In this document: positions 1-64,000 of the stretch, in pieces
Layout of the letters: every line of letters starts with the position of its first letter
How positions within the stretch are numbered: the stretch's first letter is position 1
Origin: Opitutaceae bacterium
GTDB lineage: Bacteria > Verrucomicrobiota > Verrucomicrobiia > Opitutales > Opitutaceae
Length of the DNA stretch: 64,000 bases
Reading direction: 5' to 3'
Assembly: GCA_030693515.1 (NCBI GenBank)
Contig: JAUYAK010000056.1
Span: 1 to 64,000 of the forward strand
Notes under the pieces: model-generated
Seen by the model: only the letters and a program-made list of their open reading frames with translations
What the model was told of the DNA's origin: nothing
Databases searched by the model: none
Program-made: the position numbers and the translations under genes

Positions 1-1432
1 TGTCGGCCTTGAACGTGGCGACTTTCGCGCCCGGCGCAGAATTCTTGAGCACGTCACCCGCTCCTTCGTCGAGGCGCAGGCGCAGCTCGAGCCCGGTGGC
101 GGGCACCGGTTGCGGTTTGTTTCCGTCGGCGAGCCACGCGGCGGTGAGTTCGCGGGCGCGCGAGCGGCGGGCCTCGAGTTTCTCCTGCAACCCGGCGCGC
201 TGCCCGAGGATGAACTCGGCGGACGCTTTGTTCTCAGCCTTCGGGAGGCGCAACACCGGCAGCGGCTCGGAGATGTTTAGGTCCCATGGTTTTTCGGCGG
301 TGTTGCCCAGAAAGGCCGCGAGGCCGTAGTGGTCCTTCTGCGACACGGGATCGAACTTGTGGTCGTGGCACGCCGCGCAACCGGTCGTGAGACCGAGGAA
401 GGTCGCGCCGAACGCCTCCACGCGATCGCGCGTCTGGTTCACATAGACTTCCTCGGTGATCGTGCCGCCCTCGTTGGTCGTGGGGTTGCTGCGCACGAAA
501 CCCGTCGCGGCCAGCTCGTCGAACGTGCGCGCTGGCAGGAGGTCGCCCGCGAGTTGTTCGCGCACAAACGTATCGAAGCGCTTGTTGGCGTTGAACGCGC
601 CGATCACGTAGTCGCGATACGGCCAGATCGCGCGGTAGTTGTCGAAGTGGACGCCATGCGTGTCGGCGTAGCGCACATAATCGAGCCAGTAGCGCGCGCG
701 GTGCTCGCCGTAGCGGGGGCTCGCGAGCAGGCGATCGACGATCTTGGCATAGGCGTCGGGGGACTTGTCGGCGACGAAGGCTTCGACCTCAGCGGCCGTC
801 GGCACGATGCCGGTGAGGTCGAGCGTCACGCGGCGGATGAGCGAACGGCGGTCGGCCTCGGGGGACGGGGTGAGGTTGTTGGCGGAAAGTTTGGCGCGGA
901 TGAAAGCGTCGATGGGATTCGCAGGAAGACCGAGTGAGGAAGAGACGGAGTGAGGAGAAGATGAACCAATCCCTCTGTCTCTCCTTCCCCCTGTCTCTCC
1001 TTCTCGCACGGCGGGCACCGCCGGCCGCACGGGCGTCACGAAGGCCCAGTGCTCCTGATACTCCGCGCCCTCGGCGATCCAGCGGCGAAGCGTGGCGATT
1101 TGATCGGGCTTGAGGGTCTTGTGCGCCTCGGGCGGCGGCATGATTTTTTTCTCATCCTTGGACTCGATGCGCTGGACGAGCGGGCTCCGGTCCGGCTGCC
1201 CGGGCACAATCGCCGGATCGCCCTCCTTGCGCGGGCGCGTGGCGTGCTCGAAGCGGTCGAGCCGCAAGTCCGCCTTGCGCGACCCCGGATCGACGCCGTG
1301 GCAGGCGTAGCAGTTGTCGGCGAGGATGGGCTGGATGTGGTCGTTGAACGAAAGCTTCACCGGCGCCGGTGCGGCGGCGACCGCGGTCAACACGCACGCG
1401 GCCAAAATGCAGGACGGAGTGATTGGGCGCAT
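1..1432 (-). CDS. Planctomycete-type cytochrome c (PSCyt1/DUF1549) protein, 3' part outside window
   Basis: Reading leftwards from the ATG at 1432-1430, 477 codons are open to the window edge. Residues 1-20 look like a signal peptide. A PSCyt1 haem site, CYACH, follows in the first 45 residues, then a DUF1549 domain with a second CxxCH (CAACHDHKFD) and the family blocks YADTHG and WPYRDYV. Known relatives also carry a C-terminal DUF1553 domain; here it would lie off the left edge, so completeness cannot be judged. They are usually exported and paired with DUF1501 proteins, and a role in polysaccharide breakdown is proposed but not proven. The linker between PSCyt1 and DUF1549 (about residues 142-169) is low-complexity and repeat-derived. 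This is the third such gene in the window; the other two are at 8187-10659 and 12206-15358. The family is clear, the function is not. Confidence 0.85.
   Translation of the reverse strand, partial: MRPITPSCILAACVLTAVAAAPAPVKLSFNDHIQPILADNCYACHGVDPGSRKADLRLDRFEHATRPRKEGDPAIVPGQPDRSPLVQRIESKDEKKIMPPPEAHKTLKPDQIATLRRWIAEGAEYQEHWAFVTPVRPAVPAVREGETGGRRDRGIGSSSPHSVSSSLGLPANPIDAFIRAKLSANNLTPSPEADRRSLIRRVTLDLTGIVPTAAEVEAFVADKSPDAYAKIVDRLLASPRYGEHRARYWLDYVRYADTHGVHFDNYRAIWPYRDYVIGAFNANKRFDTFVREQLAGDLLPARTFDELAATGFVRSNPTTNEGGTITEEVYVNQTRDRVEAFGATFLGLTTGCAACHDHKFDPVSQKDHYGLAAFLGNTAEKPWDLNISEPLPVLRLPKAENKASAEFILGQRAGLQEKLEARRSRARELTAAWLADGNKPQPVPATGLELRLRLDEGAGDVLKNSAPGAKVATFKAD
925..1006. repeat. Low-complexity repeat insertion inside PSCyt gene
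   Basis: This stretch is rich in CTGTCTCTCCTTC-type units; two near-identical copies sit at about 973-1005, with GAGTGAGGA units before them. It keeps the reading frame and encodes a Ser/Arg/Gly-rich linker between PSCyt1 and DUF1549. The paralogue at 8187-10659 has no extra residues at this point. Confidence 0.6.
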
Positions 1433-1550
1433 CGGACAAAAGCGAAAAAGGTTCGGGTCAGAAGACCAGAGGCAAATACTAACGAGTGGCCGACCCAGAT
1501 GCTAGCACTGCGGTAAAATTTTTCGGCGAGGGCCAGCGACGCGCCGTATG

Positions 1551-1580
1551 AAAAACGCGCGGGCGCGACTGCGCCCGGGC
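1551..1580 (-). terminator. Rho-independent terminator after TonB receptor gene
   Basis: Read on the minus strand, a 6-bp GC stem GGGCGC/GCGCCC with loop AGTC is followed by GCGCG and a run of five T. It lies about 50 bases past the receptor stop codon and before the next minus-strand gene, so it probably separates the two transcription units. Confidence 0.6.
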
Positions 1581-1628
1581 GTGATGATGAATCGAAACCA
1601 AGTTCCGGTTCGGGCCGGTAAGACCCAA

Positions 1629-4559
1629 TCAGAACTGCATCGACACGCGGGCCTGCAGCACCAGACCGTCGTCGCGGGTGACGTCGTTGATTTTGTTGGT
1701 CAGATTCCGCGCGTTGAGCTGAAACGTGGTGGGGATCTTTGCGATCTTTGTGGTGTAGCCAACGAAGGTGTCGAAGAGGGTTTCGGCCTTTACCTGAATG
1801 CCGTAGATCTCGTTGTCGGACACCTCGTATTCGCCGGTGTGTCGCACGCCAGCACCCACATAGGCTCCGCTGAACTGTCCGGTGCGAAACGTGTATTTGC
1901 CGATGACGTTGGAGGAAAATTCGGGAGACTTCGCCAGGCGGTGCTTGAAGAGCTTGTCGTATTTCCGGGCGTTGGGCTCGCTGATGCCGATGTTGACTGT
2001 GTTGACGCTGGGGTCGGAGACGACCTTCGCCTTCATGATGTAGGTGAAGTTCGCGAGGACTTGGAAGTTGGCCGTGGGCGTCCAGACGAGGTCGGAGTCG
2101 ATGCCTTTGCTGAGCTGCAGACCGCCGTTTTGGTTGAAGCGGACAATGCCGCTGATCGGCATGCCGGGACCGTTGCGCGGATCGGACACGTTCTTTTGGA
2201 TGTCGGCGACCACCACGCCGTCGCGATTGATTTCAAAATACGAAATCGTGCCGGAGAGCTTTTCCCCGAAGAGCGCGCTCTTTAAGCCGATGTCGAAGCC
2301 GTCGCCGGACTCACTGGCGAGCGGCTTGCTTTCGCCGATGATCGGCACACTGGGGCCGGTGGACTGGAGATACACGTCGTAGTCGTTGGAGAACTGGAAG
2401 GTCTCGCTGAAGCTGGCGAAAGCGTAGAGGCCGGGGACGACCTGGCCGATGACGCCGAGGGATTTGGTGAGCTCGCTCTTGCCCGTGCTGACGAGGCCGG
2501 TGGTGTTCTGCTTCACGCTGCGCACGCCGGCGAGCAGGTTGAGCTTGTCCTTAAAAGCAGAGCCGCGGTAGCTCAGATACCAGTCTTGGTATTCGGTGGG
2601 TTTCGATTTCACCTGAGTGATGCCGCTCGAGATGAGTGGCTTGATCTCGGTCCATGGATTGATGAAGTTATAAAATCGGTCGAGCGTGCCTTGGCCGGTC
2701 GTCGTGCCGCCGCTGGGCGTGGTCCGAGTCGGGGCTTTGCTGCTGTCGATGCTGGCGCCGCCGTTATTCGTCCAGCTGCGGCGGGACTCCAAGCCGGCCA
2801 CTAAACGATGCTTGATCCCGCCGGTTTGCACCTCCTGCGAAAAATCGAGCTGCTGGGTGTCGCTGACGGCGTCGAGCTTCTGGACCTGCGCGAACACATT
2901 GAGGGAAGGGATGCGGCCGTTGGCGTCGAGCGGGCCGGGATTGGTAAACGCGAGGGACCGGGCGAAGTCGCTTTTGTCTTGGCTGCGCACCCAGTGATAT
3001 TGCACCGAGGTCTTGCTGAAGGGCGTGAATCGGATGCTCACGTCGGAGAGCGTATTGACGCCGTCGAGCCGGGAGTCGGGGCTGCCGGAAGTGAACTTGT
3101 CACCTTCGGGCGAATAGCGGCTCCAGTTTGTGCTCGAACCGATGTAGGGATAAGTGATCTTGCCGTAGGCGCCGAAATAGTCGGGCGCCCAGTTGTTAAC
3201 CAAGTAGCCGGAGCCTGCGGGTGCCGTGATGCCCCAGCGGTTGGAAATCACCGTCCGCGCCGCCGCATCGTCCGCCGCGCCATACCTCGTTTTGATGTAG
3301 TTGAGCATGGTTTGATCGGGATTGACCACCTGCTGATAGTAGAGGGGGTTGACTAGGAAATTCCAGGCGCTGACGGCGGAGTAAGCCTGCTTGTAGCTCG
3401 TGGAGTTAAACTCGGCCTGCACTTCGATCTTGTCGTTGGGCCGGGCGACGAATGAGGCGGCATACATGTGGTAGCCGGTGTCCTGCTTGAGGCGGGTCTG
3501 GCTGTTATTGGCGGCGGCGATGAACCGGTAGGAAATTCCGTATTCGCGGCTCACGACGGCTTGGGTGTCCACCAGACCTTTGAGGAGGCCGTAGGAACCT
3601 ACGCTGACTTCGGTAATCGTGCGGTTCACATTTTCAGGCCGCTTCGTCACGGTATTGGAGACGCCGTTGGGCGAGCTGTTGCCGTAGAAAAGTCCGACCG
3701 GGCCTTTGGCGAGTTCGACGCGGTCGACGTTGTCGGAGGAGACATAGCCCGGACCATTGGAATTCGCCGCCACCTGCACGCCATTGATGAAGTTGGGCAG
3801 TTGGAAACCGCGCAGCTTGAAAGAGCCGTTCTGCCGCGTCTCCTGTTTATTGACCGTGACGCTCGAGGTGTAGTCGTAGACATCGCGGATCGAGTTGTAG
3901 CCGAGGTCGCGGAGCAACTCGCCCGAGATGATCTCGATGGGCTGCGGCGCTTCGTAGAGGGAAACGCCGATGCGGGACGTGGTGACCGTGCTGAGCTTGC
4001 GGTAACCGGAGTCCTTGCTGGTGCTGACGGAAAACGGACTGAGCACGACGGCTTCGTCTTTGCCCGGGGCTGCGGGTGTTTGGGCCTCGACCGCGGTTGC
4101 GGCGGCGAGCCAGCCAGCAAAGGCGGCGAATAGAGTGCGAGTGGATTTCATGGGTTGGGTCTTGGGTGTGGGTTTGGGTTGCGGGTCGGAAACAGGTCCG
4201 GCCTCCCCGGCGCGCGGCGCGGCTTCGGCGGTGCGCTTGCGGCTGACGACGAGGGCGCCGGTGGCGGCGTCCTGCGCGGCTTCGAGGGCCGTGCCGGCCA
4301 GCATGCGTTCGAGCGCTTCGCGCGGCGTGAATTCGCCGGCCACCGCCTTGGTGGTGGCGCCACGGACGCGATCGACGAGGTAGACGATCGGCGTGCCGGC
4401 AACGGTGGTGAATTGCTTGAGCGTGACGGCGGCGTCGCCGCGGGGGAGGTTAAACGTCCGCTTCTCCGCCGGGGCGGTCACGGTGGTCGCAGCGCTGGCG
4501 ACGACGGCGCTGCACAGGGCGGCGACGGCGAGGGGCGCGGGGACGTGGGGCGACAGCAT
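1629..4559 (-). CDS. TonB-dependent outer-membrane receptor with N-terminal STN domain
   Basis: The 976-residue product has a signal peptide (about 1-24), an STN (secretin/TonB short N-terminal) domain at about 35-110, a Pro-rich linker, a plug domain (about 195-310) and a long beta-barrel ending in phenylalanine, as outer-membrane proteins do. The motif VVLSPFSV near residue 171 is typical before the plug of Opitutus-type receptors. STN receptors usually signal through FecR to a FecI-type sigma factor, and both genes lie just upstream (4854-6586), so ligand-responsive control of its own gene is likely. The substrate is unknown; the neighbourhood suggests a carbohydrate or chelate. The frame stays open to 4832, but that part is repeat sequence, so the start at 4559 is preferred. 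A second signal-peptide-like start exists at 4151 (residue 137). Confidence 0.9.
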   Translation of the reverse strand: MLSPHVPAPLAVAALCSAVVASAATTVTAPAEKRTFNLPRGDAAVTLKQFTTVAGTPIVYLVDRVRGATTKAVAGEFTPREALERMLAGTALEAAQDAATGALVVSRKRTAEAAPRAGEAGPVSDPQPKPTPKTQPMKSTRTLFAAFAGWLAAATAVEAQTPAAPGKDEAVVLSPFSVSTSKDSGYRKLSTVTTSRIGVSLYEAPQPIEIISGELLRDLGYNSIRDVYDYTSSVTVNKQETRQNGSFKLRGFQLPNFINGVQVAANSNGPGYVSSDNVDRVELAKGPVGLFYGNSSPNGVSNTVTKRPENVNRTITEVSVGSYGLLKGLVDTQAVVSREYGISYRFIAAANNSQTRLKQDTGYHMYAASFVARPNDKIEVQAEFNSTSYKQAYSAVSAWNFLVNPLYYQQVVNPDQTMLNYIKTRYGAADDAAARTVISNRWGITAPAGSGYLVNNWAPDYFGAYGKITYPYIGSSTNWSRYSPEGDKFTSGSPDSRLDGVNTLSDVSIRFTPFSKTSVQYHWVRSQDKSDFARSLAFTNPGPLDANGRIPSLNVFAQVQKLDAVSDTQQLDFSQEVQTGGIKHRLVAGLESRRSWTNNGGASIDSSKAPTRTTPSGGTTTGQGTLDRFYNFINPWTEIKPLISSGITQVKSKPTEYQDWYLSYRGSAFKDKLNLLAGVRSVKQNTTGLVSTGKSELTKSLGVIGQVVPGLYAFASFSETFQFSNDYDVYLQSTGPSVPIIGESKPLASESGDGFDIGLKSALFGEKLSGTISYFEINRDGVVVADIQKNVSDPRNGPGMPISGIVRFNQNGGLQLSKGIDSDLVWTPTANFQVLANFTYIMKAKVVSDPSVNTVNIGISEPNARKYDKLFKHRLAKSPEFSSNVIGKYTFRTGQFSGAYVGAGVRHTGEYEVSDNEIYGIQVKAETLFDTFVGYTTKIAKIPTTFQLNARNLTNKINDVTRDDGLVLQARVSMQF

Positions 4560-4650
4560 GCGGAGGAGCAGGACTACTCCTGTAACGCAGCGGCGGACGA
4601 AAAGACCTGCTCGCGGCGGAGAGATTTTTTTCTGCGGTAACAGTGTAACA

Positions 4651-4821
4651 CGGTGCTTTAGCCCGCGCCCCAAAACCGAAGACGATTGACCACCGATGGC
4701 ACGGATGAGCACGGACAAATCCCGCGGAGCGAAAACCCATCCGTGTTTATCCGTGTTCATCCGTGTGATCCGTGGTGAATCCCGGTCCCTTGCAAAGCGC
4801 GGGCTGAAGCACCGCGCTACC
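4651..4821. repeat. Nested inverted repeats upstream of TonB receptor
   Basis: The outer arms 4651-4668 and 4797-4814 are inverted copies of GCGCGGGCTGAAGCACCG with one mismatch. Between them a second imperfect inverted repeat (4690-4720 with 4739-4777) is built from ACGGATGA/ACACGGAT units. The same GCGGGCTGAAGC core recurs at 5974-6049 and, in weaker form, near 26841-26862. It looks like a REP/BIME-type repeat in the leader of the receptor gene. Confidence 0.7.
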
Positions 4822-4853
4822 TCGGGCGTCACGCTCCAAGTGCATGTCGAGCG

Positions 4854-5951
4854 TCAGCGGGTGCGCCGCAGGAGGATTTCGCTTTCGCCGCGGCGTTCGC
4901 CGATGATTTCGCCGTCACGTTCGAGGAGGCGCACGAAGGCCTCGGCCTCGTCGAGAGCGAAGGTGCCACCGATACGGCGGTCGGCGAGTTTTTCGTCGGC
5001 GAGGATGAGTTGGACGCGACTGCGGGCGTTGAAGCGTGCGATGACGTCGGCCAGCGGGGCTTCGGCGAAATCGGCGAGCCGGCTCTGCCACGCGAGCGCG
5101 GCGCGGAGGGCGGCAGGATCGACTCGCTCGACGATCGGCACCGGAGCCTGATTCGGGATGTGGAGGCGCTCGCCGGCGCTCAGAAATGTAGGGCCGCCGC
5201 TCGGCGGCGTGCCGTTTGCAGAATCACGATGGTCCGGCTTTGGACGCGCGCGGCCGGCGGCGAGCGCCGGACCTATGCTGACTTTGCCCTCGGTGACGAT
5301 GACCTCGACGCCTCCATCAGCGGCGTAGCGGACGTTGAACGCGGTGCCGACGGCGCGCACCGCCACGTTGCCCGCGCTCACGACAAAGGGCCGCGCGGCA
5401 TCGTGAGCCACGGCAAAGTGCGCCTCGCCCGCCTCGAGTTTCACGCTCCGCACCGCGGGCGTGAATTGCACGCGCACGGCAGTCGCGGCGTTGAGCTCCA
5501 GGGTGGAGCCATCGTCGAGCCGGGCGCGCTCGTAGCCGGCGACGGAGGTGACGTAGCGAGTCTCAGCCGGCGGGCGCAGCTCTTGCCAGCCGGCCAAAGC
5601 GCCGATCGCCAGCGCGGCGGCGACACCGCCCCACGCCAGCGCACGCGACCAGCGCCGGACCGGGCGCACCATGCGGGGCGCAGCGACCGCGCCGGACGGC
5701 GGAAAAGGCACGACCGGGGCTGCGCGCCCGAATGTGGTGTTTAGTTCCGCGCGGTAGGCGGGCATTTCGCCGAGCAGCCCGAGGGTCTGCTCCAAGCGCG
5801 TGATGGCGGCGGCGTGGCGCGGATCGGCGCGGAGCCATTGGGCAAACTCGCGTTCGCGGGCGGGTGAAAAGCCGTCGGCGCGCTCCGCCAGCCACGCGAT
5901 GGCGGCGTCCTCGTTGGCCAACCCGGACGGAAAATCGTGCGAGGGATTCAT
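4854..5951 (-). CDS. FecR-family anti-sigma factor / sigma regulator
   Basis: The 365-residue product has an N-terminal DUF4880-like helical segment (about 10-55: AWLAERADGFSPA, FAQWLRADPRH), a single membrane span (about 108-125), a periplasmic FecR beta domain (about 130-230, including DGSTLELN and GEAHFAV) and a C-terminal DUF4974-like segment (about 285-360). FecR proteins hold an ECF sigma factor and relay a signal from the STN domain of a TonB receptor. The ATG overlaps the sigma gene stop by four bases and the receptor follows 294 bases downstream, which fits a sigma-FecR-receptor operon. Residues about 225-255 (RARPKPDHRDSANG onward) are encoded by a GC-rich inverted repeat and look like an insertion between the two periplasmic domains. 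Confidence 0.92.
   Translation of the reverse strand: MNPSHDFPSGLANEDAAIAWLAERADGFSPAREREFAQWLRADPRHAAAITRLEQTLGLLGEMPAYRAELNTTFGRAAPVVPFPPSGAVAAPRMVRPVRRWSRALAWGGVAAALAIGALAGWQELRPPAETRYVTSVAGYERARLDDGSTLELNAATAVRVQFTPAVRSVKLEAGEAHFAVAHDAARPFVVSAGNVAVRAVGTAFNVRYAADGGVEVIVTEGKVSIGPALAAGRARPKPDHRDSANGTPPSGGPTFLSAGERLHIPNQAPVPIVERVDPAALRAALAWQSRLADFAEAPLADVIARFNARSRVQLILADEKLADRRIGGTFALDEAEAFVRLLERDGEIIGERRGESEILLRRTR
5186..5278. repeat. Intragenic inverted repeat inside fecR-like gene
   Basis: Arms at about 5186-5208 and 5253-5278 are imperfect inverted copies built on ATGTAGGGCCGCCGCTCGG. The element keeps the frame and encodes about 30 residues between the FecR domain and the C-terminal domain. 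Confidence 0.6.
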
Positions 5952-6586
5952 AGGCGGGTGGCGTGGCCGTCCGGGTAGCGGGCGGCTTCAGCCCGCGCCG
6001 ACCGGGATCCGATGTTCGCACCAGGCGCGGGCTGAAGCCCCGCGCTACCATCGGCGGGCGCGGCGTCCACCAAGCCGCGGGCCTCGAAGAAGCGCGCGCA
6101 GTCACGCACGCCTTTGAGCAGGTGGCCTTTGACGGTGCCGAGGGAAATGTTGAGCCGTTCGGCGATTTCTTTGCCGGAGCAGCCGTCGAGGTAGCGCAGC
6201 AGCATCACCTCACGGCAGCGTTCCGGGAGCGTGCGCAGCGCCTCCGCGAGCGCCTCGCCTCGCTGCCGACGCTCAAGGGAATCAACCACGCTGGGCGCCT
6301 CGTCGAGCGGCGGCATTTCTATCACGTCGTCGAGATTCTCGAAGGGCTGCACCCGGCGGCGGCGGAAGAGATCGATGGCGGCGTTGCGCGCGGTGGTGAA
6401 GAGGAAGGCCTTGGCGTGGACGAGCCGGCCGGGATCATCGACGCGCAGCAGCCGGGCATAGGTCTCCTGCACGAGGTCGTCGTGGTCGGGCAGCGTGGGA
6501 AACCGCCTCGACAGATAGGCGCGCAGCGCCGGCTCGTGCGGTTGCACGTGCTCGGAAAACCAGCGGGCCTGCTCGGCGGAAGACAT
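5948..6586 (-). CDS. ECF RNA polymerase sigma factor, FecI type
   Basis: The 212-residue product has a sigma-70 region 2 (about 15-80, with DDLVQETYARLL and the core-binding stretch FLFTTARNAAIDLFRRR) and a region 4 (about 120-170, with LPERCREVMLLRYLDG and the helix-turn-helix EIAERLNISLGTVKGHL). It should direct RNA polymerase to the promoter of the TonB receptor unit at 1629-4559, under control of the FecR protein whose ATG overlaps its stop codon. The last 35 or so residues (from DGSAGLQPAPG) are encoded by a pair of inverted REP-like repeats and are not part of the sigma fold, so the native end was probably near residue 178. The function is well supported; the C-terminal tail is unusual. 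Confidence 0.93.
   Translation of the reverse strand: MSSAEQARWFSEHVQPHEPALRAYLSRRFPTLPDHDDLVQETYARLLRVDDPGRLVHAKAFLFTTARNAAIDLFRRRRVQPFENLDDVIEMPPLDEAPSVVDSLERRQRGEALAEALRTLPERCREVMLLRYLDGCSGKEIAERLNISLGTVKGHLLKGVRDCARFFEARGLVDAAPADGSAGLQPAPGANIGSRSARAEAARYPDGHATRL
5974..6049. repeat. Pair of inverted REP-like palindromes inside sigma gene 3' end
   Basis: Arms 5974-5998 and 6025-6049 match as inverted copies at about 22 of 25 bases and each contains the self-complementary core GCGGGC-TGAA-GCCC. They overlap the last coding residues of the sigma factor. Confidence 0.7.
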
Positions 6587-6597
6587 GGGGGTTACAG

Positions 6598-6614
6598 CTC
6601 CGGCGAGGCCGGAG
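6598..6614. promoter_or_regulatory. Hairpin in leader of ECF sigma gene
   Basis: CTCCGGC-GAG-GCCGGAG forms a perfect 7-bp stem whose near edge is 12 bases upstream of the sigma start codon. It could occlude ribosome access or be a repeat fragment. The tract T6 at about 6625 would make it a weak terminator only for plus-strand transcription. Confidence 0.35.
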
Positions 6615-6746
6615 GGTGCGGGAGTTTTTTATCGGAACCGGTGCGAAGCGTGTCGAGGGGCTTTCCGGGGGAAACCGGCCGCGAAAACTTTTTTAAAAAC
6701 GGACCAGGTCCAAATCCCGCCCGCTGCGTCTAGGGGCAGGCGCGCT

Positions 6747-8180
<1,434 letters not shown>

Positions 8181-8186
8181 GGCGGA

Positions 8187-10659
8187 TCAGGATCGGGTGA
8201 TGAACTCGTGGAGGTTGAGCAGCACCCGCGCGACGTGCGTCCACGCGGCGACCTCGGCACGGTCGAGACCGGCGGGCAACGGGGATTCTCCGGTCGCAAG
8301 CAGCGCAGCGGCGGCGCCGGGATCGGCGCGATAGACGCGGAGGTGTTCGTCGAGCAAAGCGGCGGCCGTGCGCAATTCCTCGGGCCGTGGCGCGCGTTGC
8401 AGGGCCCGCTGCCACGCCCAGGCCAGCCGCGCTTCGCGGGTCGCGCCGCCCTCCCCGATAATGCGCGCGGCCAGGGCGCGCGCCGCCTCGACGTAGGTCG
8501 GGTCGTTGAGCAGCACGAGCGCCTGCTGCGGGAGGTTCGAGCGCGTGCGCTCGGCGGCGCACTCCTCGCGGCTCGGCGCATCGAAGGCGAGCAGGCTCGG
8601 GTGCAAAAACGAGCGCTGCCACCAGACATAGAGCCCGCGCCGGTATTGAGCCTCGCCGGAATCGGCCGCGTAGTCGCGCGGAGGGAAGTTGAGATTCTCC
8701 CAGTAGCGCGCGTGCTGGTAGGGTTTCACGCTCGGTCCGCCGAGCCGTGGCGAAAGCAGTCCGCCCACGGCGAGCGCGTGGTCGCGCACCAGCTCGGCCT
8801 CGACGCGGTGGCGGCCCTGCCGCGCAAACTCTCGGTTGTCGGGATCAGCGGCGAGCGCTGCGGGCGTGGCCGTGGAGACCTGCCGGTAGGTCGCGCTCAT
8901 GACGAGGGTGCGCACGAGGTGCTTCACGTCCCAGCCACGGTCCATGAACTCGCACGCGAGCCAGTCCAGCAGCGGACCGTTGCGCGGCGTCTCGCCCTGC
9001 GCGCCGAGGTCGGCCGGCACGCCGCTGAGCGCAGTGCCGAAAAACTGCTGCCAGAGCCGGTTCGCAACCACGCGCGCCGTGAGCGGATTCTCCCGCGCCA
9101 CGAGCCAGCGCGCGAGATCGAGACGCGTGAGTTCCCGGCCGCCGGCGTCGGGCTGCGGCAGGTAGGCCGGGAGCGCGGGCTTCATCACCTCGCCCGACTC
9201 GTCCATCCAGTTGCCCCGCGGCAGAACCCGCACCGTGCGGCGCTCCGCCGGTGGCAACGCCTCCGTGACGAGACAGCGCGGCAGGGCGTCGGCAAATTCC
9301 GTCCGCACGCGCTCCGCCGCCGCGAGCGCGTCGAGCTCGGCGCGGGCCACGGGGGGAAATTTTGGCGCGGAAGTGCTCGCTCACGGCGGCCTTCTCCTTC
9401 GCCGATCGTTTCGCCGTTTCCTTTTTCAAGGCCGTGGCCACGTCGCGCGGCGCGCCCTGCGTCGCTCCCCCGCCCTCCCAAGCCCGCTGGGCCGCGTCGA
9501 TCTCCCGGGCTCGGGCGGCGACGGGCCGGCGCGCCTCGGCCACCGCGGCGTCGAGCTGGGCGAGCCGCGCCTCCTGCTCCGGCGTAGTGACGAGCATCCC
9601 CTCCTCGCGCCGGCCGACGGCCTGCTCCTTCACGTCCGCGAAAAAGGCCCCGAGTGCATAGACGTCGCGCTGCGAGATCGGGTCGAACTTGTGATCGTGG
9701 CACTGCGCGCAGCCGGTGGTCTGCCCGAGCCACGCCGTGCCGATCGCGCGCACGCGGTCGGCGACCATGCGCGCCTCGTAGTCCTTGGGCTGCGCGCCGC
9801 CCTCCTCGGTGGAGAGCAGGAGACGGTTGAAGGCCGAGCCGACCCGCGTCTCCGTGTTCGCATCCGGCAGCAGGTCGCCCGCGATTTGCTCATGCGTGAA
9901 GCGGTCGAAGGGCTTGTTGGCGTTGAAGCTCGCAATCACCCAGTCGCGGTAAGGCCAGACGTTGCGGGGATTGTCGCTGTGGTAGCCGATGGTGTCGGCA
10001 AACCGCACGACATCGAGCCAACCGAGCGCCATGCGCTCGCCGTAGTGCGGGCTGGCGAGCAGGCGATCGACGAGGCGCGCGTAGGCGTCCGGCGCGCGGT
10101 CGTTTTCAAACGCCGCCACGTCCTCCGGCGTCGGCGGCAGCCCGATTATATCGGAGTGCAGCCGCCGGATCAGCGTGCGGCGATCCGCCTCGGGCGAGGG
10201 TTTCAGGCCGACCGCGGCGAGGCGGCGCGCGACGAGTGTGTCGATGGCGTTAGCGCCGGATGGAATCGCCGCCTTCACCGGGGCTTCATAGGCCCAATGC
10301 TTCTGGTAGTTCGCACCCTCGTCGATCCAGCGCGCGAGCACGGCCTGGTCGCGCGCGGAGAGAATTTTGTGCGAGTCCGGCGGCGGCATGATCTCGTCTT
10401 CGTGCTTCGACTGGATGCGCGCGACGAGTTCGCTCTCGGCCGACTTGCCCGGCACGAACGCGCCGCGCTTCAACGCCGCCTCGCGGTCATCGAGCCGCAG
10501 CTTGCCTTTCCGGTGCGAGGCATCGGGCCCGTGGCAGGCAAAGCAGTTGTCGGAGAGAATCGGCCGCACATCGCGGTTGAACTCGATTTTCCCAAGCTGC
10601 GCGGCCACGCCCAAGCCAGGAGCGGAGAGCAACAGCAGGACTGCGGCGAATGCCCTCAT
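8187..10659 (-). pseudogene. PSCyt1/DUF1549/DUF1553 protein, frameshifted at a C6 run
   Basis: From ATG 10659 the product has a signal peptide, PSCyt1 (CFACH, first 45 residues), DUF1549 (about 115-330, with CAQCHDHKFD) and a helical linker. At about residue 434 the frame is lost in a run of six C (plus-strand G6 at 9351-9356). The DUF1553 half (WLVARENPLTARVVANRLW, YRRGLYVWWQRSFLHPS) continues in the next frame to the stop at 8187. Removing one base from the run restores a protein of about 823 residues, the usual family size. The gene lies 14 bases downstream of DUF1501 gene 10674-12170 and 6 bases before its own DUF1501 partner. Either a real inactivating indel or a homopolymer sequencing error fits; both halves are otherwise intact, which favours a recent event or an error. 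Confidence 0.85.
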
Positions 10660-10673
10660 GCCTCTTTCCTTTC

Positions 10674-12170
10674 TCAGGCCAGAATCCCCTTCACGATCTG
10701 CGCCGGCACGACGCCCGTGAGCTTTTGGTCGAGGCCCTGGAACTTGAAGCTGAACTTCTCGTGGTCGAGGCCCATGAGGTGCAGGATGGTTGCGTGCAGG
10801 TCGCGGATGTGGACGGGGTCCTTCACGATGTTGTAGGACATCTCGTCGGTCTCGCCATGGACCGTGCCGCCCTTGATGCCGCCGCCGGCCATCCAGATCG
10901 AGAAGCAGCGCGGGTGGTGGTCGCGGCCGTAGTTCGTCTCGGTCAGCGTGCCTTGGCTGTAAACGGTGCGGCCAAACTCGCCGCCCCAGATCACGAGCGT
11001 GTCGTCGAGCATGCCGCGCTGCTTCAGGTCCTGCACGAGCGCGTAGCAGGGCTGGTCCACGTCCTTGCACTGCGCGGCGATGTCGCGCGGCAGCGAGCCG
11101 TGCTGGTCCCAGCCGCGGTGGAAGATCTGCACGAAACGCACGCCGCGCTCGACGAGCCGCCGCGCCATCAGCGCCGAACTCGCGAAGCTGCCCCGGACGC
11201 GCGCCTGCTCGCCGTAGAGCGCAAACGTCGCCTCGGACTCCTGTGACAGATCGGCGAGCTCGGGGATGCTGGCCTGCATGCGGAAGGCCATCTCGTATTG
11301 TTGCGTCCGCGTCTGGATTTCCGGATCGCCGACGGCTTCGTAGCTGCGGCGGTTGAGCTGCTCCAGGCCGTCGAGCATCGAGCGGCGCAGCTCGCGCGGG
11401 ATGCCGGGCGCATCGTTGAGATAGAGCACGGGATCGCCGCTGCCGCGGAAGGAAACGCCCGCGTGCTTGCCGGGCAGAAACCCACTGCCCCAGAGCCGCG
11501 CCGAGATCGCCTGCACATTGGAGAACGGGCTCGTGTGCTTCGCATGCAGCACGACAAACGCCGGCAAGTCCTGGTTGAGCGATCCGAGCCCGTAGGCGAG
11601 CCACGAGCCCATCGAGGCCTTCCCGTTCTGCATCGAGCCGGTGTAAACGAGCTGGTTGGCGGGCTCGTGATTGATGGCGTCGGTCTTCATCGAGCGGATG
11701 ATGCAGATGTCGTCCGCCATCTTCGCGATGTTGGGCAGCAGCTCGCTGATCCAGGCGCCGCTCTGGCCATGCTGCGAAAAATTGAAGCGCGCGGGCGCGA
11801 TGGGAAACGCCTTCTGCCCCGCCGTCATGCCGGTGAGCCGCTCGCCCTGGCCGGCCAGCCAGTCCTTGAGGTCTTCCTTGAAGCGACCGGCGAGGGCGGG
11901 CTTGTAGTCGAATAGTTCAAGCTGCGAAGGCGCGCCGATGAGCGAAACGTAGATCGCGCGCTTGGCCTTGGGCGCGATTTTCCACGGCTCGGTCATCGCA
12001 GTCTGGAGCGTGGCGGCGGCCGAGGCATTCGCGCCAAGGGCGCGCGGGCCGAGGAGCGCGCCGAGCGCGGCGACGCCGAGGCCCGTGCCGCTGCGGCGGA
12101 AAAACTGCCGGCGCGTGAGCGCGGCGTTGTAGGCCTCAAAGGTGGCTTGCCAGTCGGGGGGGAGATTCAT
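10674..12170 (-). CDS. DUF1501 family protein, Tat-exported (first pair)
   Basis: The 498-residue product starts with a twin-arginine segment (LTRRQFFRRSGTGLGVAALG) and shows DUF1501 blocks GAPSQLELFDYKP, INHEPANQLVY, WGGEFGRTVYSQG and GRDHHPRCFS. An in-frame ATG much further upstream exists, but it runs back through the 3' end of the neighbouring gene in the wrong frame; the ATG at 12170 precedes the Tat signal directly and is preferred. It lies 35 bases after PSCyt gene 12206-15358, its probable partner, with a palindromic repeat in the gap. It resembles the DUF1501 protein at 6747-8180 along its whole length but is clearly diverged, so the pair duplication is old. The substrate is unknown. 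Confidence 0.92.
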   Translation of the reverse strand: MNLPPDWQATFEAYNAALTRRQFFRRSGTGLGVAALGALLGPRALGANASAAATLQTAMTEPWKIAPKAKRAIYVSLIGAPSQLELFDYKPALAGRFKEDLKDWLAGQGERLTGMTAGQKAFPIAPARFNFSQHGQSGAWISELLPNIAKMADDICIIRSMKTDAINHEPANQLVYTGSMQNGKASMGSWLAYGLGSLNQDLPAFVVLHAKHTSPFSNVQAISARLWGSGFLPGKHAGVSFRGSGDPVLYLNDAPGIPRELRRSMLDGLEQLNRRSYEAVGDPEIQTRTQQYEMAFRMQASIPELADLSQESEATFALYGEQARVRGSFASSALMARRLVERGVRFVQIFHRGWDQHGSLPRDIAAQCKDVDQPCYALVQDLKQRGMLDDTLVIWGGEFGRTVYSQGTLTETNYGRDHHPRCFSIWMAGGGIKGGTVHGETDEMSYNIVKDPVHIRDLHATILHLMGLDHEKFSFKFQGLDQKLTGVVPAQIVKGILA

Positions 12171-12185
12171 GGCGGCAGGATGGTT

Positions 12186-12210
12186 GGGGCGGGTCACAGT
12201 CCCGCCTACT
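12186..12210. repeat. GGCGGGTC-type palindrome at a stop codon
   Basis: GGCGGG-TCACAGT-CCCGCC forms a hairpin. Its right flank (CCTACT) contains the TAG stop of the PSCyt gene at 12206. Copies of the same family sit at 20689-20713 and 62684-62707. Confidence 0.7.
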
Positions 12211-15200
12211 TGGTCAGTGCTTCGTCGAGGTTCATCACCTGGCTCGCGACGAGCGTCCAGGCGGCGAGTTCGGCAGGGTTCAGTTTTTCGTCGGCCGGGG
12301 ATTCGCCAACTTCGATGAGCTGGCGGGCGAGCGCGGGTTCTTTTTTGTAGGTCGCGAGCGCGGCGTCGTGCGTGCGGCGGACGACCGCGCGCTCGTCGCG
12401 CGTGAAGGTGCGCCCGAGCAGGCGCAGCGCGATGGCATCGAGCCGCGCGTCGAAGCGCGTCGAGGCGTGCAACGCGCGTGTGGCGAGCTGGCGCGACGCC
12501 TCGACAAAGAGCGGCTCGTTGAGCGTGACCAGCGCCTGCAGCGGGGTGTTGGTGCGATCGCGGCGCACGCAGGAGACCTCGCGGCTCGGGGCGTTGAGGA
12601 TGTCCATCGCGGGCGGCGGCGCGGTGCGTTTCCAGAGCGTGTAGATTGAGCGGCGGAAGAGGTTGTCGCCGACATCGGTTTTGTAGAAGCGCGTCGTCGA
12701 TTGCTTCATCGCGACCTCCTCCCAGATGCCTTCGGGCTGGTAAGGCCGCACCGGGCGGCCGCCGAGCTTCGCGACGAGCAGGCCCGAGGCGGCGAGCGCC
12801 TGATCGCGGAGCTGCTCGGCGTCGAGGCGATGACGCGGTCCGCGCGCCAGCAGGCGGTTTTCGGGATCGCGCTCGAGCAGCGCGGGGGTGACGGCGGCGG
12901 ATTGCCGGTAAGTCGCGCTCGTGACCATCAGGTGCACGAGCCGCCGATAATCCCATCCGCTCGCGCGGAACTCGACCGCCAGCCAGTCGAGCAGCTCCGG
13001 GTGCGACGGCCGCGCGCCCATGATCCCGAAGTCGCCCGTGCTTTCGACCAGGCCCGTGCCGAAGAGATGCTGCCATGCGCGGTTGACCGTCACGCGTGCG
13101 GTCAGCGGGTTCTCCGGGGCGACGACCCACTGCGCCAAGCCCAAGCGGTTGCGCGGCGCCTCGGCTGCCAGCGGCGGGAGCGCGGAGAGTGTGGCCGCGG
13201 GCACTTTTTCGCCCGGCAGGCTGTATTCGCCGCGATTGAGGATATGCGCGAACGGCTCGGATTCCTTTTTCTCCTCCATTACGAGCGTCACGCCGCCGCG
13301 CGCCCGGAGCGCGACCTCCTCGGCCAGGAGCCGGTCAAGCTGGGCGGCGACCGCCAGTGCCGGAGCGTCCACGGCGGTGTTAAAATGTCCGCGGAGGAGT
13401 TTTTTCTGCGCGGCCGTGCGCTGCTCCGCTTCGGCGGCAAGCGCCGCGCGGGTCTCGAGGACGTCGGCGAGGGCCTTGGCGTCGGCCACGGCGAAGCCGC
13501 GCGCGAAATGCCGCAGGTCCTGCACCCACACGGCGCCGTCGGAGAACGCCACCCCGGCGCCATCGCGGGAGCCGAGCCGCAGCGATGCGGCCGGCACGAT
13601 GTCGTGGGGAAAGCTGCTGACCTCGCCGGAATTCGCGCCGGCCTTGCCGTCCACAAAAAGATCGATCGCGCGGCTGCGGAGCGAGCCGGCGTCGTAGCTG
13701 AGGAGCAGGTGGTGCCACTCGCCAGGCGTCAGTGCCGCGCTGGCGACGCCGCGCGCGGTCACCCCGCCCCGCTCGTCGATGAAGAGCAGCCCCGGCTTGC
13801 CGTTCTCAAGAAACACCTCCCAGCCGCCACCCTTGGTGTCGTGCGCGAGCGACGAGAGCAGCGTGCCGCTCGGTGCGCCGTCCACGCGCACGAGCAGCGC
13901 AAAGCTCTCCGAGGCCTCGCGCCGCATCGCGACGGGCGGACCCACGACGAGCCCCGCGCCCTCAAGGCGGGTGGCCGGACCGTAGGGACCGGCCATCGCG
14001 TCCGCCGCCTCGGCCGCGACGAGCGGCAGGTGCAGCCGCGTCGCATGATCGACCGGCGGCACGGGCAATGTCTTTGCCGCGGCCAGCCACGTAGAAAAAT
14101 TTTCCTCCGCCTCGGGCGTGGCGGCCCGCTGCTTCGCTTCGCTGCGCAGCGCCGCGATCTCCGCCTGCAGCGCGGTCCAGCGCGTGCGATCGGCGACCGC
14201 CGGGATGAAGAGGTTCGGGCGCGTGTCGGACACGTTGCCGTCCATCGCGGGCATGGTGTTGTTGCGGAAAAACGCGGCGAGCGAGTAGAAGTCGCGCTGC
14301 GTGATCGAGTCGAACTTGTGATCGTGACACGCGGCGCAACCGGTCGTGAGCCCGAGCCACACCGTGCTCATGGTCTCGACGCGATCCTTGGCGTAGATGG
14401 CCTCGTATTCGGCGGCGATGGCGCCGCCTTCGCTCGTCGTGGGCAGGCAGCGGTTGAAGCCGGAGGCGACTTTCTGATCGAGCGTGGCCTCGGGCAGAAG
14501 GTCGCCGGCCATCTGCTCGATGGTGAAACGGTCGAACGGCATGTTCTGCCGGAACGCGTTCACCACCCAGTCGCGGTAGGGCCAGATCGAGCGGTAATTG
14601 TCGATGTGGATGCCATGGGTGTCGGCGTAGCGCACGGCGTCGAGCCACTGCCGCGCGAAATGCTCCGCGCTCGCATCGCTCGCGAGGAGCCGATCGACCG
14701 CGCGCGCATAGGCGGCCGGCGACGGATCGCGCAAAAATGCCGCGGTCTCCTCCGGCGTCGGCGGCAGGCCGGTGAGATCGAGCGTCACGCGGCGGAGCTG
14801 GCGCGCGGGCGATTCCGGCGCGGCTGGCGGGAGTTTTTCTTTCTCGAACCGCGCGAGGACGAAGGCGTCCACTGGATTTACGATTTGGAATTTACGATTT
14901 ACGATTGAAGGCACCGGCGGCCGGACTGGCGCGAGGAGCGACCAGTGTTCCTGGTATTCCGCGCCCTCGGCGATCCAGCGCTCCAGCAGCGCGATTTCCG
15001 CGGGCTTGAGCGTCTTGTGCGAATCAGGCGGAGGCATGATTTCCTCCGGGTCCTTGGTCTTGATGCGTTCGATGAGCGCACTCTCCGCGGGTTTCCCCGG
15101 GGCGATGGCGGGAAGATCGTCGCGCTGGGCGGTCGCATACTCCGCGCGGTCGAGCCGGAGCTTGGCCTTGCGCGTGCCTGAGTCAGGGCCGTGGCAGTGG

Positions 15201-15358
15201 AAGCAGTTCTCCGCGAGGATGGGCTGGATGTGGTCGTTGTAGCTGAGCTTTGCAGGCGCCGCCGCCGCGGCCAACGGCGCGACCAGCACCGGCCACAGCG
15301 CACGCCACGACGATGACACGAAACAGGGAATGACAGACGAAGAGGGGAAACCGGCCAT
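12206..15358 (-). CDS. PSCyt1/DUF1549/LamG-like/DUF1553 exported protein
   Basis: This intact 1050-residue protein has a signal peptide (to about residue 34), PSCyt1 with haem motif CFHCH near 52, DUF1549 (about 170-360, with YADTHGIHIDNYRSIWPYRD and CAACHDHKFD), a concanavalin/LamG-like insert (about 440-610, with PGEWHHLLLSYD) and DUF1553 (about 720-1000, with PENPLTARVTVNRAWQHLFG). It probably carries c-type haem outside the cytoplasm; the LamG fold suggests glycan or surface binding. It heads a minus-strand run of two PSCyt-DUF1501 pairs and is divergent from the sulfatase at 15478, so both may answer to one control region. Residues about 150-161 (NRKFQIVN) come from a short tandem repeat. 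The family is certain, the enzymatic role unproven. Confidence 0.93.
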   Translation of the reverse strand: MAGFPSSSVIPCFVSSSWRALWPVLVAPLAAAAAPAKLSYNDHIQPILAENCFHCHGPDSGTRKAKLRLDRAEYATAQRDDLPAIAPGKPAESALIERIKTKDPEEIMPPPDSHKTLKPAEIALLERWIAEGAEYQEHWSLLAPVRPPVPSIVNRKFQIVNPVDAFVLARFEKEKLPPAAPESPARQLRRVTLDLTGLPPTPEETAAFLRDPSPAAYARAVDRLLASDASAEHFARQWLDAVRYADTHGIHIDNYRSIWPYRDWVVNAFRQNMPFDRFTIEQMAGDLLPEATLDQKVASGFNRCLPTTSEGGAIAAEYEAIYAKDRVETMSTVWLGLTTGCAACHDHKFDSITQRDFYSLAAFFRNNTMPAMDGNVSDTRPNLFIPAVADRTRWTALQAEIAALRSEAKQRAATPEAEENFSTWLAAAKTLPVPPVDHATRLHLPLVAAEAADAMAGPYGPATRLEGAGLVVGPPVAMRREASESFALLVRVDGAPSGTLLSSLAHDTKGGGWEVFLENGKPGLLFIDERGGVTARGVASAALTPGEWHHLLLSYDAGSLRSRAIDLFVDGKAGANSGEVSSFPHDIVPAASLRLGSRDGAGVAFSDGAVWVQDLRHFARGFAVADAKALADVLETRAALAAEAEQRTAAQKKLLRGHFNTAVDAPALAVAAQLDRLLAEEVALRARGGVTLVMEEKKESEPFAHILNRGEYSLPGEKVPAATLSALPPLAAEAPRNRLGLAQWVVAPENPLTARVTVNRAWQHLFGTGLVESTGDFGIMGARPSHPELLDWLAVEFRASGWDYRRLVHLMVTSATYRQSAAVTPALLERDPENRLLARGPRHRLDAEQLRDQALAASGLLVAKLGGRPVRPYQPEGIWEEVAMKQSTTRFYKTDVGDNLFRRSIYTLWKRTAPPPAMDILNAPSREVSCVRRDRTNTPLQALVTLNEPLFVEASRQLATRALHASTRFDARLDAIALRLLGRTFTRDERAVVRRTHDAALATYKKEPALARQLIEVGESPADEKLNPAELAAWTLVASQVMNLDEALTK
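14876..14908. repeat. TTTACGATT short tandem repeat inside PSCyt gene
   Basis: Three copies of TTTACGATT lie in an AT-rich island within a very GC-rich gene. They encode the linker between PSCyt1 and DUF1549, the same place where gene 1-1432 carries a different repeat. Confidence 0.6.
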
Positions 15359-15421
15359 GGGGAGAAGCGGAGACTAAGAGATATTTTCGCCTGCTGTCTA
15401 CTCGCGGCATGGAAATCACCG

Positions 15422-15465
15422 CGGCCGGTCCGGGAAACGGGGTTGAACCCCGCGACTCCCGGCCG
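15422..15465. repeat. Palindromic element in divergent region before sulfatase
   Basis: Outer arms CGGCC/GGCCG (15422-15426 and 15461-15465) enclose CGGGGTT-G-AACCCCG (15438-15452, 7-bp stem). It sits 13 bases before the sulfatase ATG, between divergent genes. It could be a control site or one more intergenic repeat; a recognisable promoter is not seen. Confidence 0.4.
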
Positions 15466-15477
15466 ACACTGCGCACC

Positions 15478-17043
15478 ATGCGTCTCCCCCGCTCCACCCC
15501 GCTTCCGTTCCTGAGCCACCTGCGCTGCGCCGCCGCCGCCATGCTTGTGGCCGTCTCGCTCCTCGCCAGCGCGCTGCACGGTGCGACGCCGCGGCCCAAT
15601 GTGATCCTCTTCATCGCCGACGACGTGAGCTGGGACGACCTCGGCTGCACCGGCAACCCCGCCGCCCGCACGCCTCACCTCGACCGCCTCGCCACGCAGG
15701 GCCGCCGCTTCGACGCCGCCTACCTCGTCGCCAGCAGTTGCAGCCCGAGCCGCAGCAGCATCGTCACCGGCCGCTACCCGCACAACAACGGCCGCGCCTC
15801 CGAGCTCCACCAGCCCATCGCCGCCCACCTGCCGTGGTTTCCCGCGCTCCTCCGCGAGGCCGGTTACTACACGGCGCTGAGCGGCAAGCACCACATGACG
15901 GCCGAACCGCCCGTGGCCGGCGCGCCCGCCGCGGCCAAGCCTTTCGACCACGTCGATGCCGGCAAGGCCCCGGGCAACAGCGGCGGCCACGCCAACTGGG
16001 TGAGCGTCACGACCCAACGCCCGAAGGAGAAACCGTTCTTCTTCTGGTTCGCCGCCCTCGACGCCCACCGCGACTGGGACGGCGACAGGGAATGGCGTCC
16101 CGAACTCTACGGGCCGAAACACGACCCCGCCGCCGTCCGGGTGCCGGCCTACTTGCGCGACGACGCCGCCACGCGCGACGACCTCGCCTCCTACCATAAC
16201 GAGATCACGCGCTTCGACTACTTCGTCGGCCAAGTCGTCGCCGTCCTCGAGCGGGAAGGCACGCTCGCCAACACCGTAATCCTCGTGCTCGCCGACAACG
16301 GCCGCCCCTTCCCCCGCGCCAAGACCCGCCTGCACGACTCCGGGATGCAGACCTACTTCATTGCGCACTGGCCCGCCGGCCTCGCGCGTCCGGGCACACC
16401 GACCGCGAGCATGGTCAGCACCATCGACATCGCGCCCACCGTGCTCGAACTCGCGGGACTCGCCGCGCCGGCGACGTTTCAGGGCGTCAGTTTCGCTCCT
16501 GTGCTCCGTGATCCCGCGGCCATCGTGCGCCGTCATGCTTTCTCCGAGCACAATTGGCACGACTACGAGGCCCACGGCCGGTCCGTCCGCTCCGAAGGCT
16601 ACCTCTACCTGCTCAACCATCGGCCCGCCTTACCGTGGCAGGGGCCGGCCGACTCCGTGCGCAGTGCCTCGCATCTGGCGCTGCGCGCCGCCCGCGATGC
16701 CGGCAAACTGACGCCCGCGCAGGCCGACGTGTTTCTCGCCCCCCGGCCCAGCGAGGAACTCTACCACACGGCCACCGATCCGCTCCAAATGAAGAACCTC
16801 GCCGCCGATCCCGCGCATCGGGCCGCCAAAATCCGTCTCGCGAAACTGCTCGCCGATTGGTCCGCCGCGACGGGCGACACGGTGCCGGCCAAGCTCACGC
16901 CCGACGGTTTCGACCGGGAGACCGGCGTCGCCGTGCGCGTCTCCGACGCTCCCAAAGGCAAAGCCACCAAGGCCGCCGCCCGCGGCACCCCCGCCGGCAG
17001 CGAACGCAACGCCGCCTTCATCAACGCCCCCGGCCCGCGCTGA
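15478..17043 (+). CDS. Sulfatase (formylglycine-dependent, type I)
   Basis: The 521-residue product has an N-terminal hydrophobic export segment (about 12-37), then the alkaline-phosphatase-like sulfatase fold. The Ca2+-binding aspartates lie in FIADDVSWDDLG, and the modification site is Cys88-Ser-Pro-Ser-Arg92 followed by TGRYPHNNG. Cys88 would be converted to formylglycine, so a maturase must exist elsewhere. The C-terminal subdomain shows ELYHTATDPLQMKNLA, typical of the family. It should hydrolyse sulfate esters, perhaps on glycans, outside the cytoplasm; the exact substrate cannot be told. The start at 15478 is chosen because the signal peptide follows it directly; an in-frame ATG at 15409 would add 23 residues encoded by a palindrome. 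It is divergent from PSCyt gene 12206-15358. Confidence 0.93.
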   Translation: MRLPRSTPLPFLSHLRCAAAAMLVAVSLLASALHGATPRPNVILFIADDVSWDDLGCTGNPAARTPHLDRLATQGRRFDAAYLVASSCSPSRSSIVTGRYPHNNGRASELHQPIAAHLPWFPALLREAGYYTALSGKHHMTAEPPVAGAPAAAKPFDHVDAGKAPGNSGGHANWVSVTTQRPKEKPFFFWFAALDAHRDWDGDREWRPELYGPKHDPAAVRVPAYLRDDAATRDDLASYHNEITRFDYFVGQVVAVLEREGTLANTVILVLADNGRPFPRAKTRLHDSGMQTYFIAHWPAGLARPGTPTASMVSTIDIAPTVLELAGLAAPATFQGVSFAPVLRDPAAIVRRHAFSEHNWHDYEAHGRSVRSEGYLYLLNHRPALPWQGPADSVRSASHLALRAARDAGKLTPAQADVFLAPRPSEELYHTATDPLQMKNLAADPAHRAAKIRLAKLLADWSAATGDTVPAKLTPDGFDRETGVAVRVSDAPKGKATKAAARGTPAGSERNAAFINAPGPR

Positions 17044-17185
17044 CAGGGTGCGGGCGTGGTGCGAGTCGGGCGCGTTGCCGAGCTTCCGCACCCACCACTG
17101 GCGGAGGATCGACCGGAAGAAACTCATCGCGTTCGCGCGCCGGCACCCGGACATCATGTCCGGGCGGAATTTTGAGAAATGACTG

Positions 17186-17269
17186 AGGTGGGCGGGCACG
17201 TCCCTGTGCCCGCATTCGGTCACTTTGCGATTTACCGCCATGCGGGCACAGGGACGTGCCCGCCCACCT
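17186..17269. repeat. Perfect 30-bp inverted repeat between convergent genes
   Basis: Arms 17186-17215 and 17240-17269 are perfect reverse complements (AGGTGGGCGGGCACGTCCCT at the left end) with a 24-base spacer. It lies between the ends of the sulfatase and gatB, so it could act as a two-way terminator, though no T run follows. The rest of 17044-17302 shows no convincing gene. Confidence 0.85.
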
Positions 17270-17302
17270 GGCCGAAAATCTGAGACTCAAGGACGATCGG
17301 AC

Positions 17303-18799
17303 TTACATCCCCGCCAGCAGCCGCCGCAGCGTCTCGTCCACGAGCTTGGGGTTGGCCTTGCCCTTGGCGGCTTTCATCACCGGGCCCTTGAAGGCGTTGA
17401 TCGCGCTGTCCTTGCCAGCCTTGAACTCGGCGAGGGCCTTGGCATTCGCCGCGATGGAATCGCGGCACCATTGCTCAAGCTCGTTGTTGTCGGTGGGCGC
17501 GGCCTTGAGTCCGCGCTTCTCCGCGATCGCCTCCGGCAGCTCGCCGGTCGCAAACATCTCGGTGAAGATTTCCTTGGCCGCCTGGTTGAGCACGGTGCCG
17601 GCCTCGACGAGCTGCACGAGCGCGGCGAGGTGCGCGGGGCGGACCTTGGACGAGGCGAGCTCGATCTTCGCGTGGCCAATTTCACGCAGGAGATCGTTGG
17701 CGATCCAGTTGCCGACGGCCTGGGGTTTGCCGGAGAGCTTCGCGGCTTCCTCGAAATAATCGGCGAGCGCGCGGTCCCAGACGAGGACGGACGTGAGCGT
17801 GTAGGGCAGCGCGTAGTCGGCCTGAAACCGGCGCTGCTTCGCAAACGGCAGCTCCGGGCACTCGGCCTGCAGGCGTGCTTTCCACGCGGCATCGACCGCG
17901 ACGGGCAGCAGGTCGGGATCGGGAAAGTAGCGGTAGTCGTGCGCCTCCTCCTTGGTGCGGAGGGACTGCGAGGTGCCGGTCATGCCGTCGTAATCGCGCG
18001 TCTCCTGCACGATGGTGCCGCCGCGCTCGATCACGGCGAGCTGGCGCTTGATCTCGTGCTCGATGCCGTCGCGCACGAAGGAGATCGAGTTGAGGTTCTT
18101 CAGCTCGACCTTGGTGCCGAGCTTCGCCTGGCCGACGGGGCGGATGGAGATGTTGGCGTCGCAGCGGAGCTGGCCCTTCTCCATGTCGCAGTCGGAGATG
18201 CCCCCGTAGATCATCGTGGCGCGGATCGAGGTGAGGTAGGCGTAGGCCTCCTCGGCGCTGTGCATGGCGGGATCGGAAACGATCTCCATGAGGGGCGTGC
18301 CGGCACGGTTGTAGTCCACGAGCGATTCGGTCGCGCCGTGGTTGAGCTTGCCGACATCCTCCTCGAGGTGAATGCGTGTGAGCGGGATGTTTTTGTGCGC
18401 GCCCATGACGTTGCGCGCGGCGCCGGGCAGCTCGATCTCGACGGAGCCGCCGAGGCAGATGGGCTGGTCGTATTGCGAGATCTGGTAGTTCTTCGGCGAG
18501 TCGGGATAGAAATACTGCTTCCGGTCCCATTTGCAGACGGGCGCGATCTCGCAGCCGAGGAGGAGGCCGGCCTTGATGATGGCGTCGAGCGCGGCCTTGT
18601 TCATCACCGGCAGCGCGCCGGGCAGGCCGAGCACGACGGGATCGGTGAGCGAGTTGGGCTCGTGGCCGTAGCCCGCGGCGACGCGCGTGAAGACCTTGGA
18701 TGCGGTCTTGATCTGCACGTGGACTTCAAGGCCGATGACAGCCTCGTAGTTGATCGAGCTTTGAGACACAGAGGGCACGGAGTGAGTCACGGAGGTCAC
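17303..18799 (-). CDS. gatB: Asp-tRNA(Asn)/Glu-tRNA(Gln) amidotransferase subunit B
   Basis: The 498-residue product has the GatB catalytic domain (about 18-310: YEAVIGLEVHVQ, FYPDSPKNYQISQYDQP, signature VDYNRAGTPLMEIVSDP) and the C-terminal helical and YqeY-like tail (about 320-498). It phosphorylates misacylated Glu-tRNA(Gln) or Asp-tRNA(Asn) and accepts ammonia from GatA, in the cytoplasm. It is the last gene of the pheST-gatCA block, but a GxxExxY gene separates it from gatA. Its ATG overlaps the stop of that gene by four bases. The first 15 residues (MTSVTHSVPSVSQSS) are encoded by the flanking repeat of the inserted gene, and native family members start near YEAVIG, so the start was probably remade by the insertion. 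Confidence 0.96.
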   Translation of the reverse strand: MTSVTHSVPSVSQSSINYEAVIGLEVHVQIKTASKVFTRVAAGYGHEPNSLTDPVVLGLPGALPVMNKAALDAIIKAGLLLGCEIAPVCKWDRKQYFYPDSPKNYQISQYDQPICLGGSVEIELPGAARNVMGAHKNIPLTRIHLEEDVGKLNHGATESLVDYNRAGTPLMEIVSDPAMHSAEEAYAYLTSIRATMIYGGISDCDMEKGQLRCDANISIRPVGQAKLGTKVELKNLNSISFVRDGIEHEIKRQLAVIERGGTIVQETRDYDGMTGTSQSLRTKEEAHDYRYFPDPDLLPVAVDAAWKARLQAECPELPFAKQRRFQADYALPYTLTSVLVWDRALADYFEEAAKLSGKPQAVGNWIANDLLREIGHAKIELASSKVRPAHLAALVQLVEAGTVLNQAAKEIFTEMFATGELPEAIAEKRGLKAAPTDNNELEQWCRDSIAANAKALAEFKAGKDSAINAFKGPVMKAAKGKANPKLVDETLRRLLAGM

Positions 18800-18802
18800 A
18801 GA
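18766..18802. repeat. Left inverted flank of GxxExxY cassette
   Basis: CACAGAGGGCACGGAG-type sequence of about 37 bases, matched in inverse orientation at 19176-19211. It overlaps the gatB start. Confidence 0.65.
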
Positions 18803-19173
18803 GCAAGGCGCTTCAGGCCGCGGGTCAGAATGGTTGAGCGGAAATTAAGCAGAAGACCAATACGGCAGCGGGAGAATTTCAAATAAGTGAGGACTTGCGC
18901 ATCGTGAACATCGAGCAGGGTGTCCACGGTTTTAAGTTCAACGACAACAAGCCCGCCGACTAGAAAATCGAGCCGATAGGCATCATCGATCACCAAATCC
19001 TTGTAGGTGACGGGACAGTGCTTCTGCTCTTCAAACTCAAAGCCCCGCAGCCGCAACTCATGCGCCAATGCGCGCTGGTAAGCAGACTCCAGCAGCCCCG
19101 GCCCAAGTTCGCGATGCACCTCAATCGCCGCACCGATCACCTGCTCAGTGAGCTGATTAATTTCTGGATTCAT
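18796..19173 (-). CDS. GxxExxY family protein
   Basis: The 125-residue product carries the family signature GPGLLESAY (about 25-33) and a PD-(D/E)xK-like core (DFLVGGLVVVELKTVD, about 69-84), suggesting a nuclease-related fold. No function is established for the family. It is encoded between gatA and gatB, on the same strand, and ends four bases inside the gatB start. Almost identical 36-37-base sequences flank it in inverted orientation (18766-18802 and 19176-19211), which gives it the look of a small mobile or hitch-hiking cassette inside an essential operon. It may be carried passively. The family assignment is strong; the function is unknown. Confidence 0.88.
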   Translation of the reverse strand: MNPEINQLTEQVIGAAIEVHRELGPGLLESAYQRALAHELRLRGFEFEEQKHCPVTYKDLVIDDAYRLDFLVGGLVVVELKTVDTLLDVHDAQVLTYLKFSRCRIGLLLNFRSTILTRGLKRLAL

Positions 19174-19175
19174 CT

Positions 19176-19211
19176 CGGTGAACTCCGTGTTTCCTCTGTG
19201 CTCTCTGTGGT
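19176..19211. repeat. Right inverted flank of GxxExxY cassette
   Basis: Its reverse complement (CACAGAGAGCACAGAGG onward) matches 18766-18802 with few differences. It sits between the GxxExxY start and the gatA stop. Confidence 0.65.
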
Positions 19212-19216
19212 AAAAA

Positions 19217-20680
19217 TCAGAGGTTAGGATGTTTGGCGTTCCACTCGTGCCCGCGCTCGTAGGCTTGGGCGAGGGCGAGGAGGTTGGCTTCCTGGTAGGG
19301 CTGGCCGATCAGCTGGAGGCCGATGGGGAGATTGGTTTTCGTGAAGCCGCAGGGGACGCTGATGGCCGGGAGGCCGGCGAGGTTCACGCCGATCGTATAG
19401 ATGTCGCAGAGATACATCGCGAGCGGGTCGCTCTTCTCGCCGAGCTTGAACGCCGGGATCGGCGAGGTCGGCGTGAGCAGGGCATCGACCTCCTGGTAGG
19501 CGTTGAGGAAATCCTGGCGGATGAGCGTGCGGACTTTTTGCGCGCGCAGGTAGAAGGCATCGTAGTAGCCCGAGCTGAGCACGTAGGTGCCGAGGATGAT
19601 GCGGCGTTTCACCTCGGCGCCGAAGCCCTCGGCGCGGGACTGGAAATAGAGATCGACGATGTCCTTCGCCTGGGCCGAGCGGTGGCCGTAGCGGACTCCA
19701 TCGTAGCGCGCGAGGTTCGAGGAGGCCTCGGCGGTCGCGATGATGTAGTAGGTGTCGAGGCAGTATTGGGTGTGCGGCAGCGAGACCTCGCGGATTTCGC
19801 AGCCGAGCTTTTTGTAGAACGCGATCGCCTGCTCGACCGCGGCGCCAATCTCGGGATCGAGGCCGGCGCCGAAATATTCCTTCGGAATGCCGATCCGCCA
19901 CGGGCCGCGGCGCGCGGCGAGTTCGGCGCGGTAATCAGGAATGGCGGTCTTGAACGAGGTGGAGTCGCGCTCGTCGTGGCCCGCGATCGCACCGAGCACG
20001 ATGGCGGCATCCTCGACCGTGCGCGCGAAGGGCCCGATCTGATCGAGCGACGAGGCGTAGGCGATGAGACCGAAGCGCGAGACGAGGCCGTAGGTGGGCT
20101 TGAGGCCGACGACGCCGCAGAAAGACGCGGGCTGGCGAATGGAGCCGCCGGTGTCGGAGCCGAGCGTCGCGATGGCCGAGCCTGCGGCGAGCGCCGCGGC
20201 ACTGCCGCCCGAGGAACCGCCGGGCACGCGCGCGAGATCCCAAGGGTTGCTGGTGGGGCCGAAGGCGGAATTTTCCGTCGAGGAGCCCATCGCAAACTCG
20301 TCGCAATTCAGCCGGCCGTGGAGCACGGCGCCGGCGTTTTTAAGCTTGGTCGTGACCGTCGCGTCGTAGGGCGAGACGAACTTCGCGAGCATTTTGCTCG
20401 AAGCGGTGAGCGGCTGATCCTTCACCGCGATCACATCTTTCAGGCCGATGGGGATGCCGTCGAGCGGACCGCACGATTGGCCGGCGGCACGGCGGACATC
20501 GGAGGCCGCGGCCTGGGCCAGCGCGGTGGCCTCGTCGGAGGAATTAAACGCATGCACGCGCGGCTCGGTGGCCCGCGTTCGCGCGATGACGGCCGACGTG
20601 AGCTCGACGGCGGAGATTTTCTTGGCGGCGAGCTGAGCGGCGAGCTCGGTGATGGCCTGGAGATGGAGTGGGAGTGTCAT
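19217..20680 (-). CDS. gatA: Asp-tRNA(Asn)/Glu-tRNA(Gln) amidotransferase subunit A
   Basis: The 487-residue product is an amidase-signature enzyme that releases ammonia from glutamine for GatB. The Ser-cis-Ser-Lys triad is visible as Lys81 (PIGLKD), Ser156 (GGSSGGS) and Ser180 (DTGGSIRQP), in step with characterised GatA numbering (79/154/178). The length is normal. It follows gatC with 28 bases between stop and start, most of them a palindromic repeat that also holds the gatC stop codon. The gat genes next to pheST suggest that the organism relies on indirect charging for Gln-tRNA and/or Asn-tRNA. No glutaminyl- or asparaginyl-tRNA synthetase is seen in this window. Confidence 0.97.
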
Positions 20681-20688
20681 GCGGCAAA

Positions 20689-20713
20689 GGGCGGGTCACA
20701 GACCCGCCCTACT
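20689..20713. repeat. GGCGGGTC-type palindrome at gatC stop codon
   Basis: GGGCGGGTC-ACA-GACCCGCCC is a perfect 9-bp stem. The CCCTACT end contains the TAG stop of gatC at 20709. Same family as 12186-12210 and 62684-62707. Confidence 0.75.
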
Positions 20714-20999
20714 CTACGACCTTGGGCACGGCGATCATGTTCTCGCGCTGGGCGGGGGCGTTGCGGAGCGCGTCGGCGACCGTCAGGCCGGGGCGCGCGA
20801 CATCGTCCTGCCAGACATTATGCACCGCGAAGGCGTGCGCGCTCGGCTCGACGCCGGCGACGTCCACCTTGGCGAGCTGCTCGATGTGATGGAGCACGCT
20901 GCCGAGCTGCGCGGCGAACTGCGCCTTCTCCTCGGGCGTAAGAGCGAGACGCGCGAGCTTCGCGACGTGATCGATGTTGAGCTGGGGCGCGGAGGACAT
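20709..20999 (-). CDS. gatC: Asp-tRNA(Asn)/Glu-tRNA(Gln) amidotransferase subunit C
   Basis: The 96-residue product is of standard GatC length, with the family opening HVAKLARLALTPEEKAQF and the closing region DDVARPGLTVADALRNAP. GatC is the small belt subunit that holds GatA and GatB together. It starts 12 bases after pheT and runs into gatA, consistent with one operon. The stop codon is contributed by the palindromic repeat that follows. Confidence 0.95.
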   Translation of the reverse strand: MSSAPQLNIDHVAKLARLALTPEEKAQFAAQLGSVLHHIEQLAKVDVAGVEPSAHAFAVHNVWQDDVARPGLTVADALRNAPAQRENMIAVPKVVE

Positions 21000-21011
21000 G
21001 CGGGCGACGGG

Positions 21012-23468
21012 TTACTTGCGGACCTGGTAGGGCGTGGTCGCGGCCACCTCGTCCTGGATTTTCTGGAAGACGGCGTTGACCTCCTCATCCGTGAGCGTGC
21101 GCTCGGCGGAGCGGAACACGAAGCTGAAGGCCAGGCTCTTCTTCCCCTCGGGCAGGCCGGCCCCGCGGTAAAGATCGAAGACCGCGACGCTTTCCAGGGC
21201 GAACGCCGGGCCCACGGCGGCGCGGGCGATCTTGGCGAGGGACTTCTGCACCTCGGCGGCGGGTGCCGCGACATCGACCACGAGGGCGAGATCGCGCAGC
21301 GCGGCGGGGAACAGGCTGAACTCGGCGAAACGGCGGCGGGCCGCGCCGCCCGCGAGTCGCTCGGGCAAGATGGCAAACAGGCCGGCGTAAACCCGGCCCT
21401 CGAGGCCGAGCGATTTCACCAGCGCGAGATCGAGCAGGCCGAAGCGGGCAAACCAACCGTGGGCGATATCGCCGGCGGCGGCCGCGTGCGCATCCTGCCA
21501 GCCACCGAGACCCGCCGCAGCCACGACGGGCTGGCGGGCAAAATCGATCCCCGCGAGCGACGCGAGCGCGGCGAGGTGATGCTTGGCGGTGAAGAAATCC
21601 GGCGCCTCGCGCTTCAGCCACGCGCGTTCGCCGACCGGCTCGGCGAGGACAAACGCGACCGCGGCGCACTCGACCACCTGGCCCTGGCGCTCGACAAAGA
21701 CGCGCCCCGTCTCGCACAGGCGCGACGCGACGACGCCGCGCGACTGGTTCAACTTGAGCGATTCGAGCAGGCCGCTGACGAGCGTCGGACGCAGGTGCGA
21801 CTGATCCTCGGTGAAGGGATTGGACAGAGCGAGTTCCTGCGCGGCGGCAGCGGAAACCCACGGCGCGATCTCCTTGGCGGGGCGGAGCGTGTAGTTCACG
21901 CACTCGTGGAAATCATGCCCGACGAGATAGTCGGTCGCGCGGCGATTGAAGGCCGTGATCGGATCGTCGTCGATGACAAGGCCGGGGGCGCTGACGACGG
22001 TGGCGGGGATTTTCTCCGTGCCGTGCAGGCGCAGCACCTCCTCGACGAGATCGATCGGGCGGTCGAGATCGTCGCGCCAGCTGGGGATCGAGACGGTCCA
22101 GGCCGGGCCGCGGCGGTCCGTGGGCTCCTCGCGGGTCACGGTGAGTTCGAGCGACTCGAAGGCCGCGCGCATCTCGGCGGCGGGAATATCGAAGCCGAGT
22201 TTTTCGGTGATGTAGTCGTGCGTCACGACGACCTCGCGCTGCCACGGCGCCTCGCCGCCGATCGTGAAGACTGGGCCGACGACGGAGCCGCCGGCCGTCT
22301 CCAAGATGAGGTCGATGGCGCGCCAAGCGGCCTCGAGCGTGCCGTGCGGATCGACGCCGCGCTCGTAGCGGTAGGAGGAATCCGAGCTGAGGCCGAGGGT
22401 GCGGGAGGTGGCGCGGACCGAGTGGCGGTTGAAGAAGGCGCACTCGAGCACGAGGTCGGTGGTGGCGGCGGAAACGCCGGAGTCCACACCGCCCATGATG
22501 CCGGCGACGACGACCGGCTTCGCCGCATCGGCGATGACGAGCATGCGCTCCGTGAGCGGACGCACCTTGCCGTCGAGCGTCGTGATCGTTTCGCCCGCGG
22601 CGGCATGACGGACGATGATCTGCGCGCCACCAAGCTTCTTCGCGTCGAACGCGTGCAACGGCTGGCCCGACTCGAGCATCACGAAGTTGCCGACATCGAC
22701 GACGTTGTTGATCGGGCGGAGACCGACCGCGCTGAGCCGCTGCTGGAGCCACGCGGGGCTCGGGCCGATCTTCACGCCGGTGATGATGAAGGCGCTGTAG
22801 AGCGGGCAATCCGCGGGGGCCTCGACGCGGACGGACGCGAGCAAGTCGGGCCGTGCCGGCGCCGCGGACACGTCGCCGCGGAATTTTTCCTGCGGGTAGA
22901 GGAGCGGGAGCTTGAACCACGCGGCGAGTTCGCGCGCGATGCCGAGGTGGGACTGGCAGTCGGGACGGTTGGGCGTGATCTCGATGTCGAGGACGGTGTC
23001 GCCCGGCGGGAGGACGGAGTTGATGGGCGTGCCGAGCTCGGGCCGGCCCTCGAGGAGGAGGAGCCCGGTGCCGGCGGGGAGGCCGATCTCATCGGGGCCG
23101 CACAGCATGCCCTGCGACTCGTGGCCGTATTTCTTCGCCTGCGTGATGGTGAACCCGCCGGGGAGGACGGCGCCGGGGAGCGCGACCGGCACGCGGTGGC
23201 CGGGGTCGCAGTTGGGCGCGCCGCACACGATGGTCTTCACGCCGCCGGCGGGTCCGACATCGACGGTGCAGAGGGAGATTTCCTTCTTGAGGTTCGGGAG
23301 CTTGGCGCGGGTGAGGATCTCGCCGACGACGACGTTTTCCAGCTTGGGCGCGCCGGTGGTGAGGACGCCTTCGACCTCGAAACCGAGGAAGGTGATCGCA
23401 CGGGAGATCTCGTCGACGGAGGCGTCGAGGGCGACGTAGTCGCGGAGCCAGTTGAGGGAAATTTTCAC
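21012..23468 (-). CDS. pheT: Phenylalanine-tRNA ligase beta subunit
   Basis: The 818-residue product has full bacterial PheT architecture: N-terminal MKISLNWLRDYV, EMAP-II-like tRNA-binding domain (about 38-150), B3/B4 editing domain (about 210-390, with GIMGGVDSGV), B5 domain (about 405-480), the catalytic-like core with SNPFTEDQSHLRPTLVSGLL, and a C-terminal anticodon-binding FDX-ACB domain (about 725-818). It forms the alpha2-beta2 enzyme with PheS, whose gene precedes it by 109 bases containing an inverted repeat. gatC follows after 12 bases. Confidence 0.97.
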   Translation of the reverse strand: MKISLNWLRDYVALDASVDEISRAITFLGFEVEGVLTTGAPKLENVVVGEILTRAKLPNLKKEISLCTVDVGPAGGVKTIVCGAPNCDPGHRVPVALPGAVLPGGFTITQAKKYGHESQGMLCGPDEIGLPAGTGLLLLEGRPELGTPINSVLPPGDTVLDIEITPNRPDCQSHLGIARELAAWFKLPLLYPQEKFRGDVSAAPARPDLLASVRVEAPADCPLYSAFIITGVKIGPSPAWLQQRLSAVGLRPINNVVDVGNFVMLESGQPLHAFDAKKLGGAQIIVRHAAAGETITTLDGKVRPLTERMLVIADAAKPVVVAGIMGGVDSGVSAATTDLVLECAFFNRHSVRATSRTLGLSSDSSYRYERGVDPHGTLEAAWRAIDLILETAGGSVVGPVFTIGGEAPWQREVVVTHDYITEKLGFDIPAAEMRAAFESLELTVTREEPTDRRGPAWTVSIPSWRDDLDRPIDLVEEVLRLHGTEKIPATVVSAPGLVIDDDPITAFNRRATDYLVGHDFHECVNYTLRPAKEIAPWVSAAAAQELALSNPFTEDQSHLRPTLVSGLLESLKLNQSRGVVASRLCETGRVFVERQGQVVECAAVAFVLAEPVGERAWLKREAPDFFTAKHHLAALASLAGIDFARQPVVAAAGLGGWQDAHAAAAGDIAHGWFARFGLLDLALVKSLGLEGRVYAGLFAILPERLAGGAARRRFAEFSLFPAALRDLALVVDVAAPAAEVQKSLAKIARAAVGPAFALESVAVFDLYRGAGLPEGKKSLAFSFVFRSAERTLTDEEVNAVFQKIQDEVAATTPYQVRK

Positions 23469-23482
23469 GGAAAGAGGATTAA

Positions 23483-23567
23483 GCGCGAAGACGCCAAGTC
23501 GCTAAGATCGGAGAAAGAAAGCATGCACTGATGGCGATCGATTCTTTGCGACTTCGCGTCTTTGCGC
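23483..23567. repeat. Inverted repeat between pheS and pheT
   Basis: Arms 23483-23507 (GCGCGAAGACGCCAAGTCGC start) and 23543-23567 are inverted copies at 22 of 25 bases. It is an AT-richer island in the operon and may weaken coupling between pheS and pheT, or be a mobile repeat. Confidence 0.7.
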
Positions 23568-23577
23568 TTCAAATATT

Positions 23578-24621
23578 TCAGGCGAATTGTTTCAGGAAGC
23601 GCAGGTCGTTTTGGTAGAAATAGCGGATGTCATCGATGCCGTAGAGGAGCATGGCGAGCCGCTCCAGGCCCATGCCGAAGGCGTAGCCGGTCCAGACCTC
23701 GGGGTCGTAGCCGACCTCGGCGAAGACCGTGGGATCGACCATGCCGCAGCCGCCGATCTCGATCCAGGGCTTCTTCACCTTGGGCAGGTGCGTGGCCGTG
23801 AGATCGACCTCGAAGCTCGGCTCGGTGTAGCCGAAGTAGTGCGGGCGGAAGCGGGTCTTGGTGTCCTTGCCGAGGAGCGAGGCGAAGATGTAGTCGAGCA
23901 GGGCCTTGAGGTCGCGGACGGTGACGCCCTTGTCCGCGTAGAGGCATTCGAGCTGGTGGAAGTTGGCGCTGTGCGTGGCGTCGGTGGTGTCGCGACGATA
24001 GACGCGGCCCGGCGAGACGATGCGGATCGGCGGCGAGCCCTTGAGCATGGTGCGGATCTGCACCGATGACGTGTGGGTGCGGAGGAGGTATTTTTCCGTC
24101 GGGACCTTTTTCGAGACATTGCCGAAGCGGGCGTTGGCCGGGAAATAGAACGTGTCCTTCTCGTCGCGCGCGGGGTGGTGGACGGGGGTATTGAGGGCGT
24201 CGAAGCAGTAATACTCGGTCTCGACCTCGGGGCCGTCGGCGATGGTGAAGCCGACCTTGCGGAGGATGCGGCACATCTCCTCGCGCACGAGGGTGAGCGG
24301 GTGGCGCGTGCCGGGACCGGCATCGATCGACGGCAAAGTGGGATCAATCGCGGGCCCGAGCTGGGCGGCGAGCTCGGCGGCGGCGATGCGCGCGAGGGCG
24401 GCGTCGAGATGCACTTGGAGCCGGCCCTTGGCCTCGTTGATGAGCTTGCCGGCGATGGGCTTCTGCTCCTTGGGGAGCGCGCCCATCTGCTTCATGAGGG
24501 CGGTGAGCTCGCCGTGCGGGCCGACGTAGCGGGCCTTGGCGGTCTCGAACTCCGGCCGCGCGTTGAGGGCGGGAAACTCGGCGGCGGCCTTGTCGAGGAG
24601 GGCGGAGAGTTGGTCTTGCAT
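23578..24621 (-). CDS. pheS: Phenylalanine-tRNA ligase alpha subunit
   Basis: The 347-residue product has an N-terminal coiled-coil (about 1-85) and the class II synthetase core with THSANFHQLECL, GYTEPSFEVDL and motif 3 region GMGLERLAMLLYGIDDIRYFYQNDLRFL. Length and motifs fit bacterial PheS. The start at 24621 gives the usual MQDQLSALLDKA opening. An in-frame ATG at 24720 would add 33 residues, but it lies inside a transcription terminator stem and is rejected. Expression may be influenced by that terminator between rplT and pheS. Confidence 0.97.
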   Translation of the reverse strand: MQDQLSALLDKAAAEFPALNARPEFETAKARYVGPHGELTALMKQMGALPKEQKPIAGKLINEAKGRLQVHLDAALARIAAAELAAQLGPAIDPTLPSIDAGPGTRHPLTLVREEMCRILRKVGFTIADGPEVETEYYCFDALNTPVHHPARDEKDTFYFPANARFGNVSKKVPTEKYLLRTHTSSVQIRTMLKGSPPIRIVSPGRVYRRDTTDATHSANFHQLECLYADKGVTVRDLKALLDYIFASLLGKDTKTRFRPHYFGYTEPSFEVDLTATHLPKVKKPWIEIGGCGMVDPTVFAEVGYDPEVWTGYAFGMGLERLAMLLYGIDDIRYFYQNDLRFLKQFA

Positions 24622-24702
24622 GAAAGGAAGCGAAAGACTCCCGCGAATCACGCGGATGAATGCGAACAGTTTCGTGGAGCTGGCCGGCGGAGTGGAGGGC
24701 GC

Positions 24703-24741
24703 AAAAAAGAAGGACGGCATCCCGCGGTGCGGGACCCGTCC
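24703..24741 (-). terminator. Strong intrinsic terminator between rplT and pheS
   Basis: On the minus strand GGACGG...CCCGC-ACC-GCGGG...CCGTCC forms an 11-bp interrupted stem followed by TTCTTTTTT. A second hairpin, GCGAGCCC/GGGCTCGC (24760-24780), lies just before it. It may end the rpmI-rplT transcript or act as an attenuator for pheST. Confidence 0.75.
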
Positions 24742-24792
24742 TCCGAAATCCTAGTGGAGGCGAGCCCGCCCGGGGCTCGCGTCGAAGTCTGC

Positions 24793-25176
24793 TCAGGCCT
24801 TCTTGGCCGCGGCGGCTTTGGCCTTCAACGCCTCCTGGGCTTGCTGGACCAGGCCGGTGAATGCCACCTCGTCGCGAATCGCGAGATCGCTGAGGACCTT
24901 GCGGTCGAGCTCGATCTTGGCGGCAGCGAGGCCCTCGATGAAGCGGCTGTAGCTGATGCCGGCATTGCGGCACGCAGCGTTGAGTCGCACGATCCAGAGG
25001 GAGCGGCGGTCGCCCTTCTTCTTGCGGCGGTGGGCGTAGGCGTAAAGCCACGCGTGGTGGACAGCTTCTTTCGCATAGCGAAAGAGCTTCGATTTGTTGC
25101 CGAAGTAGCCCTTGGCATACTTCAGCATTCTCTTGCGTCGACGACGCGACGCGGGAGCGTTGGTTGCACGAGCCAT
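24793..25176 (-). CDS. rplT: 50S ribosomal protein L20
   Basis: The 127-residue product has the basic N-terminal extension (MARATNAPASRRRRKRMLKYAKGYFG in family position) and the globular part with NAACRNAGISYSRFIEGL and VLSDLAIRD. It binds 23S rRNA and is needed early in 50S assembly. It follows rpmI as in most bacteria, about 100 bases downstream. Confidence 0.97.
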   Translation of the reverse strand: MARATNAPASRRRRKRMLKYAKGYFGNKSKLFRYAKEAVHHAWLYAYAHRRKKKGDRRSLWIVRLNAACRNAGISYSRFIEGLAAAKIELDRKVLSDLAIRDEVAFTGLVQQAQEALKAKAAAAKKA

Positions 25177-25273
25177 GTTAGTTTTCCTTTATTAGGTTAG
25201 TCGCCGCAGGTCGGCTGGGAAATCACCCGCGGACGAAGTTGTAGGTTGAGGACCGCCGGAGCGGGCCGACAAA

Positions 25274-25468
25274 TCAGAGCCCGAAGGGCAGGCAGCGCAT
25301 CAACGGCTTGGCATGGCCCGGGGCCACGAGCTTGTCGCGGGAGGCGCGGCGCTTTTGCTTGGTGCTCTTGGCACCGAGGAGGTGACGGAAGCCGGGCGTG
25401 CGACGCACGAGCTTGCCCGTGGCGGTGAGTTTGAACCGCTTGGCGACGGACTTCTTGGTCTTTTGCAT
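25274..25468 (-). CDS. rpmI: 50S ribosomal protein L35
   Basis: The 64-residue product is of typical L35 length and composition, with KSVAKRFKLTATGKLVRR and LGAKSTKQKRR. The start at 25468 is preferred over the longer reading to 25549, which would add 27 residues unlike L35. infC, which often precedes rpmI, is not adjacent: the upstream gene is DUF2851. Confidence 0.96.
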   Translation of the reverse strand: MQKTKKSVAKRFKLTATGKLVRRTPGFRHLLGAKSTKQKRRASRDKLVAPGHAKPLMRCLPFGL

Positions 25469-25552
25469 GGAATGAAAGGTCGAAAACAGAGACGCCCGCG
25501 CCCCAAGGCAAGGGCAATTTTCAATCCTGCCCGCTTCACCCGCCGCCATCCC

Positions 25553-26773
25553 CTACCGGCCCTCGCGCTCGATCAACCAGCCGATCAGCCCCTGCGCCAG
25601 GCCATGGCAGGCCGGCCGGGACCGGCCATCCCACACCGCCAGGCGGCGCAACCCGCCCGTGACCGCCGGCGGCAGATCCCCGGGAAACCAATGATGCCAG
25701 AGCCCCGCCAGACGGCCCGCCTCGCGCGCCGCAATCAGCGGGAGCAACCCGTCGCAGACGAGGTTGTCCAGCCGCGTGCCACCGACGGCACCGTCGCAAA
25801 CCGCATCGGCCAGCCCCTCGCGCAACGCGGCAAACCCATGGGCCCGCCGCACCTCGCGCGTCGCCGCGCCGTCCAAATCGATCGCCGGCAGGGCGCGCGC
25901 GAGTTCGCGCACGCGCGCCGGCCAGTCGGGCCGCGCCCGCACCCAGGCGGCGTATTGCGCCAGGCGCACGCGCGGATGATTGGCCGGGCGCACGCCTTGG
26001 ACGCTCCACGCCTCCGCCTCGGCCGCCAACGCCTCGTCGGCCGCCACCGTGCGGCTCCCCCACTCCGCCAGCGGCCAGCGCGCCGCCACCCGCAGCATCG
26101 GCGCGCGGTTGAAACGGTAGCCCAAAATCTCGAGCGCCGCATGATGGCAGGCGGCGTCCCAACCCAGGCGATCGAGGCGCAGACGGGCAAAGTGGACCTT
26201 CTGCCGCCACCGCATCTCGGCGTGCCGCGCCAGCAGCGCCGTGAGTTCCGGCAGCGGAAGCGGTCCGAGTTCATCAACGACCCGCGACGCCGGGCGTTGC
26301 GCGAGCACCTCGACCGCCTCGTCCCCGGCAAACTCCTCCAAAGCCCGGTGCAACAGCGGCAGCAGCACAAGCACCGGGATCACGCGGCCCTCCGCCCCGA
26401 GCGTGACCTGTTCGCGCTCCGGCGGGAAAAGCACCACATGCAGCACCACGCGATCGTAGGCTGCGTCGCGCGCGTGACCGTGCGCCTGCCAGTCGCCGGC
26501 GCGCAGGTGCACCTCGACATCGCCGGTGATCTCGCGGGCGGTCGCGCCGCCGATGCGCAACCGTGCGCCGAGAAAATCCGGACCGCCGAGCAGATTCCAC
26601 TTCCCCGGGTGCAGGATCCGGACCGGGTGTCCGTCGGTCGTGAGCGCCCCCGCGCCATCGAAGTCGCCGCGCAGCCAGATTTTCTGGAGCAGTTTCTCGG
26701 GAAACGAAAAGGCGCCGTAAAGCCCCTGCACCTCCGCCACAGCCGGGGATTCAGCGACGGGGACGGCGCACAT
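25553..26773 (-). CDS. DUF2851 family protein
   Basis: The 406-residue protein shows the DUF2851 signature HPGKWNLLGGPDFLGARLRI followed by GDVEVHLRAGDWQAHGHARD and YDRVVLHVVL (about 55-115). The conserved Asp/Glu/His pattern resembles metal-dependent nuclease-like sites, but no activity is established for the family. It lies upstream of rpmI on the same strand with an 84-base gap, so co-transcription is possible but not required. Confidence 0.85.
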   Translation of the reverse strand: MCAVPVAESPAVAEVQGLYGAFSFPEKLLQKIWLRGDFDGAGALTTDGHPVRILHPGKWNLLGGPDFLGARLRIGGATAREITGDVEVHLRAGDWQAHGHARDAAYDRVVLHVVLFPPEREQVTLGAEGRVIPVLVLLPLLHRALEEFAGDEAVEVLAQRPASRVVDELGPLPLPELTALLARHAEMRWRQKVHFARLRLDRLGWDAACHHAALEILGYRFNRAPMLRVAARWPLAEWGSRTVAADEALAAEAEAWSVQGVRPANHPRVRLAQYAAWVRARPDWPARVRELARALPAIDLDGAATREVRRAHGFAALREGLADAVCDGAVGGTRLDNLVCDGLLPLIAAREAGRLAGLWHHWFPGDLPPAVTGGLRRLAVWDGRSRPACHGLAQGLIGWLIEREGR

Positions 26774-26858
26774 GGCCGCGAACCCTGCACGCCACAGGAA
26801 AGCCCGACAAGCGCGATGTTTCGCAGACGCAGACGATGGGGCGGGCTTTCAGCCCTCG

Positions 26859-27086
26859 CTATGTTTTCGGCCTTTTATTTACCTGGAGCGTTGCCCCAGG
26901 CGGGGATGAAGCCGCGCCGTTGGCGCTGGGACGGGCGGCGCTGGCGGTGGTGAGTTCGGCGACGAGGGCGGAGAGGAGGTTCGCGGCGGTGCCGCGGGAG
27001 GCGGCGAGTTGTTGCTCCAACGCGTCCACCAAGGTCATCAGGTGCTCCACTTTGGCTATGATCCGGCGTGGTTCGGAGACTGTCAT
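26859..27086 (-). pseudogene. Fragment of type I restriction specificity subunit (hsdS 3' end), copy 1
   Basis: The 75-residue reading frame starts at an ATG overlapping the stop of the UDG-like gene by four bases. It contains LMTLVDALEQQLAASRGTAA and LLSALVAEL, the coiled-coil tail seen at the end of HsdS subunits. No DNA-recognition domains and no hsdM/hsdR are present, so this is a remnant. After the tail it runs into repeat-like sequence. Confidence 0.6.
26951..27066. repeat. 116-bp direct repeat, copy 1 (hsdS tail)
   Basis: It matches 27837-27952 in the same orientation and at the same length with six mismatches by eye. The spacing between copies is 886 bases and the UDG-like gene fills it. 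Confidence 0.85.
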
Positions 27087-27814
27087 GACGCTGGTTTGCT
27101 CGACACTTGGGACCACACATCAGATAGAATTTTCAACTCCGCTTCGTGCTTCACCAAGCCAGCGTAACTGCGATGTCTGGCGTTAGCCCGCCGGAAAGAA
27201 GGATGAAGTAGAATCGCTGCGACATTAATCCCGGGTAGCGATGTGACGCCTACGACTGCGCTGTGTGCTGCGTCGATTGCTTTGAAGGATTTTGCCGTTT
27301 TCCATGGCTCGCACTCACTCATCAGGCGCGCCAACAAGGCGGGGGCGTCTCGTCCGAGACAAACAATCCCTCTCGGGCGAACGGCGGCGATCTGCGCGTT
27401 CATTGCTTTCGCGCAGCCATCAGCGAAGTTTGAATCCTTCCAGCCGGGCGAAGCACCAGTGTTTTTCTCCCCCTCTCGCACGCCGAATAAAGCGTTGGTG
27501 AAAAAGCAGTCTTCGATCGGAATCTTGGCTTCATTCAGTAGGTCCAATAGGATTTTACCGGTCCCTGACTTGATGTCGGCGTCCACGTCGCTGTCCAAGG
27601 CAGTAAGGTTATCTTCGCATCCCCAGTCCTGCCCGACGAACAAGAGCCTACGCGGTGTGATTTGCGTGCTGAGGCACCCGCTGTGAAACGAGCCGGATAC
27701 GACCGGAAAGAATCCGCACCCGGCGATTGGGTAGCCCGGTGGCAACTTGCAGGTTCCCTTTGGGTAACAAGGGACAAGCCGGTCACATTGATTGAACAGT
27801 TCCTGTGAGGTCAT
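27083..27814 (-). CDS. Uracil-DNA glycosylase superfamily-like protein
   Basis: The 243-residue product has a UDG-like fold pattern: motif LLFVGQDWG (57-65) resembling the water-activating loop, FFTNALFG (104-111), a beta strand RGIVCLGRDAPALL (148-161), and a late HPS motif (204-206). Five of the first 47 residues are Cys (10, 16, 22, 33, 47), so an Fe-S cluster as in family 4 UDGs is conceivable but the spacing does not match what I know. The start at 27814 follows directly from the stop of hsdS tail copy 2 (TAATGA junction), and its stop overlaps the ATG of tail copy 1. The setting suggests a cargo gene of a decayed restriction or defence locus rather than housekeeping repair. Confidence 0.7.
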   Translation of the reverse strand: MTSQELFNQCDRLVPCYPKGTCKLPPGYPIAGCGFFPVVSGSFHSGCLSTQITPRRLLFVGQDWGCEDNLTALDSDVDADIKSGTGKILLDLLNEAKIPIEDCFFTNALFGVREGEKNTGASPGWKDSNFADGCAKAMNAQIAAVRPRGIVCLGRDAPALLARLMSECEPWKTAKSFKAIDAAHSAVVGVTSLPGINVAAILLHPSFRRANARHRSYAGLVKHEAELKILSDVWSQVSSKPAS

Positions 27815-27952
27815 TACCTTGCGGGCGGGTGATCGGTGAGTTCGGCGACGAGGGCGGAGAGGAGGTTCGCGGCGGTGGCGCGGGAGGCGGCGAGTTGTTG
27901 CTCCAACGCGTCCACCAAGGCCATCAGTTACTCCACTTTGGCCACGATCCGG
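27814..27952 (-). pseudogene. Fragment of hsdS 3' end, copy 2, with in-frame stop
   Basis: The same HsdS-type tail as at 26859-27086. Here the codon before LMALVD is TAA, so only 36 residues from ATG 27924 remain readable (MALVDALEQQLAASRATAAN onward). The TAA at its end shares bases with the ATG of the UDG-like gene. Confidence 0.6.
27837..27952. repeat. 116-bp direct repeat, copy 2 (hsdS tail)
   Basis: Direct copy of 26951-27066 (110 of 116 bases identical by eye). It flanks the UDG-like gene on its 5' side. Confidence 0.85.
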
Positions 27953-27977
27953 TGCCCACTGAACCGCAGATGCCCGA

Positions 27978-28484
27978 CTACGCGGTGATGTCGAGTTGTC
28001 CGAACGCTTGGTGCCACGGTGTCGAGAGGTGGACGAATTGAAAACGGGGATGCACCTTAGCTTTGAGTAGCTGGTAAACCTTTTCGCATTCGGCGTCTGC
28101 GGTGAGGTAGTGGGTGATCTCAGGCGTGACGTCCGCCTGGGCAAACATCTTGGTGTCGTTGGGGATTATCGTGCGCTGAGTGATTTGCTGGGGCAGGACT
28201 CCACGAGACTCGAAGACCGCCCGGGTGAACTCTCCGGCCCGCTGCGCATGGTCCACGTTGAAGGGCACGACGCGAAAATACCGCAACGGTAGATTGGCGA
28301 TGGCATCGCGCACCGCATATTCAGCCAAGCCAATGGTCGAGACGTGGAGCGTGTGACCTCCCTCCACCAGAAACTTCAAATAGGCCTGCGCCGCCGGATG
28401 CAGCGTCTCGTTCGACTTGGCCCAACGGATGAAATAGCTCGTATCGCAGAGCACACCATGGACGACTGCCGGGGTTTTAGGCAT
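27978..28484 (-). CDS. PIN-domain protein (putative ribonuclease toxin)
   Basis: The 168-residue product has the acidic residues of a PIN nuclease: Asp14 (CDTSYFIRW), Glu55 (GLAEYA), Asp110 (PNDTKMFAQA) and Asp130 (YLTAD). Most small PIN proteins are toxins that cut RNA and are paired with an antitoxin, but no classic short antitoxin is seen next to it. The gene upstream (28477-29253) overlaps it by eight bases and may be the functional partner. The start at 28484 is chosen because it overlaps that gene; a start at 28517 would add 11 residues. Confidence 0.75.
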   Translation of the reverse strand: MPKTPAVVHGVLCDTSYFIRWAKSNETLHPAAQAYLKFLVEGGHTLHVSTIGLAEYAVRDAIANLPLRYFRVVPFNVDHAQRAGEFTRAVFESRGVLPQQITQRTIIPNDTKMFAQADVTPEITHYLTADAECEKVYQLLKAKVHPRFQFVHLSTPWHQAFGQLDITA

Positions 28485-29253
28485 GAGCGCCTCCGCGCAG
28501 TTCGGCCAGCCACGCATTGGCGTCCGCTACGTCGGTCCAGGCCGGAGCCGCGCGATGGAGCAGACCGTCCAGATACGTCTGCGAATACGCGCCGTCTTGA
28601 TCCAACAGCTCGATGAAGCGCAGCGAATTTGGATCCATCTCGAAGGTCTGGAGGTTTTGCCGCCCAGCGACACGGACGCCGAATTTCTTGTAGAGCAGGT
28701 TCTTTTCGCCCTGCCTGAGATAGTCCTTTTCCACCGCGATGCGCAGCGTGCCATGCTCCTTGGTGTCGAGGTGGATGTTGGGGCTGTTCTTCCCTCCCGC
28801 ATTGGTCAGCTCGCCGTAGAGATAGAATTCCGCCTCCACCCAGACCTGTTCGCTGCGCTCGTAATGTGTCGTGCGGTCGATCCGCAGGCTCTGCTGGTTG
28901 GCCAACAGGGTGACGACGTAATCCTTTTCCCGGGCGACGCGTTGGAGGGACTCGAGCGCCGCCGCCGTGCGTTCGTGCAGAAAATTGATGTGCCCCTCGG
29001 TCCCGACCTGGGCGATGACCGCGCCAAACGCGATCACCGTCTGCATCACGGTGCGGAAGCGGTGCCGCACGGAGCCTTCGCTGATTTCGTAGCTGATCAC
29101 TGGCCGCTGGGAACGCTTTTCCGTGGGGAAAAGCAGGTCGGCGGCCTCGCCCAGAATCGCCCGAATCTCTTCGATATCGACGAGCGCCGGGGTGAGCGCT
29201 TGGGCTCCCACCCGACCCTCGATGTGAATCTCGATTTCTCCAAGCGCGTTCAT
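28477..29253 (-). CDS. Uncharacterised protein paired with PIN gene
   Basis: I do not recognise this 258-residue protein. It opens with IEIHIEGRVGAQ and VDIEEIRAILGEAADLLFP, has no signal peptide or membrane span, and ends in an acidic helix. It is translationally coupled to the PIN-domain gene through an 8-base overlap, so it may be its antitoxin, sensor or scaffold. In-frame ATGs at 29346 and 29361 could add 31 or 36 residues; the upstream part reads like intergenic sequence, so 29253 is preferred with limited confidence. A coupled PIN plus larger unknown protein is not a standard VapBC layout. Confidence 0.7.
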   Translation of the reverse strand: MNALGEIEIHIEGRVGAQALTPALVDIEEIRAILGEAADLLFPTEKRSQRPVISYEISEGSVRHRFRTVMQTVIAFGAVIAQVGTEGHINFLHERTAAALESLQRVAREKDYVVTLLANQQSLRIDRTTHYERSEQVWVEAEFYLYGELTNAGGKNSPNIHLDTKEHGTLRIAVEKDYLRQGEKNLLYKKFGVRVAGRQNLQTFEMDPNSLRFIELLDQDGAYSQTYLDGLLHRAAPAWTDVADANAWLAELRGGAHA

Positions 29254-29299
29254 GGCTGACGAGAAGTTGCGAAATGGCCTGAGAATGCCAAGCGGTGAT

Positions 29300-29491
29300 T
29301 CATACCACTGTGAGTTCGGTGGGAGCGCGATGGGGATGCTGTTCATCTTCGCCTGATTCATCTTGGTCTGCGCGGAACAGGTGGTTACGGACCTTATCGG
29401 CGGTGAGGTCCTTCCGGACTGGCCACTTGACCTCGGAGGCGAGGTCGGCGGTGGACGGGGCGGAAAGGGAGGCGGACTTGGGGCAGGCCAT
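29300..29491 (-). CDS. Possible small protein upstream of PIN module
   Basis: A 63-residue reading frame whose second half (KWPVRKDLTADKVRNHLFRA) looks more protein-like than random. It ends 46 bases before the start of the unknown gene 28477-29253 and could be a small antitoxin or a remnant. No ribosome-binding site is convincing. It is the only candidate I see in the otherwise empty stretch 29254-29691. Confidence 0.25.
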   Translation of the reverse strand: MACPKSASLSAPSTADLASEVKWPVRKDLTADKVRNHLFRADQDESGEDEQHPHRAPTELTVV

Positions 29492-29691
29492 GCGGAGGAG
29501 GAAAAGCGCGGAGCCAACGGAAATCGCCGAGGAAACGGCGGCGCCATCGCGCCGGAACTGCGCACCTGAGGCAAGCGCGAGAACTCCCGGAATTCCGGCC
29601 GCTAAGCCTCCGCCCGGTGGCCGCCGCCCGTGCCCCACCCTACTTTGCGGTTGTTTTCGGCACGGGGCGGCGCTGCACTTTCGCCCGGTTG

Positions 29692-29779
29692 GGAGAGGTG
29701 GCAGAGTGGTCTATCGCGGCGGTCTTGAAAACCGCTGGGCCGCAAGGTCCCGGGGGTTCGAATCCCTCCCTCTCCGCCA
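29692..29779 (+). tRNA. tRNA-Ser(UGA)
   Basis: The cloverleaf fits: acceptor GGAGAGG (29692-29698) pairs with CCTCTCC (29769-29775), discriminator G, encoded CCA (29777-29779). The anticodon loop is CTTGAAA with anticodon TGA at 29726-29728 in stem GCGGT/ACCGC. A long variable arm (class II) and T-loop GGTTCGAATCC are present. The 88-base length is usual for serine tRNA. Confidence 0.96.
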
Positions 29780-29783
29780 TTTT
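29755..29783 (+). other. Putative attachment site at tRNA-Ser 3' end
   Basis: The last 25 bases of tRNA-Ser plus four T match 38155-38183 at 26 of 29 positions in the same orientation. tRNA 3' ends are common integration sites. The two copies lie exactly 8,400 bases apart and bound the lipase and beta-oxidation genes. Confidence 0.5.
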
Positions 29784-29986
29784 TCACCCGCTCCGCCGGG
29801 CCGCTTCAACAATTCGCTCGCGCCGGCTCCCTCCCGCCGGAAATGTCGGCGGCGCGAGGTGCACCCCTACCCCATGCCTTTCGTTTCCATCGCAAGACGG
29901 CGCGCGCCGGGCTGCACCCGGCCCATTCCAGCGCGGCCCACGCCGGCCGCCGTTGACCGCGTGCTTCACCGGCACCGCCAGGCCCG

Positions 29987-31165
29987 ATGAGGATGGTTCC
30001 AGCGAGCCCATCTCTGGTATTGAGTGGCGGCGGCGCGCGGGCCGCCTATCAGGTCGGGTTCTTGCGCGGTTTGGTGCGACAGTTTCCCACGGCCACGTTT
30101 CCAGTGATCACGGGCGTCTCGGCGGGCGCCATCAATGCCGCCCATCTGGCCAACTGCACCAAGCCCACGCCCGAATCGGTGGAGCGCCTCGTCGAGCTCT
30201 GGCGCTCGCTGACGGTGGATCAGGTTTTTCGCACCGACCTCTTGTCCCTCGGTTCGCACATGGTGACCTGGGCGCTGCGGTTGATCTCGGGGGGCCGGGT
30301 CAGATTTGGTTCATCCTCGTTCCGCGGCATGCTGGACACCCTGCCGCTGCGGGAGTTTCTGCAACGGGCGCTCGCAACGCCGGACGGGCGGCTGCATGGC
30401 ATCACGGAAAACCTCCGGAGCGGCCGGCTCGACGCGATCGGCATCACCACGACCAACTATGGCACCGGCCAGTCGGTCACTTGGGTGGAAGGCCGCGACG
30501 TCGTCGATTGGGAACGCCCCGGCCGGCGCAGCCGTTTGACGGCGCTCACGGTCGATCATGTCCTCGCCTCGTGCGCGCTGCCGCTGCTCTTCCCCGGTGT
30601 GAAGATCGAGCAGCGCTGGCACGGTGATGGCGGCGTGCAGCTCACCGCGCCCCTCTCCCCGGCGCTGCACCTGGGTTCCGATCGGATTCTCGCCGTCTCG
30701 ACGAGCTACAACCCCACGTCGGCCGAGGCGGATAATCCCACCACCGAGGGCTATCCGCCGCCGGCCACCATCGTCGGCCTGCTCCTCGACGCCATCTTTC
30801 TCGACATGCTCGACTGCGACGCTCAGGTGCTGCGGCGGACCAACCGCATGATCCGGCTGGTCCCCGACATCAGCAGCACCAACCTGCGCCCGGTCGAACT
30901 TCTCCTCGTTCGCCCGTCCCAGGATCTGGGGCTGCTGGCCAACGACTACGAACATGAGCTGCCCGCGGTATTTCGTTTCATGATGCGCGGGCTGGGCACC
31001 GAGCGCACGCGGCGCGGCAATCTGCTCGCCACGCTCCTTTTCCAACCGGGCTACATCGCGCGCCTGCTCGAAATCGGCGAGCGCGACGCGATGGATCGGC
31101 ACGACCAGATCGCCCGCTTTCTCGCCGTTTCCGGCGCCAGGGAAGAAGCCCGCCCGCTGGCGTGA
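29987..31165 (+). CDS. Patatin-like phospholipase / acyl hydrolase
   Basis: The 392-residue product has the patatin oxyanion hole SGGGARAAYQVG (13-24), nucleophile elbow GVSAG with Ser45, and the catalytic Asp in GDGG (near residue 210), forming the Ser-Asp dyad. It has no signal peptide, so it probably acts in the cytoplasm or at the inner membrane face. It should release fatty acids from phospholipids or other lipids. It lies 98 bases before the beta-oxidation operon on the same strand, so its products could feed that pathway. The 207 bases between tRNA-Ser and this gene show no other gene. Confidence 0.9.
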   Translation: MRMVPASPSLVLSGGGARAAYQVGFLRGLVRQFPTATFPVITGVSAGAINAAHLANCTKPTPESVERLVELWRSLTVDQVFRTDLLSLGSHMVTWALRLISGGRVRFGSSSFRGMLDTLPLREFLQRALATPDGRLHGITENLRSGRLDAIGITTTNYGTGQSVTWVEGRDVVDWERPGRRSRLTALTVDHVLASCALPLLFPGVKIEQRWHGDGGVQLTAPLSPALHLGSDRILAVSTSYNPTSAEADNPTTEGYPPPATIVGLLLDAIFLDMLDCDAQVLRRTNRMIRLVPDISSTNLRPVELLLVRPSQDLGLLANDYEHELPAVFRFMMRGLGTERTRRGNLLATLLFQPGYIARLLEIGERDAMDRHDQIARFLAVSGAREEARPLA

Positions 31166-31263
31166 CTTGAGCCGGCCTCCGGGGAAGCGGTTGCAATTCC
31201 GCTGGTTCCCCACGAACATTAACGCAACCCCGAGCGGCAACCCCCTGCCCAGCCCACATCTCC

Positions 31264-32760
31264 ATGACGGCCCAGCGACTCACCCACCATTGGGACAATC
31301 TTGATCGCGACACGATGCGCGCGCTCCAGGGCCGACAATTGCACCAGTATCTGCGCGACTGCGTGGTGCCATTTTCGGCGCACTATCGAAAACTCTTCGC
31401 CCAACACGGGCTGAGCGCGGCGGATTTTCAATCGATCGAAGATCTAAAGAAACTCCCCTTCACCTCCAAAGAGGATTTGCTGCCGACGCCCGAGCAGCCC
31501 AGGCGTTCGCTTGAATTCGTGCTCGCGCCTGAGCCCGCTGCACTCTCGCGCCGGCCAGGAGTGATTTTGCGGGCGCTGCTCCGGGGCAAGGCCCACGTGC
31601 AAGCCCGGCTCGAACGGGAGTGGCGGCCGGTCTTCATGACGAGCACCACGGGCCGCTCGAGTGAACCGGTGCCGTTCCTCTACACCCAGCACGACATCGC
31701 CAACATGGGGCTCGGCAGCGGCCGGATCATCGAGCTGGCCGGCGTGCAGCGGGAGGAACGCATGATCAATCTCTTCCCTTTCGCCCCGCATCTGGCGTTT
31801 TGGTATATGCACTACGGCGGGATGGACCGAAACATTTTCGCCCTCGCGACGGGCGGCGGCAAAGTCATGGGCACCGACGGCTGCCTGCGGGCGATCCTCA
31901 AGCTCGCGCCGCAAATCCTCGTGGCCATGCCCACGTTTCTGTATCACGTGCTGCAGCATGCCGTGGAGCAGAAACAGCGCCTCAAAGGCCTGCGCCTCCT
32001 CGTGCTCGGCGGAGAAAAAGTGCCCGACGGCACGCGCCGCAAGCTGGCCGAACTCTGCGCGCAGCTCGGCTCCCCCGACGTGCAGTTCATCGTCACCTAC
32101 GGTTTTACCGAGGCCAAGCTCGCGTGGGCGGAATGTCCGGTCCCGTCGGGCACGCCACCGCCGGGCTATCACCTGTATCCCGACCTCGGCATCGTCGAAA
32201 TCGTGGACCCCGCCAGCGGCGAACCCGTGCCCGACGGCACCGGCGGGGAGATCGTATGGACGCCGCTCGGCCAGCGCGGGACGGTCGTCCTGCGCTACCG
32301 CACCGGCGACCGCAGCGAGCACGGCCTCACCTACGAACCGTGCCCGTGTTGCGGCCGCCGGATGCCCCGTCTCGTCGGCCGAATCTCCCGCGTATCCGAA
32401 ATGCGGGCGCTGCGTTTCCAGAAAATCAAAGGGACCATCGTGGACTTCAACGATCTCGAGAACGCCCTCGATGATCTGCCCGGCATCGGCACCTGGCAGA
32501 TCGAACTGCGCAAGGAAAACGACGACCCGCTGGGGCTCGACATCATCGTCCTGCACCTCGCGCGCGATGCGGACGCCGACGAAGCGGCACTGACGGGCCG
32601 CGTCCGCGATCTGTTCAAGGCGAGCTTCGAACTCACCCCCAACGCCATCAAGTTTCACACCATGGAGGAAATCCGGAAACTCCAGAAGGTGGGCGTCGCC
32701 CTCAAGGAGCAGAAAGTGGCGGACAACCGGCCGGACGCCGCCAAGCAAGGCGCGTCATGA
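31264..32760 (+). CDS. AMP-forming acyl-CoA ligase-like protein (PaaK / F390-synthetase type)
   Basis: The 498-residue product is an adenylate-forming enzyme. It shows phosphate-binding loop STTGRSSEPVPF (about 123-134), YGFTEAKLAW, and the A8-like RYRTGD, plus a CPCCGRR Cys cluster near residue 358 as in phenylacetate-CoA ligase relatives. It probably activates a carboxylic acid to its CoA ester, feeding the downstream thiolase, hydratase/dehydrogenase and acyl-CoA dehydrogenase. It is not of the FadD type expected for long-chain fatty acids, so aryl-acyl or medium-chain acids are possible. Its stop overlaps the thiolase ATG by four bases. Confidence 0.82.
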   Translation: MTAQRLTHHWDNLDRDTMRALQGRQLHQYLRDCVVPFSAHYRKLFAQHGLSAADFQSIEDLKKLPFTSKEDLLPTPEQPRRSLEFVLAPEPAALSRRPGVILRALLRGKAHVQARLEREWRPVFMTSTTGRSSEPVPFLYTQHDIANMGLGSGRIIELAGVQREERMINLFPFAPHLAFWYMHYGGMDRNIFALATGGGKVMGTDGCLRAILKLAPQILVAMPTFLYHVLQHAVEQKQRLKGLRLLVLGGEKVPDGTRRKLAELCAQLGSPDVQFIVTYGFTEAKLAWAECPVPSGTPPPGYHLYPDLGIVEIVDPASGEPVPDGTGGEIVWTPLGQRGTVVLRYRTGDRSEHGLTYEPCPCCGRRMPRLVGRISRVSEMRALRFQKIKGTIVDFNDLENALDDLPGIGTWQIELRKENDDPLGLDIIVLHLARDADADEAALTGRVRDLFKASFELTPNAIKFHTMEEIRKLQKVGVALKEQKVADNRPDAAKQGAS

Positions 32761-34049
32761 GCGCGCCGGCCGTGTATCTCGTCGCCGGCGCGCGGACCCC
32801 GTTTTGCAAGGCGGGCACGCTGCTCGCGGAGGCCGATGCGGTGGAGCTGGGGCGGACGGTGGCCGCGGCGGTGCTCGCCCAGACCGGCCTCGACCCGGCG
32901 CAGATCGATGAGACGATCTTCGGCTGCGTGGGCCAGCCGATGGATGCCATGAATATCGCCCGCGTGATCGCCCTGCGGGCGGGCGTGCCGGAATCCGTTC
33001 CCGCCTACACCGTCCATCGCAACTGCGCCTCCGGCCTCGAAGCCATCACCCAAGCCGCCGATCGGATCCTGCTGGGTCGCGGGCATGTTTATCTGGCCGG
33101 CGGCACTGAGAGCATGAGCCACTATCCGCTCCTGTTTTCCGATTCCGCCGCGCGCAAATTCGCCACGCTGGCCCGCGCCCGCACCTGGGGCCAGAAGGTC
33201 TCCGGGCTGCTCCAGTTCCGGCCGGCAGATTTCGCGCCGCGCGTCAGCCTCCTGCTGGGGCTGACCGATCCGGTGTGCGGACTCAACATGGGGCAGACCG
33301 CGGAAGTGCTCGCCCGCGACTGGCTCATCTCCCGCGAAGATCAGGATGCCTTTGCGCTGCGCTCGCACACCCGGGCCGCCGCCGCCCGCGCCCGTCTCGC
33401 CGAAGAGATTACGCCGGTTTTTCCCCGCGGACAAAAGGAGCCCTCCGCTGTGAGCCTCGAAAACGGGGTGCGCGACGGGCAGACGATGGAAGCCCTCACC
33501 CGCCTGCGCCCGATTTTCGAAAAACACCACGGCACCGTGACGGCCGGAAACTCCTCCCAGATCACCGACGGGGCCGCCGCGCTGCTCATCATGAGCGAGA
33601 CCGCCCTGGCACGCTCCGGGCTGAAGCCCCTCGGCCGGATCGTCGCGCATGCCGCGGCCGGATGCGCGCCTTCACGCATGGGCCTGGGTCCGGTGTTTGC
33701 CATCGCCCGCGCAGAGGCGAGCTCGGGCCTCAAGCTCGGCGACGCCGAGGTGATCGAAATCAACGAGGCGTTTGCCGCGCAGGTGCTCGCGTGCCGCGCC
33801 GCCGCCGGCTCCGCCGCGTTCGCCCGCGATCAACTCGGTCGCGACCGCGCCTTGGGCGAGTTCCCGGACGAAATCACGAACATCAACGGCGGCGCGATTG
33901 CCCTCGGCCATCCGGTGGGCGCGACGGGCGCCCGCCTCATCCTCACCGCGCTGCACGAACTGCGCGTGCGCCAGGCCCGCCGCGCGCTGGTGACATTGTG
34001 CGTGGGCGGCGGACAGGGCGCCGCCGTCTGGCTGGAGTCCTGCCCATGA
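32757..34049 (+). CDS. Thiolase (acetyl-CoA C-acyltransferase)
   Basis: The 430-residue product has the nucleophile Cys90 (HRNCASGLEA), the GHPVGATGAR block and the second catalytic Cys in CVGGGQGAAV near the end. Residues INEAFAAQ fit as well. It cleaves 3-ketoacyl-CoA to acetyl-CoA and a shortened acyl-CoA. ATGA overlaps tie it to the ligase upstream and the multifunctional protein downstream. It is somewhat longer than the standard 390 residues, similar to FadI-type thiolases that partner FadJ-like proteins. Confidence 0.95.
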   Translation: MSAPAVYLVAGARTPFCKAGTLLAEADAVELGRTVAAAVLAQTGLDPAQIDETIFGCVGQPMDAMNIARVIALRAGVPESVPAYTVHRNCASGLEAITQAADRILLGRGHVYLAGGTESMSHYPLLFSDSAARKFATLARARTWGQKVSGLLQFRPADFAPRVSLLLGLTDPVCGLNMGQTAEVLARDWLISREDQDAFALRSHTRAAAARARLAEEITPVFPRGQKEPSAVSLENGVRDGQTMEALTRLRPIFEKHHGTVTAGNSSQITDGAAALLIMSETALARSGLKPLGRIVAHAAAGCAPSRMGLGPVFAIARAEASSGLKLGDAEVIEINEAFAAQVLACRAAAGSAAFARDQLGRDRALGEFPDEITNINGGAIALGHPVGATGARLILTALHELRVRQARRALVTLCVGGGQGAAVWLESCP

Positions 34050-36157
34050 CGGCCGCATCGCAGATTCGCCGCGAGCTGGATGCCTCCGGCATCGCCACGC
34101 TCACGTTTGATCGCGCCGGTTCATCGGCCAACGTCTTTGACCGCGCCACGCTTGAGGAGCTGGACACCCACCTCGCATTCCTGACTGCCGCCAGCGGGCT
34201 CAAGGGCGTGGTGCTGGCCAGCGCGAAGCCCGCCATTTTCATCGCCGGGGCCGATCTCCACGCGTTCTCCCCGGCTCCGGCGGAAAGCGTGCTCACCGCG
34301 CTCGTCGCGCTGGGGCAAAATGTTTTTGCGCGGCTGGCCGCCCTGCCCGTCCCGACCGTGGCTGCGATTCATGGCGCGTGCCTCGGCGGCGGCTGCGAAC
34401 TCGCCCTCGCCTGCGACTGGCGGGTGGCGAGCAATGCGAAAGCCACGCGCATCGGTCTGGCGGAGACCCAGCTCGGCATCTTGCCCGCCTGGGGCGGCTG
34501 CACCCGGCTGCCGGCGCTCATCGGCCTGCCGGCGGCGCTCAAACTGATCCTCGGCGGAAAACCCGTCGTCGGCCTCCAGGCGTTGAAGCTCGGCCTCGTC
34601 GATGATGTAGCGCCGCCGGAATATCTTCTCGCCGCCGCGCGCACCTTGCTGGCCCGCGGCCGCCGACCGGCCGCGGCACGCCGCCTGGCGCATCTCCGGC
34701 CGCTGCCCGCATTGATTGCGCGGAAATCCCGAACGATGGTGCTCGCCCGCACTCGCGGTCACTATCCCGCTCCGTTGCGCGCCATCGACGTGTGCGTTCA
34801 GGCGCTGGGCCGGCCGGTGGAAACCGGACTCGCGCTGGAGCGCACCGCTCTGCTCGAACTCTCCCGCACGCCCGCCTGCCGGAATCTTCTCGGCCTGTTC
34901 ATGCTGCAGGAGCGTGCCAAAAAAATCTCCCGGCCCGAGCTGGCGGGTTTGACCTCCGCGCCGGTGCGGCGCGTCGCGGTGATTGGCGCCGGCGTGATGG
35001 GCTCCGGCATCGCCCAATGGCTCGCCGCCCGCGGGCTGTCCGTCCTCCTGCAGGATATCGACGCCAAGGCGTTGGCCGGCGGCCTGCATCGGATCGAGAC
35101 GCTGGTGCGCGGCGGCGCGCGCCGGCGCCTGTTCACGCCCGCCGAGGCCGCCGCCACACTCGATCGTGTGACGCCCATTCTCCCCGACGCGCCGCTCACC
35201 GACTGCGATCTGGTGATTGAAGCCGCCGTCGAGCGGCTCGACCTGAAGCAGAAAATCTTCCGCGATCTCGAGTCGCGGACCCGCCCTGAAACGGTGCTGG
35301 CCACCAACACCTCCGCGCTCTCCATCGATGCGCTGGCTGGAGAACTCGCCAACCCCGAGCGCGTCGTCGGCCTCCATTTTTTCAACCCGGTCCACCGGAT
35401 GAAACTGATTGAAGTGGTCCGCGGGGCGCGCACGTCGCCGGCCGCGCTCGCCGCGGCGCTCGAGTTCGCCAAGGCGATCGGCAAGCTCCCCGTCATCGCG
35501 CGAGATCAGCCGGGGTTTCTGGTGAACCGCGTGCTAATGCCCGCGATGGGCGAGGCGGTTCGTCTTTTCAACGAAGGTCACGCAGCCGAAACGATTGATC
35601 GTCATCTGCTCGCTTTCGGCATGCCGATGGGACCGCTGCGGCTGGCCGATGAAGTGGGGCTCGATGTGGCGCTCCACGTCCAAAAGGATCTCGCCGCCCG
35701 GCTGCCGAATTTTGTGCAACCAGACGGCACGCTGGAGAAAATGACGGCAAAAGGGTGGCTCGGGCGGAAGAGCGGCTGTGGATTTTATCTCCACGGCCCC
35801 GGCCGGCGGGCAAAAACAAATCCGGCCGCCGCCGAATTCCAGTCGGGCCGTGCGTCTGCGATGGACGGCGCTGCCATGACGGACCGGGTCATTTTGCCGA
35901 TGATCAACGAGGCGGCGCGCTGTCTCGATCAGAAGGTGATCGAGGCCCCGGAGGACGTCGATTTCGCCATGGTGCTCGGCACGGGTTGGGCGCCGTTCCG
36001 CGGTGGCCCCCTCCGCCATGCCGACGCCGTAGGCGTCCCCGAAGTTGTGCGACGGCTCGAGTCACTCGCCCGGGATGTCGCCCCGCACTTCGGCCCCTGC
36101 GAGCACCTTCGCCACATGGCGGCCCAAGGCCGCACGTTTTATCCCGCACCCCCATGA
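34046..36157 (+). CDS. Enoyl-CoA hydratase / 3-hydroxyacyl-CoA dehydrogenase (FadB/FadJ-like)
   Basis: The 703-residue fusion has a crotonase domain (about 1-190; oxyanion-hole regions IFIAGADLHAF and HGACLGGGCELALACD), a linker, an NAD-binding domain (VIGAGVMGSGIAQ, near 311), the catalytic block HFFNPVHRMKLIEVV (near 443), and two C-terminal 3HCDH domains (GFLVNRVLMP). It performs hydration of enoyl-CoA and oxidation of 3-hydroxyacyl-CoA. The ATG at 34046 overlaps the thiolase stop; upstream in-frame readings pass through the thiolase gene and are rejected. Its own stop overlaps the acyl-CoA dehydrogenase ATG by four bases. Confidence 0.95.
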   Translation: MTAASQIRRELDASGIATLTFDRAGSSANVFDRATLEELDTHLAFLTAASGLKGVVLASAKPAIFIAGADLHAFSPAPAESVLTALVALGQNVFARLAALPVPTVAAIHGACLGGGCELALACDWRVASNAKATRIGLAETQLGILPAWGGCTRLPALIGLPAALKLILGGKPVVGLQALKLGLVDDVAPPEYLLAAARTLLARGRRPAAARRLAHLRPLPALIARKSRTMVLARTRGHYPAPLRAIDVCVQALGRPVETGLALERTALLELSRTPACRNLLGLFMLQERAKKISRPELAGLTSAPVRRVAVIGAGVMGSGIAQWLAARGLSVLLQDIDAKALAGGLHRIETLVRGGARRRLFTPAEAAATLDRVTPILPDAPLTDCDLVIEAAVERLDLKQKIFRDLESRTRPETVLATNTSALSIDALAGELANPERVVGLHFFNPVHRMKLIEVVRGARTSPAALAAALEFAKAIGKLPVIARDQPGFLVNRVLMPAMGEAVRLFNEGHAAETIDRHLLAFGMPMGPLRLADEVGLDVALHVQKDLAARLPNFVQPDGTLEKMTAKGWLGRKSGCGFYLHGPGRRAKTNPAAAEFQSGRASAMDGAAMTDRVILPMINEAARCLDQKVIEAPEDVDFAMVLGTGWAPFRGGPLRHADAVGVPEVVRRLESLARDVAPHFGPCEHLRHMAAQGRTFYPAPP

Positions 36158-38076
36158 AGCCCGAAGAGAACACCGAACCCAGAAGTGTGATTGACACCTC
36201 GAAGATGAACGCGGGGCAGCGGGAGACCCTCGAACTCACCGAGGCCGCACGCGCCAAGACGCGCCGGAGTTTCGGCGGCGACTTGTTCATGGGCCGGCTC
36301 GACGGAAAATCGGTGCATCCTTTCCCGCTCCAGTCCGCGGAAGACGCGGCCGCGGGCCAGCCGTTCCTGGACGAGCTCGAGTCCATCCTCGCCCACGAAG
36401 TCGACTCTGACCGGATTGATGCCGAGGGGGAGATTCCTGACGCGCTCATCGCGCGCCTCGCTGCGATCGGGGCGTTCGGCATCAAAATCCCCCGCGACCA
36501 CGGCGGGCTTGGGCTGTCGCAGATCAACTACTGCCGCGCCGCCCAGCTCCTCGGCAGCGTGGACGCGAACCTCACGGCGCTGATTTCCGCCCACCAATCG
36601 ATCGGGGTGCCGGAGCCGGTAAAACTTTTCGGCAATGCGGAGCAAAAGCGGACGTATCTGCCGCGGGTGGCCAAGGGCGAAATCTCCGCCTTTGCCCTGA
36701 CGGAGGTCGGCGTCGGCTCCGATCCCGCGCAAATGGAGACGCGCGCGGAGCCGACGCCGGATGGCGCGCATTTTATTCTGAACGGCGAAAAGCTCTGGTG
36801 CACCAACGGCACGAAGGCCGGCGTGATCGTCGTCATGGCGCGCACGCCCGATGAGAGGGTTGACGGGAGCCCGCGGCGCCGGATCACGGCCTTCATTGTG
36901 GAAATGAACACGCCGGGCGTCGAGGTCGTCACGCGCTGCCATTTCATGGGTCTGCGCGCACTCTACAACGGCGTCATCCGGCTCACGAACGTCAAGCTCC
37001 CCCGCACGGCGATCCTCGGCGGCGAGGGCCGCGGGCTGAAGGTCGCGCTCACTACGCTCAACACGGGCCGGCTCACGATTCCCGGCGCCTGCACCGGTTT
37101 GATGAAGCGGTGCCTCGCCTACGCCACGGAGTGGTCCAACGAGCGCGTGCAATGGGGCGCGCCGATCGGCAAACACGCGGCCATCGCGGAAAAACTGTCG
37201 CGGCTCGCAAGCGAAACATTCGCCTGCGAGTCGATGGTGATGCTCACCGCGGCGATCGTGGATCGCGATGCGACCGCCGACATCCGGATCGAAGCGGCGA
37301 TGTGCAAGCTCTGGGGGACGGAGGCGGCCTGGCGGGCCGTGGACGAGACCCTGCAAATTCGCGGGGGCCGCGGCTACGAGACGGCGCCCTCCCTCGCCAA
37401 CCGCGGCGAGGCGCCGATGCCGATCGAGCGCATGATGCGGGACTGCCGGATCAATCTCATCTTCGAGGGATCATCGGAGATCATGCGGCTGTTTCTCGCC
37501 CGCGAAGCGCTGGATCCGCATCTGAAAGTCGCCGGCGCGGTGCTCGATTCGCGCCTGCCCCTCGGACAGCGGGCCAAGGCGGGTTTGCGGGCCGCGGGCT
37601 TCTATCTCCGCTGGTATCCGGGCCTGCTGCTGCCGCGGGGCGGTGCACCGGCCGGCGTGGCCGCGGCGTTTCGGCCGGCTCTGGATTACGTCGCGCGGAC
37701 CAGCCGACGTCTCGCACGCACCCTCTTCCACGCGATGGCCGCCCACGGTCCGAAATTGGAGCGGAGACAGATTCTCCTCGGCCGCATCGTGGACATCGGG
37801 ACGGAATTGTTTGCGCTCTCCGCCAGCGCGCTTCGCGCGGATGCCCTCCTCAAGCAAGGCGACGCGAAATATGGCCCGGGTGAACTGGAGCAAATCGTGT
37901 CGTGTATTTTTGGCGATACGCGCCTGCGCATCGACGCCGCCTTTCGCGGACTGCGGAACAATCATGATCTGGCCCACTACAAATTCGCGCAGGATTTGCT
38001 GGCGGGCGGTCACCGCCACTTGGGTTCCGGAATCGTGGTGAAACCCGGGGCAAAGAAAAGTCCGGCGGCCAGTTGA
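36154..38076 (+). CDS. Acyl-CoA dehydrogenase, long form (VLCAD-like)
   Basis: The 640-residue product has the FAD enzyme core: helical N-domain, FALTEVGVGSDPAQMETRA, LNGEKLWCTNG, FMGLRALYNGVIR, ETLQIRGGRGYE and FEGSSEIMRLFLARE, then a C-terminal extension of about 170 residues as in VLCAD-type enzymes that bind membranes or form dimers through this part. It catalyses the first, FAD-dependent step of beta-oxidation. It is the last gene of a four-gene operon with ATGA overlaps at every junction. An electron-transfer flavoprotein is not encoded nearby. Confidence 0.94.
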   Translation: MKPEENTEPRSVIDTSKMNAGQRETLELTEAARAKTRRSFGGDLFMGRLDGKSVHPFPLQSAEDAAAGQPFLDELESILAHEVDSDRIDAEGEIPDALIARLAAIGAFGIKIPRDHGGLGLSQINYCRAAQLLGSVDANLTALISAHQSIGVPEPVKLFGNAEQKRTYLPRVAKGEISAFALTEVGVGSDPAQMETRAEPTPDGAHFILNGEKLWCTNGTKAGVIVVMARTPDERVDGSPRRRITAFIVEMNTPGVEVVTRCHFMGLRALYNGVIRLTNVKLPRTAILGGEGRGLKVALTTLNTGRLTIPGACTGLMKRCLAYATEWSNERVQWGAPIGKHAAIAEKLSRLASETFACESMVMLTAAIVDRDATADIRIEAAMCKLWGTEAAWRAVDETLQIRGGRGYETAPSLANRGEAPMPIERMMRDCRINLIFEGSSEIMRLFLAREALDPHLKVAGAVLDSRLPLGQRAKAGLRAAGFYLRWYPGLLLPRGGAPAGVAAAFRPALDYVARTSRRLARTLFHAMAAHGPKLERRQILLGRIVDIGTELFALSASALRADALLKQGDAKYGPGELEQIVSCIFGDTRLRIDAAFRGLRNNHDLAHYKFAQDLLAGGHRHLGSGIVVKPGAKKSPAAS

Positions 38077-38516
38077 TCCAGACATTTGCCGGCCGTGAGG
38101 TCGCGATAACGCCGGACTCGTTCAACGAAGCCTTTCAGTTGTCACGCACTCGACGGTTCTAATCCCACCCGCTCCGCCATTTTCCTGCTCGTCGGCTCAG
38201 CGCCCGACCGCTGGTGTGCCAGTTGACGTAACCAATCGACCATGGGGCACACGCCCGCGTTCGCCATGCCGGAGTCCACACCTCCCTCGGGGAGACGTCT
38301 TCCACCTCTCCGGACGCTCGACGGCAAAAACTTCCTGTCACGGCTAGGGCAAACGCGAGGCGCTCAAGGGAGAAATTCACGGCACAGGAGAAGGAGTGCA
38401 CGGAATCATGCATGGAGACCGGCGTTACTCCATAAGTGATTTCGAGCTGAGGCCGGCGGCACTCCCGGCACCCGCTCCCCTGCACACCTGCGACCGTCGA
38501 CGCCTGCCTCCGGGGT
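38077..38516. other. Gene-free stretch between operon end and ECF sigma gene
   Basis: I see no gene with codon usage like the neighbours in these 440 bases. Apart from the tRNA-like fragment at 38155-38183, short frames on both strands are not family-like. It may hold remnants of an inserted element. Confidence 0.5.
38155..38183 (+). other. tRNA-Ser 3'-end fragment, putative att site
   Basis: GGTTC, then AATCCC and CTCCGCCA with CATTTT after it, match 29755-29783 at 26 of 29 bases. No 5' half of a tRNA precedes it, so it is a fragment and not a gene. It is consistent with an attR left by integration at tRNA-Ser, although the mismatches and the absence of an integrase weaken this. Confidence 0.5.
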
Positions 38517-39290
38517 TCAGCTTCGGGGCTGGGGCGATGCTTTGCAGCCGGCCGGCGGGCGAACCGCCAGGCGCCTGCCCACGCATGCTGGGACGCCGAA
38601 GAACGGGCGCAGATGATCGCGCAGTTGCAGGCGAGCCCGCAGCAGCCGCACTTTCACATTGGCTTCCGACAGGCCGAGCGAAACGGCGGTTTCCCGCACG
38701 GACATTCCCTCCATGTCGCGGAGCACGAACACCAGCCGGTGCTTTTCGTCGAGCCGGTTCAACGCCGCCTCAACCAGTCGCCGCGTCTCATGCTTGTCCG
38801 CAAGGTGCCCGGGCGATTCGCGCCAGTCCGCCAGATCGGCGGGATGCGACCCGGTCTCGCGACCGGCCGGCGGCTCGGTATTATCACCGAGAGCCACGGT
38901 GGGCAGGCCTTGGCGCTTGCGCAGCACCTTGAGCGCGGCGTGGGTGCCGATGCGCAGCAGCCAGGTGGAAAAACCCGCCTGTCCGCGGAAGCCTGCCAAG
39001 TGCTCCAGCGCGCTCAGAAACGCCTGCTGCGTGACATCCTGGGCATCGTGCTCGTGGCGCGTGATGCGGCGCGCGAGAGTATAGAGCCGCCGCTCGTGGC
39101 GTGTGACGAGCGACTCAAAGGCCGCCAACTCGCCTGCCTGCGCGCGCCGGACCAGTTCGTCATCAGGCGCGCGCTCCGCCAATACACCGGCCGGGGTCGT
39201 CGGCCGGGTGCCAGCGACGCCGACGGCTTGAGACCGCAGGGGTGCATCATCCAGGTCCGAAGCGGGTGTTGTTATCGTGGCGTTGGTCAT
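38517..39290 (-). CDS. ECF RNA polymerase sigma factor
   Basis: The 257-residue product has region 2 (about 55-120: ITRHEHDAQDVTQQAFLSAL, GFSTWLLRIGTHAALKVLRKR) and region 4 (about 175-230: LDEKHRLVFVLRDMEGMSV, SLGLSEANVKVRLLRAR). It has a 40-residue N-terminal extension and a Pro/Arg-rich tail. Its ATG overlaps the stop of the receiver-only regulator by four bases, so both are co-expressed with the sensor block. A conserved ECF-type promoter occurs before two Usp genes and the anti-sigma-like gene at 56756; this sigma factor is the nearest candidate to read it (inference). Confidence 0.93.
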   Translation of the reverse strand: MTNATITTPASDLDDAPLRSQAVGVAGTRPTTPAGVLAERAPDDELVRRAQAGELAAFESLVTRHERRLYTLARRITRHEHDAQDVTQQAFLSALEHLAGFRGQAGFSTWLLRIGTHAALKVLRKRQGLPTVALGDNTEPPAGRETGSHPADLADWRESPGHLADKHETRRLVEAALNRLDEKHRLVFVLRDMEGMSVRETAVSLGLSEANVKVRLLRARLQLRDHLRPFFGVPACVGRRLAVRPPAGCKASPQPRS

Positions 39291-39682
39291 GGGAGGTGTG
39301 GAGGTTGGGGCCGATGGCCGGTAAGCGCCGCGCGAATCGACTCCAAGAGCATGTCCGGTCCCGCCTGCTTGCTCGCAAACCCGTTGGCTCCGGCCGCGCG
39401 CGCGAGTTTTTCGCAGCGCTCTTGATCGAACATGGTCATGGCGACCGTGGGCAGGGCGGGATGTCGCCGGCGCAACTGCCGGATGAGATCAATTCCGCTG
39501 GAAGCCTTGAGCTGGAGGTCGATTAGGACCAAGTCGGCCCCGGCGGTGCCGGCGATGGCGAGGGCGGTGGCCACGTCGTCGGCCTGGCCGCAGACGACCA
39601 GATCGATTTCGCGATCGATGGTTTCGATGATGCCTTGGCGGAGGACGTCATGGTCTTCCACGACGATGATGCGCTTTTTCAT
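39287..39682 (-). CDS. Single-domain response regulator (receiver only)
   Basis: The 131-residue product is a complete receiver domain with the acidic pocket VVEDHD, phospho-acceptor Asp55 (LVLIDLQ), the conserved Thr/Ser (VAMTMF) and Lys (FASKQAG). No output domain follows. The start at 39682 gives the canonical MKKRIIVVEDHD opening. It is encoded between a NarL-type regulator gene and an ECF sigma gene with which it overlaps by ATGA. It may sequester phosphate from the kinase at 40655-42505 or act on the sigma factor, as anti-anti-sigma receivers do elsewhere. Confidence 0.92.
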   Translation of the reverse strand: MKKRIIVVEDHDVLRQGIIETIDREIDLVVCGQADDVATALAIAGTAGADLVLIDLQLKASSGIDLIRQLRRRHPALPTVAMTMFDQERCEKLARAAGANGFASKQAGPDMLLESIRAALTGHRPQPPHLP

Positions 39683-39875
39683 CGGCGGTGGGCGGCTGCG
39701 CCGCGGATGCGCGGGCCGGACGCGCCGCGCCGCTCGCTCAGCCGGCGCGGAGATGAATGAGTCGCGGTCATGGCAACCAGAATACCAAGGCGCGGCGCAC
39801 CGCGCCATTGGGCAGGCGGTGGCATGCGCCTAAGCGCCCAGGGAGGGCGCGCTCGGCGAAGCCGCGGGATGGGAT

Positions 39876-39890
39876 AGGCAAAATGCCTAG
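39876..39890. promoter_or_regulatory. 15-bp palindrome upstream of receiver gene
   Basis: TAGGCA-AAA-TGCCTA is a perfect inverted repeat in the 241-base gap between the NarL-type gene and the receiver gene. It has operator-like size and is AT-richer than its surroundings. No binding protein is known for it. Confidence 0.35.
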
Positions 39891-39923
39891 GGGCGCAGGA
39901 CCGCCGTCCGCGCCCCCTCCGCC

Positions 39924-40658
39924 TCAAGCCGGCGGAGCGGGCGATTCCGGCGGAGCCGGGGCCGGGGCGGGCCGGTCCTGCGCCTGCACCCAGCGGATGG
40001 CAAAGCGCAGATACTCCGGCGTGGTTTTGAAGCCGAGCTTCTCCTTAATTTTGCCGCGATGCACGTCGACGGTCTTGGAGCTGAGATGCATTTTCTGCGC
40101 GATTTCCTCCGTGGCCCAGCCTTCGCCCGAGAACCGCAGCACCTCCAGCTCGCGGTCCGTGAGTTTGCTTTCAGGCGCGCCGCCGGCACTGCCCGATTGG
40201 CTGCTGAAGGTCTCGAGCAGGCGCGCCGCCATCTGCGGGCTGAGCGCAATGCGTCCGCTCAAGACGGTGCGGATCGCGGCGACGATATTGTCCGGCCCTT
40301 CACTTTTCATCAGGTAGCCGCGGCCGCCCGCCCGGAGCACGCGGGGCGCGTAAAAAGTCTCCTCGTGCATCGAGACCACCAGAGTCGGCAGACCCGGATG
40401 CAGCGCCTGGATGTCCTTGAGCAACTCGAGTCCATCCCGGTCGGGCAAGGTCAGGTCGGTGACCACCAGATCGGGCCTGAGGCGGGCGATCGCTTCCATT
40501 GCTTCGCGCACGGTGCCCACATGGGCGCACACCGTGAGGTCAGGCTCACGGTTGAGTGTCTCCACCTGGCCCAATCGCGTCATGGGATGATCGTCCACGA
40601 CGAGCAGCCGCTTTTTCGCCCCCGCCGGGCCGGGTGTTTCGCTGGGCGCCGGGCTCAC
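39924..40658 (-). CDS. NarL/FixJ-family response regulator
   Basis: The 244-residue product has a receiver domain (about 15-130; VVDDHP, phospho-acceptor Asp68 in VVTDLTLPD, MKSEG) and a LuxR-type helix-turn-helix (about 165-225: LTDRELEVLRFSGEG, ATEEIAQKMHLSSKTVDVHRGKIKEKL). It ends in a Pro/Ala tail. Its ATG overlaps the stop of the upstream kinase gene by four bases, so the two form a two-component pair; the HisKA_3-type kinase matches this regulator class. Confidence 0.95.
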   Translation of the reverse strand: MSPAPSETPGPAGAKKRLLVVDDHPMTRLGQVETLNREPDLTVCAHVGTVREAMEAIARLRPDLVVTDLTLPDRDGLELLKDIQALHPGLPTLVVSMHEETFYAPRVLRAGGRGYLMKSEGPDNIVAAIRTVLSGRIALSPQMAARLLETFSSQSGSAGGAPESKLTDRELEVLRFSGEGWATEEIAQKMHLSSKTVDVHRGKIKEKLGFKTTPEYLRFAIRWVQAQDRPAPAPAPPESPAPPA

Positions 40659-42505
40659 GGTTTCCTTTCTCGAGGATCCGCCGCGGGAGCGGTTCCGCTG
40701 GTTCCGCGCGCGGCGCGCGCCACGGTGCAGGTGACGAGCACGCCGGCGCCTTCAGGGGCATTCTCGGCCGTGAAGCGGCCGCCAATCAATTGCGCGCGGT
40801 GCCTCATCGTTTGCAGGCCCAGCCCTCCGCTCGCCGGGGGCTGCTGCGGCCAGCCCGTGCCGTGGTCCCGCACCGAAATCTCCAGGATGTGTGCGGTGGC
40901 GGCGAGATGGATGTCGATGCGCGAGGTGCCGCTGTGCTTGAGGGCGTTGTTCACGGCTTCCTGCGCGATGCGATAGAGGTGCGTGGCCAGGGTCGGGTCG
41001 TCGAGCAGCACGGCAGAGTCGGTGTCGAAGCGGCACTCGATGCGGCCATCCCGCGTGATGCGGTCGGCGAGGAGTTGCAGCGCGGACATCAGGCCATCGG
41101 GCTCAGGGGGCACCGGGTAAAGGCCGCGCGAGATTTCGCGGACATCCGCCAGCGCTTGGTCGATGAGCGTGTAGATTTGGGCGGCGCGGTCCGCCTCCGC
41201 CGCCCCGCGGGCCTGCAGGTCACGCTGGAGCAGGTTGCCGAGGAAGAGCGCCCCGCCCAGCTCATGGCCCAGGCCGTCGTGCAGGTCGCGCGCGATGCGG
41301 CCGCGTTCCTGTTCGGCGGTGGAGGTGACGGCGGCTTCGAGCCGCTTGCGCTCGGTGAGATCGCGCACGAGGCCGGTAAAGATGCGCCGGTCGCCGGCCT
41401 TGACCTCGCTGATCGCGAGGGCGAGGGGAAACACCGTGCCGTCCTTGCGCTGGCCGGTGACCTCGCGGCCGATGCCGATGATTTTGGCCTGACCGGTCGC
41501 GCAATAGCGGGCGATGTAGCCGTCGTGCTGCTCACGGTGGGGCGAGGGCATGAGCAGGCTGACGTTGCGGCCGATGACCTCGCTGGCGTGGTAGCCAAAC
41601 ATCCGCTCGGCCGCCGCGTTCATCGAGTCCACCAAGCCGCGCTCGTTGATGGTCAGGATGCCATCGACGGCGGTCTCGACCACGGCGTGGAGCCGCTGCT
41701 TCTGCTCGGTCAATTCCGAGGTGCGCTCCGCCACGCGGGTTTCTAGCGTGGCGTTGGCCTCGTGGAGGCGCGCTTCCGCGCGATGGCGCCGCCGGTTCTC
41801 CCGCACCAAGCCCGCCGCAACCAAGCCGAGGAATCCGAGCGCGATGATCCCGCCTCCCAGCACGATGAGCCGCATCTGGCGGTCCTGGCCGATCGCCTCC
41901 GCCTCCTGCGCGGCCAGGAGGCGGTGCTCCTCGGTCAGCAACTCGCCGAATTCCTGGCGCAGCGCCTCCTGTCCGCGCCGGACTTGCAGATGGCGCTCCG
42001 GGGCGCCGGCGGCGAGATCGCCTTGCCGGCGGAAGTCGACGGCTTCGCCGATCGAGCGCAGCTGTTCGCGCATGAGCCGCTCCACACGCGCGAACCGCTC
42101 TTTCACGCGCGGGTGTTGAATCTGGCTGCCCGCGGCGAGCACCCGTGAGTCAAGGTTTCCGGTCGCGGCATCCATCACCTCGAGAAAATACCCATCCCCC
42201 GTGAGCACAAATCCCCGCATGGCCAAAGCCGCGTCAGACAGCCGGGACTGCAACTCCAGTTGTTGCTCGACGAGCTGCTGGGCATGCCGGTTTTGCAGGC
42301 GCAACTCCGCCGCCCGGGTGTAGCTCCGATACTGCACTGCAAAGCACGCGACCACGGGCAGGATGGACAGCAGGCAAAGTGTGACCAGCGAGAGCGAGAA
42401 TCTTTCCTTTCGCGGCGCTGGGCGGGGCGCGGTGCTGGGCGTTGGCGTTGCGGTGGGAATACCGCCGCATGAGAGAAATGTTTCCGCGCCCTGTCCATGC
42501 AGCAT
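40655..42505 (-). CDS. Sensor histidine kinase with CHASE3 and FixL-like haem PAS
   Basis: The 616-residue product has a membrane span (about 37-58), a CHASE3-like periplasmic helical domain (about 62-210), a second span (about 211-234), a coiled coil, a PAS domain (about 275-385), a HisKA_3 dimer domain with phospho-acceptor His409 (ARDLHDGLGHE) and a HATPase. The PAS segment follows rhizobial FixL closely, keeping equivalents of the haem ligand His200 (His327 in EQHDGY), Arg206 (Arg333) and Arg220 (Arg347 in IGIGREVTG), with the 6- and 20-residue spacings intact. It is probably an oxygen (or NO/CO) sensor that phosphorylates the NarL-type regulator encoded next. A start at 42586 would add 27 residues; 42505 is preferred, with moderate certainty. 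Confidence 0.92.
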   Translation of the reverse strand: MLHGQGAETFLSCGGIPTATPTPSTAPRPAPRKERFSLSLVTLCLLSILPVVACFAVQYRSYTRAAELRLQNRHAQQLVEQQLELQSRLSDAALAMRGFVLTGDGYFLEVMDAATGNLDSRVLAAGSQIQHPRVKERFARVERLMREQLRSIGEAVDFRRQGDLAAGAPERHLQVRRGQEALRQEFGELLTEEHRLLAAQEAEAIGQDRQMRLIVLGGGIIALGFLGLVAAGLVRENRRRHRAEARLHEANATLETRVAERTSELTEQKQRLHAVVETAVDGILTINERGLVDSMNAAAERMFGYHASEVIGRNVSLLMPSPHREQHDGYIARYCATGQAKIIGIGREVTGQRKDGTVFPLALAISEVKAGDRRIFTGLVRDLTERKRLEAAVTSTAEQERGRIARDLHDGLGHELGGALFLGNLLQRDLQARGAAEADRAAQIYTLIDQALADVREISRGLYPVPPEPDGLMSALQLLADRITRDGRIECRFDTDSAVLLDDPTLATHLYRIAQEAVNNALKHSGTSRIDIHLAATAHILEISVRDHGTGWPQQPPASGGLGLQTMRHRAQLIGGRFTAENAPEGAGVLVTCTVARAARGTSGTAPAADPRERKP

Positions 42506-42727
42506 TCTGCCGAGGGGCGCTTGCCCTGAGCCTCGAGAACACCCTGAAAGCACAAAGCAGGCTCGCCAGGATCGAGGGAGTGTCATCCGCTTGAAGGCCG
42601 TCCTCCCTGGGAATTTATCCGCTCCGTCCATGAAAGCGAACCTCGCTCCAGTTGTTATGTCCGCAGTCGGCACTCCACGCTGGCCCACAACGTGGAAGAC
42701 GTGCAGTGCTCCGGCGCAAGACACGCC

Positions 42728-43216
42728 ATGACCACGATCGAATGGCTGGAGACAGGCAGCTACCTGGTGACCATCGTCGGTTTGCCGTTGGCTATTCTGG
42801 TTTTCGCATGGGAGCAGCGCCGCCAGCGACAGAACGATCAGGAGGAGATCTACCAGCGCCTGTCCGATGAATACGCCACCTTCTTGAAACTGGCGCTCGA
42901 AAATGCGGACTTGCACCTGTTGCGCAAGCAAGGGGCCGGCCCGGAATTGAACGAAGAGCAACGCGAGCGCACCTACGCGCTCTTCAACATCCTCGTCTCA
43001 CTCTTCGAGCGCGCCTACATTCTGGTTTATGAAGACAAGATGGATCGGCAGACCCGCCGGCTCTGGCTCTCGTGGGAGGACTACATGCGGGAGTGGTGCC
43101 GGCGAAAAGATTTTCGTGAACTGCTGCCGGAACTACTGAAAGGAGAGGACGAGGATTTCGCCACGCACATCGCGAAAATCGCGGCGCATGAAACGGTGCA
43201 GCCCAAGTTGCCATAG
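42728..43216 (+). CDS. Small membrane-anchored protein, function unknown
   Basis: The 162-residue product has one N-terminal membrane span (about 10-30, SYLVTIVGLPLAILVFAWEQ), then a soluble helical part rich in Glu and Arg. Nothing identifies a catalytic site. I recognise only a general likeness to conserved hypothetical membrane proteins of environmental bacteria. It is divergent from the sensor kinase gene and faces the Usp and ion transport block. The start at 42728 places the span right after MTTIEWLETG. Confidence 0.7.
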   Translation: MTTIEWLETGSYLVTIVGLPLAILVFAWEQRRQRQNDQEEIYQRLSDEYATFLKLALENADLHLLRKQGAGPELNEEQRERTYALFNILVSLFERAYILVYEDKMDRQTRRLWLSWEDYMREWCRRKDFRELLPELLKGEDEDFATHIAKIAAHETVQPKLP

Positions 43217-43314
43217 GCCTGACTCGCGGTGAGGGTTCCGGGCAATTTGCGCACGTGAGGATGCGCAAACCGGTTCGGGCCTTGTTGATCGGATCAGTTC
43301 AAGTCAGGTTCATT

Positions 43315-43340
43315 TGTAACTTTCCTCAGGTTTGCGGCTC
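43315..43340 (+). promoter_or_regulatory. ECF-type promoter before usp gene 43437 (TGTAAC-N15-GGCTC)
   Basis: TGTAAC (43315-43320), 15 bases, GGCTC (43336-43340). The same hexamer, the same spacing and the same pentamer occur at 50920-50945 and 56706-56731. A TGATC-G-GATCA palindrome lies 19 bases upstream (43286-43296). Confidence 0.65.
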
Positions 43341-43436
43341 ACCAAGACGGGGCCTTCTGCGCTCGCGCAACTCGACGTCCCGAAATCCATCCGTATATTT
43401 TCCCCGTCGTTCACACCGTTCGGCTCCACGTCCAAA

Positions 43437-44807
43437 ATGAAATCAGCAAAAACCCATCATCCTGCGGCCAAATCTGCCGGCGTGCTCTGCGGCACGGATT
43501 TTTCCCCCAACGCCAGGCCCGCGGCCAACATCGCCGCCGGGCTGGCCCAGCGCCTGCAAACCACGCTGGAGCTCGTCCACGTGAGCGCCGCTCCGAAGCA
43601 CCCAACCGCAAGCAAGGATCTGCATGCCGAGGCGGAGCGGCTCAGGCGGCAAGGGGCGGCGGTCGAGGAAGTGGTGTTGAGCGGCGCCGCCGACGAAGCG
43701 ATCGTCAAGCGGGTGCAGGCCGGGTCGCATCGGCTCGTGGTGGTCTCGTCGCTGGGCCAGCGGGCCGCCGTGCGGTGGCTGCTGGGGAGCGTGTCGGAGC
43801 GGACGGCGGAACGCTCCCCGTGCACCACTCTGGTGGTGCGGAAGGCCGCGCCCCTCGAAGCGTGGTTGCGCGGCGAGCGTCCGCTGAAGGTGTTTGTCGC
43901 GTTCAACTTTACCGCCACCTCCGAAGGCGCGCTGCGCTGGGTGAAGGAGCTGCAGGCCATCGGGCCGTGCGACGTGGTCGTGGGATATGTGGATTGGCCG
44001 CCCGAGCAGCGGTCGCGCCTGGGCGGCGCGGAACCGTTGCCGCTGGAGGGCAACCTCCCCGCAGTCCAGGGGGTTTTGGAACGCGATCTGAAGGCGCGGG
44101 TGACTGAATTGCTCGGCGAAGGCCCCTGCCGCACGCGCGTCGAGGGCAACTGGGGCCGGCCCGACGCCCGTCTGGCGGCGATGGCCCTCGAGGAGCAGGC
44201 CGACCTCATGGTGGTCGGATCGCACCAGTATCGCGGCTTCGAGCGGATGTGGCACACCTCGGTGTCGCGCGGCTTGCTCCACAGCGCGCCGATGAGCGTG
44301 GCGGTGATCCCGCTTTCCACCCGCGAGAAACGCGCTGCCGGCATGGCTCCGCCGGTGCGGCGCGTGCTGGCGGCGACCGATTTTTCAGACTTGGGCAACC
44401 AAGCGATCGCGCACGCCTACTCGCTGGTGCGGGGCGGCGGCACCGTCCGGCTCGTGCATGCGATGCATCCTCATGAATTGCCGCGGGGCCAGTATCTGCA
44501 AGGCCGCGCCGATCGCAGTTTCGAGACGCGACATGCCAAGCACGTCAAGATTGCGGGGATAAAGCTGCGCGCCCTGGTCCCGGTGGAAGCAGCCGCCCTC
44601 GGCATCGTCACGGAGGTCGAAGTCATCGAGCATCGCGAAGCCGGCATCGGCATCGTGCAGGCGGCGGAACGATTTGGAGCCGATGTCATCTGCCTCGGAT
44701 CGCACGGGCATTCGGGTTGGTCGGCGGGGATTATGGGCTCCATCACCCAGCAGGTGATTTCCACCAGTCGTCGCCCCCTGCTCGTCGTTCAACCGCCGGT
44801 GAAGTAA
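43437..44807 (+). CDS. Universal stress protein, triple-domain
   Basis: The 456-residue product contains three Usp-like modules: about 12-135 (GVLCGTDFSPNARPAAN), about 148-295 (KVFVAFNFTATSEGALRW; GSHQYRGFERMWHTSVSRG) and about 305-455 (RVLAATDFSDLGNQAIAHA; GSHGHSGWSAGIMGS). The last module carries the ATP-binding pattern GxxG-x9-GS, so it probably binds nucleotide. Usp proteins support survival under starvation, hypoxia or other stress. A paralogue with the same three-module layout is at 50989-52314, and both share an exactly spaced promoter motif. Confidence 0.9.
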   Translation: MKSAKTHHPAAKSAGVLCGTDFSPNARPAANIAAGLAQRLQTTLELVHVSAAPKHPTASKDLHAEAERLRRQGAAVEEVVLSGAADEAIVKRVQAGSHRLVVVSSLGQRAAVRWLLGSVSERTAERSPCTTLVVRKAAPLEAWLRGERPLKVFVAFNFTATSEGALRWVKELQAIGPCDVVVGYVDWPPEQRSRLGGAEPLPLEGNLPAVQGVLERDLKARVTELLGEGPCRTRVEGNWGRPDARLAAMALEEQADLMVVGSHQYRGFERMWHTSVSRGLLHSAPMSVAVIPLSTREKRAAGMAPPVRRVLAATDFSDLGNQAIAHAYSLVRGGGTVRLVHAMHPHELPRGQYLQGRADRSFETRHAKHVKIAGIKLRALVPVEAAALGIVTEVEVIEHREAGIGIVQAAERFGADVICLGSHGHSGWSAGIMGSITQQVISTSRRPLLVVQPPVK

Positions 44808-44827
44808 AGATCCTCGGGGCAAGCCGC

Positions 44828-44842
44828 GGGGCCTTTGGCCCC
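44828..44842 (+). terminator. GC-rich hairpin after usp gene
   Basis: GGGGCC-TTT-GGCCCC is a perfect 6-bp stem 20 bases past the usp stop. No T run follows, so termination is uncertain. The rest of 44808-45045 shows no gene. Confidence 0.4.
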
Positions 44843-45045
44843 ACCACCCATCATGTCGTCGCCTCGTTTTCCGATTCCGATCGCCGCGAGCCTGAGAGAA
44901 TGCACGAACCACCCCTCGCTCACGCTCGCGGCTATACCCACCCAGCCGCGGCGAGCTTCGGCGGATCGGTGGACCCGGCTGAAAGACTGATGCAGCGGGA
45001 AGCCGCGCGATCCGTTTCGCCGCCTCCGCCTGCGCTGCCACCACC

Positions 45046-46719
45046 ATGACCTGGCCACTCACATTAAATGCAGCGGGCGGGCTGGCGTTGTTCCTTCTCG
45101 CGATGCTGATGATGACCGAAGGCCTGAAGACCTTCGCCGGCGGCGCGTTGAAGCAGTTGCTCGGGCAGTGGACCTCCACTCCCTTGCGCGGCGTATTCTC
45201 CGGCATGCTCGTCACCGGGGTGGTGCAATCATCAAGCGCGGTGACGATCGCCACCATCGGTTTCGTCAATGCCGGCGTGCTCACGCTCAGGCAGTCGCTC
45301 GGTGTGATCTTCGGCACCAACGTCGGCACGACCATGACGGGCTGGCTGGTCAGCGTGGTCGGCTTCGGCTTCAAGATCGAGACGTTCGCCCTGCCGATCC
45401 TCGCCCTGGGCGTGGCGCTGCGCTTGCTGGCTCCCGGCAAGCGGCCGCAGGGGCTCGGCCAGGCCCTGGCCGGCTTCGGCTTGTTTTTCCTCGGTCTGGG
45501 GATCCTCAAGGAGGCGTTCGGAAGCCTGGCCGCGACCTACGGCACGTCCTTGGCCGGGGCCGGAGGCGGAAACTGGCCGGCCTTCCTGCTGGTGGGCTTC
45601 GTCGCCACCCTGCTCACGCAATCGTCGAGCGCAGCGATTGCCATCATCCTGACCGCGGCGGCAGGAGGCATGGTCGGCCTCGCAGGGGCGGCGGCAGCCG
45701 TCATCGGCGCCAACCTCGGCACCACCTCGACGGCCGCGCTCGCCGTGCTCAAGGCCACGCCCAGCGCCAAGCGGCTCGCGCTGGGCCACATCGCCTTCAA
45801 TGCGATCACCGGCGTCGTGGCGCTGCTGCTGTTGCCCGTCCTGCTGGAGTTGGTCGGCTGGTTGGGCCACACGCTCGGCGCGGAGGACCGGCCGGCGGTC
45901 CTGTTGGCGCTCTTCCACACCGTTTTCAACGTGCTCGGCGTGGCGCTCATCCTCCCGTTCGCCAACCGGCTGGCCACGCTGCTCGAACAGTTGTTCCATA
46001 GCGCGGAGGAAGATCTGGGGCGGCCGCAGCACCTGGATGCCACCCTGGTCTCCACCCCTGAACTCGCGCTCCCGGCCCTGCGCGCCGAGCTCCTTCGCCT
46101 GTGCTCGCAGGTAAACGCGATCGTGAAGCGGGCGATTTCGCGCGACGACACGAGGCCGCGCGACGTGCAAACCCAGTCTGCGGCGATGCTCAGTCTCGGC
46201 ACTGCCATTGCCAACTTCGTGGCCAAACTGCGCACCGAAAGCATGCCGCTCGATGTCGTGGACGAACTGGCGAGGGCGCTGCGGACCGGGCGCTACTTGA
46301 ACGAAGCGGCACGCCTCGCCCCGAACGCCAACGCCCTGCGGCTCGCCGCCCGCAACCTCGCCGATGCCGGCCTGCAAGCCGCCTTGGATCACACGCTGGC
46401 GGCGATCGACCGGTGCGTCGCGCTGGCCGAGCGCACGCCGGCAGCGGCCGGGAGCGACACCGAACGCACGGCCGCCTTGGATCGATTTCAGCATGCCTAC
46501 CAGCAGACCAAGGCCGCGGTGCTGGACGCGGTCATCGATGGCCGCCTCTCCTTGGAAGCCACCGATGGATTGCTCGATGACCTGAGCGCCACCCGGCGCC
46601 TGGTGGAGCAACTGGTGAAAGCCGACCGTCTGCTGCGCAGTCCCGGCCGGGCCAGCGCCATCGAGGAGGAAAGCGGCTGGGAGCAACCACCCGCGGGCGA
46701 GACGCGCGCCGACACGTGA
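45046..46719 (+). CDS. Na/Pi cotransporter family protein
   Basis: The 557-residue product has two Na/Pi-cotransporter repeats with the duplicated QSSSA motif (61-65 and 192-196) and about eight or nine hydrophobic spans in the first 310 residues. A PhoU-like helical cytoplasmic domain (about 330-540) follows. It should import phosphate with sodium or export it. It precedes a P-type ATPase by 22 bases, so the two are likely co-transcribed. Na+ coupling fits the Na+/H+ antiporter gene two positions downstream. Confidence 0.93.
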   Translation: MTWPLTLNAAGGLALFLLAMLMMTEGLKTFAGGALKQLLGQWTSTPLRGVFSGMLVTGVVQSSSAVTIATIGFVNAGVLTLRQSLGVIFGTNVGTTMTGWLVSVVGFGFKIETFALPILALGVALRLLAPGKRPQGLGQALAGFGLFFLGLGILKEAFGSLAATYGTSLAGAGGGNWPAFLLVGFVATLLTQSSSAAIAIILTAAAGGMVGLAGAAAAVIGANLGTTSTAALAVLKATPSAKRLALGHIAFNAITGVVALLLLPVLLELVGWLGHTLGAEDRPAVLLALFHTVFNVLGVALILPFANRLATLLEQLFHSAEEDLGRPQHLDATLVSTPELALPALRAELLRLCSQVNAIVKRAISRDDTRPRDVQTQSAAMLSLGTAIANFVAKLRTESMPLDVVDELARALRTGRYLNEAARLAPNANALRLAARNLADAGLQAALDHTLAAIDRCVALAERTPAAAGSDTERTAALDRFQHAYQQTKAAVLDAVIDGRLSLEATDGLLDDLSATRRLVEQLVKADRLLRSPGRASAIEEESGWEQPPAGETRADT

Positions 46720-46741
46720 ATTTTCGCCACCGACTCTTTCC

Positions 46742-49468
<2,727 letters not shown>

Positions 49469-49506
49469 CGTCCGACCCCGGTCTAAACGGCCCCGTCCGC
49501 TGAACC

Positions 49507-50775
49507 ATGAAAGCCATCGAACTACTCGCCACGGTCCTCTTCGGGCTGGCCGTGTTGCACACCTTCGCGGTCAAGCGCTTCGCCCATTGGGCGCACCGGC
49601 GCCCGCCGGGCTCCGTGAGCGAGAACCTGCTGCACTTTCTGGCGGAGACCGAGGTCGTGTTTGGCCTGTGGGCCGCGGCGCTTTTTCTCGGGATTGCCGT
49701 CTGGAGCGGCTCCCTGCAGGCGGCCGTTAGCCACATCGAGGGCCTCAACTTCAACGAGCCGAAATTCGTCCTCGTCATCATGGTCGTTGCGGCCACGCGT
49801 CCGGTCCTGAATCTCGCCGAGGCGTTTATCGCAAGCGCCGCCCGCCTCATTCCGGCCCGCGAAGGCGTGGCCTTTTATATCGCGGCCCTGTTCCTCGGTC
49901 CGCTGATCGGATCGTTTATCACGGAACCGGCGGCGATGACCTTGCTAGCGCTGCTGCTCAAGCGCCGCTACTTCGACCAAGGCATGAGCCAGCGGTTCGC
50001 CTACGCCACGCTCGGACTCCTGTTTGTCAACGTCTCGGTCGGCGGCACGCTGACGCATTTCGCCGCGCCGCCAGTGCTGATGGTCGCGGCCACATGGAAT
50101 TGGGATCTGGGCTTCATGCTCGAGCATTTCGGCTGGCGAGCGACCGCCACCTGCGCGATTTCGACCGCACTGGTCGCGGGGATACATTGGAAGGAGCTCA
50201 ACGGATTGAAAGTGGCGCAGTCCGCCCCAAGCCAGACTCCGGTTTGGCTGACGGTCGCGCACCTGATGTTCCTCGCGCTCATCGTCGTCTTCGCCCACAC
50301 GCCGGATGTGTTCTTCGGGGTCTTCATGCTGTTCCTCGGCCTGGTGACCGCCACGCCGGCGCACCAGGATTCTCTCAAGCTTCGCGAAGGCTTGCTGGTG
50401 GGATTTTTTCTCGCGGGCCTGGTCACGCTCGGGTCGCTGCAGGCCTACTGGCTCAAGCCGCTCATCGAGCGCCTGGATGGGAACGCCCTGTTCTACGGCG
50501 CGACGGGACTCACCGCCCTCACCGACAACGCCGCGCTCACCTATCTCGGCTCGCTGGTCGAAGGCATCACCGACGAGCAGAAATATGCGCTCGTGGCGGG
50601 CGCCGTGACCGGCGGCGGCCTGACCGTGATCGCCAACGCGCCCAATCCCGCCGGCATCGGAATCCTGCAGGGCGCCAAAGTGTTCGGCGGCGAAGGCATC
50701 AGCCCCCTCGGACTCTTCCTCGGCGCCCTGCCGCCCACGGGCATCGCGGTGGTTTTTTTCTGGTTGCTGCACTAG
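49507..50775 (+). CDS. Putative Na+/H+ antiporter (PF07399 type)
   Basis: The 422-residue integral membrane protein has about eleven hydrophobic spans, conserved NEPKFVLVIMVVAATRPV, ITEPAAMTLLALLL, GLTALTDNAALTYLGSL and VIANAPNPAGIGIL. These blocks match the family annotated as putative Na+/H+ antiporter. It would exchange Na+ for protons. It starts 38 bases after the P-type ATPase and is probably in its operon. Confidence 0.85.
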   Translation: MKAIELLATVLFGLAVLHTFAVKRFAHWAHRRPPGSVSENLLHFLAETEVVFGLWAAALFLGIAVWSGSLQAAVSHIEGLNFNEPKFVLVIMVVAATRPVLNLAEAFIASAARLIPAREGVAFYIAALFLGPLIGSFITEPAAMTLLALLLKRRYFDQGMSQRFAYATLGLLFVNVSVGGTLTHFAAPPVLMVAATWNWDLGFMLEHFGWRATATCAISTALVAGIHWKELNGLKVAQSAPSQTPVWLTVAHLMFLALIVVFAHTPDVFFGVFMLFLGLVTATPAHQDSLKLREGLLVGFFLAGLVTLGSLQAYWLKPLIERLDGNALFYGATGLTALTDNAALTYLGSLVEGITDEQKYALVAGAVTGGGLTVIANAPNPAGIGILQGAKVFGGEGISPLGLFLGALPPTGIAVVFFWLLH

Positions 50776-50919
50776 ATCCGGCTCCGCGGCGGCTCGCCCC
50801 ATCGGCGCCACCGCAGGGGCGGATGCCCGGAGGACCGGAGCGAACGGCATTTGGCCGCGTGGGCCTCGCGTCACCGTGCGCCGCCTCGCGCCGCGGCCGG
50901 CCGCGCCGGCGCGATAGTT

Positions 50920-50945
50920 TGTAACCTTAATCCCGCCGCAGGCTC
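50920..50945 (+). promoter_or_regulatory. ECF-type promoter before usp gene 50989 (TGTAAC-N15-GGCTC)
   Basis: TGTAAC (50920-50925), 15 bases, GGCTC (50941-50945), followed about 44 bases later by the usp ATG. Identical elements and spacing to 43315-43340 and 56706-56731. Confidence 0.65.
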
Positions 50946-50988
50946 TGGACCATGCACGCTTCACGCACCGCAACCACCAGTCCCCACC

Positions 50989-52314
50989 ATGAAGAGCAGC
51001 GAGAACGGACCCATTGTCTGCGGCACGGATTTTTCCGAGAGCGCCGCGCAAGCCGCCACGGTGGCCGATGCCCTCGCGCGCCGTCTCGAAGCGCCGTTCG
51101 TGCTCGCGCGCAGCGCGGATGAACTCGGACAGTTTCCGCAAAACCTGCGCCCCCGCCTGATGGACGATGATCGCCCGCGCCTGGCGGAGCAGGCGGAGCG
51201 GCTGCGCAGCCTCGGCCTGAAGTTCGAAGTGAAATTACTGCACGGCGAGCCGGACGAGGGGATCGTGCAGTTCGCCGCCCGGTCGTCCGCGCGCCTCGTG
51301 GTGGTGGGAGCTTCCGGCACGGGTTCGGTCTGGGGCGGGCGCTGGGTGCTGGGCAGCACGGCGGAGCTCATCGCCGAAACCTCGAGTGTGCCGACCCTCG
51401 TCGTGCGCTCAACCGAGCCGCTGCTCGCATGGGCGCGCGGGGCGCGACCGCTCAAAATTTTCGTGGCGATGGATTTCACGGCGACCTCGGACGCGGCCTT
51501 GCGCTGGCTGGCGGAATGGCGGCGGATCGGGCCGTGCGAAATCACGCTCGGCCACGTCCATCGCTTGCCGGAGGAACGGGCCGAACTCGCGATGTTCGAT
51601 GGCTTGGGCCTGACCGCGCTCACGCCCGCGGCGCGGGCTGACTTGGAGCGCGACCTGCGGGAAAAGGCCGGCCGTTTGCTCGGCCTGGTGCCGGCGCTCC
51701 GCATGGAGCCAAGTTCGGGGCGGGTGGATTCCCATCTGATCCGGCTCGCGACCGAAGCCGAGGCCGATCTGTTCGTGCTCGGCACCCATCAATGGCAGGA
51801 TCTGCCGCGGCTGTGGCAGACCTCGATTTCACGGCGCATCCTGCGCGACGCGCCGATGAGTGTCGCCTGCGTGTCGGTGCCCGTCGCGCCCCGCGGCGCG
51901 GCGGCGGACATCCCGACGTTCAGCCGCGTGCTCGTGGCGACGGATTTCTCCGAGCGCGCCGGACACGCGATTCCGTGCGCCTACGCGGCGCTGCCGCGCG
52001 AGGGCGCCGTGTGCCTGCTCCATGCAGTCAAGCCGGGCGAGCTGGGGCACAAGGAGGAACTCGAAGCACGGTTGCGCGCACTCATCCCCGCCGCCGCCCG
52101 GACGCGCGGCGTGACGACCGAAGTGCGCGTGATCGAGCAGGCCGACGCGGCCACCGCGATCGCTGAAACGGCGGAACGATTTGGCGCGGACCTCGTGTGC
52201 ATCGGCACGCATGGCCGCACCGGTCTGGTGGCGGCCGTGCTCGGCTCCGTCGCGCAGGCGGTGATTGCCCGGAGCCCTTGCCCCGTGCTCGTCGTGCGCC
52301 CGCCTCAGCCGTGA
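50989..52314 (+). CDS. Universal stress protein, triple-domain
   Basis: The 441-residue product has the same layout as the protein at 43437-44807: module 1 (about 8-135, PIVCGTDFSESAAQAATVAD), module 2 (about 148-295, KIFVAMDFTATSDAALRW; GTHQWQDLPRLWQTSISRR) and module 3 (about 305-440, RVLVATDFSERAGHAIPCA; GTHGRTGLVAAVLGSVAQ). Module 3 has the nucleotide-binding GxxG-x9-GS pattern. It heads a plus-strand run with a single-domain Usp, a P-loop protein and lactate genes, and has the conserved promoter. An earlier in-frame ATG at 50851 overlaps the promoter and is rejected. Confidence 0.91.
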   Translation: MKSSENGPIVCGTDFSESAAQAATVADALARRLEAPFVLARSADELGQFPQNLRPRLMDDDRPRLAEQAERLRSLGLKFEVKLLHGEPDEGIVQFAARSSARLVVVGASGTGSVWGGRWVLGSTAELIAETSSVPTLVVRSTEPLLAWARGARPLKIFVAMDFTATSDAALRWLAEWRRIGPCEITLGHVHRLPEERAELAMFDGLGLTALTPAARADLERDLREKAGRLLGLVPALRMEPSSGRVDSHLIRLATEAEADLFVLGTHQWQDLPRLWQTSISRRILRDAPMSVACVSVPVAPRGAAADIPTFSRVLVATDFSERAGHAIPCAYAALPREGAVCLLHAVKPGELGHKEELEARLRALIPAAARTRGVTTEVRVIEQADAATAIAETAERFGADLVCIGTHGRTGLVAAVLGSVAQAVIARSPCPVLVVRPPQP

Positions 52315-52345
52315 TGGGCGCGCAAACTCAACCGCTTCAACTCCC

Positions 52346-52885
52346 ATGAAACGTCCCAAAGTCGCCCAACCGAGAGTGCGCACGGCCGCGCCGGCTCCCG
52401 GAGCCATCAGGTTGAAAAGCATCCTCGTGCCGACCGATTTCTCCCCCGCATCGAACGTCGCCCTCCAGTATGCGGCCGCGCTCGCGGCGCCTTTCGCCGC
52501 GACGATCACGTTGCTGCACATCGCCGAGGTCGGCTCGATGGGCTATGAGCACGGGGCGAAGGATTTCCCCCGGATGGAATCGTTTCTCCGCCTCGCGGCG
52601 GAAAAACAGATCGCCGACTGCGTTCCGCCCGGCCGCGCGGTCGAGTTCAAGATTGGTCGCGGCTGGCCGTTTGGCGGCGAGCGCGCCGACCGCGAGATTG
52701 TCAGGATGGCGCTGCGGCAACGCGCGGACTTGATCGTGATCGCGACGCATGGGCAGACGGGCCTGGACCGGCTCATCCTGGGCAGCACCGCCGAACGCGT
52801 CGTCCGCCACGCCCCTTGCCCGGTCCTGGTCGCGCGCGCGGCGGCGCATGCGGCCGTCAAGACCAAGCCGCGTCGCCGCCAGTAA
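52346..52885 (+). CDS. Universal stress protein, single-domain
   Basis: The 179-residue product has a basic 22-residue N-terminal extension and one Usp domain: KSILVPTDFSPASNVALQYA, and the ATP-binding loop THGQTGLDRLILGSTAERV (Gx2Gx9GS). The C-terminus is Lys/Arg-rich. It lies 31 bases after the triple-domain Usp on the same strand and probably shares its transcript from the promoter at 50920. Confidence 0.93.
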   Translation: MKRPKVAQPRVRTAAPAPGAIRLKSILVPTDFSPASNVALQYAAALAAPFAATITLLHIAEVGSMGYEHGAKDFPRMESFLRLAAEKQIADCVPPGRAVEFKIGRGWPFGGERADREIVRMALRQRADLIVIATHGQTGLDRLILGSTAERVVRHAPCPVLVARAAAHAAVKTKPRRRQ

Positions 52886-52954
52886 TCTCGCCCTCTCTCA
52901 TCGGACTCCCGCGAAACTCGCACGCAACGGTTCCGGCCACTCGCCCCTCCGCTC

Positions 52955-53677
52955 ATGCCCCTCGTCCCGAAGAAACCCCAATCCGCCCGCCCGCTGCTGG
53001 ACGGATCGAACCGCGCCCGCCTCAAACGGCGGTTGACCAGGCAGGGAAACGAACGCTGCCGCATCGTGCTCACGGGCGGCCCGGGCGGCGGAAAAACCAC
53101 GGCGGCGGACCTCTTCCGCCGGGAGATTGGCGAGCGCGTGGTCATCGTGCCCGAGGCCGCCACGCTGGTCTTTTCCGGGGGATTTCCCAGGAGCACCGAG
53201 GCTTCGGCCATCAGGGCGTCGCAGCACGCCATCTTTCATGTGCAGAGCAATCTGGAGGACGTGCAATCCGCGCGCTACCCCGGGCGCATCCTGCTCTGCG
53301 ACCGCGGCACGGTGGATGGCGCGGCCTACTGGCCCGGCGCCGAGGAGCAGTTCTTCACCGCGCTGGGCACGACGCTGGAGCAGGAACTCGCGCGCTACGA
53401 CGGCGTGATCTTTTTTGAAAGCGCGGCGGTCGGCGGCATGGGCATCGAGGGCGGCAACCCGGTGCGCACCGAGACGCTGCAGCAAGCGGTCGCCCTCGAC
53501 GCGAAGCTCCGCCAACTATGGTCACATCATCCGCGCTTCGTGCTGGTGCGGCACAACGCTTCGTTCTTCAAAAAAATCAGCTTCGGCCTGGCCGAGCTGG
53601 ACGCGATGGTCGCCGAGCTCGCCGCCCGGCGCAGCGACCCGCCCGAGGCGAACTTCGGCAAACCGCGCAAGTCGTGA
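52955..53677 (+). CDS. P-loop ATP-binding protein (AAA_28-like)
   Basis: The 240-residue product has a Walker A motif TGGPGGGKTT (40-49), Walker B-like ILLCDRGTVDGAAYW and the pattern EAATLVFSGGFPRS, as in the AAA_28 ATPase family that resembles nucleotide kinases. It probably phosphorylates a small molecule or acts as an ATP-dependent switch; the substrate is unknown. It follows two Usp genes and precedes the lactate genes. The 254 bases after it hold an inverted repeat but no gene. Confidence 0.82.
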   Translation: MPLVPKKPQSARPLLDGSNRARLKRRLTRQGNERCRIVLTGGPGGGKTTAADLFRREIGERVVIVPEAATLVFSGGFPRSTEASAIRASQHAIFHVQSNLEDVQSARYPGRILLCDRGTVDGAAYWPGAEEQFFTALGTTLEQELARYDGVIFFESAAVGGMGIEGGNPVRTETLQQAVALDAKLRQLWSHHPRFVLVRHNASFFKKISFGLAELDAMVAELAARRSDPPEANFGKPRKS

Positions 53678-53782
53678 ATCCCCCATGCGCGGCCCGCCTC
53701 CCAGCTTCGATCCACGCCTCGGATTGGGCTATGCCCTCCTCGTGGGCTGTCGCGCAACGTTGCGCGCCGGTGGGCCAGAGAG

Positions 53783-53829
53783 GGCGATCAGGCACGCGCG
53801 CCTGCGGCAGCCGGGCGGGCCTGATCGCC
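53783..53829. promoter_or_regulatory. Inverted repeat in lactate permease leader
   Basis: GGCGATCAGGC (53783-53793) and GCCTGATCGCC (53819-53829) are perfect reverse complements. Further GCCTGAT half-sites lie within the next 70 bases. It could be an operator for a lactate-responsive regulator or an mRNA stem; no regulator is identified. Confidence 0.4.
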
Positions 53830-53931
53830 ATGCTGGCGGGATTGGTCCGCCGCCTGATCGGTGGCAGGTCGGCCGCGCTTGCGGGCCTGATTAATATTCA
53901 GCTAACCGTCCGGCAGGCCCGGGCCTGAACG

Positions 53932-55527
53932 ATGCCTTTGGGTGATCTCATCTGCGCGGCCGCACCGATTCTGCTCCTCATCTACTGGATGACGCGGCAG
54001 ACGCCGGTGCCCTCCGCCAAAGCGCTGCCCCTCGCGGCGCTCGTGGCCTACGGCATCCGGCTCGCGTGGTTCGGCACCGACGCCAATCTCGTCAACGCCT
54101 CCGTGGTGGCCGGGCTGCTGGTGGCGCTCACGCCCATCATGATCGTGTGGGGCGCGATTGTCTTCTTCCGCACGATGGAGCACAGCGGCGCGATGGCGAC
54201 CATTCGGCTCTGGCTGAATCATCTCACCCGCAACCGCGTCGCGCAGGTCGTCATCATCGGCTGGTCGTTTCAATTTCTCATCGAGGGAGCCAGCGGCTTC
54301 GGCACGCCGGCCGCGCTCGCCGCCCCGTTGCTGGTCGGGCTCGGGTTTCCGGCGGTGCGCGTCGCGATGGCCTGTCTCATACTCAACAGCGTGCCGGTGT
54401 CGTTCGGCGCCGTGGGCTCGCCGACGTGGTTCGGATTTGGGCAGTTGGGGCTGGGCGCGGAGGAGTTGCATGCGGTGGCGTGGAAGACGGCGCTCATCCA
54501 CAGCGCCGCCGCCATAGTCGTTCCGCTGCTGGCCTTCCGCCTTCTGGTGAGCTGGCCGGAAATCCGGCGCAACCTCGCTTTCATCGCCCTCGCGCTGGCC
54601 GCGAGTGTGGTCCCGATGTTTTTGATCGCACGGGTCGATGATGAATTCCCCGCCGTAGCCGGCGGATTAATCGGGCTGATCATTACGGTGGCGCTCGCCC
54701 GTCGTCGCGTCGGTCTGGCCCATGAGGACGAGCCGGCGGCGGAAGCGGCCGGGGCGGCTCCGTCCGCAGGCGAGGTGATTAAGGCGCTCTTCCCGTTGTG
54801 GGCCGCCGTGATCGTGCTGCTCGCCACCCGGATTCCCCAGTTCGGCTTGCGTGGTCTCCTCACGGCCGCGGCTCCCGCGTGGGATTTCCCTCTCGGCAGC
54901 CTGGGCGGATTTTCCATCAGCCCGGCCTTGGTGCTGAGCCTGCACGGTATCTTCGGCACGGAAACGGATTGGACGCACCAACTCCTCTACGTGCCTTCGC
55001 TGATCCCTTTCATCGCGATTTCGGTCATGGCTTGGTGGCTGCTGGCCGCGCCAGCGGGCACGGCCGGGAAGGTGTGGCGCGAGTCGGCCGCCCGGATGCG
55101 CCATCCCATCCTCGCCCTGCTCGGCGCGCTGGTTTTCGTGCGGCTGCTGATGGTCGGCGGCGAGCAATCGGCCGTGATGCTCATCGGCCACTCCCTGGCC
55201 TCTGTCACCGGCGGCGGGTGGCCCTACCTGGCCGCCTACCTCGGCGCCCTCGGCGCGTTCTTCGCGGGCTCGTGCACGATTTCCAATCTCACGTTCGGCC
55301 CGATTCAAGATTCCATCGCCACGCGGATGGGACTGGATCGGACCACCCTCCTCGCCCTGCAATCGGTCGGCGGAGCGATGGGCAACATGGTCGCCATCCA
55401 CAACATCGTCGCCGTTTGCTCGGTGCTCGGCTTGGTCAACGAGGAGGGGAAAATCATCCGGCAGACGGTGGGCCCCATGCTGCTCTATGGCGTGGTGGCC
55501 GCGATCATGGCCTATGTGCTCTGGTAG
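53932..55527 (+). CDS. lctP: L-lactate permease family transporter
   Basis: The 531-residue membrane protein has about thirteen spans and the LctP family blocks FQFLIEGASGFGTPAALAAP, FGAVGSPTWFGFGQLG and FFAGSCTISNLTFGPIQ. It should move lactate or glycolate with protons across the inner membrane. The 2-hydroxyacid dehydrogenase gene follows 88 bases later, which fits lactate exchange. The family call is strong; whether it imports or exports lactate here is not visible. Confidence 0.92.
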   Translation: MPLGDLICAAAPILLLIYWMTRQTPVPSAKALPLAALVAYGIRLAWFGTDANLVNASVVAGLLVALTPIMIVWGAIVFFRTMEHSGAMATIRLWLNHLTRNRVAQVVIIGWSFQFLIEGASGFGTPAALAAPLLVGLGFPAVRVAMACLILNSVPVSFGAVGSPTWFGFGQLGLGAEELHAVAWKTALIHSAAAIVVPLLAFRLLVSWPEIRRNLAFIALALAASVVPMFLIARVDDEFPAVAGGLIGLIITVALARRRVGLAHEDEPAAEAAGAAPSAGEVIKALFPLWAAVIVLLATRIPQFGLRGLLTAAAPAWDFPLGSLGGFSISPALVLSLHGIFGTETDWTHQLLYVPSLIPFIAISVMAWWLLAAPAGTAGKVWRESAARMRHPILALLGALVFVRLLMVGGEQSAVMLIGHSLASVTGGGWPYLAAYLGALGAFFAGSCTISNLTFGPIQDSIATRMGLDRTTLLALQSVGGAMGNMVAIHNIVAVCSVLGLVNEEGKIIRQTVGPMLLYGVVAAIMAYVLW

Positions 55528-55615
55528 CAGGCCCGGCCTTGGATTTCCCGCGCCAACTCCGGCTTTCATTTAATTCGATCACCTCCACCCACTGTCTCAC
55601 CACCTCCCATCCGTC

Positions 55616-56620
55616 ATGCCCACCCTCACCATCGCCTTCTACGACACCAAGTCCTACGACCGCGACTATTTCGGCCGCGCCACGCAGGGCGCCGATCTTG
55701 TCCTGCGCCATCACGATTTTCGGCTGACCGCCGACACAGCCCGCTCCGCCGAAGGCGCGCAGGCGGTCTGCGTGTTCGTCAACGATCGCCTGGATCGTTC
55801 CTGCCTGACGGCGCTCGCCGCGCTCGGCGTGAAGCTGGTGGCGCTGCGCTGCGCCGGCTTCAATAACGTGGACCGGGCCGCCGCGCTCGAGCTGGGTTTG
55901 GCGATCGTGCGGGTGCCCGCCTACTCGCCCCACGCCGTCGCGGAGCACACGGTGGCGCTGCTGCTGGCGTTGAATCGGAAAATTCACCGCGCCTACAACC
56001 GCGTGCGTGAACAAAACTTCTCCCTCGGCGGGCTGGTCGGCTTTGATCTGCATGGCAAAACCGTCGGCCTCGTGGGCACGGGAAAAATCGGGCGTATCAC
56101 GGCGCAGATCTTCCGGGGCTTCGGCTGCCGGGTCCTCGCCCATGAGCCCGCGCCGTCCGTCGAGTGGGCGGCGGCCCATGGCATCGCCTACACCAGCCTC
56201 GATACGCTGCTGGTCGAGAGCGACATCGTCAGCCTGCATCTGCCGCTCACGCCGCAGACGCATTACCTCCTCAACGAGGCCTCCCTCGCCCGCATGAAGC
56301 CTGGCGCGTATCTGGTAAACACCAGCCGCGGCAAACTCGTCGAGAGCGCGGCTCTGATTAAAGCCCTGAAGTCGGGCCACCTCGGCGGCGTGGCGCTCGA
56401 TGTTTACGAGGAAGAGGAAGGCATCTTCTTCGAGGATCATTCCGGCGAGGTCCTGCAAGACGACGAACTCTCGCGGCTGCTCACCTTCCCGAACGTCCTC
56501 ATCACGGCCCACCAGGCCTTTCTGACGCACGAGGCGCTCAGTGAAATCGCCCGCGTGACGACGGAGAACATCCTGAAACTGCGGTCGGGCGACGCCTTCC
56601 TCGCGGGCACTAATCTGTGA
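55616..56620 (+). CDS. D-lactate dehydrogenase / 2-hydroxyacid dehydrogenase
   Basis: The 334-residue product is a D-2-hydroxyacid dehydrogenase with NAD-binding GLVGTGKIG (about 150-158), catalytic Arg in VNTSRGKLV, Glu in the DVYEEEEGIFFEDHS region and catalytic His in TAHQAFLTHEAL. The DVYEEEEG...F form is typical of fermentative LdhA-type enzymes that reduce pyruvate to D-lactate. Placed after a lactate permease, it points to lactate formation or use, probably at low oxygen. Confidence 0.93.
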   Translation: MPTLTIAFYDTKSYDRDYFGRATQGADLVLRHHDFRLTADTARSAEGAQAVCVFVNDRLDRSCLTALAALGVKLVALRCAGFNNVDRAAALELGLAIVRVPAYSPHAVAEHTVALLLALNRKIHRAYNRVREQNFSLGGLVGFDLHGKTVGLVGTGKIGRITAQIFRGFGCRVLAHEPAPSVEWAAAHGIAYTSLDTLLVESDIVSLHLPLTPQTHYLLNEASLARMKPGAYLVNTSRGKLVESAALIKALKSGHLGGVALDVYEEEEGIFFEDHSGEVLQDDELSRLLTFPNVLITAHQAFLTHEALSEIARVTTENILKLRSGDAFLAGTNL

Positions 56621-56636
56621 GCGCCATACGCAGCAG

Positions 56637-56697
56637 CGATCCTGCAGGCGGGCGGCACTGGGGAGCCGCGAGTGGGCCTGCACCTAAAACAGGATCG
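56637..56697 (+). terminator. Long hairpin after D-lactate dehydrogenase gene
   Basis: CGATCCTG (56637-56644) pairs perfectly with CAGGATCG (56690-56697) around an inner CAGGC/GCCTG pair. No T run follows. It separates the ldh gene from the next promoter. Confidence 0.4.
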
Positions 56698-56705
56698 TGG
56701 ATGAC

Positions 56706-56731
56706 TGTAACCTTTGCCTCTTCGGCGGCTC
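56706..56731 (+). promoter_or_regulatory. ECF-type promoter before anti-sigma-like gene (TGTAAC-N15-GGCTC)
   Basis: TGTAAC (56706-56711), 15 bases, GGCTC (56727-56731), 24 bases before the ATG at 56756. The third member of the set with 43315 and 50920. Confidence 0.65.
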
Positions 56732-56755
56732 AATTCATCCCGTGAGCGCAGTCTT

Positions 56756-57034
56756 ATGAAATGCGAAGAACGGTTGCTTCTCCTGGACGAATACTGGGCC
56801 GGGACGATGGCCCACGGGACCTCCGCGGCGATGGAGGCGCACTGGGTCGGCTGCGACTCCCGCCAAGCGGCCTGCGGGGTGATCTGGCAGACCTTCGTCC
56901 GCTGCCGGGCCATCGAACCTTACGAATTGCCGGTGGAGTTTCACGACCGTCTCCATCGCGCCCTGCGCGAGCAGTGGACCATGAAACTGAACCGGCGGGC
57001 TAGCCATCAAAATGTAGCTACGAGCCAACCATGA
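56756..57034 (+). CDS. Small zf-HC2/anti-sigma-like protein
   Basis: The 92-residue product opens like a zinc-binding anti-sigma domain: LLLLDEYWAGTM, then His29-x3-Cys33 (AHWVGC) and Cys40. The classical pattern is H-x3-C-x2-C; here the second Cys is six residues on, so metal binding is uncertain. No membrane span follows. Its promoter matches those of two Usp genes, as expected if an ECF sigma factor drives its own inhibitor. The function is an inference from pattern and promoter; it may equally be a small unrelated protein. The 286 bases after it show no gene. Confidence 0.6.
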   Translation: MKCEERLLLLDEYWAGTMAHGTSAAMEAHWVGCDSRQAACGVIWQTFVRCRAIEPYELPVEFHDRLHRALREQWTMKLNRRASHQNVATSQP

Positions 57035-57320
57035 GCGCGGCGCGTCGCCGATCATCTGCCTGCGCGGGCCGCCGCTACTCCGAAGCCTCGATCACAGCTT
57101 GAGTGGAGGTGCCTTTGGCGGGCGGTGGCCATCATGCCTCGAAACCCTCCATGTCAGCCATCGCAGCCCCTGTTTCAGGAGAATCTCACTCCCTTACGGC
57201 ACGCCTCTTTGTTCCCCGTCTCGCTGATCTCAAGTGGGCCAACCACTGGCCGCCGGCCGTGCGCACACCACAATGAAACCTACTCTACACCTCACCTCGT
57301 GCCGATGAAGCAAGGGGCAT

Positions 57321-60300
57321 ATGACCACCAAGCGATCCCCTACCCTGAAACCGATTCGCCGCGGGCTATTCTCCCTGCTGCTCGGGGCGGTGGCGCACAG
57401 CGTTTTTGCGGCCCAACCCTATGTCCCGAAGGTCACCGATCCGCTGTTGGATTCATCCCACTGGCAGAAGATCGCCGAACTCGACGGAAAAAACCCGCAG
57501 TGTCTCGTCGAAGGAAAAGACGGTGCGGTGTGGTTTGGTGTAAGTCATGGCCTGATGCGTTACGACGGGATGAAGTGGGCCTCGCATGGAGCCAAGGAGG
57601 GGGCCGTCGATTCCCCCGTCACGGCGCTGTTGAGCTCCAAGGCGGGGCATATCCTTGCGGCCTCCGAGCTGGGTGTCATGAAGTTCGACGGCGCTGCGTG
57701 GACCCAGCTATTCAGGACTCCGGTCGGTTATCCTCTGCAATTCCACACCCTGTTTGAAGCCGCCGACGGCGCCCTCTGGGCCGCGACGGACAAGTGCGTC
57801 GTGAAAATTTCCGTCGATGGAACCGTCATCTTCGCCGAGAGCCAGTTTACCCCGGGAGTGGCGGCGGCTTATCCGGCGCTCCCCGTCATCACGTTGCCCC
57901 GGACACGGCCCACCGATGAGCCGCCCGACCGGCAGGGTCGCGCCGTTTACCAGACCAGCGACGGCACCATCTGGCTGGGGCTTTGCTATGGCGAAGTCAT
58001 CCGGATCGACCCCAAGAAAAATGCCCTCACCGATTCCACGGCCTTTCACCAGTTGACGTCCGCCGAGGGATTCCAGCCCGGCGGGGGCGTCACTTTCCAC
58101 GAAACCCGCGACGGCCGGTTGTGGATCGGCAACATGTTGTCGCAGGTCGGGATGAATCAATACGATCCCGCGACCGGACGCTGCACCTACTTTAGCTTTT
58201 CCGAACTGTTCGGTTCCGACGACATCGTAGCTTCGCTGATCGGCACCGCCGATGGCTCCGTCTGGGCCGGGGGGCTGGCCAAGATCTTCCGGTATCACGA
58301 TGGGGAGTGGCGCATCTATCGCGCCACCGACGTTCCGCTCTCCGCCTCCCGCAATGTGTTGATGGAGTCTCGCGACGGCTATCTCTGGGTGCTCGGCCTC
58401 CGGGATGGCGTCCAAAAAATAGACTATCGCGGGCGTCGCTGGACAAGATTTGAGGGGCTCAACTACCAGTGCGAAACGGCCGATGGCAGCCAATGGTTCA
58501 TCAGCAGCGACAACAGCGTCGTGCGCCATGACGGGAAATCGTGGCTGCGCTACGGCACGGAAGACGGTCTGATTGGCGCCCCGAACGCGCTGATCACCTC
58601 GCGCCGCGGGCTGCTCTGGGCCGCGGGCAGCCACGAAGGCAAAGCCGCCACCGCCTGCCTCGAGGGAGACCGGTGGAGTCTTAAGCTGCATGATCGCGAC
58701 TCTCCGCCCTTCGGTTCCGCGTTGGATTATCGCGCGGTCTTCGAGTCCGCCGACGGATCGATGTGGTTTGCCTGTTACATCAACGCGGGTTTGGGCGGCC
58801 AGTTGCAATACGACCCGGCCCGCGGACCGCCGCACGACGACCGCGCCTGGCGGACCCATCAAAAGCTGCCCGATTTTCGCACTTCGCACGGATTTGCACA
58901 GCTTGCCGACGGAAGACTATTCTCCGCTTCGGCGCACGGCATGATGGAATACGACGGCCAACAATGGCAGCCGTTCCCTGTCCCGGGCGCCCGGCAGTTT
59001 GACGCGGTGGCCCATTCACCCGATGGCACCAGCCTGTGGATCGCCGCGCGTGGCCAAGGCCTGCTGCGCTACGATGGGAAGAACTTCACCAAGTTCGACG
59101 TCAAAGACGGCCTCTCCGCCAACGGCGTGACGGCATTGCTGTGCGAGGACAATGAACGCGTGTGGGCGGCGACCAGCAAAGGCATCAGCCACTTCGATGG
59201 CCGCGAATGGACACAGCAGGTATTCGGCGAAGGGTCCATGACCATGGGCAGCGAGAGCGGCAACTTGAAGCGTTCGCCCGACGGATCCCTCTGGATCAAC
59301 CGGCTCTCGCGGGAGTGGCTGCGGCGGGTGCTTCCGGGCGCGCGGATGACCGACTCGATCACCAAGGATTTCTGGTGCGTGCGCTACCAGCCCGAGCGCG
59401 CGCCCCCCAAAACGGAGTTTACCCTGGCGCTGCCCCGGGTTTCTCAGCCGGGCAACACGGTCGTTTCCTGGCGGGGAATCTCGCCGTGGTGGCATTCCCC
59501 CGAGCGCAGCCTGAGGTATTCGTATCGGCTGGATGGCGGACCGTGGTCCCGTTTCGACCCTGCCACGAGCCACGTCTTCCTGGAGTTGCCACCGGGCCAA
59601 CGTCTGATCGAGGTCCGGGCGCAGGACCGCGATCTCAACATCGAAGCCGTGCCGGCCCGGCTGGCGTTTGAAGTGCTGCCGCCCGTCTGGCAGGAGCCTT
59701 GGTTCATCGGTGTCATTGCTCTCCTGGTCGGAGCCATCGCGACCCAAACCGTCCGCGTCGTGCGCCACAGCCGGCGTCTCCGGCACAACAATCGTCAGCT
59801 CGAAGCAAACAGCCGCCAGCTCCTGGACCAAAAAACCCAGCTCGAAGGTGAAATCACCCAGCGCAAAAAAATGGAGGCCGAGGTGGCGCTGGCGCATCAG
59901 CGGCTGCTGGAGGCCTCGCGCCAGGCCGGCATGGCGGAGGTGGCGGTGAACGTGCTCCACAACGTCGGCAACGCGCTCAACAGCGTAAATGTCTCCGCTT
60001 CCCTGATCGCCGGCACCGTCCAGAAATCGAAGGCCGAGCAATTTTCCAAGGTCACCGCCATGATGCGCGAGCACGAGGCCGACCTCGCCGATTTCCTCAA
60101 GCACGATCCGAAGGGCAAGTTCGTGCCCGGGTTCCTGCAGACGCTCGCCCAAACCGCCCTCAAGGAGCGCGAACAGCTCCTGACTGAGATCGGCGTGCTG
60201 CAGCAACACGTCGGGCAGATCACCGAGATTGTCGCAAAGCAGCAGACGCATGCCGCCGCCGGCCCGATGCTGGAACCCCTCGCCCCGGCGACCCTGATCG

Positions 60301-60734
60301 AAGAATCACTGCGCGACATCGCCGGCAAGGCACCCAGGAACCAGCCGGCCCTCGTCGAACGACAGTTCACACCGGTCCCAACGGTGCTCGGCGTGCGCTC
60401 CAAGACCACGCAGATTCTCAGCACCCTCGTCAGCAACGCGCACCATGCGTGCGACGAGACCGGCCGGAACGACAAACGCGTCACCCTGCGCGTCGAGCCC
60501 GGGCGCCCGGGCTATGTCCGCCTCAGTGTGCAGGACAACGGCGTGGGCATCCAGCCCGAGAACCTCACCAAAATCTTCGCCCAGGGTTTCACGCGACGCA
60601 ACGGCGGCGGCGGCTTCGGCCTGCACGCGGCGGCCAACGCCGCCACCGAGATGAAATCGACGCTCACCGCTCACAGCCGTGGCTACGGGCATGGCGCCAC
60701 GTTCACACTCGAAATGCCGATTGCGCCGGAGTGA
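57321..60734 (+). CDS. Two-component propeller sensor histidine kinase
   Basis: The 1137-residue product has a signal peptide (to about 31), a beta-propeller of Reg_prop repeats (about 45-680; DGAVWFGVSHGLMRYDG, DGTIWLGLCYGEVIRID and DGYLWVLGLRDGVQ are examples), a Y_Y_Y domain (about 710-785), one membrane span (about 790-812), a coiled coil and a kinase core. The histidine box is VLHNVGNALNSV with His880, a type common in Verrucomicrobia. The HATPase has DNGVGIQPEN and GGGGFGLHAAANA. No receiver or AraC output domain is fused, unlike Bacteroides hybrid systems. The propeller suggests sensing of periplasmic oligosaccharides. An AAGGGG ribosome site precedes the ATG. Confidence 0.93.
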   Translation: MTTKRSPTLKPIRRGLFSLLLGAVAHSVFAAQPYVPKVTDPLLDSSHWQKIAELDGKNPQCLVEGKDGAVWFGVSHGLMRYDGMKWASHGAKEGAVDSPVTALLSSKAGHILAASELGVMKFDGAAWTQLFRTPVGYPLQFHTLFEAADGALWAATDKCVVKISVDGTVIFAESQFTPGVAAAYPALPVITLPRTRPTDEPPDRQGRAVYQTSDGTIWLGLCYGEVIRIDPKKNALTDSTAFHQLTSAEGFQPGGGVTFHETRDGRLWIGNMLSQVGMNQYDPATGRCTYFSFSELFGSDDIVASLIGTADGSVWAGGLAKIFRYHDGEWRIYRATDVPLSASRNVLMESRDGYLWVLGLRDGVQKIDYRGRRWTRFEGLNYQCETADGSQWFISSDNSVVRHDGKSWLRYGTEDGLIGAPNALITSRRGLLWAAGSHEGKAATACLEGDRWSLKLHDRDSPPFGSALDYRAVFESADGSMWFACYINAGLGGQLQYDPARGPPHDDRAWRTHQKLPDFRTSHGFAQLADGRLFSASAHGMMEYDGQQWQPFPVPGARQFDAVAHSPDGTSLWIAARGQGLLRYDGKNFTKFDVKDGLSANGVTALLCEDNERVWAATSKGISHFDGREWTQQVFGEGSMTMGSESGNLKRSPDGSLWINRLSREWLRRVLPGARMTDSITKDFWCVRYQPERAPPKTEFTLALPRVSQPGNTVVSWRGISPWWHSPERSLRYSYRLDGGPWSRFDPATSHVFLELPPGQRLIEVRAQDRDLNIEAVPARLAFEVLPPVWQEPWFIGVIALLVGAIATQTVRVVRHSRRLRHNNRQLEANSRQLLDQKTQLEGEITQRKKMEAEVALAHQRLLEASRQAGMAEVAVNVLHNVGNALNSVNVSASLIAGTVQKSKAEQFSKVTAMMREHEADLADFLKHDPKGKFVPGFLQTLAQTALKEREQLLTEIGVLQQHVGQITEIVAKQQTHAAAGPMLEPLAPATLIEESLRDIAGKAPRNQPALVERQFTPVPTVLGVRSKTTQILSTLVSNAHHACDETGRNDKRVTLRVEPGRPGYVRLSVQDNGVGIQPENLTKIFAQGFTRRNGGGGFGLHAAANAATEMKSTLTAHSRGYGHGATFTLEMPIAPE

Positions 60735-60786
60735 GCGGCGCGAGTCGCGAGTCGGCGGCGCATGGGCCGCACGCCCCCAGACTGGC

Positions 60787-62133
60787 CTAGAGGCGCTTCT
60801 CCGTCAGCGGCAGCATCACCCCGCGGCGGAAGAGCGTGACCTGGCCCGAGCTCGCCGAGACCGCGATCGCGATGCAGTTCGCCATCACGCTGATCGCCGC
60901 CGCCGCCGCGTGCCGGCTGCCCAGGCCGCTCGGCAGGCTGTGGGCGTTGTCGGTTGCCTGGAGCAGGCTGCCCGCCGACTCCACCACGCCGTCCCCGCGG
61001 ATCACAAACGCGCCGTCGATCAAGGAGAACTCCTTCACGGTCTCGTCCATGAAAGGATTGAGGATGTTGCGGTCCTCCTCCTTGTAGCCAAAAAATGGAT
61101 TGAGGACGAGGGGCTTGGAGAGCGTGGCGACCTTCGCGGTATCGCCCACCACGAAGAGACTGCCGACCGGCCGGCCCTCGCGACCCTCGACCGCGAGTTC
61201 GGTGGCCACCGCAATGACGCGCTCGAGCACCTCGGGCTTCACGTCGTCCGGCAGGAGGTCCGCGGTCGAGCCGGTGAGCAGGGTCTGGAACTCGCGCTCG
61301 ATATCCACCACCACCAGCGTGTCGAACTGGTTGCTGCCCACGATGCCACCGATGCCGCACACCCGATCGTTAAAGGTCACGATGCCGCGTGTGAGCGCGA
61401 CGAGGATCGCGCTGCGCAGCTGCGCCAGGCGCTGCCGCGAGAACGAGCGCACCTGAATCGTCTCGTTGAAATCGTTGCCGTCGTCGCCCGCCGTGTCGTG
61501 CGCGCCGCGCGTCACGAGGATGGTCTTCAGGTTCGAGCGCACCGCGCCGGGCTGGAGACCGCCGGTAAACGTGTCGCCAAACACCATGATCGCGCTGCAA
61601 TCCGCGCCCTGCGCGACGCGCTCGGCCTCGCGGAACATGAGGCGGTTGATCCGGTTTTGCTGCGCCTGCACCGCGCGCAGGCCGCCGAAGCCGCCCACGA
61701 GCCGCTCGTGCAGCATGTCGAGGTCGGGCGCGTTGACGACATTGTCGACGAGGTCCAGCTCGCGCACGTGCCGCGCGATGGTGGCGAGCACCTGGAGGTA
61801 GTCGCGGGCGTTTTCCCCCGCGATGAGCATCACGATCAGGTGGACGCGCTCCTCGGGCAGCGCGCCGTCGTGACGGATGCCGACGCGGCTGCGCCCGACG
61901 GCGAGAATGTAGCGGCGGTTCATCTTCACCCGCACGTGCGGCAGCGCGACGCCGTGGCCGAGGTAGGTCGTCATCGTGCTCTCGCGGGCGAGCAGGCCCT
62001 TGAGCAGCGCCTCGGATTTCAGGTCCGGAAACTGTGCGACGCACACCTCAAGCAGCTCCCGCAACGCGCCCTCGAGATCGAGGCTGCGCAGATCCACGAT
62101 GCGCCCGCGGGCGAGGATTTTATCGAGACGCAT
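60787..62133 (-). CDS. PTS IIA domain fused to diadenylate cyclase (DAC) domain
   Basis: The 448-residue product begins with a fructose-type PTS EIIA domain (about 5-150) whose phospho-acceptor would be His66 in GVALPHVRV. A central part (about 150-300) resembles neither clearly. The C-terminal part (about 310-440) is a DisA_N/DAC domain: ERVIAVATELAVEGREGRPVG, LFVVGDT, the DGA motif (373-375) and GLGSRHAAA (403-411). DAC domains make c-di-AMP from two ATP. The usual RHR motif reads R407-H408-A409, so activity may be altered. A IIA module suggests control by sugar or nitrogen PTS phosphorylation. It is convergent with the propeller kinase. Confidence 0.85.
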   Translation of the reverse strand: MRLDKILARGRIVDLRSLDLEGALRELLEVCVAQFPDLKSEALLKGLLARESTMTTYLGHGVALPHVRVKMNRRYILAVGRSRVGIRHDGALPEERVHLIVMLIAGENARDYLQVLATIARHVRELDLVDNVVNAPDLDMLHERLVGGFGGLRAVQAQQNRINRLMFREAERVAQGADCSAIMVFGDTFTGGLQPGAVRSNLKTILVTRGAHDTAGDDGNDFNETIQVRSFSRQRLAQLRSAILVALTRGIVTFNDRVCGIGGIVGSNQFDTLVVVDIEREFQTLLTGSTADLLPDDVKPEVLERVIAVATELAVEGREGRPVGSLFVVGDTAKVATLSKPLVLNPFFGYKEEDRNILNPFMDETVKEFSLIDGAFVIRGDGVVESAGSLLQATDNAHSLPSGLGSRHAAAAAISVMANCIAIAVSASSGQVTLFRRGVMLPLTEKRL

Positions 62134-62244
62134 GGGGGCGAATAACGTGAGAACTCAGAAACACGTCAGAAAAAAGGGACCGGGAGCAGCGTCGGCATCG
62201 GTGTTTCTTCTTTCTTCTTTTTCAGAGTCTCCGCGGTTTGCCTG

Positions 62245-62619
62245 CTACTTCTCCCACTGCAGCGCGCCCTTCTTCACCTCGTAGACGAGGCCGAGGATCA
62301 GCACACCGATGAAAAACAGGATCGGCCCGAGGATCGAGATGCCGTTGGCGAGAAACTCCCGGTAGATGAACGTCCACGGAATCAGAATCACGACCTCCAG
62401 ATCGAAGAGCATGAAAAGCAGCGCGGTGAGGTAGAACTTCACCGAGAAACGCGTATGAACCAATCCTTCAGCGGGCACGCCGCATTCGTAGGCGGTGTCC
62501 TTGATCTTGTTCGGCTTGAAACGCTGGCCGAAGAAGTGGCTGGCGCCGATCACGCCGCCGGTGATGGCGGCGGCGAGCCCGGCTTGGATGAGGAAAGGAA
62601 GATAAGCGGATGCGCTCAT
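62245..62619 (-). CDS. nuoA: NADH-quinone oxidoreductase subunit A
   Basis: The 124-residue product has three spans and the NuoA/ND3 signature AYECGVP with the conserved Cys, followed by RFSVKFYLTALLFMLFDLEVV. It is a membrane-arm subunit of complex I. No nuoB-N genes are adjacent: the flanking genes encode a DAC fusion and a DUF362-like lipoprotein. It is therefore either a second, detached copy or this genome splits the nuo locus. Confidence 0.95.
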   Translation of the reverse strand: MSASAYLPFLIQAGLAAAITGGVIGASHFFGQRFKPNKIKDTAYECGVPAEGLVHTRFSVKFYLTALLFMLFDLEVVILIPWTFIYREFLANGISILGPILFFIGVLILGLVYEVKKGALQWEK

Positions 62620-62683
62620 GCGGTGGGAACGGGACGACTTGGTCGCAGCGCCGCGGCGGTCGCAAGCGGGAAGTTTGGGCGTA

Positions 62684-62707
62684 AGGCGGGTCTGTGACCC
62701 GCCCTAC
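62684..62707. repeat. GGCGGGTC-type palindrome at gene end
   Basis: AGGCGGGTC-TGT-GACCCGCCCT. It touches the TGA stop of the lipoprotein gene at 62708. Same family as 12186-12210 and 20689-20713. Confidence 0.75.
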
Positions 62708-63751
62708 TCACTCGACCGGAATCATCCGTGCATGATTCGTCTTGGTCGAGCCGACGCCGAGCGTCTCGGCAAACTCGAGCGTGCGGATCTCCTCGTCGAC
62801 GGGCACGAAGCCTTCCTTCCGGCGGTGCGCGTTCATGCGATCGCGCGCGAGGGCGTCGAGCATCACGGGATCGCGGCTCAGCCAGAGCAGCGGCTCGGAG
62901 CGCGTGTAGAGCGAATTGAAGAACGGCCCGCCGATGAACTGGTAGTGCTCGAGGCTCGCGAGCGTGAACATCCATGTCTGCCGCAGCTCGGGGATGGCGC
63001 TCATCTCGGCGACGGCGGCGGGGGCGTTGGCCGGTGAGCGGAAGAAGCGCGCGGTGTTGGAGGCGTTCCAAAGCGTGGCGTTCACGAGCGCGCCGTTGAT
63101 GCCGAGCGTGGGGTGATCGGTATAAACCGGGAGGTTGATCCAGAAATCGGCGTCGAGGAACAGCGGGGTGGCGAGGAAGCTTTTGCGGTCCTGATCCTTG
63201 GTCGAGGTGTTGGGCACGCCCTCCGTCTGCTTCTGGGCGAAGATGGGGTCGAAGCGCTGCGGGAGCGGCGAGTCGTAGAACCAGACCGAATCGTAGAAAC
63301 GGCCGGACTCGAGCACGTAAACCGGGTTGCCAAAGAACGGGGTCTGGCCCGAGACGAGCGACGGCAGATAGCCGGTCATGCGCAGCCGCAGGGCGTTGAG
63401 ACCGACGAGGAAAATATTTTCATTGGTGAAGCCACGGCGCTTGAGCGCGTTAATCACGGCCTTCACGAGCGGGATGGGAGTGGCCAGGCCAGGGCCTGAG
63501 TCCGCGTAGATTTTCAGGCCGACCTTCTTCTTCTCGCCCGGCACGAGCTTGAGGCCCGTCGCCGTCTCAAACGCCACAATCATCTTCTCGACCTTCTGAC
63601 CATAGCTCGCCTCGTCGAAGGCCGCGAGTCGCGCCTCCCAGACGGGCTCGGTCTCGGGCGGCGCCGGTTTGGCCCCGGTGGCGGGCGTGGCGGCGGGCGA
63701 GCAGGCCAGCGAGAGGGCGAAGCCGAGGAGCAGGGCGGAAATGGGGCGCAT
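62708..63751 (-). CDS. DUF362-like lipoprotein
   Basis: The 347-residue product starts with a lipoprotein signal peptide and lipobox LSLAC (Cys about residue 17), so it is probably anchored in a membrane. The body contains KVGLKIYADSGPGLATPIPLVKAVINALKRRG in family position, as in DUF362 proteins, but without the Fe-S cluster Cys residues some relatives have. The function is unknown. The start at 63751 precedes the signal directly; an earlier ATG at 63826 would add 25 basic residues. It is divergent from the probable dnaG at 63946. Confidence 0.78.
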   Translation of the reverse strand: MRPISALLLGFALSLACSPAATPATGAKPAPPETEPVWEARLAAFDEASYGQKVEKMIVAFETATGLKLVPGEKKKVGLKIYADSGPGLATPIPLVKAVINALKRRGFTNENIFLVGLNALRLRMTGYLPSLVSGQTPFFGNPVYVLESGRFYDSVWFYDSPLPQRFDPIFAQKQTEGVPNTSTKDQDRKSFLATPLFLDADFWINLPVYTDHPTLGINGALVNATLWNASNTARFFRSPANAPAAVAEMSAIPELRQTWMFTLASLEHYQFIGGPFFNSLYTRSEPLLWLSRDPVMLDALARDRMNAHRRKEGFVPVDEEIRTLEFAETLGVGSTKTNHARMIPVE

Positions 63752-63945
63752 GAATGGATGTGTCGTCTCGCAGCGCGCGAAGTTTCCTCCGTCGCGAGGG
63801 AATTTTTTTCCGCCGCGGGGCCGCAAGGGGGCGGAACTTGACAGCGGGGAGCGCGGGTTGAAAGTGCATTCTTCGTTGCTGCGTCAGTCGCGCCCGCGGA
63901 ACGCCCCGTCGTTCCACGGCGCGGGAAGCGGCTCCGCCGCCCTCC

Positions 63946-64000
63946 ATGCCCGTCATCAAGCCCACCTGCGTGCGCGACCTCAAGCTGCGCGTTAACCTCG
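63946..64000 (+). CDS. dnaG: Probable DNA primase, N-terminal codons only
   Basis: Only 18 codons are visible before the window ends. The peptide has the pattern CVRDLKLRVNL, which resembles the opening helix of bacterial DnaG (usually I-x2-I/L-R-x-R-V-x-I/L), just before the zinc-binding domain. The call rests on this short match and the start codon context; other proteins are possible. Confidence 0.4.
   Translation, partial: MPVIKPTCVRDLKLRVNL

What the first reader, a model, noticed from the sequence alone, without database searches (positions are those of the whole stretch)
43315..56731. Three promoters with identical TGTAAC-N15-GGCTC architecture define a candidate ECF regulon
Upstream of usp 43437, usp 50989 and the anti-sigma-like gene 56756 the sequence reads TGTAAC, exactly 15 bases, GGCTC (43315, 50920, 56706), with a pyrimidine and TT after TGTAAC in each. 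Spacers are otherwise unrelated, so these are not repeats. ECF sigma factors recognise such bipartite sites with fixed spacing, and an ECF sigma gene lies at 38517-39290. I found no other match by eye upstream of other genes in the window.
Basis: partly seen in the sequence, partly recalled or inferred. Interest (0 to 1): 0.8.

Follow-up and report, generated by a model that had tools for sequence, protein, structure and literature searches.

The report
Sigma factor and its three promoters
Three identical promoter-like signals in this bacterial genome are very probably read by one nearby stress sigma factor, because distant relatives of that sigma factor carry the same signal beside their own genes, including the gene for the sigma factor's inhibitor.

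Summary
TGTAAC-N15-GGCTC occurs three times in the window, the only three copies in the 6.65-Mb genome, each upstream of a gene in the right orientation. The interpretation gains independent support. The ECF sigma at 38517-39290 had no match at E<=1e-35 in 249 other family genomes, but 18 orthologs (55-65% identity) were found elsewhere. Of these, 13 carry TGTAACYTT-N12-GGCTC with at most one mismatch; in 11 the site lies within 0.9 kb downstream of the ECF gene. In eight loci it stands 12-22 bases before a zinc-finger anti-sigma gene. Window gene 56756 is a 44-46% identical homologue of that anti-sigma. Other ortholog sites precede thioredoxin, YgaP-like and cytochrome genes, suggesting a thiol-redox regulon. 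In the window the system looks altered: the anti-sigma gene is 17.5 kb from the sigma gene, its product has lost one zinc cysteine, and the other targets are universal stress proteins. Nothing was measured; recognition and signal are inferred. Site 50920 is the weakest.

The parts
38517..39290 (-). ECF sigma factor, 257 aa
   Evidence: Pfam Sigma70_r2 and Sigma70_r4_2; in one clade with 18 orthologs, support 100/99
39287..39691 (-). lone receiver domain; its stop overlaps the ECF start codon
   Evidence: Pfam Response_reg 3.1e-20; sequence
39924..40658 (-). NarL/LuxR-type response regulator
   Evidence: Pfam Response_reg and GerE
40655..42475 (-). CHASE3-PAS histidine kinase; the start used here is my choice, the true start is unsure
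   Evidence: Pfam CHASE3, PAS, HisKA_3, HATPase_c
43315..43340 (+). site 1, TGTAACTTT-N12-GGCTC, putative ECF promoter
   Evidence: matrix score 33.3, rank 1 in window
43437..44807 (+). universal stress protein with three Usp stretches
   Evidence: Pfam Usp 1.2e-56
50920..50945 (+). site 2, TGTAACCTT-N12-GGCTC, putative ECF promoter, weakest of the three
   Evidence: matrix score 18.4, rank 3
50989..52314 (+). universal stress protein with three Usp stretches, 45% identical to 43437
   Evidence: Pfam Usp 1.4e-57; identity
52343..52885 (+). single-domain universal stress protein, possibly in the same unit as 50989
   Evidence: Pfam Usp 2.6e-32; co-transcription inferred
56706..56731 (+). site 3, TGTAACCTT-N12-GGCTC, putative ECF promoter
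   Evidence: matrix score 33.1, rank 2
56756..57034 (+). soluble anti-sigma factor, 92 aa, zinc motif incomplete (C3, H29, C33 kept; R at 36)
   Evidence: 44-46% identity to anti-sigma factors beside ECF orthologs; alignment A1
57321..60734 (+). propeller histidine-kinase-like protein behind the anti-sigma gene, possibly in the same unit
   Evidence: Pfam Reg_prop, HATPase_c; co-transcription inferred

Best explanation
The three sites are promoters of one ECF sigma factor, encoded at 38517-39290. TGTAACYTT is its -35 element and GGCTC its -10 element. The sigma factor is held inactive by the small soluble anti-sigma factor encoded at 56756. When released it transcribes the anti-sigma gene (negative feedback), the usp gene at 43437 and the usp gene at 50989, with whatever follows in the same units. 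No site precedes the sigma operon, so the sigma gene is not its own target; its expression may be set by the kinase and response regulators encoded upstream of it. Shown: the sites, their rarity, their recurrence beside ECF orthologs, the homology of sigma and anti-sigma. Inferred: recognition, sigma/anti-sigma binding, operon extents, the role of the two-component genes and the signal. In the relatives the pair looks like a thiol-redox system; in the window a zinc ligand is lost and the targets differ, so the signal here may not be the same.
For: Three exact sites, none elsewhere in the genome. Sites beside 13 of 18 orthologs, 12 exact copies in 181 kb where 200 shuffles gave none. 3 of 3 ECF genomes against 5 of 384 others; in the order of G400, 3 of 4 against 1 of 13 (p 0.022). 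Site 12-22 bases before the anti-sigma start in eight loci, 24 bases in the window. Window anti-sigma homologous to theirs. A matrix from 16 ortholog-locus sites ranks the window sites 1 to 3.
Against: No transcription data. The matrix sites were found with the window's own pattern, so conservation in those columns is partly by construction. Five of 18 orthologs lack a site with at most one mismatch: two at contig ends, L094 (3 mismatches), G602 (2 mismatches), L096 (none). Five genomes without the ECF have an exact site, and one more in the genus (G025). Usp homologues in the genus lack the site (11 of 11 loci read). Site 50920 scores only 18.4 against 13.8 for the presumed chance site at 3098. 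The ECF searches scored only the best 6-12 first-look candidates of a genome.
Confidence: 0.85

Rival explanations
1. The sites are operators of a DNA-binding regulator, for example the NarL-type response regulator at 39924, and not sigma promoters.
For: The regulator gene is near. Two-component genes also lie beside ECF orthologs in L091 and L115.
Against: The sites are bipartite, one-sided, oriented towards the gene and 12-24 bases from the start in front of anti-sigma genes, as promoters are. No homologue of the window's receiver, NarL regulator or kinase was found by tblastn at 1e-4 in 18 ortholog loci; the two-component genes in L091 and L115 are OmpR-type. The site goes with the ECF and its anti-sigma.
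Confidence: 0.07
2. The sites are promoters of another ECF sigma factor of this genome, and the resemblance to the ortholog loci is shared ancestry of a promoter code.
For: The genome has many ECF-like candidates (75 in the first look).
Against: The next best matches in the genus are 38% identical or less and fall outside the clade, whereas the site tracks this ortholog group.
Confidence: 0.05
3. Sites 1 and 3 are real but site 50920 is a chance match or a decayed site.
For: Score 18.4 against 33; it lacks the C before GGCTC (+21) and the T at +10 and +18.
Against: Both boxes and the YTT are exact, the spacing is right, it stands upstream of a usp gene paralogous to 43437, and chance gives 0.01 such sites per window.
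Confidence: 0.15
4. All three are chance matches.
For: With two mismatches and no YTT the count equals chance.
Against: Shuffles, whole-genome count and co-occurrence with the ECF.
Confidence: 0.01

Closest known systems
ECF16 sigma factors and promoters (BcrS of Brucella, EcfF of Bradyrhizobium, RpoE7 of Sinorhizobium)
   Same: -35 TGTAAC; stress-type ECF/anti-sigma pair (passages of PMC8315932, PMC3420878 and PMC6180224)
   Different: -10 is CGAA with N16-17, not GGCTC with N15; the ECF16 anti-sigma (NrsF type) is, from recall, a membrane protein, here a small soluble zf-HC2 type
SigR-RsrA of Streptomyces (redox ECF with zinc anti-sigma)
   Same: Small soluble anti-sigma with ligands spaced as RsrA C11, H37, C41, C44 in the relatives (passages of PMC4960319); thioredoxin genes behind sites, as for SigR from recall; NCBIfam RsrA model hits the L093 anti-sigma, 31.8 bits
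   Different: 31.8 bits is below the cut-off of 62.5, and the window protein has no hit; promoter differs (SigR promoter from recall); the window protein lacks one ligand
ECF26 sigma factors of Sinorhizobium (RpoE1, RpoE4; sulfite response)
   Same: ECF/anti-sigma pair with a sulfur-related regulon (passages of PMC6180224)
   Different: Promoter GGAATA/GT and anti-sigma with a transmembrane domain
NCBIfam NF008888 (PRK11922), RNA polymerase sigma factor
   Same: Best curated model for the window ECF (182 bits) and for the L093 ECF (171.8 bits)
   Different: Both below its cut-off of 204 bits

Membership tests
ECF sigma factor | Sigma region 2 and region 4 domains only | tested here: met
   Pfam Sigma70_r2, Sigma70_r4_2; NCBIfam sigma70-ECF 107.8 bits, cut-off 42.9
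ECF sigma factor | Anti-sigma gene in the same system | tested here: met
   Homologue at 56756, not adjacent; adjacent or near in relatives
ECF sigma factor | Recognises a bipartite promoter in front of its targets | tested here: inconclusive
   Strong co-occurrence, no experiment
Class I zinc anti-sigma (ZAS, RsrA-like) | Hx3Cx2C signature | tested here: not met
   Window protein has H29 and C33 but R at 36; 8 of 8 aligned relatives have it
Class I anti-sigma domain | Homology over the domain | tested here: met
   44-46% BLASTP identity to relatives, 35-41% in the full alignment; profile of A1 matches RsiW chain 5wuq_C at 2.7e-4. Four helices predicted, but at mean pLDDT 59
ECF16 | Promoter (T/C)GTAAC-N17-CGAA | tested here: not met
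   -35 agrees, -10 GGCTC does not
ECF26 | Promoter GGAATA / GT | tested here: not met
One of the about 156 numbered ECF groups | Score to a group model | not testable with these tools
   Group models not available; the classification paper is not held

The most novel reading that the evidence does not exclude
An ECF family of Verrucomicrobiota has its own promoter code, about TGTAACYTTT-N11-CGGCTC. It normally runs a cytoplasmic thiol-redox or reactive-sulfur response (thioredoxin, rhodanese, YgaP-like, cytochromes, RND efflux) through an RsrA-like zinc sensor. In the window's lineage the code has been kept but the circuit rewired: the zinc sensor is damaged and 17.5 kb away, the sigma gene is co-encoded with a NarL-type two-component system not seen at the ortholog loci, and the targets are universal stress proteins.
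Probability: 0.4. Interest if true: 0.62.

Novelty: new member of a known kind. Interest (0 to 1): 0.52.

Why it matters
It ties a promoter sequence to a specific sigma factor in a phylum for which my searches listed no ECF promoter study centred on it (listings only: 15 of 53 papers, among them an ECF41 paper that mentions the phylum and that I did not read; 1; 8). It gives a ready pattern for finding the regulon in uncultured genomes, and a case in which a redox-type sigma circuit may have changed its sensor and targets while keeping its promoter code.

Tried and rejected
Chance: rejected by shuffles, whole-genome count and co-occurrence with the ECF.

A wider regulon in the genome: the 14 two-mismatch sites were read with about 0.8 kb on each side. 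All 14 lie inside open frames of at least 90 aa, but in GC-rich DNA such frames are everywhere, so this is weak evidence that they are not targets.

Window site 3098: taken as chance, antisense in a TonB receptor gene.

Conservation in the genus: exact sites without the YTT rule occur in 8 of 26 other genomes. One of them (G025) has YTT, so my notebook entry that none has it near a usp gene is right only as to the usp genes. None is on a contig with a usp match. Upstream regions (400-500 bases) of 11 usp homologue loci other than the window's two have no site; two fragment loci of the same gene in G007 (L057, L058) were not read. One search read four minus-strand loci in the wrong direction; one search corrected this.

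Two-component coupling as unique to the window: I first held this by eye; on checking, OmpR-type regulators lie beside the ECF in L115 and, with a kinase, 1.8 kb downstream in L091. What is not seen elsewhere is the window's own type: tblastn of its receiver, NarL regulator and kinase at 1e-4 found nothing in 18 ortholog loci, some of them short. The probability of the novel case was lowered from 0.45 to 0.40 for this.

Structure of the anti-sigma: low confidence (mean pLDDT 59), not used further.

Print: searches listed no paper that I recognised as describing this promoter. I saw listings, and passages of five papers. The main ECF classification paper is not held, so absence from print is not shown.
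Full report
OBSERVATION. They are the only exact copies in 64 kb and the only exact copies in the 6.65-Mb genome. With the YTT extension and up to one mismatch the genome holds four, all on the window's contig. The fourth, at 3098, lies antisense in a TonB-dependent receptor gene and is taken as chance. Shuffles give 0.00-0.01 exact sites per window. With two mismatches and no YTT the count equals chance (9 against 9.39), so the tight form is the signal. Spacers of 10-14 and 16-21 give none.

NEIGHBOURS. 38517-39290 is an ECF sigma factor. Upstream on the same strand are a lone receiver whose stop overlaps the ECF start, a NarL-type regulator and a CHASE3-PAS histidine kinase. Sites 1 and 2 precede large universal stress proteins; behind them lie a Na/Pi cotransporter, a cation ATPase and a putative Na+/H+ antiporter (site 1), and a third Usp, an AAA protein, a lactate permease and a 2-hydroxyacid dehydrogenase (site 2). 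Whether these are co-transcribed was not tested. Site 3 precedes a 92-aa gene with no Pfam hit.

ORTHOLOGS. At E<=1e-35 the ECF has no match in 249 other genomes drawn from the family (up to 10 first-look candidates scored per genome). In the genus, with all candidates scored, the best is 38% identical. A scan of GTDB genomes gave 13 orthologs at 55-65% identity; ten record titles name Verrucomicrobiota taxa, three say only 'bacterium'. A 14th hit, L110, is a 68-residue fragment at a contig end and was left out of the ortholog tally; the 22 weaker hits (25-37%) were not used as orthologs. Phylum and order searches added G400, G588, G602, G603 and G605. The 18 and the window ECF form one clade, 100/99, the window on the longest branch of it; its place inside the clade is unsure. 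No call names the window's phylum: that it is Verrucomicrobiota is my inference from the named orthologs and from G400 and G588 being of its phylum.

SITES BESIDE ORTHOLOGS. In the 14 loci (L089-L100, L110, L115; 180,935 bases) there are 12 exact TGTAACYTT-N12-GGCTC sites and 15 with at most one mismatch, all on the strand of the ECF gene and downstream of it; 200 shuffles gave no exact site. Over the 18 orthologs, 13 have a site with at most one mismatch: L089, L090, L091, L093, L097, L098, L099, L100, L115, G400, G588, G603, G605. In 11 of the 13 a site is within 0.9 kb downstream of the ECF match; in L089 and G603 it is 6-7 kb away. The five without are L092 and L095 (contigs end 237 and 22 bases past the match), L094 (3 mismatches), G602 (2 mismatches) and L096 (none near). 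In two searches that each drew 387 genomes of the phylum, taken to be the same set, the exact site is in 3 of 3 genomes with the ECF and 5 of 384 without (Fisher 5.8e-6; without the window's genome 2.8e-4; one search scored up to 6 candidates per genome). In the 17 genomes of G400's order it is in 3 of 4 with and 1 of 13 without (p 0.022); G400 is in both tables. The one without, G382, is also one of the five above. It keeps a 51-aa remnant of the anti-sigma gene upstream of its site, with no ECF match, which fits a decayed member better than chance.

WHAT THE SITES PRECEDE. In eight loci (L090, L091, L093, L097, L098, L099, L100, L115) a site is 12-22 bases before a gene for a protein beginning MKCE or MKCA, 81-86 aa in seven of them; in L115 the frame is broken. 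One, from L099, was run against Pfam and is a zf-HC2 protein (9.6e-10). L094 has the gene with a degenerate site. Other sites precede thioredoxin (G588, G603, G605; Pfam), YgaP-like membrane proteins (L091, L093, L099 by Pfam; in L091 and L093 the start is 225 and 214 bases behind the site; G400 and G382 by likeness), a DUF6132 protein (L097), a di-haem cytochrome c peroxidase (L098), a multihaem cytochrome protein (L100, one mismatch) and a HlyD protein (L089, one mismatch). Rhodaneses (L091, L093, L097, L098, L140) and RND pumps (L141, L144) lie close by. I read this as a thiol or reactive-sulfur response; that is inference from gene content. For three of the five genomes with an exact site and no ECF (G277, G288, G328) no open frame of 60 aa or more began within 260 bases.

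THE WINDOW ANTI-SIGMA. Gene 56756 is 44-46% identical to the L093 and L097 anti-sigma factors by BLASTP and 35-41% to eight of them in the full alignment. Its site stands 24 bases before the start, just beyond the relatives' 12-22. The relatives have C3, H29, C33 and C36 (8 of 8), with the spacing of the RsrA zinc ligands C11, H37, C41 and C44 (PMC4960319, passages). The window keeps the first three and has R at 36; C40 is a possible substitute. So it descends from a ZAS anti-sigma but fails the Hx3Cx2C test. Loss of that motif need not abolish function: zinc and non-zinc members are mixed within anti-sigma groups (PMC7406223, passages).

INDEPENDENT SCORE. A matrix from 16 ortholog-locus sites, with no window sequence in it, ranks the window sites 1, 2 and 3 of all positions (33.3, 33.1, 18.4; next 13.8 at 3098). 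The sites were found with the window's pattern, so those columns are fixed partly by construction; the further conservation at +10 (T, 12 of 16), +18 (T, 12 of 16) and +21 (C, 15 of 16) is not. Site 50920 deviates at all three.

MECHANISM. Sigma released from the anti-sigma reads TGTAACYTT/GGCTC, makes more anti-sigma (feedback) and turns on two usp units. In none of the ortholog loci scanned does a site with at most one mismatch precede the ECF gene itself, so feedback acts through the inhibitor. Input to the sigma gene in the window may be the adjacent two-component genes. tblastn found no homologue of these in 18 ortholog loci at 1e-4, but L115 and L091 have OmpR-type regulators (L091 also a kinase) beside the ECF, so two-component neighbours as such are not special to the window.

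KNOWN RELATIVES. -35 TGTAAC is shared with ECF16 ((T/C)GTAAC-N17-CGAA, PMC8315932, passages; tGTAACc-N16-CGAA, PMC3420878, passages), but the -10 differs. ECF26 uses GGAATA/GT (PMC6180224, passages). The best NCBIfam sigma model stays below its cut-off. Assignment to a numbered ECF group was not possible.

VERDICT. It is a new member of a well-known kind of system, with a promoter code that I did not find in print and a circuit that may have been rewired.

Noticed in passing
window 60787-62133 (-): One protein joins a PTS EIIA-2 domain, a DacZ_P sensor domain and a DisA-type DAC domain: a possible cyclic di-AMP synthase with a PTS-like input.
   Followed up: no
L127 (genome G382), 1307-1441 and 1501-1526: Remnant of the anti-sigma gene upstream of an exact site in a genome in which the ECF was not found: a likely decaying copy of the system.
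   Followed up: partly
L096 and L089: ECF orthologs without an anti-sigma gene directly downstream; L096 has no site with two or fewer mismatches in 20 kb.
   Followed up: no
L140 (G605) 5610-7643 (-): Metallo-beta-lactamase fold plus three rhodanese stretches in one protein near the ECF locus, which hints at persulfide metabolism.
   Followed up: no
L097 8243-9913 (+): Pyridine nucleotide-disulfide oxidoreductase with a C-terminal rhodanese domain directly upstream of the ECF gene.
   Followed up: no
L095 3565-3987: A weak Usp homologue (25% identity, tblastn) about 1.6 kb upstream of the ECF ortholog, the only Usp-like match to 43437 in 18 ortholog loci at 1e-4.
   Followed up: no
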